Below are positions 1-41,534 of a DNA stretch of 41,534 nucleotides, piece after piece. The first letter of the stretch is position 1. Every line of letters starts with the position of its first letter. The notes below the pieces were generated by a model that saw only the letters and a program-made list of their open reading frames with translations, was not told where the DNA came from and searched no databases. The DNA is from a virus. A program made the position numbers and the translations under genes. The stretch covers positions 1 through 41,534 of IMG/VR virus record IMGVR_UViG_3300035212_000327; one strand, 5' to 3'.

Positions 1-1606
1 TTGTTTCTACATTTATACCAGCTGCGCCGTGAGTTTCTTCCGTATTCTCGTCAAATAGTCCAATTTGAATTTCGCGACCATCAACTTTGCCGATAGCTTT
101 ATTGACAAGGGTATACTCACCAACATTCTTCTGTAGCGTCTTGAATAGTTCTTTGTGTGGTTCTACGCACACAACATTACTAGGCTTTTTATGTTTGATG
201 CTCCAAGTAAATGGTCCAATAGAAGCACCAATGTCTAAGACAACATCGTTTTCCTTTACTGGAACAAACTTTTCATAAACATTCTGTTCGAAGATTTCAT
301 AAAATACCACACTTCTAAACCATGGGTTTTTATTGATTGCACCCCAATCCAATGCGTCACTACCATCACTACTGAACATATATTCTGTTGCATCTTTTGA
401 TGTTTCAGTAACGTCGAGCATCTTCTGTAGAATTTCTGGTGATATCAAATCTGGATGAACCCACCAATCTTCAAAGGTATTTACGCCATCTGGGGATAGA
501 TCGTTTGCTACCATAACATATCCCATAGACTTAAGATATTTGCGAGACTTATCTCTATATGATCTTGTGAAATCCGCATAGTAGTCATGCTCATACGTGA
601 TTACTGCAAACTTACACTTGTCGAATGGCATCTTTAACAGACACTTATAGGTATTTTCAGCAGGTTCGATATCCAACTGAAGATAGTCTACAGTATCACC
701 GTAGTTCTCTTCAATCAACTTTTCATAGTCTATCTTTAGAGCGTCTTGACACAGAATTTGAGTATCGCGTTCCTTCTTATATTCTTCGACACATTTTGGA
801 TCAAATTCAACAGAAATACCTTTCCAGTTGAATTCTTTCTCAAGCAGATATGTATTGTTACCCTTCTTAGGTCCTGCACCCCCGATCTCAAGGAATGTGC
901 CGTACTTCTTACCATTAAGCATTGCAAGTACAAACATGTCCTGATAAATTTGTGAGAAATTCTGTTTAAGTCTTTCTGCACCTGGGAACTTGTTTCTTAG
1001 CTTCGGGTACATAGACTTGTTATACATACGGTAGATGTATGATTCTGGATAGCAGCCTAGATGCTGAATATTGTACGTTACAGCATTACGATGATCATTG
1101 TCCAAATCATTCCAATAATTATCTACAAGATATTGCAGCAATTCGCGCGACTCTTTGCCTTTGCCTCTCCACCATGCAGCGACAGCTTTTTGAAAAATCA
1201 GTCCGTATCTGCCCGGATAATAGATATTCAAACGAGGGAATGTCTTGTTTTCAGAGTTGTTTAATCCAAGCTCTGCAAACATATACGATTCAAAGTACTG
1301 TCCTTCTTTTTCCAAATATCTAGACATGCTGAAATACGCTTCTGGGCGATCAGGCATTAGTGTAATAGCACCTTGAAACATGCTCTTGACACTATACTTT
1401 CTATTGTCTTGAAGATTAAAACAATTACCCATACGAATTAAACACTCGTATGCCATATTGTTATCAGAAGTGAGTTCGGAAGCTCTCAGAAAGAAAGACA
1501 GTGCGGAAGCAGTTTGTCCCATCGCTTCATACTGTACGCCCAACTTATAGTTCTTTGTTGGGTTATCTGAGTCCATAATGTACTCGTTAATCAAATTATC
1601 AATCAT
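1..1606 (-). CDS. TPR protein with two FkbM-like methyltransferase domains (3' end outside window)
   Basis: The reading frame is open from an ATG at 1606 to the window edge, giving about 535 codons; the C-terminus is missing. Residues about 20-125 look like tetratricopeptide repeats (for example a segment with ASALSFFLRASEL). A first class I SAM-dependent methyltransferase core starts near residue 237 (FLEIGGAGP, then SVEFDP and VDYLQLDIEP near 308). A second one starts near residue 452 (VVLDIGASIGPF, then VVCVEPHKELF). Both resemble the FkbM family, which O-methylates sugars or small glycans. The ATG overlaps the end of the upstream gene by eight bases (ATGATTGA), so translation is probably coupled. 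Known: FkbM methyltransferases are frequent in glycan gene clusters of bacteria and aquatic phages. Inferred: it modifies a glycan together with the next three genes. The exact substrate cannot be read from the sequence, and the first domain could be inactive. Confidence 0.8.
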   Translation of the reverse strand, partial: MIDNLINEYIMDSDNPTKNYKLGVQYEAMGQTASALSFFLRASELTSDNNMAYECLIRMGNCFNLQDNRKYSVKSMFQGAITLMPDRPEAYFSMSRYLEKEGQYFESYMFAELGLNNSENKTFPRLNIYYPGRYGLIFQKAVAAWWRGKGKESRELLQYLVDNYWNDLDNDHRNAVTYNIQHLGCYPESYIYRMYNKSMYPKLRNKFPGAERLKQNFSQIYQDMFVLAMLNGKKYGTFLEIGGAGPKKGNNTYLLEKEFNWKGISVEFDPKCVEEYKKERDTQILCQDALKIDYEKLIEENYGDTVDYLQLDIEPAENTYKCLLKMPFDKCKFAVITYEHDYYADFTRSYRDKSRKYLKSMGYVMVANDLSPDGVNTFEDWWVHPDLISPEILQKMLDVTETSKDATEYMFSSDGSDALDWGAINKNPWFRSVVFYEIFEQNVYEKFVPVKENDVVLDIGASIGPFTWSIKHKKPSNVVCVEPHKELFKTLQKNVGEYTLVNKAIGKVDGREIQIGLFDENTEETHGAAGINVET

Positions 1607-2573
1607 TCATAAAGTCCTTCACTGTCTGTTTGGAACACTTCAATATGTAAGAAGCATTATCTTGGAAACCGAATGTCATTAGAATTTCATCTTCATATTC
1701 TGCAAGACCGCAAGCAAACTCAATGTTTGCTCCCATAAAAGAGAATGCTTTTGACTTCGCGACTGGTTGATATTCTTTATTCCACTTAACCAATCTATGT
1801 GTATATATTGCATCTTTACGACCGGCTTCAGATTGAAACAGATCAACCTCATGTGTGAGGCTTAGATATCCGTCTTCAAATGGAATAATTTGTCCATTAC
1901 CTCGTAAATCTCTAGCAAAGTAAATATCTTTGCTTTGGAAAACTGTCTCACATGTTTTCTCTATAGGATCTACCTTAACGATATTAACAGGATTTGACCA
2001 TCTCCAAAAATGATACGGTTGATCGACTATGGGCATCCAGTTCTTTTCGCAATACGTATTGTCAATATCTGGTGCTGGTATACGCCATCTGGAAATTTCT
2101 TTAGCAGATGTTGGAGTAAACTCAATTTCAGAAAGTTCCATACGACCTTGACCATTAGTTGTCGTATCGCGCCTTACGCCGCATAGATATACTTTATCAT
2201 CCCACTTGATCACGCGACCATCTTCGAGTCCGACAAATTCCCAAATAGGTTTAACGTCGAGTAAAGAAGTGTCTACACGATTGCAATACTTTATCGTTAA
2301 GTCGGGATTTAACTCACCGAAATAGTTTGTGGTTGTAAGGGTAATATCATTTTCAGGATTGAAATAGACAAGAGGTCCATAAGGATGCTCATGGATGTTC
2401 TTTTCAGAATGGTATAGTGTGTATTGGCAGTGTCTAATGTTGAGATAGATTCGAGCACCATCAACCCAAATACTTGGATTGAATAGTGCAGTTCCGTTTG
2501 TGATTTTGGAATCGAGAATAAGAGGCTTAACAGTGCCGCCATTTTCAAGAACAAATTTTGCAAAGTGTGTCAT
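1599..2573 (-). CDS. GH43/GH130-like five-bladed beta-propeller protein
   Basis: This 324-aa protein has the landmarks of the five-bladed propeller glycosidase/phosphorylase superfamily. They are FNPSI near residue 31, GLEDGR at 115-120 (position of the EDPR-type signature), EKNWMP at 176-181, LRGNGQ near 223, and IEFACGL followed by FGFQDN near 284-306. EKNW plus a late IEF.(A/C)GL...G..D segment is characteristic of poorly studied relatives of GH130 found next to glycosyltransferases. No signal peptide is visible. A good Shine-Dalgarno (GAAGG) precedes the ATG. It overlaps the methyltransferase gene by eight bases and follows a 55-base gap. Seen: motifs and context. Inferred: it acts on, or binds, a glycan. 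Whether it is a hydrolase, a phosphorylase or a catalytically dead lectin cannot be decided, because the family's acid/base residues are not certain here. Confidence 0.65.
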   Translation of the reverse strand: MTHFAKFVLENGGTVKPLILDSKITNGTALFNPSIWVDGARIYLNIRHCQYTLYHSEKNIHEHPYGPLVYFNPENDITLTTTNYFGELNPDLTIKYCNRVDTSLLDVKPIWEFVGLEDGRVIKWDDKVYLCGVRRDTTTNGQGRMELSEIEFTPTSAKEISRWRIPAPDIDNTYCEKNWMPIVDQPYHFWRWSNPVNIVKVDPIEKTCETVFQSKDIYFARDLRGNGQIIPFEDGYLSLTHEVDLFQSEAGRKDAIYTHRLVKWNKEYQPVAKSKAFSFMGANIEFACGLAEYEDEILMTFGFQDNASYILKCSKQTVKDFMND

Positions 2574-2609
2574 AGTATACCTTCATTATAAAGAGTTCAG
2601 TAGTATATA

Positions 2610-2625
2610 TCTTCTCTCCAGAAGA
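2610..2625. other. Short perfect hairpin in the 55-base gap
   Basis: TCTTCT (2610-2615) and AGAAGA (2620-2625) form a six-base-pair stem with a four-base loop in the second-longest gap of the window (2574-2628). There is no run of T after it in either direction, so a classic terminator is unlikely. It could be a weak pause, a transcript-processing site or accidental. Confidence 0.3.
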
Positions 2626-2628
2626 GCT

Positions 2629-3075
2629 TTACACATATGGCGGCTTCGGATACTTGTCTTTCACTGCTTGGATCTTAGTCAAAATGTCTTGGTATTCAGC
2701 AGAATCTATGCCTTTTGATATGCCACCTAGCTGATCTCCCATAATAGGATATTCATTTCTACGAAGAGCATAGTAATCAGGATAATCTGGTTTTACTACC
2801 TCTTCTTTAGCAATGTCTACAACTGTTTCTTCCATTGTTATCCGATTTAACTCGATTCTTGTTTTAGGTTCCAATGCTGCCCACTGAGCTTCTTTATAGT
2901 CTATTTCATCATAAATTCTAGTTTCCATAGAAGCTAGTGAATCTGTAACGCTTACTCCTTGCGGAATATATACCATCCAGTCATAAGTATTTCCATTGTG
3001 AACGACCTCAAGATGAGCAATATCTCTTGTTTCTGGTGCTGGTGGTGTAAATATACCTTTTAATCCTATTGTCAT
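2629..3075 (-). CDS. Small tail-fibre-associated protein with C-terminal YP..PPY tail motif
   Basis: A 148-aa protein with a clear GGAG ribosome site a few bases before the ATG. The second half contains YALRRNEYPIMGDQLGGI and ends in a helix with IQAVKDKYPKP. The pattern R..EYP...DQL.......I...I..IK..YPKP is the short phage-tail segment widespread in fibre-associated proteins of contractile-tailed phages. The N-terminal half (residues 15-50) looks like a small beta domain (AHLEVVHNGNTYDWMVYIP). It sits nine bases downstream of the glycosyltransferase/methyltransferase gene. Its presence inside the glycan cassette suggests the cassette belongs to the tail module. Role inferred: a fibre-tip or fibre-assembly accessory; no enzyme motif seen. 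Confidence 0.6.
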   Translation of the reverse strand: MTIGLKGIFTPPAPETRDIAHLEVVHNGNTYDWMVYIPQGVSVTDSLASMETRIYDEIDYKEAQWAALEPKTRIELNRITMEETVVDIAKEEVVKPDYPDYYALRRNEYPIMGDQLGGISKGIDSAEYQDILTKIQAVKDKYPKPPYV

Positions 3076-3084
3076 ATTATCTCC

Positions 3085-4413
3085 TTAATCTTTCTGCCAA
3101 TACCACAAGTCTTGTTTCGCATTACTAATTTCTTTACCAATACTATTAGCAAACTCCCTAACGGCCTTATTCACGCCTTGAATCCTAGCAAAATCGTGAC
3201 CAATAATGAATCCGCCGTTTTTAATCTTAGGATAGTAGTTTTTACAATCTTTTAAGACCTGCTCATATGTATGTAGACCATCGATGAATACAAAATCTAA
3301 AGATTCGTCATCAAACATCTTCACAGCATCATCGGAATCTTCGTAGATGTGATTATATCTTTCCATATACGGATCAACTTTTCTCAACATCTCTGCTTTA
3401 TTGGCATCACCATCTGGCTGTGTATCATTCCAATCAATATAAACTGGATAAGAATCGACGCCGGACAATCTTAGTGATGGTAAAGTTTGTAATAAGTATT
3501 CCGTAGTGGTTCCTTCAGCAACGCCAACTTCTACACCAACAGGATTTTCAATTCCTTTTATAATTTCTGGAATATCTTCTCCTGGTAGCCAACGGGAAAC
3601 GCCTTCTGTTGGATTATTAATACCACCGGGTAATCTTGAAGTCCATCTAAAATCTATGAACATCTTATCTTCAATCGTTAGTGGAACAGTTGGCTTGATG
3701 TTTGTGAAATAATGGTTTAGATTGACAGAAGGATGTGCTGTATATTTGCCTGTTGCGATATCCATATGAAGACACTGAACGTCAGTATTCACAAGCACTT
3801 TAACGCCAGATTTGCGGCAACGATGTAAGAAAAAATTATCTTCACCTACAAATGGAATGTCTTCAATGCCGTTTGCGATACAACAGAAAGGCAAATCAGG
3901 ATCTTCATCCTTCATGCGACGAAGCGTTTCTACTGGAATTAACATACAATCCATACCAGTTTGCCATGCTTCAAATACCTGTCCTGGCGATACATCTGGA
4001 ACAATAATATGATTGTCTTTGCGAACGCTAATCATAGCATGAGCGCACTTAATGTAATACACACCAGCAGCGATATGACCAGGATTTGCTTCGCATGTTT
4101 TGAGAAGATTTTCAAACGCATTATACGGAACAACTGTATCGTCGCCAATAAAGAATAGATATTTTGCACCAGAATCTAATACAGAATCTATTAGATAGTT
4201 TCGGGCAACATCCACAAGCATTTTTTCACAGTCAACATATCCATGTGAATGCCCCATGATAGCCACATGACATAAACTATATCCGTTAAATGTTTGTGCT
4301 GGTGTTTCTTCTTTATTGCGTTTAGGTTGAGCAATAACTACGAACGGCTTAATACTTTGAGCTTCATTTTTAATATTGTGTAATGTTTGAATTATCTTAT
4401 CTCGATTGTACAT
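3085..4413 (-). CDS. Glycosyltransferase (GT-A type) fused to class I methyltransferase
   Basis: This 442-aa protein has two domains. Residues about 20-220 resemble a GT-A glycosyltransferase: YLFFIGDDTVVPYNAF has a DD metal/nucleotide-sugar motif at 91-92, and GEDNFFLHRCRKSGVKVLVN (190-209) followed by His216 matches the ED..F..R....G pattern of family 2-like enzymes. Residues about 290-430 are a SAM-dependent methyltransferase: VGVEVGVAEGTTTEYLL (292-308), an acidic residue at 320, and FVFIDGLHTYEQV (374-386), the IDG.H.Y signature of the Methyltransf_24 group. The ribosome site GGAG lies about seven bases before the ATG. This is the most promoter-proximal gene of the cassette, and a TATCTAAATAA stretch lies about 30 bases upstream. 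Inferred role: adds and methylates a sugar on a phage or host glycan; acceptor unknown. Confidence 0.75.
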   Translation of the reverse strand: MYNRDKIIQTLHNIKNEAQSIKPFVVIAQPKRNKEETPAQTFNGYSLCHVAIMGHSHGYVDCEKMLVDVARNYLIDSVLDSGAKYLFFIGDDTVVPYNAFENLLKTCEANPGHIAAGVYYIKCAHAMISVRKDNHIIVPDVSPGQVFEAWQTGMDCMLIPVETLRRMKDEDPDLPFCCIANGIEDIPFVGEDNFFLHRCRKSGVKVLVNTDVQCLHMDIATGKYTAHPSVNLNHYFTNIKPTVPLTIEDKMFIDFRWTSRLPGGINNPTEGVSRWLPGEDIPEIIKGIENPVGVEVGVAEGTTTEYLLQTLPSLRLSGVDSYPVYIDWNDTQPDGDANKAEMLRKVDPYMERYNHIYEDSDDAVKMFDDESLDFVFIDGLHTYEQVLKDCKNYYPKIKNGGFIIGHDFARIQGVNKAVREFANSIGKEISNAKQDLWYWQKD

Positions 4414-4435
4414 AATGACTCCATAATGAATATTA

Positions 4436-5575
4436 TCAATACTTATTTAGATACGGGTGTAGACATATTGCTCTAGGAAATGTAACGCCAGAGTTATTTC
4501 GTATTACTTGACCTACCGCGGCGCCAAAATAAGGCACAAAATAAATATCACCATTAGGTGCTAGAATACCACCGGCAGAAGCAAATGAAGAAGTATAAGC
4601 AAGACTATATGTTGATACAACACCAGCGGCAGATATTTTTTGACCGACAGTTCGCTGATAAGGAATAAAATGTATATCTCCATTAGGTGCTAGAACACCG
4701 CCACTAGTTAAACCAGAAGCAGTATAAACAAGACTGTAAGTTGATACAGTTCCATTAATATCTATCTTTTGCCCTACGCTAGATTGATCAGGAATAAAAT
4801 GTATATCTCCATTAGGTGATAAAACGCCACCAAAATAAGCGGCCGGGCTTGTATGAGCAAGACTATATGTTGATACAACACCAGCGGCAGATATTTTTTG
4901 CCCTCTATTAGCACTATAAGGAACAAAATGTATATCGCCATTAGGTGCTAGAACACCTCCCCAATAAGCAGTTGTAGTAGTATATGATAAAGTATATGTT
5001 GATACAACACCAGAAGGAGATATCTTTTGTCCTCTATTAGCATTATATGGTATAAAATGTATATCGCCATTAGGTGCTAGAACACCGCCATTATAAGCAC
5101 CACCTGAATTGGTATATGTTAAAGTATATGTTGATACTACACCAGAAGGAGATATCTTTTGTCCTCTATTAGCTTGAGCAGGAACAAAATGTATATCACC
5201 ATTTGGTGCTAAGACACCACCAATATAAGCAGAGGATGCTGTATAGGGCAAAGTATATGTTGATACTACACCAGCGGCAGATATTTTTTGCCCTCTATTA
5301 GCACTATTAGGAACAAAATGTATATCACCATTTGGTGCTAATACACCACCAAAATAAGCGGCGATAGATGTTGTATAAGCTAAACTATATGTTGTTACGA
5401 TATCATTAGTAAACAATCTACCACCAGCAACACCCTCATCTAGAATCTTCTTGAATCCATTCCATCCAACAAGATCGCTACCAATGCTGCTGTTATTACC
5501 AGAAGGCAAAGTTCCTTGAAGTTCATTTCTAACTTCTTCTACAAAACTAGGTGAGGATTTACGAATATTTGCCAT
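4436..5575 (-). CDS. Seven-repeat beta-propeller-like adhesin, paralogue 1
   Basis: 379 aa. After an N-terminal segment of about 60 residues (NNSSIGSDLVGWNGFKKIL) come seven copies of a unit of about 42 residues. Its core reads GGVLAPNGDIHFVP, then RGQKIS, then GVVSTYSL.YT. Seven copies of a four-strand-sized unit strongly suggest a seven-bladed beta-propeller. The protein ends in a short conserved tail, CLHPYLNKY. It is the last of three tandem paralogues and starts two bases after the previous stop. The repeat GGVLAPNG.I also occurs in unrelated bacterial and eukaryotic propeller proteins. Inferred role: a receptor- or glycan-binding head at a fibre tip. No catalytic residues recognised. 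An alternative is a closed ring used as a structural spacer. Confidence 0.75.
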   Translation of the reverse strand: MANIRKSSPSFVEEVRNELQGTLPSGNNSSIGSDLVGWNGFKKILDEGVAGGRLFTNDIVTTYSLAYTTSIAAYFGGVLAPNGDIHFVPNSANRGQKISAAGVVSTYTLPYTASSAYIGGVLAPNGDIHFVPAQANRGQKISPSGVVSTYTLTYTNSGGAYNGGVLAPNGDIHFIPYNANRGQKISPSGVVSTYTLSYTTTTAYWGGVLAPNGDIHFVPYSANRGQKISAAGVVSTYSLAHTSPAAYFGGVLSPNGDIHFIPDQSSVGQKIDINGTVSTYSLVYTASGLTSGGVLAPNGDIHFIPYQRTVGQKISAAGVVSTYSLAYTSSFASAGGILAPNGDIYFVPYFGAAVGQVIRNNSGVTFPRAICLHPYLNKY

Positions 5576-5577
5576 TT

Positions 5578-6705
5578 TTAAAACTTATTAAACCAGGGAG
5601 ACATACATATGCCTTGACTGAAAGGTGATGTCATTGTTGATATCTCTTGCCCTACAGCGGCACTATAAGGAACAAAATATATGCTGCCATCAGGTGCTAG
5701 AACACCGCCATTATAAGCACTGGTAGTGGTATAAATTAAACTATATGTTGATACAGTACCATTAGCGGATATCTTTTGCCCTCTATTAGCAGTATCAGGC
5801 ACAAAATGTATATCACCGTTAGGTAATAGAACACCACCAGAATAAGCCGCTGAGGCTGTATAAACTAAACTATAAGTGGACACAGTGCCATTAATATCTA
5901 TTTTTTGTCCTCTATTAGCATTATAAGGAATAAAATGTATATCGCCATTAGGCGCTAGAACACCTCCGCCATAAGCAAAAGAAACAGTATAAACTAAATC
6001 ATATGTTGATACTACACCAGCGGCAGATATTTTTTGCCCTCTAATAGCTTGAGCCGGAATAAAATGTATATCTCCATTAGGTGCTAGAACACCTCCAACA
6101 TAAGCAAAAGAAGCAGTATAAACAAGACTGTAAGTTGATACAGTTCCATCAGGCGCTATCTTTTGTCCTACTCTAGCACTGTAAGGAATAAAATGTATGT
6201 CTCCATTAGGTGCTAGAACACCACCTAAATAAGCATTAGTGGTAGTATAAACAAGACTATAGGTTGATACAACACCCGAAGAAGATACTTCTTGTCCTCT
6301 ATTAGCACTATTAGGAACAAAATGTATATCACCATTTGGTGCTAATACACCACCAAAATAAGCATTAGTGGTAGTATAAACAAGACTGTAAGTTGATACA
6401 GTTCCATCAGGCGCTATCTTTTGTCCTCTATTAGCTTGAGCAGGAACAAAATGTATATCACCATTTGGTGCTAAGACACCACCAGCATAAGCTAATCCAG
6501 TAGTATAAATGAGACTGTATGTGGATACTATATCTGTACTATAAAGCTTGCCCTTAGCAACGCTTTTGTATAACAAGTTTTGAAAATCTTTCCAAGCAAC
6601 AAGGTCTGTTCCAACACTGCTATTATTGGCTGTCGGAAGAGTTCCCCAACCAAGTTCTTTTGTATCTGCTACCCATCGAGGAGCTATGTTGAATGTTGCT
6701 GTCAT
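5578..6705 (-). CDS. Seven-repeat beta-propeller-like adhesin, paralogue 2
   Basis: 375 aa, closest to paralogue 1. It has the same N-terminal region (NNSSVGTDLVAWKDFQNLL) and seven GGVLAPNGDIHFVP units. The last unit diverges (GGVLAPDGSIYFVP), and the conserved tail is CMSPWFNKF. Its first two blades are the same two blades as in paralogue 1 but in swapped order, with perfect DNA identity over 68-70 bases, a sign of blade exchange by recombination. No good Shine-Dalgarno precedes the ATG at 6705, which lies one base after the upstream stop, so reinitiation or coupling is likely. Function inferred as for its neighbour: a surface-binding propeller on a tail fibre. Fold call from repeat number only. 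Confidence 0.75.
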   Translation of the reverse strand: MTATFNIAPRWVADTKELGWGTLPTANNSSVGTDLVAWKDFQNLLYKSVAKGKLYSTDIVSTYSLIYTTGLAYAGGVLAPNGDIHFVPAQANRGQKIAPDGTVSTYSLVYTTTNAYFGGVLAPNGDIHFVPNSANRGQEVSSSGVVSTYSLVYTTTNAYLGGVLAPNGDIHFIPYSARVGQKIAPDGTVSTYSLVYTASFAYVGGVLAPNGDIHFIPAQAIRGQKISAAGVVSTYDLVYTVSFAYGGGVLAPNGDIHFIPYNANRGQKIDINGTVSTYSLVYTASAAYSGGVLLPNGDIHFVPDTANRGQKISANGTVSTYSLIYTTTSAYNGGVLAPDGSIYFVPYSAAVGQEISTMTSPFSQGICMSPWFNKF

Positions 6706-6706
6706 A

Positions 6707-7846
6707 CTAATGTTTATTTAGATATGGTGAAGCACAAGTACCAAAATCTAATGGTCGTGCTGAGTTTGTGTAAAGTATTCTACCCTCATAACTCGTTATA
6801 GCAGGAAGCATAACGATTGTACCATCAGGTCTTAAAATACCGCCATAGTAAGATGCTATAAAGTCATTTGTAAATGTTGATACTACATTAGTTGCTGAGA
6901 TTTTCATACATTGTCCAAATCCTGCATAAGGTATAAAGTATATATCGCCTGTCGGCGCCAACACACCACCAGAAAACTTGTTGCCTCCTGTCATAAGAAT
7001 ACTATAAGTAGAAACGGTTCCATTTGTTGAAATTTTTTGTCCTACAGTAGAAACGAAAGGTACCATATGAATTTCACCAGTAGAAGAAAGCACGCCTCCA
7101 AAAAATCCATCTTCTACTGTGTATGCTAAAGAATATGTACTAACAACACCACTAGCAGATACTTTCTGACCTACACTGGCAAGTCCGCGCGGCATAAAGT
7201 GAATATCTCCATTAGGTGCTAGAACACCACCACTATAAGCATCTTCTACTGTGTATACCAATGCATATGTTGATACTACACCAGCAGGAGAAATCTTTTG
7301 TCCAACAGCAGCATAATTTGGAACAAAATGTATATCACCGTTGGGTGCCACAACACCGCCAGCATATGCGCCGTTGATATTTGTATGTACCAATGCATAT
7401 GTTGATACTACACCAGAAGCGGAAACTTTTTGACCAACAACAGCATAATTTGGAACAAAATGAATATCGCCATTAGGTGCTAGAACGCCTCCAACATAAG
7501 CTCCACTACCATTTGTATATGCCAGAGAGTATGTGCTGACAACACCAGAAGCGGAAACTTTTTGGCCTCTGTTTGCAGCAGAAGGAACAAAATGAATATC
7601 TCCATTTGGTGCTAGAACACCTCCATTATAACCAATTACTGATGTGTATACTAAAGAAAATGTTGTTGCGATCTCATTAGTAAAAGTTCTACCTGCTTTG
7701 ATGCTTCTGTTTAGATTAGTTGAAAATCCTATCCAATCATCTGTTGCTGTATTAGCATCACCGCTTGGAATAACACCGTGAGCAGTTTCATAAAAATCTA
7801 TTCTATTGTTACTACCGATAAAGTGAGTATTTGCTGATGCAGACAT
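6707..7846 (-). CDS. Seven-repeat beta-propeller-like adhesin, paralogue 3 (most divergent)
   Basis: 379 aa with seven repeats, the most diverged of the three. Blades 1-4 keep APNGDIHF; blades 5-7 drift (GGVLSSTGEIHMVP, GGVLAPTGDIYFIP, GGILRPDGTIVMLP). The start (residues 1-60) differs from the other two up to SIKAGRTFTNEIATTFSL, which aligns with their GGRLFTNDIVTTYSL. The C-terminal tail CASPYLNKH preserves the C..P(Y/W)(L/F)NK pattern of the family. An AGGAT ribosome site overlaps the stop region of the upstream 113-aa gene (TAGGATAAAATG). As the first of three paralogues in transcription order, it may be the oldest copy. Role inferred: fibre-tip ligand-binding propeller. Confidence 0.75.
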   Translation of the reverse strand: MSASANTHFIGSNNRIDFYETAHGVIPSGDANTATDDWIGFSTNLNRSIKAGRTFTNEIATTFSLVYTSVIGYNGGVLAPNGDIHFVPSAANRGQKVSASGVVSTYSLAYTNGSGAYVGGVLAPNGDIHFVPNYAVVGQKVSASGVVSTYALVHTNINGAYAGGVVAPNGDIHFVPNYAAVGQKISPAGVVSTYALVYTVEDAYSGGVLAPNGDIHFMPRGLASVGQKVSASGVVSTYSLAYTVEDGFFGGVLSSTGEIHMVPFVSTVGQKISTNGTVSTYSILMTGGNKFSGGVLAPTGDIYFIPYAGFGQCMKISATNVVSTFTNDFIASYYGGILRPDGTIVMLPAITSYEGRILYTNSARPLDFGTCASPYLNKH

Positions 7847-7847
7847 T

Positions 7848-8189
7848 TTATCCTAACACAATAACGGTATACTGATTAGTTGTAGGCGCCGTATTAAATT
7901 CCAAAACAATGTGATTTAGCGAAGTGTACTTTAGATCGGGGTATACGTAGTATCCTGTTGAATTTTCTCTCACTGCAGGAATAACATAAGTTTTAGCAAG
8001 ATTGTGTGCAACATTGAATGTGGTTGCTGATCCATTGCCTACGTTGCTCGAAAATACGGAAGCGCCACCACCTCCAGCTCCGGCAGGAACAACTTGCCAT
8101 GCGCCCACAGATGTTGAATAACTCCATGTTAATGCGCCGCTTGTGAACGTTTGACCGTTTGTTGGACTACCTGGAAAATTTATTGCCAT
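7848..8189 (-). CDS. Short fibre adaptor-like protein
   Basis: 113 aa. The start, INFPGSPTNGQTFTSGALTW followed by a conserved W, is the small adaptor module seen at the front of many phage fibre proteins (PG.PT.GQTF......W......W). The middle is a short glycine linker (GAGGGGAS). The C-terminal half (SATTFNVAHNLAKTYVIPAV onward, to residue 113) resembles small beta-sandwich tips of marine fibre proteins. A GATAAATA box lies about 22 bases upstream of the ATG, so this gene probably opens a late transcript that includes the propeller genes. Role inferred: minor fibre or fibre connector. No enzyme motif. Confidence 0.55.
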   Translation of the reverse strand: MAINFPGSPTNGQTFTSGALTWSYSTSVGAWQVVPAGAGGGGASVFSSNVGNGSATTFNVAHNLAKTYVIPAVRENSTGYYVYPDLKYTSLNHIVLEFNTAPTTNQYTVIVLG

Positions 8190-8211
8190 TTTTTATTCTC
8201 TTTGTTCTTTC

Positions 8212-8219
8212 TATTTATC
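8212..8219 (-). promoter_or_regulatory. Late-promoter-like box GATAAATA
   Basis: On the minus strand the gap between the polyglycine gene and the 113-aa gene holds GATAAATA, 22 bases before the ATG at 8189. It matches the NATAAATA form of late promoters reported for T4-like marine phages. It would drive the 113-aa gene and the three propeller genes. Confidence 0.5.
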
Positions 8220-8222
8220 ATG

Positions 8223-9731
8223 TTAGTTAAACATGAAAAGCATACCAAATGTAGAAGATGATCCTCCGGCTACTATATATTCGATAAACGCACCGCCTGG
8301 CGCACCTGCGGCACCAGTACCGTTTGTAGTTGAAACTCTTGCGCCTCCAGATCCACCGCCACCAAAGGCAAGACCTGCTGTTCCTGCTGTTGTTGCGCCA
8401 CCTGCGCCGCCATTACCACCATGAGAACTTCCGCCTGTTCCGGCTGTTGTTCCTGAAGCATTGCCGCCATTATTATCAATGCCTGCTCCACCACCTCCAG
8501 CACCACTGGCACCACTTGCGCCTGTACCTCCTGTACCACCAGATCGAGCAACATCGCCTCCTGAACCTGTACCTCCTGTACCGCCCGCACCGTTATTTGG
8601 ATTACCGCCTACGCCGCCTGTTGCTGTTAGTAATAGAGTGCCGCCACTAGTTGATAATGTTGTACTTGCACCTGTACCACCTACAGTAGTTCCTGTAGTG
8701 CCTGCGCCGCCATCACCAATAACAAGTAAATATTGTGTTCCTGCAGTTGTGGCAATTGTTTCTCTAGCATATCCACCACCGCCACCGCCACCGCCAGCGT
8801 TAGCACTTAAACTTGTCCCTGCACCACCACCACCGCCACCCCACAAATGAACGATCATGGATGTTATGCCGACCGGAGAAGAAGGTACAGTTATAGTTTG
8901 TGAAACAGCAGTTGAATATACAACAGTATGCCAGTAGTTTGTGGTATTTGATGAGTTATAAGTTATTGCTACACCGCCAGGGCCGCCAGCAATACCGCTA
9001 CCTGAGCTATCATCGTCTCTAGCACCACCACCACCACCGAAAGCACCGCCCGATGTTTGTGTGCCTGTATTACCTGAAGAACCGCCTGTGCCGTGAGCAT
9101 TTAATGCGCCACCAGTACCGCTTGATCCTTCGCCAGAAAGACCTACGCCACCGCCGCTTCGGCCCTGGCCAGAGTTAGTAGCACCACCGCCGCCGCCTCC
9201 GCCACCAGATCCGTTTGATCCAGCACCAGTACCACCGCCAGCACCACCATTTCCTGTATAACCACCAGCACCGCCACCACCACCGCCAGCATTATTATCA
9301 GTCGCACCACCACCAGCACCACCTGAACCGCCGCTTGTTCTATTTGTTCCTGTTGAAGCGCCGCCGCCAGCACTTGCTGTTGAGCGATTTTGACCGCCAG
9401 AACCACCAGCACCTGACAGTAGTGCTGTACCTGCTAATGAAATACTACTTCCGCCACCGGCACCACCATTACCACCAGATGAACCAGCAGTACCAGCCGC
9501 ACCGGCAACGACAGTTAGAATGCTTCGTGCTGTTGCTGAAGTTAAAGAACCGTTAGCTAAACCTCCACCGCCGCCGCCTCCGTTGCCTTGGTTTCGATCA
9601 CCTTCAGAACCAGCACCGCCGCCACCGCCACCTACAACGACACCGAGGACGCTCGTAGCATCTGGAGGCACGACATATTTTACTGTCAGTGTTCCAGAAG
9701 CACCGCTAAGAATGTCTGTTTTAGTTACCAT
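8223..9731 (-). CDS. Polyglycine-rich adhesin, two tandem modules
   Basis: 502 aa, dominated by glycine, with many runs of four to six Gly separated by Ala, Ser, Thr or Asn. It is built as two similar modules. Each begins with a short beta region (TLTVKYVVPPDATSVLGVVV near residue 15; TITVPSSPVGITSMIVHLWG near 270), continues into a glycine-rich block, and ends in a segment like GGPGGVAITY or GAPGGAFIEY. Known: glycine-rich motifs in T4-like adhesins (the gp38 type) fold as polyglycine-II lattices with host-binding loops between them. Inferred: a similar lattice here, with the variable loops as binding sites. It lies 12 bases after the long collagen-like fibre gene, with AAGG before the ATG. 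It is not a homologue of gp38 by any residue pattern I can name. Confidence 0.65.
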   Translation of the reverse strand: MVTKTDILSGASGTLTVKYVVPPDATSVLGVVVGGGGGGAGSEGDRNQGNGGGGGGGLANGSLTSATARSILTVVAGAAGTAGSSGGNGGAGGGSSISLAGTALLSGAGGSGGQNRSTASAGGGASTGTNRTSGGSGGAGGGATDNNAGGGGGGAGGYTGNGGAGGGTGAGSNGSGGGGGGGGATNSGQGRSGGGVGLSGEGSSGTGGALNAHGTGGSSGNTGTQTSGGAFGGGGGARDDDSSGSGIAGGPGGVAITYNSSNTTNYWHTVVYSTAVSQTITVPSSPVGITSMIVHLWGGGGGGAGTSLSANAGGGGGGGGYARETIATTAGTQYLLVIGDGGAGTTGTTVGGTGASTTLSTSGGTLLLTATGGVGGNPNNGAGGTGGTGSGGDVARSGGTGGTGASGASGAGGGGAGIDNNGGNASGTTAGTGGSSHGGNGGAGGATTAGTAGLAFGGGGSGGARVSTTNGTGAAGAPGGAFIEYIVAGGSSSTFGMLFMFN

Positions 9732-9743
9732 TACAATAAGCCC

Positions 9744-12700
9744 TTAAGCTGAACCAACACAACGCCATTTTGATGATACTGAATTCCATACGAATCCAAC
9801 GTCAAGTCTATTTGTAGAAACTGTTGTGGTTGGCAATGCTATTGTTGATGCTTCAAATGATGCACCCCAAGTAATAGAGCGTGCGGCTGTGCCAACAATA
9901 TATATCCACAATTTTTGACCATTTGTAGGAGTTCCTGACATCGTAAAACCTGTAATATTTACAGTAAGTGCTGTGATACCATATACATCAACGTTATCTG
10001 TATTAATACTTGGTGTTGCGCTTGATGCTGTAGTTGATACTCTTGGTGTAATCCTAGTACCTGTAACAGTGCCGCCGGTAATAGACACTGAGTCTGATGC
10101 TTGTGTTGCTATTGTTCCAAGACCAAGAGATGTTCTAGATTGAGATGGAGTTTCAAGCGTCCAGCTTGATCCATTACCCACAATAAAGTTATCCGCAGTT
10201 GGAGAAAGTGCCGCTATTTGATCAAGATTTGTGTCCCACGCTTGAACCACTGAACCGATCTGAGCACTATCTACAACTTTGTACCAGTTCATCGCAGTTG
10301 AATCGATTGTGTTTAATGGTGTAAAAGTTGTGGTCCATAATGTTCCCGCGTTTGTTGAGCCCTGATCAATATTTACAGTTGCTCCAGCAATTTCATCGGC
10401 CGTATCTGCGTCTAATGAACGAGTCCAGGTGCCAGAAGCAACTAGATAAATGCCATTTTGAGATGCTGTTCCTTGATTCTTTACAAGAACACGATCCCCA
10501 ACTACTACCGCAATGCCATCAATTGTTTGTGTGCCTGAGCGTGTGATGCTTCCTGTTGTTGCTACTTTAACAGATTTTTTAGTCCAAGCACCGGGAAGAC
10601 TTTCAAGTGTCAGTGTTTGGAATGTTGGAGCAGATCCAGCATTTGATAATAGTGCTTGCCCTGTTGTTCCAGCAGTAGTAAAAGCATAAGCACTACCTGT
10701 GCCATAAGCAACAGCGCCTGCCGTAGGTGTTGCTGATCCATTTGTACCGCCACTAGCAATCGCAAGAGTGCCTGCAAGAGTAACAGCACCTGATGTGGCC
10801 GATGCTGGAGTAAATCCAGTTGTACCAGCAGAGAATGTAGTTACGCCACCACCTGCGCCGGAAGTTCCCTGAGATCCAGTTGTTCCTTGACTGCCGGACC
10901 CCGTTGTACCCTGCGTACCTGTAGCACCTTGAGTAGCGGTATATTGATTTGCTTCAACCCACTGCGAAGTGTCTCCATCATTATAATAGATGTACATCTT
11001 AGCTGTTGTTGAATTCCACCATAAACTATTTGCTGTTGGTGATGATGGTGCCACATCTGAAACGGCTGCTTTAGCTTCGGTGCTTATAAGTCCTTGAATA
11101 CCCTGAGAACCTAAAATACCTTGAGCACCAGTGGCACCTTGTGTAGCAGTACCTACAGTACCTTGAGCACCAGTGGCACCTTGTGTGGCAGTACCTACAG
11201 TACCTTGAGCACCTGTAGTTCCTTGAGTAGCAGTTCCAGTCGTACCTTGAGCACCTGTAGTTCCTTGAGTAGCAGTTCCAGTCGTACCTTGAGCACCTGT
11301 AGTTCCTTGAGTAGCAGTGCCGGTAGCACCTTGTGTGGCAGTGCCGGTAGCACCTTGTGTGGCAGTTCCTGTGGTGCCCTGAGCACCTGTTGTACCCTGA
11401 GTAGCAGTGCCAGTTGTGCCCTGAGCACCTGTTGTACCCTGAGTAGCAGTGCCAGTTGTGCCTTGTGTACCTACAGTACCTTGAGTGCCGACCGTACCTT
11501 GTGTACCTGTTGTGCCTTGTGTGCCGTTAGCGCCTTGAGGACCTTGTCTACCTTGAGCTCCTTGAGCGCCTAATACACCTTGGGCACCTAATATACCTTG
11601 AGCACCTGTAGTTCCTTGAGCACCTGTGGCACCTTGAGTAGCAGTACCTACAGTTCCTTGGGCGCCCGTTGCACCTTGTGTAGCAGTACCTGTGGTACCT
11701 TGAGTACCTGTTGTACCCTGAGTAGCAGTTCCTGTAGTACCTTGAGTACCAAGAATACCCTGAGTGCCAGTTGTACCTTGTGTACCTGTAGTACCTTGAG
11801 TGCCAGTCGTACCTTGTGTACCGTTAGCACCTTGAGGACCTTGTCTACCTTGAACTCCTTGGGAGCCTAATACACCTTGAGCGCCTAATACACCTTGAGC
11901 ACCAGTTGCACCCTGAGTCGCTGTTCCTGTAGTGCCTTGAGCGCCCAATACGCCTTGTGTACCTTGAGTTCCTGTACCACCTTGAACACCTTGTGATCCA
12001 GTTATACCTTGAGTACCAGTTGTGCCTTGAGCACCTGTTGTGCCTTGAGCGCCTGTTGTGCCTTGTGTACCTGTTGTTCCCTGAGTACCTGTTGTTCCCT
12101 GAGTACCTGTAGTTCCTTGAGATCCAGTAATTCCTTGCGTGCCGTTAGTACCTTGAGCACCAGTTGTGCCCTGAGTACCGACGGTGCCTTGCGATCCAAT
12201 TGTTCCTTGAGTACCGTTAGTACCTTGTGTACCAGTGTCGCCCTTATCACCTGTTCTTGCAAACGTGATAACAATATCTTCACTTGCATTGAATGATGTG
12301 ACACCAGAAAGATATGTGCAGTTTACGGTATAGTAGCCAGTAGAGTTGCTTACGCTTGTAATTGTGAAGATTGCAAATCTATTTGCATTGGTCTTATTCA
12401 TAATACTGAAGTGACCCTTCAGCGTACTTGTACTAGTACCAATACCATTTAGAAATGTTGTGAGATCAACAGAAGAATCATTCAGAACATCAATGTACAT
12501 TGCAGTGGCAGAAGAAAGCGTTGCGTTATTAAATCTTAATTTGCCTGTTCCTGGGTCAGCTGCCGTTGTAACAGTATCGAATGTGAAGTCAAATGATGCG
12601 CCACCAAAATTACCTTGTGTACCCTGCGTACCGGTTGTGCCTTGAGTCGCTGTACCTGTAATACCTTGTGTGCCTAAATTTCCTTGTGCACCTAGAACAC

Positions 12701-13658
12701 CCTGTGTACCTAGTGTACCCTGAGAACCGGTCGTACCTTGTGTGCCTGTAGTACCTTGAGTGCCTGTAGTACCTTGAGTACCATTCGTGCCTTGTGTACC
12801 TGTTGTGCCTTGTCTACCTTGGGCACCTTGCGCGCCTGTAGTTCCTTGTGATCCAGTCGTGCCTTGAGAACCTAAAGTTCCTTGAACACCCTGAGTACCC
12901 TGAGAACCCAATACACCTTGCGTACCTTGGGTACCAGTTGTTCCCTGTGCGCCTGTCGTTCCTTGTGATCCGACAGTACCTTGTGTACCTGTTGTTCCTT
13001 GTGATCCAGTCGTGCCTTGAGAACCTGTTGTGCCTTGTGATCCAGTCGTGCCTTGAGAACCTAAAGTTCCTTGAACACCCTGAGTACCCTGAGAACCTAA
13101 TACACCTTGCGTACCTTGGGTACCAGTTGTTCCCTGTATGCCAGTAGTGCCTTGAGAACCTAAAGTTCCTTGTGTTCCATTAGTACCTTGTGTTCCAGTT
13201 GTTCCTTGAGAACCCAATACACCTTGCGTACCTTGGGTACCAGTTGTGCCTTGAGTGCCAGTAGCACCTTGAATGTTTGTCGGACTGCCGTTAATAAAGA
13301 ACGAACTGGCATTCACACTACCAGCCACATCAACTTTGTAGTTGGCATTCGCTCTACCGATACCGACATTTCCGCCAAATGGAGCAAGTGTTATCAATCC
13401 ATTAGCATTTACTTCAACAGACGGAATACCTGAAACGTCATTGACTGAAAAGATTGTATTTGTCAGATCATTTGTAATAGAGAATAACTGTCCAGCAGAA
13501 CCTTCAAATGAAAGTGTTCCGCTTTGAGTTGTGTAAACTCTTACGTTGATATCTGTGTTTGAAGTTGCATCACCACCAGAGAAGCGGATGGAAGGCACAT
13601 TGGCTGCATCCGTGTCTCTGTTTGGAGTGATTACTATGTTTTTGTATGTATTGGCCAT
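9744..13658 (-). CDS. Long collagen-like tail fibre with interrupted triplets
   Basis: 1304 aa. Residues 1-125 form an N-terminal beta domain (KNIVITPNRDTDAANVPSIR... NVGIGRANANYKVDVAG). Residues about 131-348 are Gly-X-Y repeats rich in GTQ, GTT and GSQ. Residues 349-471 are a globular insert also present in the 1030-aa fibre (GKLRFNNATLSSATAMYIDV). Residues 472-853 are a second collagenous rod entered through TGDKGDTG and broken about 13 times by GTATQ. The C-terminal region holds PSSPTANSLWWNSTTAKMYI, then a module with DGIAVVVGDRVLVKNQGTAS and ASQNGIYLVASGTWTRS known from phage fibres, and a beta tip. Proline is nearly absent from the rods. Predicted to be a trimeric fibre on the virion. 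The ATG at 13658 has no strong ribosome site and lies eight bases after the upstream stop. Confidence 0.8.
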   Translation of the reverse strand: MANTYKNIVITPNRDTDAANVPSIRFSGGDATSNTDINVRVYTTQSGTLSFEGSAGQLFSITNDLTNTIFSVNDVSGIPSVEVNANGLITLAPFGGNVGIGRANANYKVDVAGSVNASSFFINGSPTNIQGATGTQGTTGTQGTQGVLGSQGTTGTQGTNGTQGTLGSQGTTGIQGTTGTQGTQGVLGSQGTQGVQGTLGSQGTTGSQGTTGSQGTTGSQGTTGTQGTVGSQGTTGAQGTTGTQGTQGVLGSQGTQGVQGTLGSQGTTGSQGTTGAQGAQGRQGTTGTQGTNGTQGTTGTQGTTGTQGTTGSQGTLGTQGVLGAQGNLGTQGITGTATQGTTGTQGTQGNFGGASFDFTFDTVTTAADPGTGKLRFNNATLSSATAMYIDVLNDSSVDLTTFLNGIGTSTSTLKGHFSIMNKTNANRFAIFTITSVSNSTGYYTVNCTYLSGVTSFNASEDIVITFARTGDKGDTGTQGTNGTQGTIGSQGTVGTQGTTGAQGTNGTQGITGSQGTTGTQGTTGTQGTTGTQGTTGAQGTTGAQGTTGTQGITGSQGVQGGTGTQGTQGVLGAQGTTGTATQGATGAQGVLGAQGVLGSQGVQGRQGPQGANGTQGTTGTQGTTGTQGTTGTQGILGTQGTTGTATQGTTGTQGTTGTATQGATGAQGTVGTATQGATGAQGTTGAQGILGAQGVLGAQGAQGRQGPQGANGTQGTTGTQGTVGTQGTVGTQGTTGTATQGTTGAQGTTGTATQGTTGAQGTTGTATQGATGTATQGATGTATQGTTGAQGTTGTATQGTTGAQGTTGTATQGTTGAQGTVGTATQGATGAQGTVGTATQGATGAQGILGSQGIQGLISTEAKAAVSDVAPSSPTANSLWWNSTTAKMYIYYNDGDTSQWVEANQYTATQGATGTQGTTGSGSQGTTGSQGTSGAGGGVTTFSAGTTGFTPASATSGAVTLAGTLAIASGGTNGSATPTAGAVAYGTGSAYAFTTAGTTGQALLSNAGSAPTFQTLTLESLPGAWTKKSVKVATTGSITRSGTQTIDGIAVVVGDRVLVKNQGTASQNGIYLVASGTWTRSLDADTADEIAGATVNIDQGSTNAGTLWTTTFTPLNTIDSTAMNWYKVVDSAQIGSVVQAWDTNLDQIAALSPTADNFIVGNGSSWTLETPSQSRTSLGLGTIATQASDSVSITGGTVTGTRITPRVSTTASSATPSINTDNVDVYGITALTVNITGFTMSGTPTNGQKLWIYIVGTAARSITWGASFEASTIALPTTTVSTNRLDVGFVWNSVSSKWRCVGSA
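12844..13137. repeat. Direct repeat of about 105 bp in the long collagen-like gene
   Basis: 12844-12948 and 13033-13137 are the same with one visible mismatch; the period is 189 bases, or 63 residues (21 Gly-X-Y triplets). A third, partial copy begins near 13209. Exact repeats of this length favour slippage and recombination that change rod length without losing the frame. Confidence 0.8.
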
Positions 13659-13666
13659 GTTACTAT

Positions 13667-14812
13667 TTAGATTCCAAATCTACCGCGAAGAGCGTTAAAG
13701 TTTTGTTGGATTTCTGCTGCTGTTAGAGCGCGACTGTATGCTTGTACGTTAGAACTATGCCCTTTCCAAGTTTGTCCGCCTCCTCTATTAAACCAAGTAG
13801 CAGTTGCCGCTGGAGTTGTATACGCAGTTCCTGTTCCGACCAAATTTCCATTTACATAATAAGAAGCCGCTGAAGATCCTGAAGGTTTGGATAATGCTAC
13901 ATGAACCCACTGATTTCTATAGACTGTTGGTGTTGTATAATTACCACCAGTATCGAACTCAATCTGACCAGAAGTATTCCACCATATCATAGGTGTTGTT
14001 GATGCGCTATCAACAAAATTTCTATAAGTTGCTGTTGATTCTGTAGAGTATAACCATCCCATGTAGGTTACGGCTTGACCAGCCGTTGTGGCAAATGAAG
14101 AACTAATATAATCATCAACACCATCAAAAGTAAATGTATTATTAGAATAATAAGTTAAATTATTTATAGTTATTGTAGTATTTTTGCTCAAATCTAGTAA
14201 TGCTTGTGCAGAACTTCTTGATGTGCTTGTAAATGTTGTGCAAAAAGCACCTTGCTCTACTTGAACATCTTTTATCCAAACAAAATCTGTGCCTGAATTG
14301 AAAGTCGTACCATCTGATAATGGTCGAGTGCCAAGATATCCTACTTGTGATGTTGTAGGATTAGCATAACCTGTGCTATATATGAAACCTTCTACTTTAT
14401 TACTGATGATCTCTAAGCCATCTTCATATCCAATAGATGTTGATGTGTATGTACCACCATTAGTCATGTTAGGATCATTAACATAATAAAGGCTTCCAAA
14501 AGTAAGAAACTTATTTCTTACGTTTGTTTTCATTAAACATTGTGCGCTATAAGCAACTCCACCTGTAAAAGTTGCACCTGATATGTACATTGAAAATGGA
14601 TATGTTCCCGCATTCCAAGTTCCTGATATGCTATATTTTTTCCACCCATTTTCTAAACCGACATATGTCAAGGTTATAGTCTGCATTCCACCTAAACCTT
14701 GATCAGAATTTATATTTGTTGTTGGTGCGCCTTTCCATGACTTAGAGTTGCCTATATCAAAACTAAAAACTAAACTATCATTCAAAATTTTTGGACCAGC
14801 GTAAACACTCAT
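13667..14812 (-). CDS. LamG/concanavalin-A-like lectin-fold fibre protein 1
   Basis: 381 aa. The start, GPKILNDSLVFSFDIGNSKS, and the later FTFDGVDDYISS, WVHVALSKP, SYYVNGNLVGTG and YSRALTAAEIQQNFNALRGR together are the classic LamG-like jellyroll layout (laminin G/ConA-like). Here the domain is split by an inserted region of about 150 residues between the first strand and FDGVDDY; this insert includes ENGWKKYSISGTWNAGTYPF, similar to a carbohydrate-binding module. The start codon overlaps the previous stop as ATGA. The ribosome site GGAAGG is encoded inside the conserved C-terminal codons of the preceding LamG gene. Role inferred: binds a host polysaccharide from the end of a fibre. No hydrolase catalytic motif seen. 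Confidence 0.72.
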   Translation of the reverse strand: MSVYAGPKILNDSLVFSFDIGNSKSWKGAPTTNINSDQGLGGMQTITLTYVGLENGWKKYSISGTWNAGTYPFSMYISGATFTGGVAYSAQCLMKTNVRNKFLTFGSLYYVNDPNMTNGGTYTSTSIGYEDGLEIISNKVEGFIYSTGYANPTTSQVGYLGTRPLSDGTTFNSGTDFVWIKDVQVEQGAFCTTFTSTSRSSAQALLDLSKNTTITINNLTYYSNNTFTFDGVDDYISSSFATTAGQAVTYMGWLYSTESTATYRNFVDSASTTPMIWWNTSGQIEFDTGGNYTTPTVYRNQWVHVALSKPSGSSAASYYVNGNLVGTGTAYTTPAATATWFNRGGGQTWKGHSSNVQAYSRALTAAEIQQNFNALRGRFGI

Positions 14813-15516
14813 AGTCCGTACCTTCCACGAAGAGCGTTGAAGTTTTGTTGGATTTCTGTTGCTGACAAAACGCGACTGTAGTATGTAAAATATGAGATGT
14901 TACTTATCATCCTGTTTGTTGTGCCGCCTTGGTACCTACTTCCAATAACACTATCGCTTACTACTGTATTGATAAACGTTGTTCCAAGAGATGCGTCTGT
15001 TAGCGTCCAAATGTGTTGTCCGTTATTGTATACTTTAAATGTACTTGAAGGCCAGTCCAATGTCATCGTTACATTGTGCCATTTATTAAGAACAACTATA
15101 CCTGTTGGTCCTAAATATGCTTCAATTTGTGCTGATGTTGTGGAATAAAGATTGCCTCTTAGAAACGTTCTGTATTGACCGTTATCATCAAAACCAAGAT
15201 AGTGTCTTGCATTTTCTCTAGAAAAGATGCAATCTACTCCAGAAGCGTTGAATGATGTTGGATAGAACCAGCAAGAGTATGAGAATGTGATGAGAGTTAG
15301 ATCAGTCTTGTTTTGCAGATCAACATAATCATCCGTGCCATCAAGTGTAAGATAACTGTTACTGTAAGAAACACCATTCACAAGTGTTCCGTTATTACCT
15401 CTACCACTCAAATCAGTCCAAGTTGTTCCACTACCAGAATATGATTTTGGATTACCAGCATCTAAACATAGCACCAATCCGTCAGTAACAATCTTTGGTG
15501 AATGACTTAATCCCAC
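14809..15516 (-). CDS. LamG/concanavalin-A-like lectin-fold fibre protein 2 (compact)
   Basis: 235 aa, the minimal version of the family. It has VTDGLVLCLDAGNPKSYSGS, TWTDLSGRGNNGTLVNGV, LTLDGTDDYVDL, a long central beta region, FKVYNNGQHIW and YYSRVLSATEIQQNFNALRG. This is a single LamG_3-type domain with no extra insert. The start is GTG at 15516; the upstream sequence AGAGGAAATGTAA gives a good ribosome site and no ATG lies nearby, so GTG is accepted. It follows the 85-aa gene without a gap and overlaps the next LamG gene by four bases. Inferred: a glycan-binding fibre head. Its similarity to the genes on both sides points to local duplication. Confidence 0.75.
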   Translation of the reverse strand: MGLSHSPKIVTDGLVLCLDAGNPKSYSGSGTTWTDLSGRGNNGTLVNGVSYSNSYLTLDGTDDYVDLQNKTDLTLITFSYSCWFYPTSFNASGVDCIFSRENARHYLGFDDNGQYRTFLRGNLYSTTSAQIEAYLGPTGIVVLNKWHNVTMTLDWPSSTFKVYNNGQHIWTLTDASLGTTFINTVVSDSVIGSRYQGGTTNRMISNISYFTYYSRVLSATEIQQNFNALRGRYGL

Positions 15517-15774
15517 TTACATTTCCTCTGACATTGGTATTGTCCATGCTTCTGTGTTCATCTCAGCAAGGATTTCACTGTGAGTCAAATACTCACCTTT
15601 GGTTGTTAGAGATTCAACACATGGTGGCACATTACCATCCCACTTGACGAATGTTAGTGTTCCATCTACTGACCGACGAACAGTATCAGCACTTGTTTCT
15701 AGTACCTGTGAGAAGTCTATGCTATCAAGTTCCGATACATTGAAGATTACATATTGTCTGGTTTCAAATTCCAT
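15517..15774 (-). CDS. Small conserved phage protein of unknown function between lectin-fold genes
   Basis: 85 aa. It contains YVIFNVSELDSIDFSQVLET, then SADTVRRSVDGTLTFVKWDG, and ends in HSEILAEMNTEAWT. I recognise this as a small conserved protein type of aquatic T4-like phages, generally placed beside fibre genes, with no assigned role. No membrane segment or catalytic motif is visible. Its start overlaps the end of the third LamG gene by 11 bases. The ribosome site AAGGAG falls in the Thr-Arg-Ser codons of that neighbour, which differ from the other LamG genes at exactly this point. A chaperone or fibre-assembly role is possible because of its size and position, but this is a guess. Confidence 0.6.
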   Translation of the reverse strand: MEFETRQYVIFNVSELDSIDFSQVLETSADTVRRSVDGTLTFVKWDGNVPPCVESLTTKGEYLTHSEILAEMNTEAWTIPMSEEM

Positions 15775-16918
15775 AACGACTCCTTGTTGCGTTGAAGTTT
15801 TGTTGGATTTCTGTTGATGTTAAAACCTGGTTATAGTGACTAAATTGATAAAAGTTTCCAACTAGATATTCTATATCAGAACCGCCTAAAGTTATAGTTG
15901 TATTATAAGTTGTATTCCAACCGGTTCGAGATACACTTCCTGCTAAACTACCATTTATGTATGTAGATAATAGATTGTTTGTAGCATCACATGTAACTGC
16001 AACATGAGCGATTGCGTTGTCAGCAATAGTACCAACAGTATGTGCAGGAGATGGCGACAATGTATTGTAATAGCAAAAAATACCTCCGCTTGCTTTTCCA
16101 ATATAAAGTGAGTTAGCACTTCTGTATGAAAGGATATTTCTTTGACCACCAGCATAGGTAGGAAGTTTGACCACAAACTGGGTTGTTGAATTATAAGCCC
16201 TAATAGTATCAGAAGCACACTGAAAACTCACATAATCATCAACTCCATCAAAAACTAAAGACCCACCATTAGCACCACTAAAAGTTGGACCATTAGTCAA
16301 TGTCCCATTACTACCTCTACCAGTCAAATCTTGCCACATAGTATTGTTTAAAAATTGTGGTCTATTCGCACTTACTGGAACATAGGGTAGATAGTAACTA
16401 AACGGAGTTAATTGCACTCCCCAAACATATGCTCCACTAATATTATCAAAACTCATTTCTATGTAATAAAGATTAGTTTCATTTGTTGTGTGAAAATTAA
16501 CTAAATACCATCCGTCAGGTAGAACTTCATAACTTCCTGTGTAGTTTGACAAACTCGAAAAAGTTCTAGTTGAAAATGTGAATGTTCCGCCTGTTCCCAT
16601 ACCAACATGATCAAATCTAAAACTGTTAGTGGCACCAGCTGGTTTTAGGAAGAATGAATGTGTAGCATTACCGGTTGGAAATGCAGGAAAATAATAGCCA
16701 AAACCTGTACCAGATGTTGAAAGAAGATCAGCAGTTTGCGTTCCATCTGGGGCAGCAGTGGAATTTGCACTAATAGATGCTCCTGCTCTTAATCCTAAAT
16801 ACGCACCTAAATTTTCAGGACTTGCAATAACATTATAGCCCTTACTCTTAGAATTTGCTGCATCTAATGCCAGCACCAATCCATTAGTAACTATCTTTGG
16901 ATTATAAGCAATACCCAT
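15764..16918 (-). CDS. LamG/concanavalin-A-like lectin-fold fibre protein 3 with CBM-like insert
   Basis: 384 aa. The family start, NPKIVTNGLVLALDAANSKS, is followed by an insert of about 150 residues with a beta-sandwich look (ADLLSTSGTGFGYYFPAFPT and ENLYYIEMSFDN-like strands), then MWQDLTGRGSNGTLTNGPTF, LVFDGVDDYVSF, LLSTYINGSLAGSV and HYNQVLTSTEIQQNFNATRS. It is thus a LamG domain carrying a carbohydrate-binding-module-like insert, as in LamG protein 1. The gene starts two bases after the stop of the 1030-aa collagen-like fibre, so it may form the distal head of that fibre or an independent lectin. Binding target unknown. Confidence 0.72.
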   Translation of the reverse strand: MGIAYNPKIVTNGLVLALDAANSKSKGYNVIASPENLGAYLGLRAGASISANSTAAPDGTQTADLLSTSGTGFGYYFPAFPTGNATHSFFLKPAGATNSFRFDHVGMGTGGTFTFSTRTFSSLSNYTGSYEVLPDGWYLVNFHTTNETNLYYIEMSFDNISGAYVWGVQLTPFSYYLPYVPVSANRPQFLNNTMWQDLTGRGSNGTLTNGPTFSGANGGSLVFDGVDDYVSFQCASDTIRAYNSTTQFVVKLPTYAGGQRNILSYRSANSLYIGKASGGIFCYYNTLSPSPAHTVGTIADNAIAHVAVTCDATNNLLSTYINGSLAGSVSRTGWNTTYNTTITLGGSDIEYLVGNFYQFSHYNQVLTSTEIQQNFNATRSRYGI

Positions 16919-16920
16919 CG

Positions 16921-19900
16921 TCAGTACTCCACAATAAGTTTATCAACGTCCTTACGTTCAGCATATACCGTGTAGTAACAATCTGCTGGTTGATTGAGAT
17001 ATACGAAGTATGCTGATGTGGATTGAACGTAAATGTCTTGTTTTCTACCATAAGGAGTTAGTTGCACAGTGATAGAATGAGGATCAATAAGATTCCACCA
17101 GTAATCGGGTAGCTCAATGAGGGATGAATTTGTAGTCTTGCCACGTAGATAGATGCCGTTTTCAGGACCTTCCAGAGAACCATAACGAAGCTTCATTCCA
17201 TCTTTTGTAGGATGATTGATAACGAACGACTTAGACGTTGCAAAGAGTGCGCCTGCCACAGTCAGTGTGTTTGATGAAGGATTGTAACTTAGACCAAACG
17301 AACCTTCTGCTGTCTGATTTGAACCAAGATCGGTAACCATGACAGGGTAAATCGTGTCATTGTCAGAAACAGATACAGCGTTGATTGTTGTAGAAGGTCC
17401 AATAGGTCCTTGTGTACCTAAAGTGCCTTGAGTTCCTGTAGTACCCTGTGTACCTAATATACCTTGAGTGCCTTGAGCACCGGTTGTTCCTTGTGATCCG
17501 ACAGTACCCTGTGCGCCTGTCGTTCCTTGAGATCCAATAGTGCCTTGAGCACCGGTTGTTCCTTGAGATCCAATAGTGCCTTGAGCACCGGTTGTTCCTT
17601 GTGATCCGACAGTACCCTGTGCGCCAGTAGCACCTTGCTGTCCTGTGACGCCTTGTGCACCAGTAGCACCCTGTGTGCCAGTTGTACCTTGAGTGCCAAC
17701 AGTACCTTGTGTACCTGTTGTGCCTTGTCTACCTTGGGCACCTTGCGCGCCTAATATACCTTGAGCACCTGTTGTTCCTTGAGTACCTGTGGCACCTTGA
17801 GTACCTGTGGCACCCTGAGCGCCCAAAATACCTTGAGTACCAGTTGTTCCTTGAGTACCTGTTGTGCCCTGTGTGCCAGTTGTTCCTTGAGTGCCAACAG
17901 TACCTTGAGCACCTGTTGTTCCTTGAGATCCGGTAGTGCCTTGACTACCCAAAACACCTTGAATTCCTTGTGAACCTGTTGTTCCTTGTGTGCCAGTTGT
18001 ACCTTGAGTGCCAACAGTGCCTTGTGTACCTAATACGCCTTGAATACCTTGAGCACCCTGAGTACCTGTAGTTCCTTGTGAACCAGTTGTTCCCTGAGCA
18101 CCTGTAGTTCCTTGTGAGCCGGTTGTTCCCTGTGTACCCGTTGTTCCCTGAGCGCCTGTTGTACCTTGAGTACCAGTTGTTCCTTGAGATCCAATAGTGC
18201 CTTGAGCACCAGTGCTACCTTGAGTACCTGTAGTACCTTGAGTACCAGTTGTTCCTTGAGATCCAATAGTGCCTTGAGCACCAGTGCTACCTTGAGTACC
18301 TGTAGTACCTTGTGAACCTAATATGCCTTGTGTACCTTGAGTACCAGTTGTTCCTTGAGATCCAATAGTGCCTTGAGCACCAGTGCTACCTTGAGTACCT
18401 GTAGTACCTTGTGTACCTGTCGTACCCTGAGTGCCAGTTGTGCCTTGAGCACCTGTATCACCCTTATCGCCAGTTCTAGCAAATGTGGCAATTACATCAG
18501 CAGCGTTAGTGATTGATGTTACACCAGATAAGTATGTGCAGTTTACTTGATAGTATCCAGTTAAGTTAGATACGCTTGAAATTGTAAACAGGGCAAAGGA
18601 ATTTGGATTTGATTTCAATGCAACAGTAAAGTGACCTTTAATGGTACTTGTGCTTGAACCAATAGTATTGAGGAATGAAGACAGATCAACAGCAGCATCA
18701 TTCTGCACATCAATGTACATAATTGTTGCGGATGATAGTGTTGCATTATTAAACTTAAGTTTGCCTGTACCAGGATCTGTGGATGATGTTGCAGTGTCAA
18801 ATGTATAGTCGAATGCAGCACCACCAAAATTACCGGTTGTACCTTGCGATCCCAATATGCCTTGAGTGCCTTGTGAACCAACTGTTCCTTGAACACCCTG
18901 CGTACCTATAGTACCTTGTGTACCAGTTGTTCCCTGTGTACCTGTCGTACCCTGAGCACCTGTAGCGCCTTGAGTGCCTACAGTACCTTGTGTACCAGTT
19001 GTTCCCTGAGTACCTGTAGTTCCTTGTATACCTTGAACACCTTGAGCGCCTACAGTACCTTGAGATCCGATAGTGCCTTGAGCACCAGTGCTACCTTGAG
19101 TACCTGTAGTACCCTGTGTACCTATAGTACCTTGTGTACCAGTTGTTCCCTGAGTACCTGTAGTACCTTGAGATCCGATAGTGCCTTGAGTACCAATTGT
19201 TCCTTGAGTGCCCGTTGTGCCTTGTGAACCTATAGTGCCTTGAGCGCCTGTTGTTCCTTGAGTACCTAATACACCCTGAGTTCCCTGAGAACCAGTTGTT
19301 CCTTGAGTGCCTGTTGTTCCTTGAGTACCTGTGCTACCTTGTGAACCTAATACACCTTGAATACCTTGTGTACCTTGAGTGCCTGTGGAACCTTGTGAAC
19401 CTACAGAACCTTGTGTACCTTGTGATCCAATAGTACCTTGAGTTCCTGTTGTTCCTTGAGTGCCTGTGCTACCTTGAATACCTTGTGATCCAATAGTACC
19501 TTGAGTACCTACAGAACCTTGTGTACCAGTTGTGCCCTGTGTACCCGTAGTACCTTGTCTACCTTGAACGCCTTGAGTGCCCAATATACCCTGAGTGCCC
19601 GTAGTGCCTTGTGTACCTACAGTACCTTGTGATCCTATAGTACCTTGAACACCCTGAGTTCCTTGAGTTCCGGTAATACCTTGTGTACCATTTGTGCCAT
19701 TAATAGCGGCGGTAGATGAAATTGTAATTGTATCTGTAAGTGTATTGCCACTTATTGTGATATTGTTGCCTGCAACAAGATTTAAAACATCACCTGATGT
19801 GTCAGCAACAATCAGAGTGCCGGCAGCGTTAACTGTACCAAAACTATCTGCAACAGGAGGTAAATCAGACACAAAAGATTTGATTGTACCAGTATTACTC

Positions 19901-20013
19901 TTGTAGTACAATTTACCATCAGCATAGTTAATAGCTAATTCGCCATTTGCTAGACTTGATGGTGCCGCTTCTGGAGTGGCAGATTTCTTAAGTGTGATTA
20001 CCGTATTAGCCAT
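16921..20013 (-). CDS. Collagen-like tail fibre with Mtd_N-like adaptor start and shared C-terminal head
   Basis: 1030 aa. Residues 1-50 are a fibre adaptor (VITLKKSATPEAAPSSLANG, then ELAINYADGKLYYKS) of the kind found at the start of several fibres here. Residues about 107-393 and 516-872 are uninterrupted Gly-X-Y repeats. Between them sits the same globular insert as in the 1304-aa fibre (GKLKFNNATLSSATIMYIDV). Residues 875-1030 form a C-terminal head with FVINHPTKDGMKLRYGSLEG and DYWWNLIDPHSITVQLTPYG, a head type common in cyanophage fibres. The ATG shares bases with the upstream stop (TAATG), and a CATAAATA late-promoter-like box lies 37 bases upstream. Predicted trimeric fibre. Triplets lack proline and rely on Thr and Gln. 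Confidence 0.82.
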   Translation of the reverse strand: MANTVITLKKSATPEAAPSSLANGELAINYADGKLYYKSNTGTIKSFVSDLPPVADSFGTVNAAGTLIVADTSGDVLNLVAGNNITISGNTLTDTITISSTAAINGTNGTQGITGTQGTQGVQGTIGSQGTVGTQGTTGTQGILGTQGVQGRQGTTGTQGTTGTQGSVGTQGTIGSQGIQGSTGTQGTTGTQGTIGSQGTQGSVGSQGSTGTQGTQGIQGVLGSQGSTGTQGTTGTQGTTGSQGTQGVLGTQGTTGAQGTIGSQGTTGTQGTIGTQGTIGSQGTTGTQGTTGTQGTIGTQGTTGTQGSTGAQGTIGSQGTVGAQGVQGIQGTTGTQGTTGTQGTVGTQGATGAQGTTGTQGTTGTQGTIGTQGVQGTVGSQGTQGILGSQGTTGNFGGAAFDYTFDTATSSTDPGTGKLKFNNATLSSATIMYIDVQNDAAVDLSSFLNTIGSSTSTIKGHFTVALKSNPNSFALFTISSVSNLTGYYQVNCTYLSGVTSITNAADVIATFARTGDKGDTGAQGTTGTQGTTGTQGTTGTQGSTGAQGTIGSQGTTGTQGTQGILGSQGTTGTQGSTGAQGTIGSQGTTGTQGTTGTQGSTGAQGTIGSQGTTGTQGTTGAQGTTGTQGTTGSQGTTGAQGTTGSQGTTGTQGAQGIQGVLGTQGTVGTQGTTGTQGTTGSQGIQGVLGSQGTTGSQGTTGAQGTVGTQGTTGTQGTTGTQGTTGTQGILGAQGATGTQGATGTQGTTGAQGILGAQGAQGRQGTTGTQGTVGTQGTTGTQGATGAQGVTGQQGATGAQGTVGSQGTTGAQGTIGSQGTTGAQGTIGSQGTTGAQGTVGSQGTTGAQGTQGILGTQGTTGTQGTLGTQGPIGPSTTINAVSVSDNDTIYPVMVTDLGSNQTAEGSFGLSYNPSSNTLTVAGALFATSKSFVINHPTKDGMKLRYGSLEGPENGIYLRGKTTNSSLIELPDYWWNLIDPHSITVQLTPYGRKQDIYVQSTSAYFVYLNQPADCYYTVYAERKDVDKLIVEY
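18166..18411. repeat. Triplicate block in the 1030-aa collagen-like gene
   Basis: A block containing GAGATCCAATAGTGCCTTGA followed by a stretch ending in GTACCTGTAGTACCTTG occurs three times, with offsets of 72 and 99 bases. Both are multiples of nine, so triplet register is kept. Confidence 0.75.
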
Positions 20014-20798
20014 TAAAAGTCATCTTTGGTTTCTTTTTGTTTTACCTTTGTATTTATGATCTTTTTGGATGGTTTGACTTCCGCTTCTGAAGTCAGTTTT
20101 TGAGTTTCATCTTTGGCTAAATTGTTCTGTTCTACAAGAGTTGCATATTGATTCTTCAAGTCTGTATATTGTTTAGTGAGTGTGTCCATATGTTGAACTT
20201 TGTTTTTCATACCATGGAAAGATTCTTCGATTGACTTAGCTGCATTAAGTTTTTCGTTTGCTTCATTTAATTGATTGCGAACTACGTTTAACTCATTCTG
20301 TACAGCATTAAAACTATTACTCTTATCGTTAAACTGTGCGTTAATTTCAGTTAACTGGTTACGAACGAAATTTAATTCATTTTGCAAAGTATTGAAATTG
20401 TTATTCTTGTCGTTAAGTTGTGATGTGACATCATTTGACTGATTGCGAAGTGTGTTTAATTCATTTTGCAAAGTATTGAAATTGTTATTCTTGTCGTTAA
20501 GTTGTGATGTGACATCATTCAACTGGTTGCGAAGTGTGTTTAATTCATTTTGCAAAGAACCGGAACTCTTACTCTTGTCATCTTTTATAATTTCAATTTG
20601 ATGTGTGAGATCGGCAATTATGGTATCTTTTTCTAATCTAAGTTCTTCTAGCTGATCAGAAGAATTATCCTTTTCAGCTAGAAGATCATTAGCAAGTTTA
20701 AGTTTGGCTTTAAGTTGAAGAGTTAACGCCACGTATTCGTGAATCGATCCTACTGCGGCGTCAACAAAAGCGTTAAAATATGTATTGCTATCACTCAT
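20013..20798 (-). CDS. Coiled-coil protein with 28-residue repeats
   Basis: 261 aa, almost entirely alpha-helical. After an N-terminal helix (YVALTLQLKAKLKLANDLLA) come four copies of a 28-residue unit, LQNELNTLRNQLNDVTSQLN plus DKNNNFNT, which is exactly four heptads. Two copies are nearly identical at the DNA level. The C-terminus is lysine-rich (KPSKKIINTKVKQKETK). No transmembrane segment. Positioned between two fibre genes, with AAAGGAC before the ATG at 20798. Likely role: a rod, tape or spacer in a fibre, or a fibre-trimerisation helper. Its charged tail could also suggest a nonstructural scaffold. I do not recognise a named family. Confidence 0.65.
   Translation of the reverse strand: MSDSNTYFNAFVDAAVGSIHEYVALTLQLKAKLKLANDLLAEKDNSSDQLEELRLEKDTIIADLTHQIEIIKDDKSKSSGSLQNELNTLRNQLNDVTSQLNDKNNNFNTLQNELNTLRNQSNDVTSQLNDKNNNFNTLQNELNFVRNQLTEINAQFNDKSNSFNAVQNELNVVRNQLNEANEKLNAAKSIEESFHGMKNKVQHMDTLTKQYTDLKNQYATLVEQNNLAKDETQKLTSEAEVKPSKKIINTKVKQKETKDDF
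20051..20058 (-). promoter_or_regulatory. Late-promoter-like box CATAAATA
   Basis: On the minus strand this reads CATAAATA, one base from the T4 late consensus. It is inside the last codons of the coiled-coil gene and 37 bases before the ATG of the 1030-aa collagen fibre, a normal distance for a late leader. Chance occurrence in AT-rich DNA is possible. Confidence 0.45.
20371..20519. repeat. 84-bp tandem DNA repeat in the coiled-coil gene
   Basis: A 65-base stretch is identical at 20371-20435 and 20455-20519, with an 84-base period equal to the 28-residue protein repeat. The near-identity continues with a few changes beyond 20519. This shows recent in-frame duplication. Confidence 0.85.
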
Positions 20799-20820
20799 AA
20801 TATAGTCCTTTCAAAAGTGA

Positions 20821-21912
20821 TTAGAAGGTGCCTCCATCAAGCATTGCAAACTGTGGAACACCACTTGAGCTTGCCTGCAGAACTTGACCATCTGTACCTG
20901 CTGCTGTGATATTTAGAGCACCAGTTCCATTACCATAAATCATACCGTTTGTGGTAAATGAAGTCTGACCTGTGCCACCATAAGGAACAGTGATAGTATC
21001 AGCATTCCATGTACCAACGGTTAGTGTACCAAGACCTGTAATGCCTGTATATGAACCTGATAGACGAGCAGTAGGAACTGTGCCTGATGTTAGGTTAGAA
21101 GCATTCATAGATGAAGAAGATGTGGCAATAGACGATACAACGTTTGCAATATCTGTATTCGAAGCAATCGAATACATAATATTATCTGCATCTATGAATG
21201 ACCACTTGTCTGTGGATTCATTCCAGTATAGGCTTACAGTATTCGCGTTACCGCGAATAACTTCGATACCAGCATTTTCAGATGGTGCAACGTTTGACAA
21301 AATATCTGCATTTAGTGAGATAAGATTATCGCCGACATTAAGAGTTGTTGTGTTTACATATGTTGTTGTACCTGAAATTGTTAGGTTACCACCAACAACA
21401 AGGTCGCCAGTTACTGTACCACCAGCTTTTGGCAATGCGGCATTAGCTGTGGTATATGCTCCGTTAGCTTGTAAGAATGCAGCATTAGCTGTTGTAAATC
21501 CAGAGTTAGCATGATCATATGCAGCATTAGCTTGTAAGAAAGAAGCGTTAGCCGTAGTAAATCCTGCATTTGCATGTCCATAAGCAGCGTTAGCTTGTAG
21601 GAAAGAAGCGTTAGCTGTTGTAAATCCTGCGTTAGCATGACCATAAGAGCTATTAGCATGTCCATAAGCAGCGTTAGCTTGCAAGAAGGATGCATTACCT
21701 GTTGCGAAGGCATTATTTGCTTGTGTGTAAGATAGGTCTGTACGATCAACCCAATACTTACCACCAATTTCAACTACACCGGTTCCTGCACTGTCACCGA
21801 TAAATAGTCTGTTGCTTAAGAACGAGTATGCCTGTTCTGCCGCTGTTAGAGAACCGTTTGCTGGTGTAGATGTACCAGTAGAACGCTTTATTTGAATTCT
21901 GGTATTAGCCAT
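20821..21912 (-). CDS. Tail fibre with ANA-type heptad repeats
   Basis: 363 aa. Residues 1-50 are an adaptor (RIQIKRSTGTSTPANGSLTA, then RLFIGDSAGTGVVEIGGKYW) of Mtd_N-like type. Residues about 62-163 are about 14 seven-residue units of the form A-N-(A/S/G)-x-(Y/F)-x-x, for example ASFLQANAAYGHANAGFTTA, predicted to form a trimeric coiled coil. Then come TVTGDLVVGGNLTISGTTTY, an ENAGIEVIRGNANTVSLYWN strand region and a tip with ARLSGSYTGITGLG and GTWNADTITVPYGGTG, modules found in many marine phage fibres. It ends in MLDGGTF. Ribosome site AAGGA is present. Role: minor or alternative tail fibre. Confidence 0.75.
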   Translation of the reverse strand: MANTRIQIKRSTGTSTPANGSLTAAEQAYSFLSNRLFIGDSAGTGVVEIGGKYWVDRTDLSYTQANNAFATGNASFLQANAAYGHANSSYGHANAGFTTANASFLQANAAYGHANAGFTTANASFLQANAAYDHANSGFTTANAAFLQANGAYTTANAALPKAGGTVTGDLVVGGNLTISGTTTYVNTTTLNVGDNLISLNADILSNVAPSENAGIEVIRGNANTVSLYWNESTDKWSFIDADNIMYSIASNTDIANVVSSIATSSSSMNASNLTSGTVPTARLSGSYTGITGLGTLTVGTWNADTITVPYGGTGQTSFTTNGMIYGNGTGALNITAAGTDGQVLQASSSGVPQFAMLDGGTF

Positions 21913-21937
21913 TGTTTTTTCCTTTTTAGGTTAAAAA

Positions 21938-22183
21938 TTAAAATGTTCCTGCTTCGATATTAATTACAGTTAGATTGCCCGTAGCATCGACTTCAAAGTT
22001 ATCAGAGAGGTTTACCCAAACCCTCTGTCCACTTGGACCCGATGTTGCTATCGCGTTATTGGTTGTAGGAACACCAAGGTCAGGCTCTGCATTTTGCAAA
22101 TCCAAAAATTCATATCTATCTGGATCTGCTTCCGTGCTTGGTGTTTTTTCAACTTTTCCGCTAAGACGGTTTATACTAGGCAT
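21938..22183 (-). CDS. Small fibre-associated protein (81 aa)
   Basis: The protein has FLDLQNAEPDLGVPT near residue 25, then a loop and SGQRVWVNLSDNFEVDATGN, ending in NIEAGTF. I recognise the LQNAEP.LGVP and G.R.W pattern as a small conserved protein of T4-like aquatic phages with no assigned role. It overlaps the end of the 111-aa gene by eight bases and is followed by the ANA-repeat fibre. The C-terminal E-A-G-T-F resembles the D-G-G-T-F and D-G-G-Q-Y ends of two neighbours. Probably a small structural subunit or fibre cap. Confidence 0.55.
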   Translation of the reverse strand: MPSINRLSGKVEKTPSTEADPDRYEFLDLQNAEPDLGVPTTNNAIATSGPSGQRVWVNLSDNFEVDATGNLTVINIEAGTF

Positions 22184-22511
22184 TAGTCGATTCCAACACG
22201 CTCATTGTTAGATTGTACATACCATTAGCTGATGCTGAAATTATTACAGAGCTGTTCTGCTCGACAATCAACTTGCCTGTCAAAACATTAGCAGCATCGT
22301 GTTTTGGAATTTTGTAGTTCTTTACCAATTCTGATCTTACATTGCTCTGTGTTACATGTGTGAAAGATACATTGCCGTTGTTGTCAGTCAAGTTTGCTAC
22401 TTGCGCCATTAAGATAATTGATGTAATGCCAGAAGGTGCAGTGTATACTGCTGTTGCAACAGTAGTAACATTTGCTGTAACCGTTCTGAATGTGTTAATT
22501 TGAGATGCCAT
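22176..22511 (-). CDS. Small beta-sandwich-like structural protein (111 aa)
   Basis: The sequence runs VYTAPSGITSIILMAQVANL, then a variable loop, FTHVTQSNVRSELVKNYKIP, DAANVLTGKLIVEQNSSVII and a last strand YNLTMSVLES. The order AP.GITSI...QVAN, IP..DA...LTGKL and LT.SVLE is that of a small conserved structural protein of cyanophage-like T4 relatives, with an all-beta pattern. The ATG at 22511 starts five bases after the stop of the beta-helix gene; no strong ribosome site is seen. Role inferred: virion accessory subunit in the fibre or baseplate region. Confidence 0.6.
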   Translation of the reverse strand: MASQINTFRTVTANVTTVATAVYTAPSGITSIILMAQVANLTDNNGNVSFTHVTQSNVRSELVKNYKIPKHDAANVLTGKLIVEQNSSVIISASANGMYNLTMSVLESTNA

Positions 22512-22516
22512 TTGGT

Positions 22517-23854
22517 TTAGCTTTCGATTGCGAGGATGTATGGAGTTAACACTGCGAATAGGCTTCGGTCAAAAGTATCGCCGGTAATTGTTCCTGAAGC
22601 TCTATTGAATATCAAATCATTGCCGACTCTAAAATCACCCAATTGATCGGTACTGGTATAGAATACCTTACCCCTACCATCACTGTCATCCACAATCTCA
22701 TTCTCTTGAATAGGTATACCGCCAGTATATGGAAGTGCTGTGGCAACATTCGTTCCTGAACCAACATACTCAAACGTATGTCCACTTGACGTAATCAAAC
22801 TTCTCTGATAAAATAATGCAGTGTTACTGGCAAATATACTTGCGGACAAAGATGTATCTAATGTAATAGTGACTGTATTTGCAACTAAAGGAGTTGTGTT
22901 GACAACTGTATAGTGTGTTCCATGCGATCCAAATTTGATTGCATCACCATAATTAGGTCTCACAGACATTCCAGTAATCGTGACGGTATCAAAACCAGGA
23001 TTTACATTAGCTGAAACTGTTCCAGCATAAAGAAGTGAACTTGTACCATTTGCCTTTAGTCCATAGTTACCAAAACTTGAATTTGAATTTGTTACTGAGC
23101 ATTGACCGCCACTCTCACATAAAATGGCAATATCACAGAATACAGTAAATATGGAAACTAACTGAGCATATCCATTATTTAAGATATGAACACCAATTCC
23201 ACCTGCATTGATTTGAGTGAATGAGTCTGATACCATGGAACGAAGACCTGTAGCTTTTGAACCATCAATTCTCATTCCTGTACCGGTTGTAGTTATTGAA
23301 GAGCAATTCTGAATGTATGGACTAGTAATGATGTTGCCGGCACCAGCAGTAGGAAATGCAATCGCAGCAGCAGGAGATACGTGGTCCCTAAATGTGAAAC
23401 CTGTTATATAACATCCATTATTCACATGAAACAAGTCTTGGTTCGTTGTAGATGGTCGTATAGTCGTTGTTCTGAGATTATCGCCTATGATAGAAACACC
23501 AGCTGGAACTACAAGTGGATTTGCTTCTGTGTAATCTCCACTCTTTACAAAAATTGTTGTACCAGATGTAGCTACAGACAAAGCTTTAGCAATGGTTGCA
23601 AAAGTTTTGTTCATGCTTCGACCATCGTTAGATGTATTGTTACCTGATTTGGAAACATACAGAACATTGCTAACAGAAGAATCAGAACCTGAACCAATTT
23701 CCACAATGGAAAGATCACCATTAGCATTTCTCTTAAAGTACATCTTACCGTCGTGAGTATTGATCGACAGTTCACCATCAACCAACTGATTGACTGTAGG
23801 AATTTTGCCAGGAATAGATGATCGTTTATGTTGGATTACCGTGTTAGATGTCAT
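22517..23854 (-). CDS. Right-handed beta-helix (pectate-lyase-like) fibre or tailspike protein
   Basis: 445 aa. Residues 1-52 are the adaptor domain shared with the 1030-aa fibre (TVIQHKRSSIPGKIPTVNQL, then GELSINTHDGKMYFKRNANG). From residue 60 the protein reads LYVSKSGNNTSNDGRSMNKT, KALSVATSGTTIFVKSGDYT, PLVVPAGVSIIGDNLRTTTI and ITGFTFRD, the typical opening of pectate_lyase_3-like parallel beta-helices. It continues with short strands and turns to about residue 400. Many tailspike depolymerases use this fold, but no catalytic acid pair is obvious, so binding without cleavage is equally possible. GGAGGACAG gives an excellent ribosome site, and the start follows the previous stop directly. 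Confidence 0.75.
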   Translation of the reverse strand: MTSNTVIQHKRSSIPGKIPTVNQLVDGELSINTHDGKMYFKRNANGDLSIVEIGSGSDSSVSNVLYVSKSGNNTSNDGRSMNKTFATIAKALSVATSGTTIFVKSGDYTEANPLVVPAGVSIIGDNLRTTTIRPSTTNQDLFHVNNGCYITGFTFRDHVSPAAAIAFPTAGAGNIITSPYIQNCSSITTTGTGMRIDGSKATGLRSMVSDSFTQINAGGIGVHILNNGYAQLVSIFTVFCDIAILCESGGQCSVTNSNSSFGNYGLKANGTSSLLYAGTVSANVNPGFDTVTITGMSVRPNYGDAIKFGSHGTHYTVVNTTPLVANTVTITLDTSLSASIFASNTALFYQRSLITSSGHTFEYVGSGTNVATALPYTGGIPIQENEIVDDSDGRGKVFYTSTDQLGDFRVGNDLIFNRASGTITGDTFDRSLFAVLTPYILAIES

Positions 23855-24076
23855 CTAGTACTGTCCTCCATCAATCATAGGAATAGTTTTCACTTCATAT
23901 TTTTGAGTTTGTGAGTTATACACAAGAGTTTCGTTGGCATCAGGATCTGAGGCATCAACGTCGGTTAAATCTGATAGTCGCACCGTAGTTGCCAACGCAG
24001 AAACTCCGACTGTTCTGACAGTCGTTCTTTTCTGAGAATTTATAGAAACTTTGATTTTGTCCGTTAAAAGTGACAT
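23855..24076 (-). CDS. Small fibre-associated protein (73 aa)
   Basis: The centre, VRLSDLTDVDASDPDANETL followed by VYNSQTQKYEV, is the LSDL.DVD.......LVYNS.T.K.E module found repeatedly in phage fibre proteins. The N-terminus (KIKVSINSQKRTTVRTVGVS) is basic. It ends in MIDGGQY, like the ANA-repeat fibre (MLDGGTF). The ribosome site is AGGAT, and it is the second gene after the late promoter at 24452. Probably a small adaptor or cap; no independent function is known to me. Confidence 0.6.
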   Translation of the reverse strand: MSLLTDKIKVSINSQKRTTVRTVGVSALATTVRLSDLTDVDASDPDANETLVYNSQTQKYEVKTIPMIDGGQY

Positions 24077-24094
24077 TTTACTATCCTATATATC

Positions 24095-24433
24095 TTATTT
24101 AGTCACTCTCGGAGTTACAGTGATAATACCTTCCAGTAATCTAAGTGAACCAGAATCAGGAGCTTGCATCATAACGTCAAATAGATATCTGCCAGCTCTA
24201 ATATTAGCAGTTTGTTGAGGCGTCATCGAAAGTGTTATTTCACCACTAGGAGCATGAGTAATGGTACATGTGATATTGGCCGAAGCATTTGATGAGTAGT
24301 ATGATCTCCTCATCTGACTTGTAACCGAATATCCAGAAATATCAATGTCTGAATTTGTAATATCATCGTTTATGTTGATGATATTACTAAACGAAGCGCC
24401 CTGATCCATATACAATTCTACGTAAGCTGCCAT
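24095..24433 (-). CDS. BppU-like immunoglobulin-fold baseplate or fibre accessory protein
   Basis: 112 aa. The protein reads AYVELYMDQGASFSNIININ, then SGYSVTSQMRRSYYSS, ITCTITHAPSGEITLSMTPQ, ANIRAGRYLFDVMMQ and RLLEGIITVTPRVTK. D.G..F...........D.SGY.V..Q.R, SG...L.....T....AG.Y.FDV and EG...V.P is the layout of the BppU N-terminal-like domain of baseplate upper proteins and of small cyanophage structural proteins. It is the first gene behind the exact TATAAATA late promoter at 24452-24459, so it heads the downstream fibre transcript. Role inferred: connects fibres to the baseplate. Confidence 0.65.
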   Translation of the reverse strand: MAAYVELYMDQGASFSNIININDDITNSDIDISGYSVTSQMRRSYYSSNASANITCTITHAPSGEITLSMTPQQTANIRAGRYLFDVMMQAPDSGSLRLLEGIITVTPRVTK

Positions 24434-24463
24434 TTGAATACCTTTTTCTTTTATTTATATAAT
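24434..24463 (+). promoter_or_regulatory. Sigma70-like promoter for the oxygenase gene
   Basis: TTGAAT (24434-24439) and TATAAT (24458-24463) are separated by 18 bases, a good host-type -35/-10 pair on the plus strand. The expected transcript start near 24470 gives a leader of about 40 bases with GGAG at 24501-24504, eight bases before the ATG at 24513. T4-like early genes use host-sigma promoters, which suggests early expression of this gene, opposite in strand and timing to its neighbours. Confidence 0.45.
24452..24459 (-). promoter_or_regulatory. T4-type late promoter (exact TATAAATA)
   Basis: Read on the minus strand, the sequence is TATAAATA, identical to the T4 late consensus recognised by the gp55 sigma factor with the sliding clamp. 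It lies about 18 bases upstream of the ATG at 24433, in one of the few true intergenic gaps, and would start the transcript for 24433 and the fibre genes beyond. AAAGG lies between box and start codon. It overlaps the plus-strand TATAAT by two bases. Confidence 0.75.
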
Positions 24464-24512
24464 ACGCCTTGCGATATATATAGTTGTAACTACATTACTT
24501 GGAGACTACATT

Positions 24513-25727
24513 ATGACCGAAGAAAACGAAAATATGATTCCTGCGGACTATTTCAAAGAAAAGAAGTATGTAATTGTGGATTCTGCTGTTCCAGTAGATA
24601 TCTGCCAAAATCTATCAGATTATATCCTAAAACTGGTAGAAGACAATAAAACGACAAAAGATGAGCAATGCCCTTTATCAGAATCAGTCTATGGTAATTC
24701 TATGCTGGACATTCTTTTAGAGGATCTTCGCCCAACTATAGAAAAAGCAACTGGACTAAATCTTATTCCAACATACTCATATGCCAGAAAATATCTACCT
24801 GGAGATGAACTAAAACCGCACCTCGATAGACCGTCTTGTGAAATCAGCGCAACAATCACTCTCGGATATGAAGGTGGTTTGTGGCCTATTCATGTCTCAA
24901 CTGATGATAAAATAGAAAATGATATTGGTGAAATTCTTATTGATGTTGGAAGTATGGTAGTATACAGAGGTGAGGAAATTAATCACTGGAGAGAACCATA
25001 CACTCAGGGAAAATGGCAGTGTCAGGTATTCCTTCACTATGTTGACGCAGACGGTCCACACAAAGACCTCAAGTATGACGGTCGACAAGCATTAGGCACT
25101 ACAAAAACAGCACATTCTAATGATTATGAGCCATCTACTTCCGCTTGGATTTTTGGTTATGCTCCACAAAACAAATATCTATACGTTACCAAAGAAAATA
25201 TGTTATCCGCACCCCTGATCGATTCTATTATTTTATATGGCAGTAAGAATACTGAGTTAGCCAAAGTTGACGGCGATGCCTGGGGTGGCAAAGGTGTGGT
25301 CGATAAGAAAGTCCGAAATGTTTCACATTCCTGGTTACCATATGATAAATTTGAGTGGCTCTATATATTAATAGAAGAAGAGATCAAAGACATAAATTGG
25401 TTAAATTACAAGTATGTTTTGAATTCTATGGAACAAATTGACTATCTAGAATATCATGCTGGCGACGAAGCGGGCAAGTACGAGGCTCACCTTGATGGTA
25501 GTATAAATTCAAATAGAAAACTATCCTTCTCAGTTCTACTGTCAGACCCGAGTGAGTATGATGGAGGCGATCTACTCATATACGAAGGTAAAGCTCCGGT
25601 AGTTGTTCCTAAACGCCAAGGAATGATTACATTTTTTCCATCAAACATTTTACACGAAGTTACTCCAGTAACAAGAGGCGTTAGACGATCTATCGTTTCT
25701 TGGATACATGGACCAGTTTTCTGTTAA
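24513..25727 (+). CDS. Tandem two-domain 2OG-Fe(II) oxygenase (prolyl-hydroxylase-like)
   Basis: 404 aa and the only clear plus-strand gene. Domain 1 (residues about 10-180) has KPHLDRPSCEISATITLGYE, giving H103 and D105, and the distal His in EEINHWREPY (H158). Domain 2 (about 270-404) has YHAGDEAGKYEAHLDGSINS (H326, D328), LSFSVLLSDPSEYDGGDLLI, FFPSNILHEVTPVTRGVRRS (H381, R391/R392) and ends in SWIHGP; this is the PKHD/P4H-type pattern. Both domains thus keep an HxD...H iron site; the 2OG-binding Arg is clear only in domain 2. Such enzymes hydroxylate protein residues or other substrates using O2 and 2-oxoglutarate. The stop overlaps the stop of the convergent 224-aa gene by three bases. 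GGAG ribosome site present. Substrate unknown; neighbouring fibre proteins are a possible target, but this is speculative. Confidence 0.85.
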   Translation: MTEENENMIPADYFKEKKYVIVDSAVPVDICQNLSDYILKLVEDNKTTKDEQCPLSESVYGNSMLDILLEDLRPTIEKATGLNLIPTYSYARKYLPGDELKPHLDRPSCEISATITLGYEGGLWPIHVSTDDKIENDIGEILIDVGSMVVYRGEEINHWREPYTQGKWQCQVFLHYVDADGPHKDLKYDGRQALGTTKTAHSNDYEPSTSAWIFGYAPQNKYLYVTKENMLSAPLIDSIILYGSKNTELAKVDGDAWGGKGVVDKKVRNVSHSWLPYDKFEWLYILIEEEIKDINWLNYKYVLNSMEQIDYLEYHAGDEAGKYEAHLDGSINSNRKLSFSVLLSDPSEYDGGDLLIYEGKAPVVVPKRQGMITFFPSNILHEVTPVTRGVRRSIVSWIHGPVFC

Positions 25728-26398
25728 AAGGTTAAGTAGTCACCAATTGTCGTTGCAACAAAAGCATCATAAATTGTTTTTGCTTCTTGATCAGTACTAG
25801 CATCTTTTATATTTTTTTTGGCAGCAAGTCTAGCAGTTCTTAGACTTGCGCCAAAATTATGCCAAACCGCGCGAGTACTGATAATAAGATCAGCAGCTTC
25901 TCTAATAGTTTGTACCTCTCGGCCTAAAGTTTCGGAATATGTGACATCTATATCTGCGGCAACGTAAGGATAATCTTCATTGGCAATTACAACATTAGGA
26001 CCTAACTGTGCGACTTCTAAAGCTTCGCTATAAGCCTCATCATATTCTTCGTATTGCCCTGCAAACTTAGTTGCAACTTGTGTTCTAAGAAGCTCTGCGT
26101 GTTCGTCTACCGCAATTTGCATGTTTATGTTTGCAGCCGGTATAAAAGTATAACTCCAGGTTTCTGTCGGCAAACCATTAATTACAGCGTATGATCGATC
26201 ATCTACTGTTTCAAATCTATCATCATATTCTCTGTAATTTATTTGCTCAACAACATATATTCCTACAGCTTCATTCTCTTCTTTTGTATGAGCAGTAATT
26301 TCCCAAGCTGTTCCATTTGTAAGAGTTATGAAGTACGGCATGGGACCAGGTCCCCAAAGAGTTTCATCATCAACTACATATGCGTATCTTATTACCAT
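25724..26398 (-). CDS. Fibre-associated protein, XkdW/chaperone-like N-terminal domain
   Basis: 224 aa. The N-terminal part reads FITLTNGTAWEITAHTKEEN, then GIYVVEQINYREYDDRFETV and AVINGLPTETWSYTF. The pattern E....GIY.......YD.....V.......V....W...F is found in small phage tail proteins encoded next to fibres and adhesins. The C-terminal part is helical (VDEHAELLRTQVATKFAGQY; ASLRTARLAAKKNIKDAST), as in tail-fibre assembly proteins. It directly follows the glycine-rich adhesin gene, with AAAGGAT before the start. Role inferred: assembly helper or connector for that adhesin. Its stop is interlocked with that of the convergent oxygenase. Confidence 0.55.
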   Translation of the reverse strand: MVIRYAYVVDDETLWGPGPMPYFITLTNGTAWEITAHTKEENEAVGIYVVEQINYREYDDRFETVDDRSYAVINGLPTETWSYTFIPAANINMQIAVDEHAELLRTQVATKFAGQYEEYDEAYSEALEVAQLGPNVVIANEDYPYVAADIDVTYSETLGREVQTIREAADLIISTRAVWHNFGASLRTARLAAKKNIKDASTDQEAKTIYDAFVATTIGDYLTF

Positions 26399-26416
26399 TT
26401 TTTTATCCTTTAATTT

Positions 26417-27403
26417 TTAACCTGGTCTTGGACCACTAATACCTGTTACGCCTAATGGCGCAGGTGTACTAACCTGAGACCATCCTTGTATTGCAACACC
26501 TGCAGCGCCGCCTGCCGCAACACCTGGCGCGCCTGGAGTACCAGCTGTTCCCCAATTTCCGCCCGGGCCTCCAGCGCCGGCAGGACCACGTCCGCCACTT
26601 CCAGCGCCTGCACCACCAGATGTGCCTGGACTACCGGGATTTGAAGGAAAGGCATTTCCACCGCTAGCGGAGCCGCCCGCGCCGCCTGAAGTATTTGTTG
26701 TACCTGTGCGACCACCACCACCAGCACCTCCGGCATAACGATCAGTTCTGGTGGTAGGGCTCGTTGTTGGAAATGACGGCGCCGTAGGCGGTACTGGCGG
26801 CGGAGTGGTTACTGTTACTGAAGTGCCAGGAGCTCCACCTCCACCACCACCGCCTCCGCCAACAGTGCCGTTATTAACTAAAGTCATAGCGCGGCGCGCT
26901 AGTAATGCCGGACCTCCGGCACCACCTGTACCACCCCCAGATCCTGGCGAGCTGCCGCCATTGCCGCCATTGCCGCCATGACCTAAAATAAATCCATTGT
27001 TTTCAACATAAATATGCGATGATGCGGGCCACCCAAAAGAACCAGTATCCATCGCATATGCACTAGTATTTGGTGTTCCTACGTGAGCCAATGGGCCAAT
27101 TACAACGTCAGCAGATGCTTTACTAGATGGGTTAAGTCCATTCCAATTGCTGTCCGTCAGGGCAAAAGCGGCACGAATGTCGTAGTTAGTGGTATTTGCG
27201 GTAATATTGAATCTTCGATAAATATTACCACGAAGAGAAGAAAGAGAAAGTTGGGCATTTACAGAAGTGTTGGTAAGTTTAAGCCTAACGGTAGCATCAT
27301 TTAATGGAAAAGCTCCGTAAGCTGCAGGATTACCTAATCCAATATGCATTTCATCTCTTAGTTGTGAAAAAGATATCGCTGCTGTACCTGTTGGTATTGG
27401 CAT
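26417..27403 (-). CDS. Glycine-rich adhesin-like protein with proline-rich loop
   Basis: 328 aa. Residues 1-60 (GTAAISFSQLRDEMHIGLGN ... NAQLSLSSLRG) are a common fibre adaptor pattern: ISFS.LR.......SLSSLRG. Residues 65-135 are beta-rich (RRFNITANTTNYDIRAAFAL; SSHIYVENNGFILGHGG). From about 138 on the protein is a glycine-rich region (GNGGNGGSS, GGGGGGGAPG, GPAGAGGPGG), interrupted by a proline-rich loop near residues 210-230 (TPPPVPPTAPSFPTT). The layout resembles phage adhesins with polyglycine-II lattices. The following 224-aa gene may be its helper. The ribosome site is weak (GAG). Function inferred: host recognition. Confidence 0.62.
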   Translation of the reverse strand: MPIPTGTAAISFSQLRDEMHIGLGNPAAYGAFPLNDATVRLKLTNTSVNAQLSLSSLRGNIYRRFNITANTTNYDIRAAFALTDSNWNGLNPSSKASADVVIGPLAHVGTPNTSAYAMDTGSFGWPASSHIYVENNGFILGHGGNGGNGGSSPGSGGGTGGAGGPALLARRAMTLVNNGTVGGGGGGGGGAPGTSVTVTTPPPVPPTAPSFPTTSPTTRTDRYAGGAGGGGRTGTTNTSGGAGGSASGGNAFPSNPGSPGTSGGAGAGSGGRGPAGAGGPGGNWGTAGTPGAPGVAAGGAAGVAIQGWSQVSTPAPLGVTGISGPRPG

Positions 27404-27408
27404 TTTTT

Positions 27409-28527
27409 TTACTCGTTAACTCTTGATTCTAACATTTCAACTTTTGCTGTCAATTCTTTGATGGCTTCGATTAGTAGTGGAACAATCTTCTCATATTTAA
27501 CAGTCTTATAATTCTCACCAGATTTTGATGTTCCATCATCTGCAATGTCAAATGGCGCTGGAACTACTACTTCAGGAAGAACTGCTTCAACCTCTTGAGC
27601 AAGAACACCGGCAAATCTGCTCTCATCTGTGTATCCAAATGATTTGGCTAGATCATTATGTATATATGTAACGCCTGTGATTAACTTTACCTTAGATAAT
27701 GCGTTGGTAATTGTCTGAATATCGCCTTTCAATCTAGCATCAGAACTAAATGCTGTAACATCACCTGTTGCAGTTATATCGCCTGATACACCAAGTGATG
27801 ATAGACCTGAGATAGAGCCGCCAGAGATAGACACAGCGCCTGATCCTTGTGTTGACATTGTACCAAGACCTAAACCAGTTCTTGCTGTAGCTTGATCATT
27901 GCCTCCTGTACCGCCATATTGAACAGCAACTACAGTTCCGGTCCATGTACCAGCAGTAATTGTTCCAACACCCGTAATGCCTGTATATGATCCACTTATA
28001 CGTGCAGATGGTACTGTGCCTGATGATAAAGTGCTTGCATTCGATGAGTAATTGTTTGATCTTACACCAACAGAGTCGGCATATGTGTTAGCTCTAGTGC
28101 CTACACCATCAGCATATGTGTTAGCTCTTACACCAACTGAGTCAGCATAAGTATTAGCTCTGGTACCTACACCATCGGCATATGTATTAGCTCTGGTAGC
28201 TACACCATCAGCATAAGTATTAGCTCTATCACCTACGCTGTCAGCATAGGTATTTGCTCTATTGCCAACTGAATTTGCATATGAATTGGCATAAGTATTG
28301 GCTCTCGCGCCCACACTATCAGCATAAGTGTTAGCCCTAACACCAACCGAATCGGCATATGTATTTGATCTGGTTCCAACAGAGTTGGCCCAAAGATTTC
28401 CGTTATCTACTCTAGTAAACAGAGTTGAAACATTGACAAGCGTTTGCTCACCTTGAACAATTATCTGATTAGTTCTAGTTCTCCATTCGTCAAATGTGTT
28501 CGTTAGTTCTACGTTTGCAAGTGCCAT
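27409..28527 (-). CDS. Tail fibre with hendecad repeats and self-cleaving S74 chaperone domain
   Basis: 372 aa. Residues 1-50 form an N-terminal helix region (ELTNTFDEWRTRTNQIIVQG). Residues about 53-157 are about nine copies of an 11-residue unit, R-A-N-T-Y-A-D-(S/G)-V-G-x. Then follow a beta region (ARISGSYTGITGVG; GTWTGTVVAVQYGGTG) and, from residue 260, a Peptidase_S74 intramolecular chaperone. In AFSSDARLKGDI, S262 and K267 have the Ser-Lys spacing of the endosialidase-type self-cleavage site, and FAGVLAQEVEAVLP (305-318) plus VKYEKIVPLLIEAIKELTAK are the conserved later parts. The C-terminal domain should guide trimer folding and be released between S261 and S262 or next to it. Clear virion fibre. 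Confidence 0.82.
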   Translation of the reverse strand: MALANVELTNTFDEWRTRTNQIIVQGEQTLVNVSTLFTRVDNGNLWANSVGTRSNTYADSVGVRANTYADSVGARANTYANSYANSVGNRANTYADSVGDRANTYADGVATRANTYADGVGTRANTYADSVGVRANTYADGVGTRANTYADSVGVRSNNYSSNASTLSSGTVPSARISGSYTGITGVGTITAGTWTGTVVAVQYGGTGGNDQATARTGLGLGTMSTQGSGAVSISGGSISGLSSLGVSGDITATGDVTAFSSDARLKGDIQTITNALSKVKLITGVTYIHNDLAKSFGYTDESRFAGVLAQEVEAVLPEVVVPAPFDIADDGTSKSGENYKTVKYEKIVPLLIEAIKELTAKVEMLESRVNE

Positions 28528-28528
28528 T

Positions 28529-28744
28529 TTATTCTCTCGTTAAATTTCTGAGTAGATTTTTAATTTCTGCCATATCTTTGGCAAGATTTTCAACTGTGGC
28601 TTCAAGACTATTTATCTTTTGTTCCTTAGACTGAATAACTTGCCTCTTGTTCCTGTATTTTTCCAATGCTTCATTGTCAGCATTGACTAGGACGCCCTCT
28701 TTAACTTTGTAAATACCAGGAACTTCTGTTTTTTGATACTTCAT
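28529..28744 (-). CDS. Small coiled-coil tail protein (71 aa)
   Basis: Starting at the ATG at 28744 (KYQKTEVPGIYKVKEGVLVN), the protein has a short N-terminal motif, GIYKV..GVLVN.DN.AL, and a C-terminal coiled coil (KEQKINSLEATVENLAKDMA, EIKNLLRNL). A TTG 18 bases further upstream would add six residues, but that start overlaps the previous gene and lies before AGGT; the ATG has AGG about six bases away and starts one base after the upstream stop, so it is preferred. The motif is typical of a small conserved protein next to baseplate genes in aquatic T4-like phages. Role unknown; probably structural. Confidence 0.65.
   Translation of the reverse strand: MKYQKTEVPGIYKVKEGVLVNADNEALEKYRNKRQVIQSKEQKINSLEATVENLAKDMAEIKNLLRNLTRE
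28609..28616 (-). promoter_or_regulatory. Late-promoter-like box GATAAATA inside the 71-aa gene
   Basis: GATAAATA on the minus strand lies 82 bases before the ATG of the S74 fibre gene. Position and match are acceptable for a late promoter, but the site is inside a coding region and may be accidental. Confidence 0.3.
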
Positions 28745-28745
28745 G

Positions 28746-31700
28746 TTATACCTGTACCGCAATTGCTCTTAGATCAGCTACGCGAGGAACAATAGCTGAA
28801 TTTGTTGCAGTTAGACCAATCTTCAACGAGAATATCTTAAACCCACTAAACAATGTACCTTGACTGTTTGTGTATTGAACAACTGTATTAGGTGTTGTAT
28901 TTGGTCCTGTATTGCCAGTCATCATAGAAGCAGGAAATTTGAAAGTATACTCTCTAAAGTCATTTCTATCACCGCTTGTCGAGTATGAGGTATCGTCTAC
29001 CATTTCCAACTTATACCACGGAATGTTGTTATAAGAATCACCATCTTGTGCATTAATCAAACGAATCCACACTCCAACATCAGTAGTGATAGGTCTATAT
29101 GCTGTCATAATCACAAGAATATCTTCAGCATCTTGACCATCTGCAAGAACAACTGGCTTTGAGATATACTTATTAATCAAAGCACCGCCAGTTGGTGTTT
29201 TTGTATCGCCAACTAATTTGGTAACAGTTACATCACTTGAACCTACTTTGGCAGATGTTGAATTGACATTATCGCGAATTTCTAGTACTGTGCCAACAGT
29301 GTAATCTGTAGTTGGAACTGTAATGACTACATCGTTAACAGACTTAGAGATAATCGTAGAATTGGCAAGCGTAGTATTATTAACTAGAATATTTCCTACA
29401 TTAGCAAAAGTTGCATCATTAAGAGTTACTGTTATTCCTGTATAATTTTCTTTGTATGTATTTGCATTAACAATGTTGTCGACAAATACAGTGTGTGTTC
29501 TACCTACATCTAAGATAGGTGTCACATATTCAGATTGTGTAAGCATTTTTGCTTGAACTTGATTTGAAGGCGCACCATTCAATGAAGATGAATCAATTTC
29601 ATACGATCTTGAAAGAACAGCTTTTTCTACAGAGAAATAGAAGTTTTCATTATCATCAATTGGAACAAATATGGCATCTTGAACACCAATATTTGATGTT
29701 GCCTTCATATCAAAAGAGATGCCTGTCTTATTAAACTTAATATATGAGGGTTCAAAGTCAACAAGAGAATATCTGGAATTTGAAATTCCTGTTATTGTGG
29801 CAGAAGTATTGCTTGTCAAACCATACACTGTATCACCAATATAGAATTGACCATTAGAAGCGTCAACATCAAGAGTTTTTGATGATGATGTTATCGTATA
29901 CTTCTCAATGTATCCTGAACCTTGTCTGACGGTACTGATAATTGCAGATGTGCCTGAGTTAACGTTATTTGCACCGTAATATCTAAACACTCTCTCAGCT
30001 GGTTGAAATTTAGTACTTGCAACTGCGGCAACAGACCCTGCATATGTAATAACTTTAGAGTTGGCTCCAGAAGTATTACCAATCAGAATGTCATTTACCA
30101 ACAACTCTGTCATATTGCTGCCAGACAATGTTAGTCGCTGATTACCAACAAGAGTTTCACCGTTAACATCAAAGTCATCAGATACGTTGTCTAGTATGAG
30201 TCTTTCTATAGGTTTCTGTCCAATATTAGCAATGCCTTCAACATTAGTAGTGAACGAGGCACGATATAAGTTTACCTTCAAGTCAACATCTGGAACAATA
30301 TCCCAATTGAGGTTATTGTTTGTTGTATAGAAAGTTCCTGTTAGAGGACGTTGTGATAGTCTATTTTCTGTTCCAAGTTCCTTTTCAGTAAGTCTTGAAA
30401 TCCAAATATATGTATCTGGATTTAGACCGATCGTGTGAATAACCAAAGCGTACTGTACGTTATTATACAAGAAGATCGGACACTCAAATTCTATAGTTGT
30501 AGCTAGAGATGCATCGTCTGAAACAACATAACGAGGATCAGAGCTTTCTACCCAAACTTCAGATAGAGGTACCGCATTGCGAGTAATATCTCCACCTGAA
30601 TCCATCTCACGAATTTCAATCCAGAAGCCAAGCGTAGGATGCTTTTGAGCAAAGAATAGATCAACTTTTGTCAAGAAGATTCCTTCTTCTCCATCTGGAG
30701 CTTTTGGCAAGAACGAATAAGCAGAACAAGAAGGACGAAGCTTCTGTAAATATTGAGTTGTTGTTAGATTTGATTCGTTTATATCATTCACAGTAGCAAT
30801 AACTGTTCTTGTTGTAAGAATTGTATTCTGCAACTGTTGAACCAAACCTTGAGCAACAAAATAGTTCTTAGCCATTGTTGTAGCGTCTTGCTGAGAGTTT
30901 GTTGGACTATCGATTACAATAACTTCTCTCTGTCCTGTGCGGAAACGCTTTTCATTTCCTGCTGGTAGACGTAAACGGAAATAAGCTGTACCGTTAGCGT
31001 CCGTTACAAGAGGATCTCCCTCATTAACAATAGCTACAATATTAGCTTCCACTTTAGGATCAGGCATTACTTTAAGATATGTTTCGTAGGCTTCCACATT
31101 TGCAAGAGGACTGACATATTGTGTCATGTCTTCACCGTCAAAAAATACATAAAGCTTCGTAAAGGCTTTCATACCCTTAACAGCACAGGTTAGAATTTGT
31201 GGACGAATGTAAGGTTTTATACTAACATCAACAACCTTATTGCCGAGCTGTACATTGTTTTCTGCTACTGAATAGAAAGTTTCACTACCGACTCTTGTAT
31301 TATCATATTGAGTCTCAACAATCGTTTCAAACTTAGCTCCAGAAGATGCTTTTCCGGAACTTTTAAACCCTAATGTGTTCTTGTTAAATTCTACGTTTCT
31401 AGCCAACCAGTATGCATTATCATAAGCAAGGTCTCTTTGAGAAGCATCGAATGTTCCAATCAGTTCGCCCGTATCAGCACGATACAGTTTATATCCTGTG
31501 ATTGTCGTTTGCCACTGATTCCAGGTTGTCGTTGCAGGTTCTGAGTAATCTGATCCAACACCTGTAGATACTTGATTGTCTGCGAGTTTCTGAGTATCAA
31601 CCCAAACGTCAATATCTGGTGTAAGGAACAAGTTGCCAACAAATCTGTAGCTTGAAACTTCGACGTTTCTATATGATGTTACTTTAGGCTGTTCAATCAT

Positions 31701-34700
31701 CAGATTATGGGTAAATGGCAGATGGATAAGAGGTCCATTCTGGACAAGTCCTGTAAGCGATGTTGTATTATAATAGATTGATCTCATAGTGTAGAGAGGG
31801 CGAATGCTCTTTTCTTCAGGATCGTTTACGATACGATAATTAACATCGGCAGTATCGCCATTACTTTCATCACGGAAAGAATCAACAAAAATGCCGTTCT
31901 TGAAACGATTGTTTCCATTTTCATCAAGAATCTGCATATCTATAGCAGACTTTTCCAGTGCTGTGAGAGCCGCGTAGTATTCGAGATTTACGATACGGTC
32001 TTTCAAAACTCCAATGTCACGCATCGTGTATCTAATATTGGCAAGCCTCTTAACTTGCACAGACAAATCTTTTCTTCCAATAATTTGAGCATAATTTGGT
32101 GAAAGTGAAGGGAAAGGTGCAACATAAATTGCAGCAAGTGCCATAACGTTTTCAGGTACAGCAGGAGTAATTGGATTTACATTTGGATTGCCTGAAATGA
32201 CAGATACTTGTCCTCTTTTATCCATAACTACAACGTCTCTGCGAGGCAAATAGTATGAATATGAGTATGTTACTTGCGATGAAGGAACAGGGAAACGCAT
32301 TCCATTTGTGTCATAATTGAAGACTGTTGATGATCCTGGGTTAGTAGTAGCACTGCCGATCAGTGTAGTAGAATTGGCAGTTCTCTGCTTTACAGGTCTG
32401 ATATCAATGAATTGACGGAGATCATATTTGATCTTTGTTGTTGGCGATTCAAAGATTGGAATATTTTCAATACCTATTGAATCTGGATATGAATCAACGG
32501 AGAAGTATCCCACACCAACAGCAAAGTTAGGCTCAAAGTGATCTAGTACAACTAGATAACGATCATTTGCAGTCAAACTAATCCCGTTTGGATTAATAGT
32601 TGCAAAGTCATACATATCATCTTTCTGACCATTATCCAGAACAAAGAATCTGGTTACATCCGCAGCATTTGCATCAGTTGTACTAGTTGGCATTGCATCA
32701 GTTCTACGGAGAATTTTCTTAATCTTGTAGACATCCGGAATACCAAGATTGATTGGACTTGTTAAAGAAGGTGTATTGGTACCTGATGTAAAATCAATCT
32801 TTACCAATACGTTTTCTACTAATTCTTTATTGATCTCAACAGCATCAGGTCTATTTACTGGATATGTAAGTTTTGCATCTGTTGTAGCAATAGGTTCATA
32901 CAATGAAATATTCAAAGTAGACGGCGTTGTCGTTACTGATCTCTGCTGTCCAGTCGTGATAGATTTAGAATTAAGATCAATAATACTGCCTGCACGATAT
33001 GCTCTTAGAATAAAAGCACTTGTACCTGTATAAGGTCTATCGATTATAAGATTAGTATCGTTAGATATATCGGTAATAGTGAAATATTCTGTGTTTCCGG
33101 AAAATTGGATTGTATCACCTTTACTAAATCTTAAGAACGAAGAACCTGTCGACTGGATTATATTACCTGATGGAGTATCGGAAACAGTCCAACCTGTGTT
33201 TACGGTAATATCTGCACTAACAGAAAGAATAATTTCTGACTTATCCAATGCAGTTAATGAAGTCGTGCCATATATCATCTGTTCGCCGACAATACTGTTT
33301 ACTACGTTTGCGACACCTCCAGTACCACCAGGATTTGTGAAAGAAACGCTAGATACGGTTCTATTAAAGTTGAATGATGTTTTTGAAGCTCCATCAGTTC
33401 CTTTAAGATCACGAACGGCAGGAGAACCTACACTCATAAGAAGTGTGGATATAGATTTACCTTCCAATGAAAGTGTATCAAGAGAAGCATCTACAATCGG
33501 ATCTGCCCAAAACTGTCCTGAAGCGTTTATTGTCTTAACTTGAGCAAAAGAATTTGATCCAACCATACGAATGTCTGATAGGTAAACGAAAACTTCACCG
33601 TCTGGTGTACCTAAAATTCCATCATATTTGACAACTGAAAGAACGCGGGCAGTACCAATATTATTGCCTGATGGCGTTCCTGCAAGAGCACCCCGTGTTG
33701 CAATTCTTTTTGTGGCAGTATCATAGAGATTAACAACTGCACCTGTATCAGAAGAAATTTGACCAAAAACGTTATTACATCTAACATAATTACCCATAGA
33801 TGCAGTTGCAACTTGTCCGCTTAGATTCGCATATGTTGAAGCTTTAGGAATAACAACATCATAATCGGTTACAAGCTTACCAACTTCATAACCTCTAACA
33901 TATCCTACACCAGGTTCTACACCAATAGACAAGAAGCTTGAGTTGCCATTTGCAGAATAACCACCATTTGTACCAGAATCATAGTTCTCACGAACACGAA
34001 CATCTAGACCCCACACATAGTAGTTACCAGATTCATCAAGTGTGCGTTTTGCAAGCTCATCTTGTAGAATGTTATATTGCGAACGGTCATATCTTTCAAT
34101 GATTATTCCCTCTTTGATGGTAAAGAGTTCTGCAAAGTTTGGTGCTTCTTCTTCATCATCAATATCACGAACTTGTAATTCCAAATTAAGTTGAAGACGA
34201 TCAGCACCTGGAGCTGAGTAATTGGAAGCTTCAAGAGCAGGATCTAGGAGCGAACTATCATCTGATGCTTTAACGATACGTTCTGAGATGTTAAATCCTA
34301 CACGACATGTCGGATTTGTTCCATAACGCGAAAGCACTATTGATTGCTCATTAAATCTTAAGAAATGACCTTTAGCAAAGATAACGCCTTCACGGATGAT
34401 GAAGCGTGAACCTAAACCTGTTGGTGCTGTATCGATTGCTACTAGTTTTTGTCCTGTGTTTGTAGACAAAACTTCACTTGCATTGAATTTTACAATGCTT
34501 GTGTTAGAAGGTGAAGAAGACTTGTATCGAATGAATAGAGTTTTGTAATTACCATCTACGCTGTTTTCAGAACCAGGAAGAATTTCAATAACGTAGGCTT
34601 CAACGTTGTTTGTTACGCTGTAAATATCTTTGTTGAGGAAAAGACTAAGATTAGCTGGTGCACCTGTATCGTCTTCATCTTTGACTTTTATGTAATCAAC

Positions 34701-34940
34701 ATCCTTTTCAATACCAAACTGACCTGGAAGAACAATGGAACCGTCACGGAAAACGTGCTTACCAAATCTATCAATTTGCTTCTGCAAGATAGTCTGCATC
34801 TGTGTAAGTTCACGGGCCTGTACTGCGAATCCTGGCTTATAGAGGACACGATAATAGTTGTTTTCCTCATCATAATCATCATAATATGGAGTTACGTTAA
34901 AATCTGTTGTCAATGCTGAATTGGCGGCAGTATTAGCCAT
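28746..34940 (-). CDS. Giant DUF4815-type virion structural protein
   Basis: 2064 aa, the longest gene here. The N-terminus (FNVTPYYDDYDEENNYYRVL, FAVQARELTQMQTILQKQID, RFGKHVFRDGSIVLPGQF) is the signature of the DUF4815 domain, which spans roughly the first 600 residues. Later landmarks are EGIFLTKVDLFFAQKHPTLG, FWIEIREMDSGGDITRN, VQYALVIHTIGLNPDTYIWI and a C-terminal region with YISKPVVLADGQDAEDILVI, known from large cyanophage virion proteins. It stands where T4 has genes 9 and 10, just after gp8, so it probably forms the baseplate-fibre connection, possibly replacing gp9/gp10. Excellent ribosome site (GAGGAAA). Position-based role is inferred; virion location is likely from known relatives. 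Confidence 0.8.
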   Translation of the reverse strand: MANTAANSALTTDFNVTPYYDDYDEENNYYRVLYKPGFAVQARELTQMQTILQKQIDRFGKHVFRDGSIVLPGQFGIEKDVDYIKVKDEDDTGAPANLSLFLNKDIYSVTNNVEAYVIEILPGSENSVDGNYKTLFIRYKSSSPSNTSIVKFNASEVLSTNTGQKLVAIDTAPTGLGSRFIIREGVIFAKGHFLRFNEQSIVLSRYGTNPTCRVGFNISERIVKASDDSSLLDPALEASNYSAPGADRLQLNLELQVRDIDDEEEAPNFAELFTIKEGIIIERYDRSQYNILQDELAKRTLDESGNYYVWGLDVRVRENYDSGTNGGYSANGNSSFLSIGVEPGVGYVRGYEVGKLVTDYDVVIPKASTYANLSGQVATASMGNYVRCNNVFGQISSDTGAVVNLYDTATKRIATRGALAGTPSGNNIGTARVLSVVKYDGILGTPDGEVFVYLSDIRMVGSNSFAQVKTINASGQFWADPIVDASLDTLSLEGKSISTLLMSVGSPAVRDLKGTDGASKTSFNFNRTVSSVSFTNPGGTGGVANVVNSIVGEQMIYGTTSLTALDKSEIILSVSADITVNTGWTVSDTPSGNIIQSTGSSFLRFSKGDTIQFSGNTEYFTITDISNDTNLIIDRPYTGTSAFILRAYRAGSIIDLNSKSITTGQQRSVTTTPSTLNISLYEPIATTDAKLTYPVNRPDAVEINKELVENVLVKIDFTSGTNTPSLTSPINLGIPDVYKIKKILRRTDAMPTSTTDANAADVTRFFVLDNGQKDDMYDFATINPNGISLTANDRYLVVLDHFEPNFAVGVGYFSVDSYPDSIGIENIPIFESPTTKIKYDLRQFIDIRPVKQRTANSTTLIGSATTNPGSSTVFNYDTNGMRFPVPSSQVTYSYSYYLPRRDVVVMDKRGQVSVISGNPNVNPITPAVPENVMALAAIYVAPFPSLSPNYAQIIGRKDLSVQVKRLANIRYTMRDIGVLKDRIVNLEYYAALTALEKSAIDMQILDENGNNRFKNGIFVDSFRDESNGDTADVNYRIVNDPEEKSIRPLYTMRSIYYNTTSLTGLVQNGPLIHLPFTHNLMIEQPKVTSYRNVEVSSYRFVGNLFLTPDIDVWVDTQKLADNQVSTGVGSDYSEPATTTWNQWQTTITGYKLYRADTGELIGTFDASQRDLAYDNAYWLARNVEFNKNTLGFKSSGKASSGAKFETIVETQYDNTRVGSETFYSVAENNVQLGNKVVDVSIKPYIRPQILTCAVKGMKAFTKLYVFFDGEDMTQYVSPLANVEAYETYLKVMPDPKVEANIVAIVNEGDPLVTDANGTAYFRLRLPAGNEKRFRTGQREVIVIDSPTNSQQDATTMAKNYFVAQGLVQQLQNTILTTRTVIATVNDINESNLTTTQYLQKLRPSCSAYSFLPKAPDGEEGIFLTKVDLFFAQKHPTLGFWIEIREMDSGGDITRNAVPLSEVWVESSDPRYVVSDDASLATTIEFECPIFLYNNVQYALVIHTIGLNPDTYIWISRLTEKELGTENRLSQRPLTGTFYTTNNNLNWDIVPDVDLKVNLYRASFTTNVEGIANIGQKPIERLILDNVSDDFDVNGETLVGNQRLTLSGSNMTELLVNDILIGNTSGANSKVITYAGSVAAVASTKFQPAERVFRYYGANNVNSGTSAIISTVRQGSGYIEKYTITSSSKTLDVDASNGQFYIGDTVYGLTSNTSATITGISNSRYSLVDFEPSYIKFNKTGISFDMKATSNIGVQDAIFVPIDDNENFYFSVEKAVLSRSYEIDSSSLNGAPSNQVQAKMLTQSEYVTPILDVGRTHTVFVDNIVNANTYKENYTGITVTLNDATFANVGNILVNNTTLANSTIISKSVNDVVITVPTTDYTVGTVLEIRDNVNSTSAKVGSSDVTVTKLVGDTKTPTGGALINKYISKPVVLADGQDAEDILVIMTAYRPITTDVGVWIRLINAQDGDSYNNIPWYKLEMVDDTSYSTSGDRNDFREYTFKFPASMMTGNTGPNTTPNTVVQYTNSQGTLFSGFKIFSLKIGLTATNSAIVPRVADLRAIAVQV

Positions 34941-34961
34941 TATTCTTTTTCCTCTTGCAAA

Positions 34962-36308
34962 TTAGAATGATAATATAATCTTGAATTCTTCTGTCTGTTC
35001 TGCTGAACGTTGAATAGACACGCTGTTGTCAATATATAGAATACTTCCTGAATACCTCTGAAGCTTCGATGAATTATCAACACCTACAACTGCTCTTACG
35101 GTTCTACTAGAAGAACCTGTAATGATTTCAGATTTAGGATTTCCAGTAACGTCATTGAGTTTCAATTCTCCGTTATTAGAATTCCATGAAACTACAGTAC
35201 CTTTAAACGTTGCAGTTTCCAGCGTAGCACCTTGAAATGCAATTTCATCTAAGCTAAAATCACTTGAACCTGTTGTATCAAGGAACAATGTTGTTAGCTG
35301 TGAGTATACAATTCCTGTAGCATACGCGAGTGATGAAGTTAATCTTGGATTTTTGATAAGGGCAATCTGTCGGAAGTTATTTTGTATATCAAATACACCA
35401 CTTTCCGTTCCATTAAGTCTGAGATTAATGATAGCGTTTGATGCACCCAATTCTTCCACCGGACTAGAACCGTGTCCACCTGAAGGATTTCCTGGCGGTG
35501 ATATTATAGGTCTTAGATTAGCGCCAGAACCTTCTGATGAAATCACACTGATCGTAGCATTCGTATATCCAGAACCTTTTTGCTGAATAGAGATGCTGTT
35601 AATAGCAGTTGTGGTTGCATTAACGGTTGCAACCGCTGTAGCATCTATTCCATCACCACTAATGACGAGTGTGGGTGGGCTAACCGAACTATAGCCAGAA
35701 CCACCATCTTCAATTTTAATAGCCTCAATAGCCCCCTCAATCGCATTCTGTTGAACTGACCATTGCAAAGATCCGTTATCTTCGGTTATCTTCTTAACAG
35801 GCATATAATTCGTAGTTAAGAACTTAAGTTTTTCATCATCTGTTAGTGTATACAAATATTTCCACACATATTTGTCTGCACCCTCAACGGCTGAGTTAGT
35901 TATGGTTGATGCCGGCTTTACTGTAGAAGGCTCACCATTATTGTTACTCAAACACTTGTATACGTTGTAATCCGTCGTTAAAACATAAAAAGGTGATGCA
36001 GTGTTACCGTAATCTGTTGTATTTCTTTGGTCATCATACTGAGAATAAACGTTACCACTTGTCCAGTTAATGCGAGGAACACACAAGCTAACATCATTAC
36101 CTTGAATCTGCTTTGCGCCGATAATATTTTTCCAAACTTCTATCTGTTGAGTAACATTTGATGTAGGTGTAGGAGGATTCTGTTCATCTGTCCAAGGTCC
36201 AACTTTACCAAATGTGAAATAGATGTATGGCTCTGAAGTACCACCCACTGAGCTTTTGAAAAGTTCGGCATTCAATATTTCAAGACTTTTAGTGTATGTT
36301 GATGGCAT
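34962..36308 (-). CDS. 8: Baseplate wedge protein gp8 with two inserted modules
   Basis: 448 aa compared with 334 in T4. It matches T4 gp8 in order: YIYFTFGKVGPWTDE, IEVWKNIIGAKQIQ, VPRINWTSG, YVWKYLYTL, FRQIALIKNP and a final QTEEFKIILSF (T4: QTEEINILFTF). Two extra parts explain the length: residues about 195-262 (GGSGYSSVSPPTLVISGDG and similar) and about 345-412 (EIAFQGATLETATFKGTVVS). Both modules recur in neighbouring baseplate genes. In T4, gp8 forms a dimer bridging the wedge arms around gp10, gp7 and gp6. The order 25-6-(7 position)-8 is the T4 order. Ribosome site AGGAAT. Confidence 0.9.
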   Translation of the reverse strand: MPSTYTKSLEILNAELFKSSVGGTSEPYIYFTFGKVGPWTDEQNPPTPTSNVTQQIEVWKNIIGAKQIQGNDVSLCVPRINWTSGNVYSQYDDQRNTTDYGNTASPFYVLTTDYNVYKCLSNNNGEPSTVKPASTITNSAVEGADKYVWKYLYTLTDDEKLKFLTTNYMPVKKITEDNGSLQWSVQQNAIEGAIEAIKIEDGGSGYSSVSPPTLVISGDGIDATAVATVNATTTAINSISIQQKGSGYTNATISVISSEGSGANLRPIISPPGNPSGGHGSSPVEELGASNAIINLRLNGTESGVFDIQNNFRQIALIKNPRLTSSLAYATGIVYSQLTTLFLDTTGSSDFSLDEIAFQGATLETATFKGTVVSWNSNNGELKLNDVTGNPKSEIITGSSSRTVRAVVGVDNSSKLQRYSGSILYIDNSVSIQRSAEQTEEFKIILSF

Positions 36309-36332
36309 TTTTTATTCCTAAATTCATATTAT

Positions 36333-38420
36333 TTAGACTACGGTAATTACGGTTCTGTTTGCTTCTGAAGTTACACCTCTAATGGTTCCTGTATTAGCAG
36401 TACCTATATAGTCGAGAAGTTCAAGCTTACCTGTTGAGTTGTTCCATGAAACAACAGATGCCTTAAATGTAGCAGTATTTAGTGTAGCACCTTGATATAC
36501 AACTTCATTAGGAACAAAATTTCCTGTACCGGTTGATGTATTAATCATAAGAACTTTTATGGTAAGATTTGCAACATTTACCGTAATATTCTTTAAAGAA
36601 GCATTAATAGGTGTTGTATCTTTCTCAATAACATACTCTCCAAACATCTTCATGCCTGCAGGATGAATGAGCTTATTTAAAATACTCTTATATTTTTCCA
36701 AAGAATGTTTGAGTTTTAAAACGTAAGAAAATGGTTGATAGTAGTCTCTGTCCTGCAAGAAGTTATATGAAGAAACCATTCCATCATCATTTAAGAATCG
36801 ACCCTGATACTTGTATGAACCTGTAATCACTGTTGCGGTAGCTTGTGCTGTACCAGATCCAATATTTGTAAGATTTAATGTCGGCGCGGTTGAATAGCCT
36901 GAACCTCTAGATGTGATAGACAAAGATAGAATCGCACCAGCTTTGGAACCTACTGAAGCTAGTCTTTCACCAAATCCAAGAACAGATGTTACAATAATAT
37001 TGGCATTAACACCATTTGCTGATAATACTTCAACAGTGGGTAAGAAGTTTTGATCATACCCAGAACCGCCTATGATGTGACCGCCACTAGCCGTAAATTC
37101 AACTTCAGTGATAACACTTGAACTAGATGTGTTTACCGCTTTAACTCTAGCGTTAGCTCCTGATCCATAACCACCTAACACGTTATTGAATTTGAGAATA
37201 TCTCCAACACTATATCCACTACCACCGTTAATGATCTGCATTCTTCCAAGAATACCTAAAGCACGAACGCGAGTATTTGCGACAATAGAAAATGTTGGTG
37301 TGCCTGTGTAGTTCGAACCTAAATTCGTTAGACTTATACTACCAATTGGACCTGTATTTGCATACGTAAAGTAATTCATTGCACTAGCAATAGTGGAATT
37401 TACGTTTCTGGAGTTTAGATTAGTATAACTCGACTTATTTAAAAGAGAACTGGATTCCAATGAAATTGTGGACGAAACTATGTTGTAGCTATTTGGGTGT
37501 ATCGATCCATCGTCAACTACCAAATTAACTAAACCATTCGCACCACTGCCTCCACCACCAGAAACTAGAACTTGACTATTGTTTTGAAAGCCAGAACCAC
37601 CATTGATAACTCCGATACCGGAAAGACTTCCAGTACTTACAGAGGAAATGATAACAACTGCACCGGACCCATCACCTGTAATTGTTACCGTCTCACCAAC
37701 TTGATATCCTTCACCAGGAGAAACTATCTTAACAGAACTAATACCACCAGCAAACAATAAAGCTTCAATGGTAATTTCATTTCCATTTTCTAGATATGTA
37801 GTCGATATATATTCACCAGAACTAAAGTCCTTAGTTTGCTGAGAAATCTTCAATTCGCGAACAAGAACGCCACTTTCATAGTAGGTATCTAATTTTTCAA
37901 CAGTTGCCGCTGCTTCTGAAGTTAGACCAATAATTCGGCGACTCACTAGAAGATTAGCAGTTTGAATTCTATTGTCTAAGACACCGTTAATATATACCTC
38001 GGAAATTTTTATAGAATCTTCAACAAACCATTTACCATCAGAAGCGCGAAGAATGTCCTTCTTTGGATAATAAAATTCCACTTCATCGTTGAAAAGAATA
38101 CGCATGAGAAAGCGCACAGACTTCTCAGTTCCGCGAGATTTATAGAAGTCTTTAATATTCTTAACAAGTAAATTCTTATCTACCAGTACATTTTGTGGAA
38201 TAAGAGGAAGAAAATTATTGTAGAACTGTTGGACAAATATATCAGTCTTATCTAGATCCAACTGATCTTTCATAGACTTTGCTACGTTGACAACACCCTG
38301 TGTCTGTTCCATCCATTCATAATATGCTTCAAGGAATGCCACAAAGTTTTCGTGATCATTCCTTACAAAGAATGGTAATTGTGAAGATACCAGAGTTGAT
38401 ATTTTGTTTTCGCTGATCAT
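36333..38420 (-). CDS. Baseplate wedge protein at the gene 7 position
   Basis: 695 aa. The N-terminal part (LVSSQLPFFVRNDHENFVAF, LEAYYEWMEQ, IKDFYKSRGTEKSVRFLMRI, FNDEVEFYYPKKDILRASDG) is a conserved aquatic T4-like baseplate domain. The central part contains several GxGY...GSGA modules (GPGEGYQVGETVTITGDG-like). The C-terminus carries the second module (EVVYQGATLNTATFKASVVS). It sits between gp6 and gp8, where T4 has gene 7 (1032 aa), the wedge initiator. Sequence identity to T4 gp7 is not visible to me, so the symbol is withheld; function as the wedge component in that slot is likely. It overlaps gp6 by four bases (ATGA). Confidence 0.75.
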   Translation of the reverse strand: MISENKISTLVSSQLPFFVRNDHENFVAFLEAYYEWMEQTQGVVNVAKSMKDQLDLDKTDIFVQQFYNNFLPLIPQNVLVDKNLLVKNIKDFYKSRGTEKSVRFLMRILFNDEVEFYYPKKDILRASDGKWFVEDSIKISEVYINGVLDNRIQTANLLVSRRIIGLTSEAAATVEKLDTYYESGVLVRELKISQQTKDFSSGEYISTTYLENGNEITIEALLFAGGISSVKIVSPGEGYQVGETVTITGDGSGAVVIISSVSTGSLSGIGVINGGSGFQNNSQVLVSGGGGSGANGLVNLVVDDGSIHPNSYNIVSSTISLESSSLLNKSSYTNLNSRNVNSTIASAMNYFTYANTGPIGSISLTNLGSNYTGTPTFSIVANTRVRALGILGRMQIINGGSGYSVGDILKFNNVLGGYGSGANARVKAVNTSSSSVITEVEFTASGGHIIGGSGYDQNFLPTVEVLSANGVNANIIVTSVLGFGERLASVGSKAGAILSLSITSRGSGYSTAPTLNLTNIGSGTAQATATVITGSYKYQGRFLNDDGMVSSYNFLQDRDYYQPFSYVLKLKHSLEKYKSILNKLIHPAGMKMFGEYVIEKDTTPINASLKNITVNVANLTIKVLMINTSTGTGNFVPNEVVYQGATLNTATFKASVVSWNNSTGKLELLDYIGTANTGTIRGVTSEANRTVITVV

Positions 38421-40486
38421 TCGGTAATTACGTTAATCTGAATTGAGCTTGGATCTGTCTCATCTATATTTAAGATACGATTTCGAAGTGGGAAAATAAC
38501 CTCTTGATCGATAGGAACGCTGATCGTAAAGATATTTTCATCGTATAAATCATTGGCTTCTACAGATTTTACATTCAATGAATTGAGTGTGATAATACCC
38601 TCTTCATAATCTACAGTACCTGCATTTTCAACAACAATTACCTTTTTGCCTGTATCATCAATATAGTATGAACGAAGCGTCGCAAATCTACTTTCAAGAA
38701 GAACTTCTGTTTTAGCCTCAGTGCCAAATTCAGCTACAATGTTTACTGTTGCTCGACTATAATTGATACCTTTATTGGTAATCTCAATCGCTGAAATTCT
38801 ATTGCCTGCAATTCGAGCGGTCGCAGTAGCTCCAGAACCATCACCTGAAATCACAATGGTAGGTGGTGTGATATAGTTGATGCCAGGATTTACAATCTTA
38901 ATGCCTAAAATACCTGTCGCACTGGAAGGCACTTCTTCGAAATATATCTTACGGTCAATAAAGTTGCCATCTGTCACAGTCAACTGTGGATATGTTGTCA
39001 TTGTTCCTGTATAATCACCGCGTTTAATAGGAACATTGAAACTTATCACATATGTTTTAGTCTCATTAGGAGATACTATTAGACGCTTCTGCAAGAATGT
39101 TCTAATGTCTGAACCAGTAATTGAGCTATATGAGTTTTCAATGTACTTCTGGAGCTTTGACTTACGGAATACGGAATTGAAAAAGTTGATTTCGGTATCA
39201 TTATAGTCTGCTATGGCTGCAAGAACATATGCTTTGATGGCAGATGCTGAAGCGGAACTGATGTATGAATTGTAATATACATTACCACGGACTTGAATAT
39301 ATGTGTATGAAGGATCAACAATTTCTGGTGTGACCGTCATAACATTACGTGTCTTAATCAACTTATTGGTAATTTCAAGCTTTTCATCATTTGTAAGGAA
39401 GTAATTGTCTTTTGTCTTGAGTGATACAAACACTTTACCGTAGATAGGAGGATCATTATCTTCTCCACCCCAAACTGACACAGAGTTGATATAGTCATAG
39501 TCCTTAGAGATCAAAGTTTCATAATCAGATTTTGTTACGGCACGGTTCTGTGCTGCATAGGCATAAGGTGCACGGAAACGAATATCACTAATTGTTTCCT
39601 TTTCAGTACCACCAAAAGTTGGGCTATCAGGTGTAATAGGAGTACTATCTCGGAACAATCCAGCTACTGGTTCAGCAAATGAGAACGAGCTAATTTTGTT
39701 TGCTTCTTCACCTACAGTGTCAAGATAGTTCACAATGATAACATTTCCATTATCAGGTTTCTTGCCAATAATATTGTCACCAAAATAGATTACATATGTG
39801 CCTTCACCATCTTCTTCAACAAAATATACCTTAGAAGTGCCATCCAACTCTGTGACATCTCCAGCGCGAATGTATTCCACTGTTGTCGTGTTTGTTGTTG
39901 AAGTTTGTACAAACACGGTAACTGTATCGATATCGACGTTAGCTGAAGGAATAGTAAAACGTCTTTTTACATTAGATGAATCCATAAGATATTGCAGAGT
40001 AATAACTTCACCCTGAGCAATCTCAACGTTATACCATGTGAAAGAACCATTAGATTTAGATTCTGTAGAACTATTGAGTACAACAAATGGATAGTTTATA
40101 CCGTCAATGTCTGTGCCTAAAATCTTTGTATACTTCTCCAGTGTTGCAACAGAATCAGTAGGTTCGGTAGCTGAAGGTGTTACAACAATATCAACAGTAG
40201 TGGAAGCACCGTGTCGCGATTCCGGCACGTAGTTGATGGCTTTAGCATGAGAAATTACGGAAGTTCTGAGCTGTGCGGTATCAAGGAATGACTCATTAGC
40301 TACCATATTGAGATAGTAGCTCATATAATGAGTATTATAGGAAAGAATATCCAATAGAACTGACATACCAGATCCATCAAAGTCAAAGTCCTGAAACTGT
40401 GACTGACCTCTCAAATACTCTTTAAGATTTTGCTTAATTGAGTCAAAATCTAATTCGGTTACTCTCAAACTTGTGTTGGCTGTCAT
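38417..40486 (-). CDS. 6: Baseplate wedge protein gp6
   Basis: 689 aa, close to T4 gp6 (660). Landmarks: TELDFDSIKQNLKEYLRGQS, SGMSVLLDILSYNTHYMSYY, LNMVANESFLDTAQLRTSVI, HAKAINYVPESRHGA and later FRAPYAYAAQNRAVTKSDYE, all typical of gp6/Baseplate_J-like wedge proteins. gp6 forms the dimeric ring that holds the six wedges together around the hub. A GxGY-type module (PGINYITPPTIVISGDGSGA) occurs near residue 525-590 and is shared with the next two genes. It overlaps gp25 by four bases and the next gene by four, a tightly coupled assembly operon. Confidence 0.92.
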   Translation of the reverse strand: MTANTSLRVTELDFDSIKQNLKEYLRGQSQFQDFDFDGSGMSVLLDILSYNTHYMSYYLNMVANESFLDTAQLRTSVISHAKAINYVPESRHGASTTVDIVVTPSATEPTDSVATLEKYTKILGTDIDGINYPFVVLNSSTESKSNGSFTWYNVEIAQGEVITLQYLMDSSNVKRRFTIPSANVDIDTVTVFVQTSTTNTTTVEYIRAGDVTELDGTSKVYFVEEDGEGTYVIYFGDNIIGKKPDNGNVIIVNYLDTVGEEANKISSFSFAEPVAGLFRDSTPITPDSPTFGGTEKETISDIRFRAPYAYAAQNRAVTKSDYETLISKDYDYINSVSVWGGEDNDPPIYGKVFVSLKTKDNYFLTNDEKLEITNKLIKTRNVMTVTPEIVDPSYTYIQVRGNVYYNSYISSASASAIKAYVLAAIADYNDTEINFFNSVFRKSKLQKYIENSYSSITGSDIRTFLQKRLIVSPNETKTYVISFNVPIKRGDYTGTMTTYPQLTVTDGNFIDRKIYFEEVPSSATGILGIKIVNPGINYITPPTIVISGDGSGATATARIAGNRISAIEITNKGINYSRATVNIVAEFGTEAKTEVLLESRFATLRSYYIDDTGKKVIVVENAGTVDYEEGIITLNSLNVKSVEANDLYDENIFTISVPIDQEVIFPLRNRILNIDETDPSSIQINVITE

Positions 40487-40884
40487 CTAATGCGCTCTAA
40501 GAATAAGGTTGTTACTGCGGGTTCGCTACTGTTTAGGACTATGAAATAAATTCTGACATTATAACCATTGTTATCGTAGTCAAATAGTGCATCCACTTTT
40601 TTGACTAAAACACGAGGTTCAAAATTTTCTATTACCTCTTTGATAGCGTCTCTGATAAATCCTTCCACAAGTGGATTGGCATTCTCAAACAAAAGCTTTT
40701 GGACATTCGACCCAATATAAGGACGAAATGGTCTGTCGTAGAAATTTGTGAGAATTAGATTACGAACCGATCTTTTTACAGAATCAATTCCTGTCTTTCT
40801 CAGTACATCCTTAGTTGTAGGATGTGGTAAGAAATCCAGATCTATGTCGGAATAATCTTTGTTACGTGCTACTTTATTGGTCAT
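40483..40884 (-). CDS. 25: Baseplate wedge protein gp25
   Basis: 133 aa, the same size as T4 gp25 (132). It contains SVKRSVRNLILTNFYDRPFR, SNVQKLLFENAN and NFEPRVLV, with the EPR motif at 89-91 that is conserved in the gp25/TssE family and contacts gp6 in the wedge core. The C-terminal beta strands (NVRIYFIVLN) also fit. It lies directly upstream of gp6, as is common in T4-like phages outside T4 itself. The ribosome site is weak; a CATAAATA stretch lies immediately before the start. Confidence 0.93.
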   Translation of the reverse strand: MTNKVARNKDYSDIDLDFLPHPTTKDVLRKTGIDSVKRSVRNLILTNFYDRPFRPYIGSNVQKLLFENANPLVEGFIRDAIKEVIENFEPRVLVKKVDALFDYDNNGYNVRIYFIVLNSSEPAVTTLFLERIR

Positions 40885-40892
40885 ACTTTTAT

Positions 40893-41534
40893 TTATGCGA
40901 TATTATATTGTCCCTTGGTTGGGGGATTGGTAAATGAGTCATTGACCGTTTTTGTTTTTGGTGCTGGTTTTGCTTTGACCTTCTGTGATGCTTCGTCGGC
41001 ATCATCTGCTTCACCACTTGTGTTCAACTGAATTGCTGATGGACCTTCAATGGCAACAGTGCCAGCAGACTTGAGCGATGCTTTGCCAGTCGATTGCATA
41101 TTCAATTTACTACTTGATTTCAGGTTGATATCGTTCGATGACTGCACATGGACACCAGCACCAACACTACGAATACCAATATCTTTTGATGCACCTAGAG
41201 AAAGAGTACCACTAGTGGAAGCGAGGATTGTATCACCATCTCCAGCAATCATGAAGTTGCCGTGAGTAGAAAGCATACCATTGCCATCAAACTTACCAGT
41301 CAAGTTAGTTGCCACCATTTCTATATTTTCTGCGACCGTAGCGTGTACATTCTTTGCAGTTAGGTTATAATCACCTTCCACTGTCGCATTCATATTACCA
41401 GTTACAGTTAAATTATAGTCACCCTCGACGCGAAGTGATGCTGTGCCCTGTACTGTAATATCCTGTGCACCTGTAACAAGCACACGATTTTCACCAAAAA
41501 TAATATTGTACTGTCCATTGTGAACGACGATTTG
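40893..41534 (-). CDS. 5: Spike/hub protein gp5 C-terminal beta-helix (5' end outside window)
   Basis: 213 residues are visible and the frame is open to the right edge; the gene start is not in the window. The visible part has octapeptide repeats of the form V-x-G-x-x-x-x-x: VEGDYNLT, VTGNMNAT and VEGDYNLT in succession, then more loosely spaced ones. These are the repeats of the triple-stranded beta-helix needle of T4 gp5 (gp5C) and of VgrG spikes. The end is Lys/Pro-rich (KVKAKPAPKTKTVND) and low in structure. A lysozyme domain, if present, would lie outside the window. It precedes gp25 by eight bases. An alternative is a VgrG-like spike without a lysozyme. Confidence 0.82.
   Translation of the reverse strand, partial: QIVVHNGQYNIIFGENRVLVTGAQDITVQGTASLRVEGDYNLTVTGNMNATVEGDYNLTAKNVHATVAENIEMVATNLTGKFDGNGMLSTHGNFMIAGDGDTILASTSGTLSLGASKDIGIRSVGAGVHVQSSNDINLKSSSKLNMQSTGKASLKSAGTVAIEGPSAIQLNTSGEADDADEASQKVKAKPAPKTKTVNDSFTNPPTKGQYNIA

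Follow-up and report, generated by a model that had tools for sequence, protein, structure and literature searches.

In Podospora anserina, the WD40 blades of the hnwd gene family (het-d, het-e, and het-r) evolve in concert, both inside a gene and from one paralogue to another, the variable residues are located on one binding surface, and the seven clustered changes found over 88 bp in the r4 mutant were explained as a conversion from another repeat (PMC1805685, PMC2873952, PMC12222747). The hnwd genes encode fungal intracellular immune receptors in which the WD40 blades are associated with NACHT and HET domains; their repeat number is highly variable, and positive selection is established. 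In phages, a propeller domain was described in Gp45, a receptor-binding protein located at the baseplate of the S. aureus phage phi11; according to its published account, this protein has five blades and is a single homotrimeric gene product, and its abstract mentions no blade exchange (PMC4901313). Phage receptor-binding proteins targeted by diversity-generating retroelements (DGRs) combine a constant scaffold with hypervariable exposed residues, and a seven-bladed propeller fold is found in virginiamycin B lyase (Vgb; PF24684; PDB 2qc5 and 2z2n). As for gene conversion in phage propellers, no report was found in the literature searched, most subscription papers being outside its coverage.

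The window analyzed here, a stretch of 41,534 bases from a virus record, corresponds to the tail region of a T4-superfamily phage. Its minus strand carries baseplate-wedge and tail-fibre genes, and the best cultured matches of its gp6-like protein (32–39% identity) belong to Pelagibacter, Methylophilales, Synechococcus, and Sinorhizobium phages. The tail-fibre genes are followed downstream by three propeller genes, arranged in tandem on the minus strand in the transcription order C (6707–7846), B (5578–6705), and A (4436–5575). In the product of each ORF, an N-terminal region (about 55 aa) precedes seven repeats, each 42–44 aa long, and a C-terminal tail, which ends in PYLNKY in A, SPWFNKF in B, and SPYLNKH in C. 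Gene B has orthologues in relatives, and gene C, whose blades are more divergent, is 56% identical to it. Another run of related virion genes was observed in the window: the genes at 13667–14812, 14809–15516, and 15764–16918 all match PHROG 24074 and 8510, reaching the C-terminal end of 8510, and thus have a common C-terminal part.

The products of A and B scored 78.2 and 69.2 bits, respectively, against PF24684 (Vgb_lyase), above the Pfam gathering cut-off of 50, and that of C scored 33.1 bits, under this cut-off. Vgb_lyase was the only Pfam family over cut-off in A and B, and none was over cut-off in C. The AlphaFold2 (AF2) model of A is a seven-bladed propeller with a mean pLDDT of 83 (mostly 86–96 in the blades), in which the N-terminal strand 59–64 is predicted, from strand order, to close the ring by completing the last blade with a fourth strand. 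Foldseek matched this model to 2qc5 with a TM score of 0.88, normalised by 2qc5, and an E value of 6e-22. The phage proteins thus have the fold of Vgb lyase, but they are only 17–20% identical to it, and they differ from it by their near-identical repeats, their own N-terminal region and C-terminal tail, and their tail-gene context. Homology with the hnwd genes was considered and rejected, as the phage genes, three in tandem with Vgb-type blades, gave no NACHT, HET, or WD40 match over the Pfam cut-off.

No DNA match to the locus was found in cultured phages, and no relative was found in bacteria and archaea, searched with one genome per species. At the protein level, the only relatives among cultured phages are two Cylindrospermopsis phages (37%); in one of them, Cylindrospermopsis virus MH636380 (L183), the propeller is included in a much longer protein (AXK90424.1), of which the matched region is 37% identical. 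The N-terminal region of the propeller genes had no clear match among the other window proteins. Taken together, the site after the tail-fibre genes, the fold, the pattern of variation described below, and the precedent of the phi11 receptor-binding protein suggest that the three propellers are probably host-binding proteins of the phage tail; we infer their virion location and their binding to a receptor from the same elements.

The earlier note on this DNA had drawn attention to two identities between A and B, found in swapped order, and had interpreted them as recombination or gene conversion between blades, by which the phage may exchange whole blades. Both identities are exact and in frame: a 68-bp tract of A blade 1 (A1, 5292–5359) recurs in B blade 2 (B2, 6296–6363), and a 70-bp tract of A blade 2 (A2, 5153–5222) recurs in B blade 1 (B1, 6415–6484), all on the minus strand. 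However, a blade measures 129 bp, and the two matches extend over its first half only, from strand A through strand B and the BC loop into strand C. They belong to a network of exact tracts, which also connect, for example, B1 and B3 (55 bp; 6373–6427 and, in B3, 6115–6169 on the minus strand), A4 and A6 (45 bp), A1 and B4 (43 bp), and A5 and B3 (41 bp). B1 is thus a mosaic, its left half being identical to A2 and its right half common to B3, and the nearest neighbour of the right half of A2 is A3. The left and right halves of a blade pointed to one and the same nearest neighbour for just 2 of the 18 window blades, and for 80 of 845 blades overall, which indicates that exchange often involves less than one blade. 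The whole blade was therefore not retained as the unit of exchange in the window; nearly whole-blade tracts (110–123 bp) were found in some relatives.

In a silent-site run-length test within the window, the pairwise p-values were 0.009 for A2/B1 and 0.09 for A1/B2, and the global p-values were 0.16 and 0.80, i.e., not significant. Runs of 68 and 70 bp thus fall within the codon background shared over all pairs, and the apparent swap is a weak argument by itself. In contrast, a codon-block PHI test on the window blades detected recombination with the minimum possible p-value (0.002).

Comparison of the locus with a sister phage, L008, gave direct evidence of recombination, revealing allele replacements in gene A that were templated by other blades. 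L008 is 98.97% identical to the window over 11,487 bp (positions 1–11487), with no difference at all at positions 1–3500 and 8501–10000. Gene A contains 21 differences, which are mostly clustered, 15 of them being located in two tracts. Six lie at 5174–5213, in the 70-bp tract of A2, where the window allele is that of B1 (70 bp) and the L008 allele is that of B2 (65 bp). Nine lie within 14 bp (5007–5020, minus strand) in the CD turn of A blade 3 (A3), where the window allele matches A2 (35 bp) and the L008 allele matches A5 (32 bp). Four more differences were found in A blade 6 (4586–4621, minus strand), where a 20-bp portion of the L008 allele is also found in B blade 4. At the A2 and A3 tracts, both alleles copy other blades of the same genome, a pattern characteristic of non-allelic gene conversion, and such conversion has occurred recently in this lineage. 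These two tracts closely resemble the conversion tract of the Podospora r4 mutant.

Since A2 of L008 resembles B2, the A1/B2 and A2/B1 identities arose from separate copying events, and the swapped order does not reflect one reciprocal exchange. In the next relatives, L005 and L007, gene A is too divergent to polarise the A2 and A3 tracts. Donors were named by best match, and a co-infecting phage could have supplied the same tract.

Other clusters of differences between the window and L008 were observed around the propeller genes. The gene at 3085–4413, in which a glycosyltransferase-like N-terminal part is joined to a Methyltransf_24 domain, contains 24 differences in 181 bp (3685–3865) within an otherwise near-identical region, and this segment looks like an imported patch. 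In the tail-fibre gene at 9744–13658, 52 differences were found in 175 bp (11310–11484), after which the close alignment stops, marking a recombination boundary. Small clusters are also present in gene C, within its N-terminal region (7745–7751), and in a glycine-rich gene (8295–8373).

The analysis was extended to 77 distinct contigs obtained from three IMG/VR scans, 50 of which hold exactly three propeller genes. The triad is conserved, and its genes, unlike those of the hnwd family, are mostly single seven-bladed rings: exactly seven blades were counted by motif in 113 of 150 genes, and many of the deviants are explained by motifs that were missed or counted in excess. In L158, L066, and L078, longer or fused propeller genes were observed, the number of motif hits reaching about 20 in L158.

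Blades were compared in the 50 genomes (845 blades), using between-genome controls matched for GC3, not for phylogeny. At 80–90% amino acid identity, silent-codon identity was 0.633 within a gene, 0.555 between genes of one genome, and 0.465 between GC3-matched genomes, and exact runs of at least 40 bp were found in 9.1%, 2.3%, and 0.0% of the comparisons, respectively. The longest run, 123 bp, is shared by distant blades (blades 2 and 6 of gene 3 in L013). The PHI test, which is independent of the GC3-matched controls, was significant in 33 genomes when the sites of a codon were treated as independent and, with codon-block permutation, in 21 of 50 genomes (p < 0.05; Fisher combined p-value of 9e-22). 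In eight close pairs, the allele of a difference cluster, taken with its 6-bp flanks, recurred elsewhere in the three genes of its own genome in 18 of 186 cases, against 0.42 expected from other genomes. The recombination between blades of paralogous propellers advanced in the earlier note is thus backed both by L008 and by the PHI test, and it is apparently frequent.

The blades and the N-termini of these genes have different histories. The nearest neighbour of the N-terminus was in another genome for 135 of 139 genes, at the same gene rank for 122 of them, whereas that of a blade was in its own genome in 274 of 766 cases (36%, against 2.2% by chance, a 16-fold excess). As in the hnwd family, blades therefore group by genome and N-termini by orthologue. 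Where the N-termini of orthologues reached 92% identity or more, the silent identity of the N-termini was about 0.85, and that of most blade arrays was 0.39–0.56, the level of unrelated genomes being 0.46. In these orthologues, blades at the same position (0.731) were barely closer than blades at other positions (0.689), and the memory of blade position has thus been lost. In collinear pairs, non-blade segments were 86–97% identical and all three arrays 67–75% identical, with identity recovering between the arrays. The N- and C-termini appear to be near-fixed and to lie outside the turnover of the blades.

An alternative explanation is that allelic recombination between co-infecting relatives, as in the mosaicism of tail genes, is the main source of diversity and that the within-genome matches are secondary. 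Orthologous blade arrays at background identity are compatible with such imports, other genes of the tail region also carry imported patches between the window and L008 (e.g., 3685–3865 and 11310–11484), and for 64% of the blades the nearest neighbour is in another genome. This last result implies that intragenomic copying is not the sole source of variation. However, only 66 of these 492 neighbours share both gene rank and blade number with the blade that they match, so that even imports are largely non-allelic. The excess of own-genome neighbours and the two tracts at which the window and L008 alleles are both exact copies of same-genome blades also argue against allelic import as the main source, and we consider it unlikely. 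DNA of co-infecting relatives is more likely a second source, given the proportion of blades that are closest elsewhere but rarely to the same gene and position.

Alternatively, short-read assemblers may have collapsed or patched near-identical blades. Exact repeats of 40–120 bp common to blades are a known hazard in this respect, the window allele comes from one assembly only, and the Podospora genes required long reads (PMC12222747). Against such an artefact, L004 and L008 were assembled from different metagenomes and show 2 differences over about 12 kb, a patch whose unique flanks are kept on both sides requires two chimeric joins, and the signals recur across many independent assemblies. 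An artefact of this kind is thus very improbable.

We give even less credit to a recent gene duplication maintained by strong protein and codon constraint without recombination, although the scaffold is strongly conserved and the silent-run test was not globally significant in the window. The triad is older than the divergence of these phages, since N-termini group by gene rank, and the codon-block PHI test, which controls for codon constraint, was significant; in addition, the replacements between the window and L008 are clustered and templated, and blade silent sites are at background where N-terminal silent sites are about 85% identical.

Hypervariable phage tail proteins are classic targets of diversity-generating retroelements and inversion systems. 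The published account of tentaclins agrees with such targeting (PMC10743442), but a dedicated mutator of either type has next to no likelihood here, as no RVT_1 reverse transcriptase was found in 35 records (fragments, several of which reach 160–238 kb) and no serine resolvase or invertase (PF00239) in 22 records, and as exchange occurs in direct orientation among many blades. The allele changes also extend beyond adenines (e.g., GCTCAA/AATAGT), all four bases being involved in the differences between the window and L008. On the basis of these alleles and of the records searched, the locus was rejected both as a DGR target and as a shufflon or serine-invertase system. It resembles the former by its constant scaffold and hypervariable residues and differs from it in that the variation is templated by other blades; the proposal that diversification proceeds without reverse transcriptase agrees with the records searched.

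We then examined where variation falls within a blade, the limits of the strands being taken from the AF2 model. The most variable columns are 15, 16, 18, and 19, which cover the BC loop and the residue that opens strand C, and 38, 39, 40, and 43, which cover the DA loop and the beginning of the following strand A. Columns 25 and 26, in the CD turn, showed intermediate variability, and the strands are near-fixed. Variation is thus centred on loops. In propellers, the BC and DA loops are on the same face, and the variable residues would therefore be located mainly in the loops of one face, which makes it plausible that the variation gives new binding surfaces. Within genomes, pN/pS was 0.8–1.2 at the variable columns and mostly 0.01–0.4 in the scaffold; since pS is saturated (0.6), these values do not establish positive selection (pN/pS > 1), which was shown in the hnwd family, and only suggest diversifying selection at the variable columns. 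In their mode of diversification, the phage propellers most likely work like the HNWD receptors of Podospora, to which they are not homologous in domain make-up.

These results support a model in which the blade arrays of the probable receptor-binding propellers very probably diversify by homologous recombination among non-corresponding blades. Short tracts (about 30–125 bp, often half a blade) would be copied from one blade to a blade at another position, either within a gene or in a sister gene. The conserved stretches encoding the strands would provide homology between any two blades, and the variable loops would be the cargo; strand exchange or annealing during replication or repair would copy the tract and thereby relocate one or two loops. 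DNA of related co-infecting phages would probably join the same pool of donors. As the ring must close, selection for ring closure would hold the number of blades at seven. A RecA-family gene, as T4 UvsX, was found in 9 of 11 large relatives, so that a recombination machinery is at hand, and the phage may itself perform the copying in the infected cell through recombination of the RecA/UvsX type. The benefit would be in host range. More tentatively, and with somewhat less than even confidence, the triad may be a dedicated diversity-generating arrangement, in which 21 blades serve as a mutual donor bank, the strands are kept as homology arms, and phage recombination deals new combinations of loops on a host-binding ring; such an arrangement would be free of retroelements and present in many aquatic T4-type phages.

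Point mutation, swaps of whole tail-fibre genes, and retroelements are the usual accounts of how phages track their hosts. In about 50 related phages, three tandem propeller genes have kept near-constant ends while their blade arrays were largely turned over, and templated sub-blade exchange was caught between two near-identical phages. Blade exchange between propellers thus looks like a way for a surface that probably binds the host to vary independently of the mutation systems usual in phages, and its predictions can be tested on phage populations by long-read sequencing. The parallel with a fungal self-recognition system suggests that repeat propellers may be a recurrent substrate for rapid diversification.
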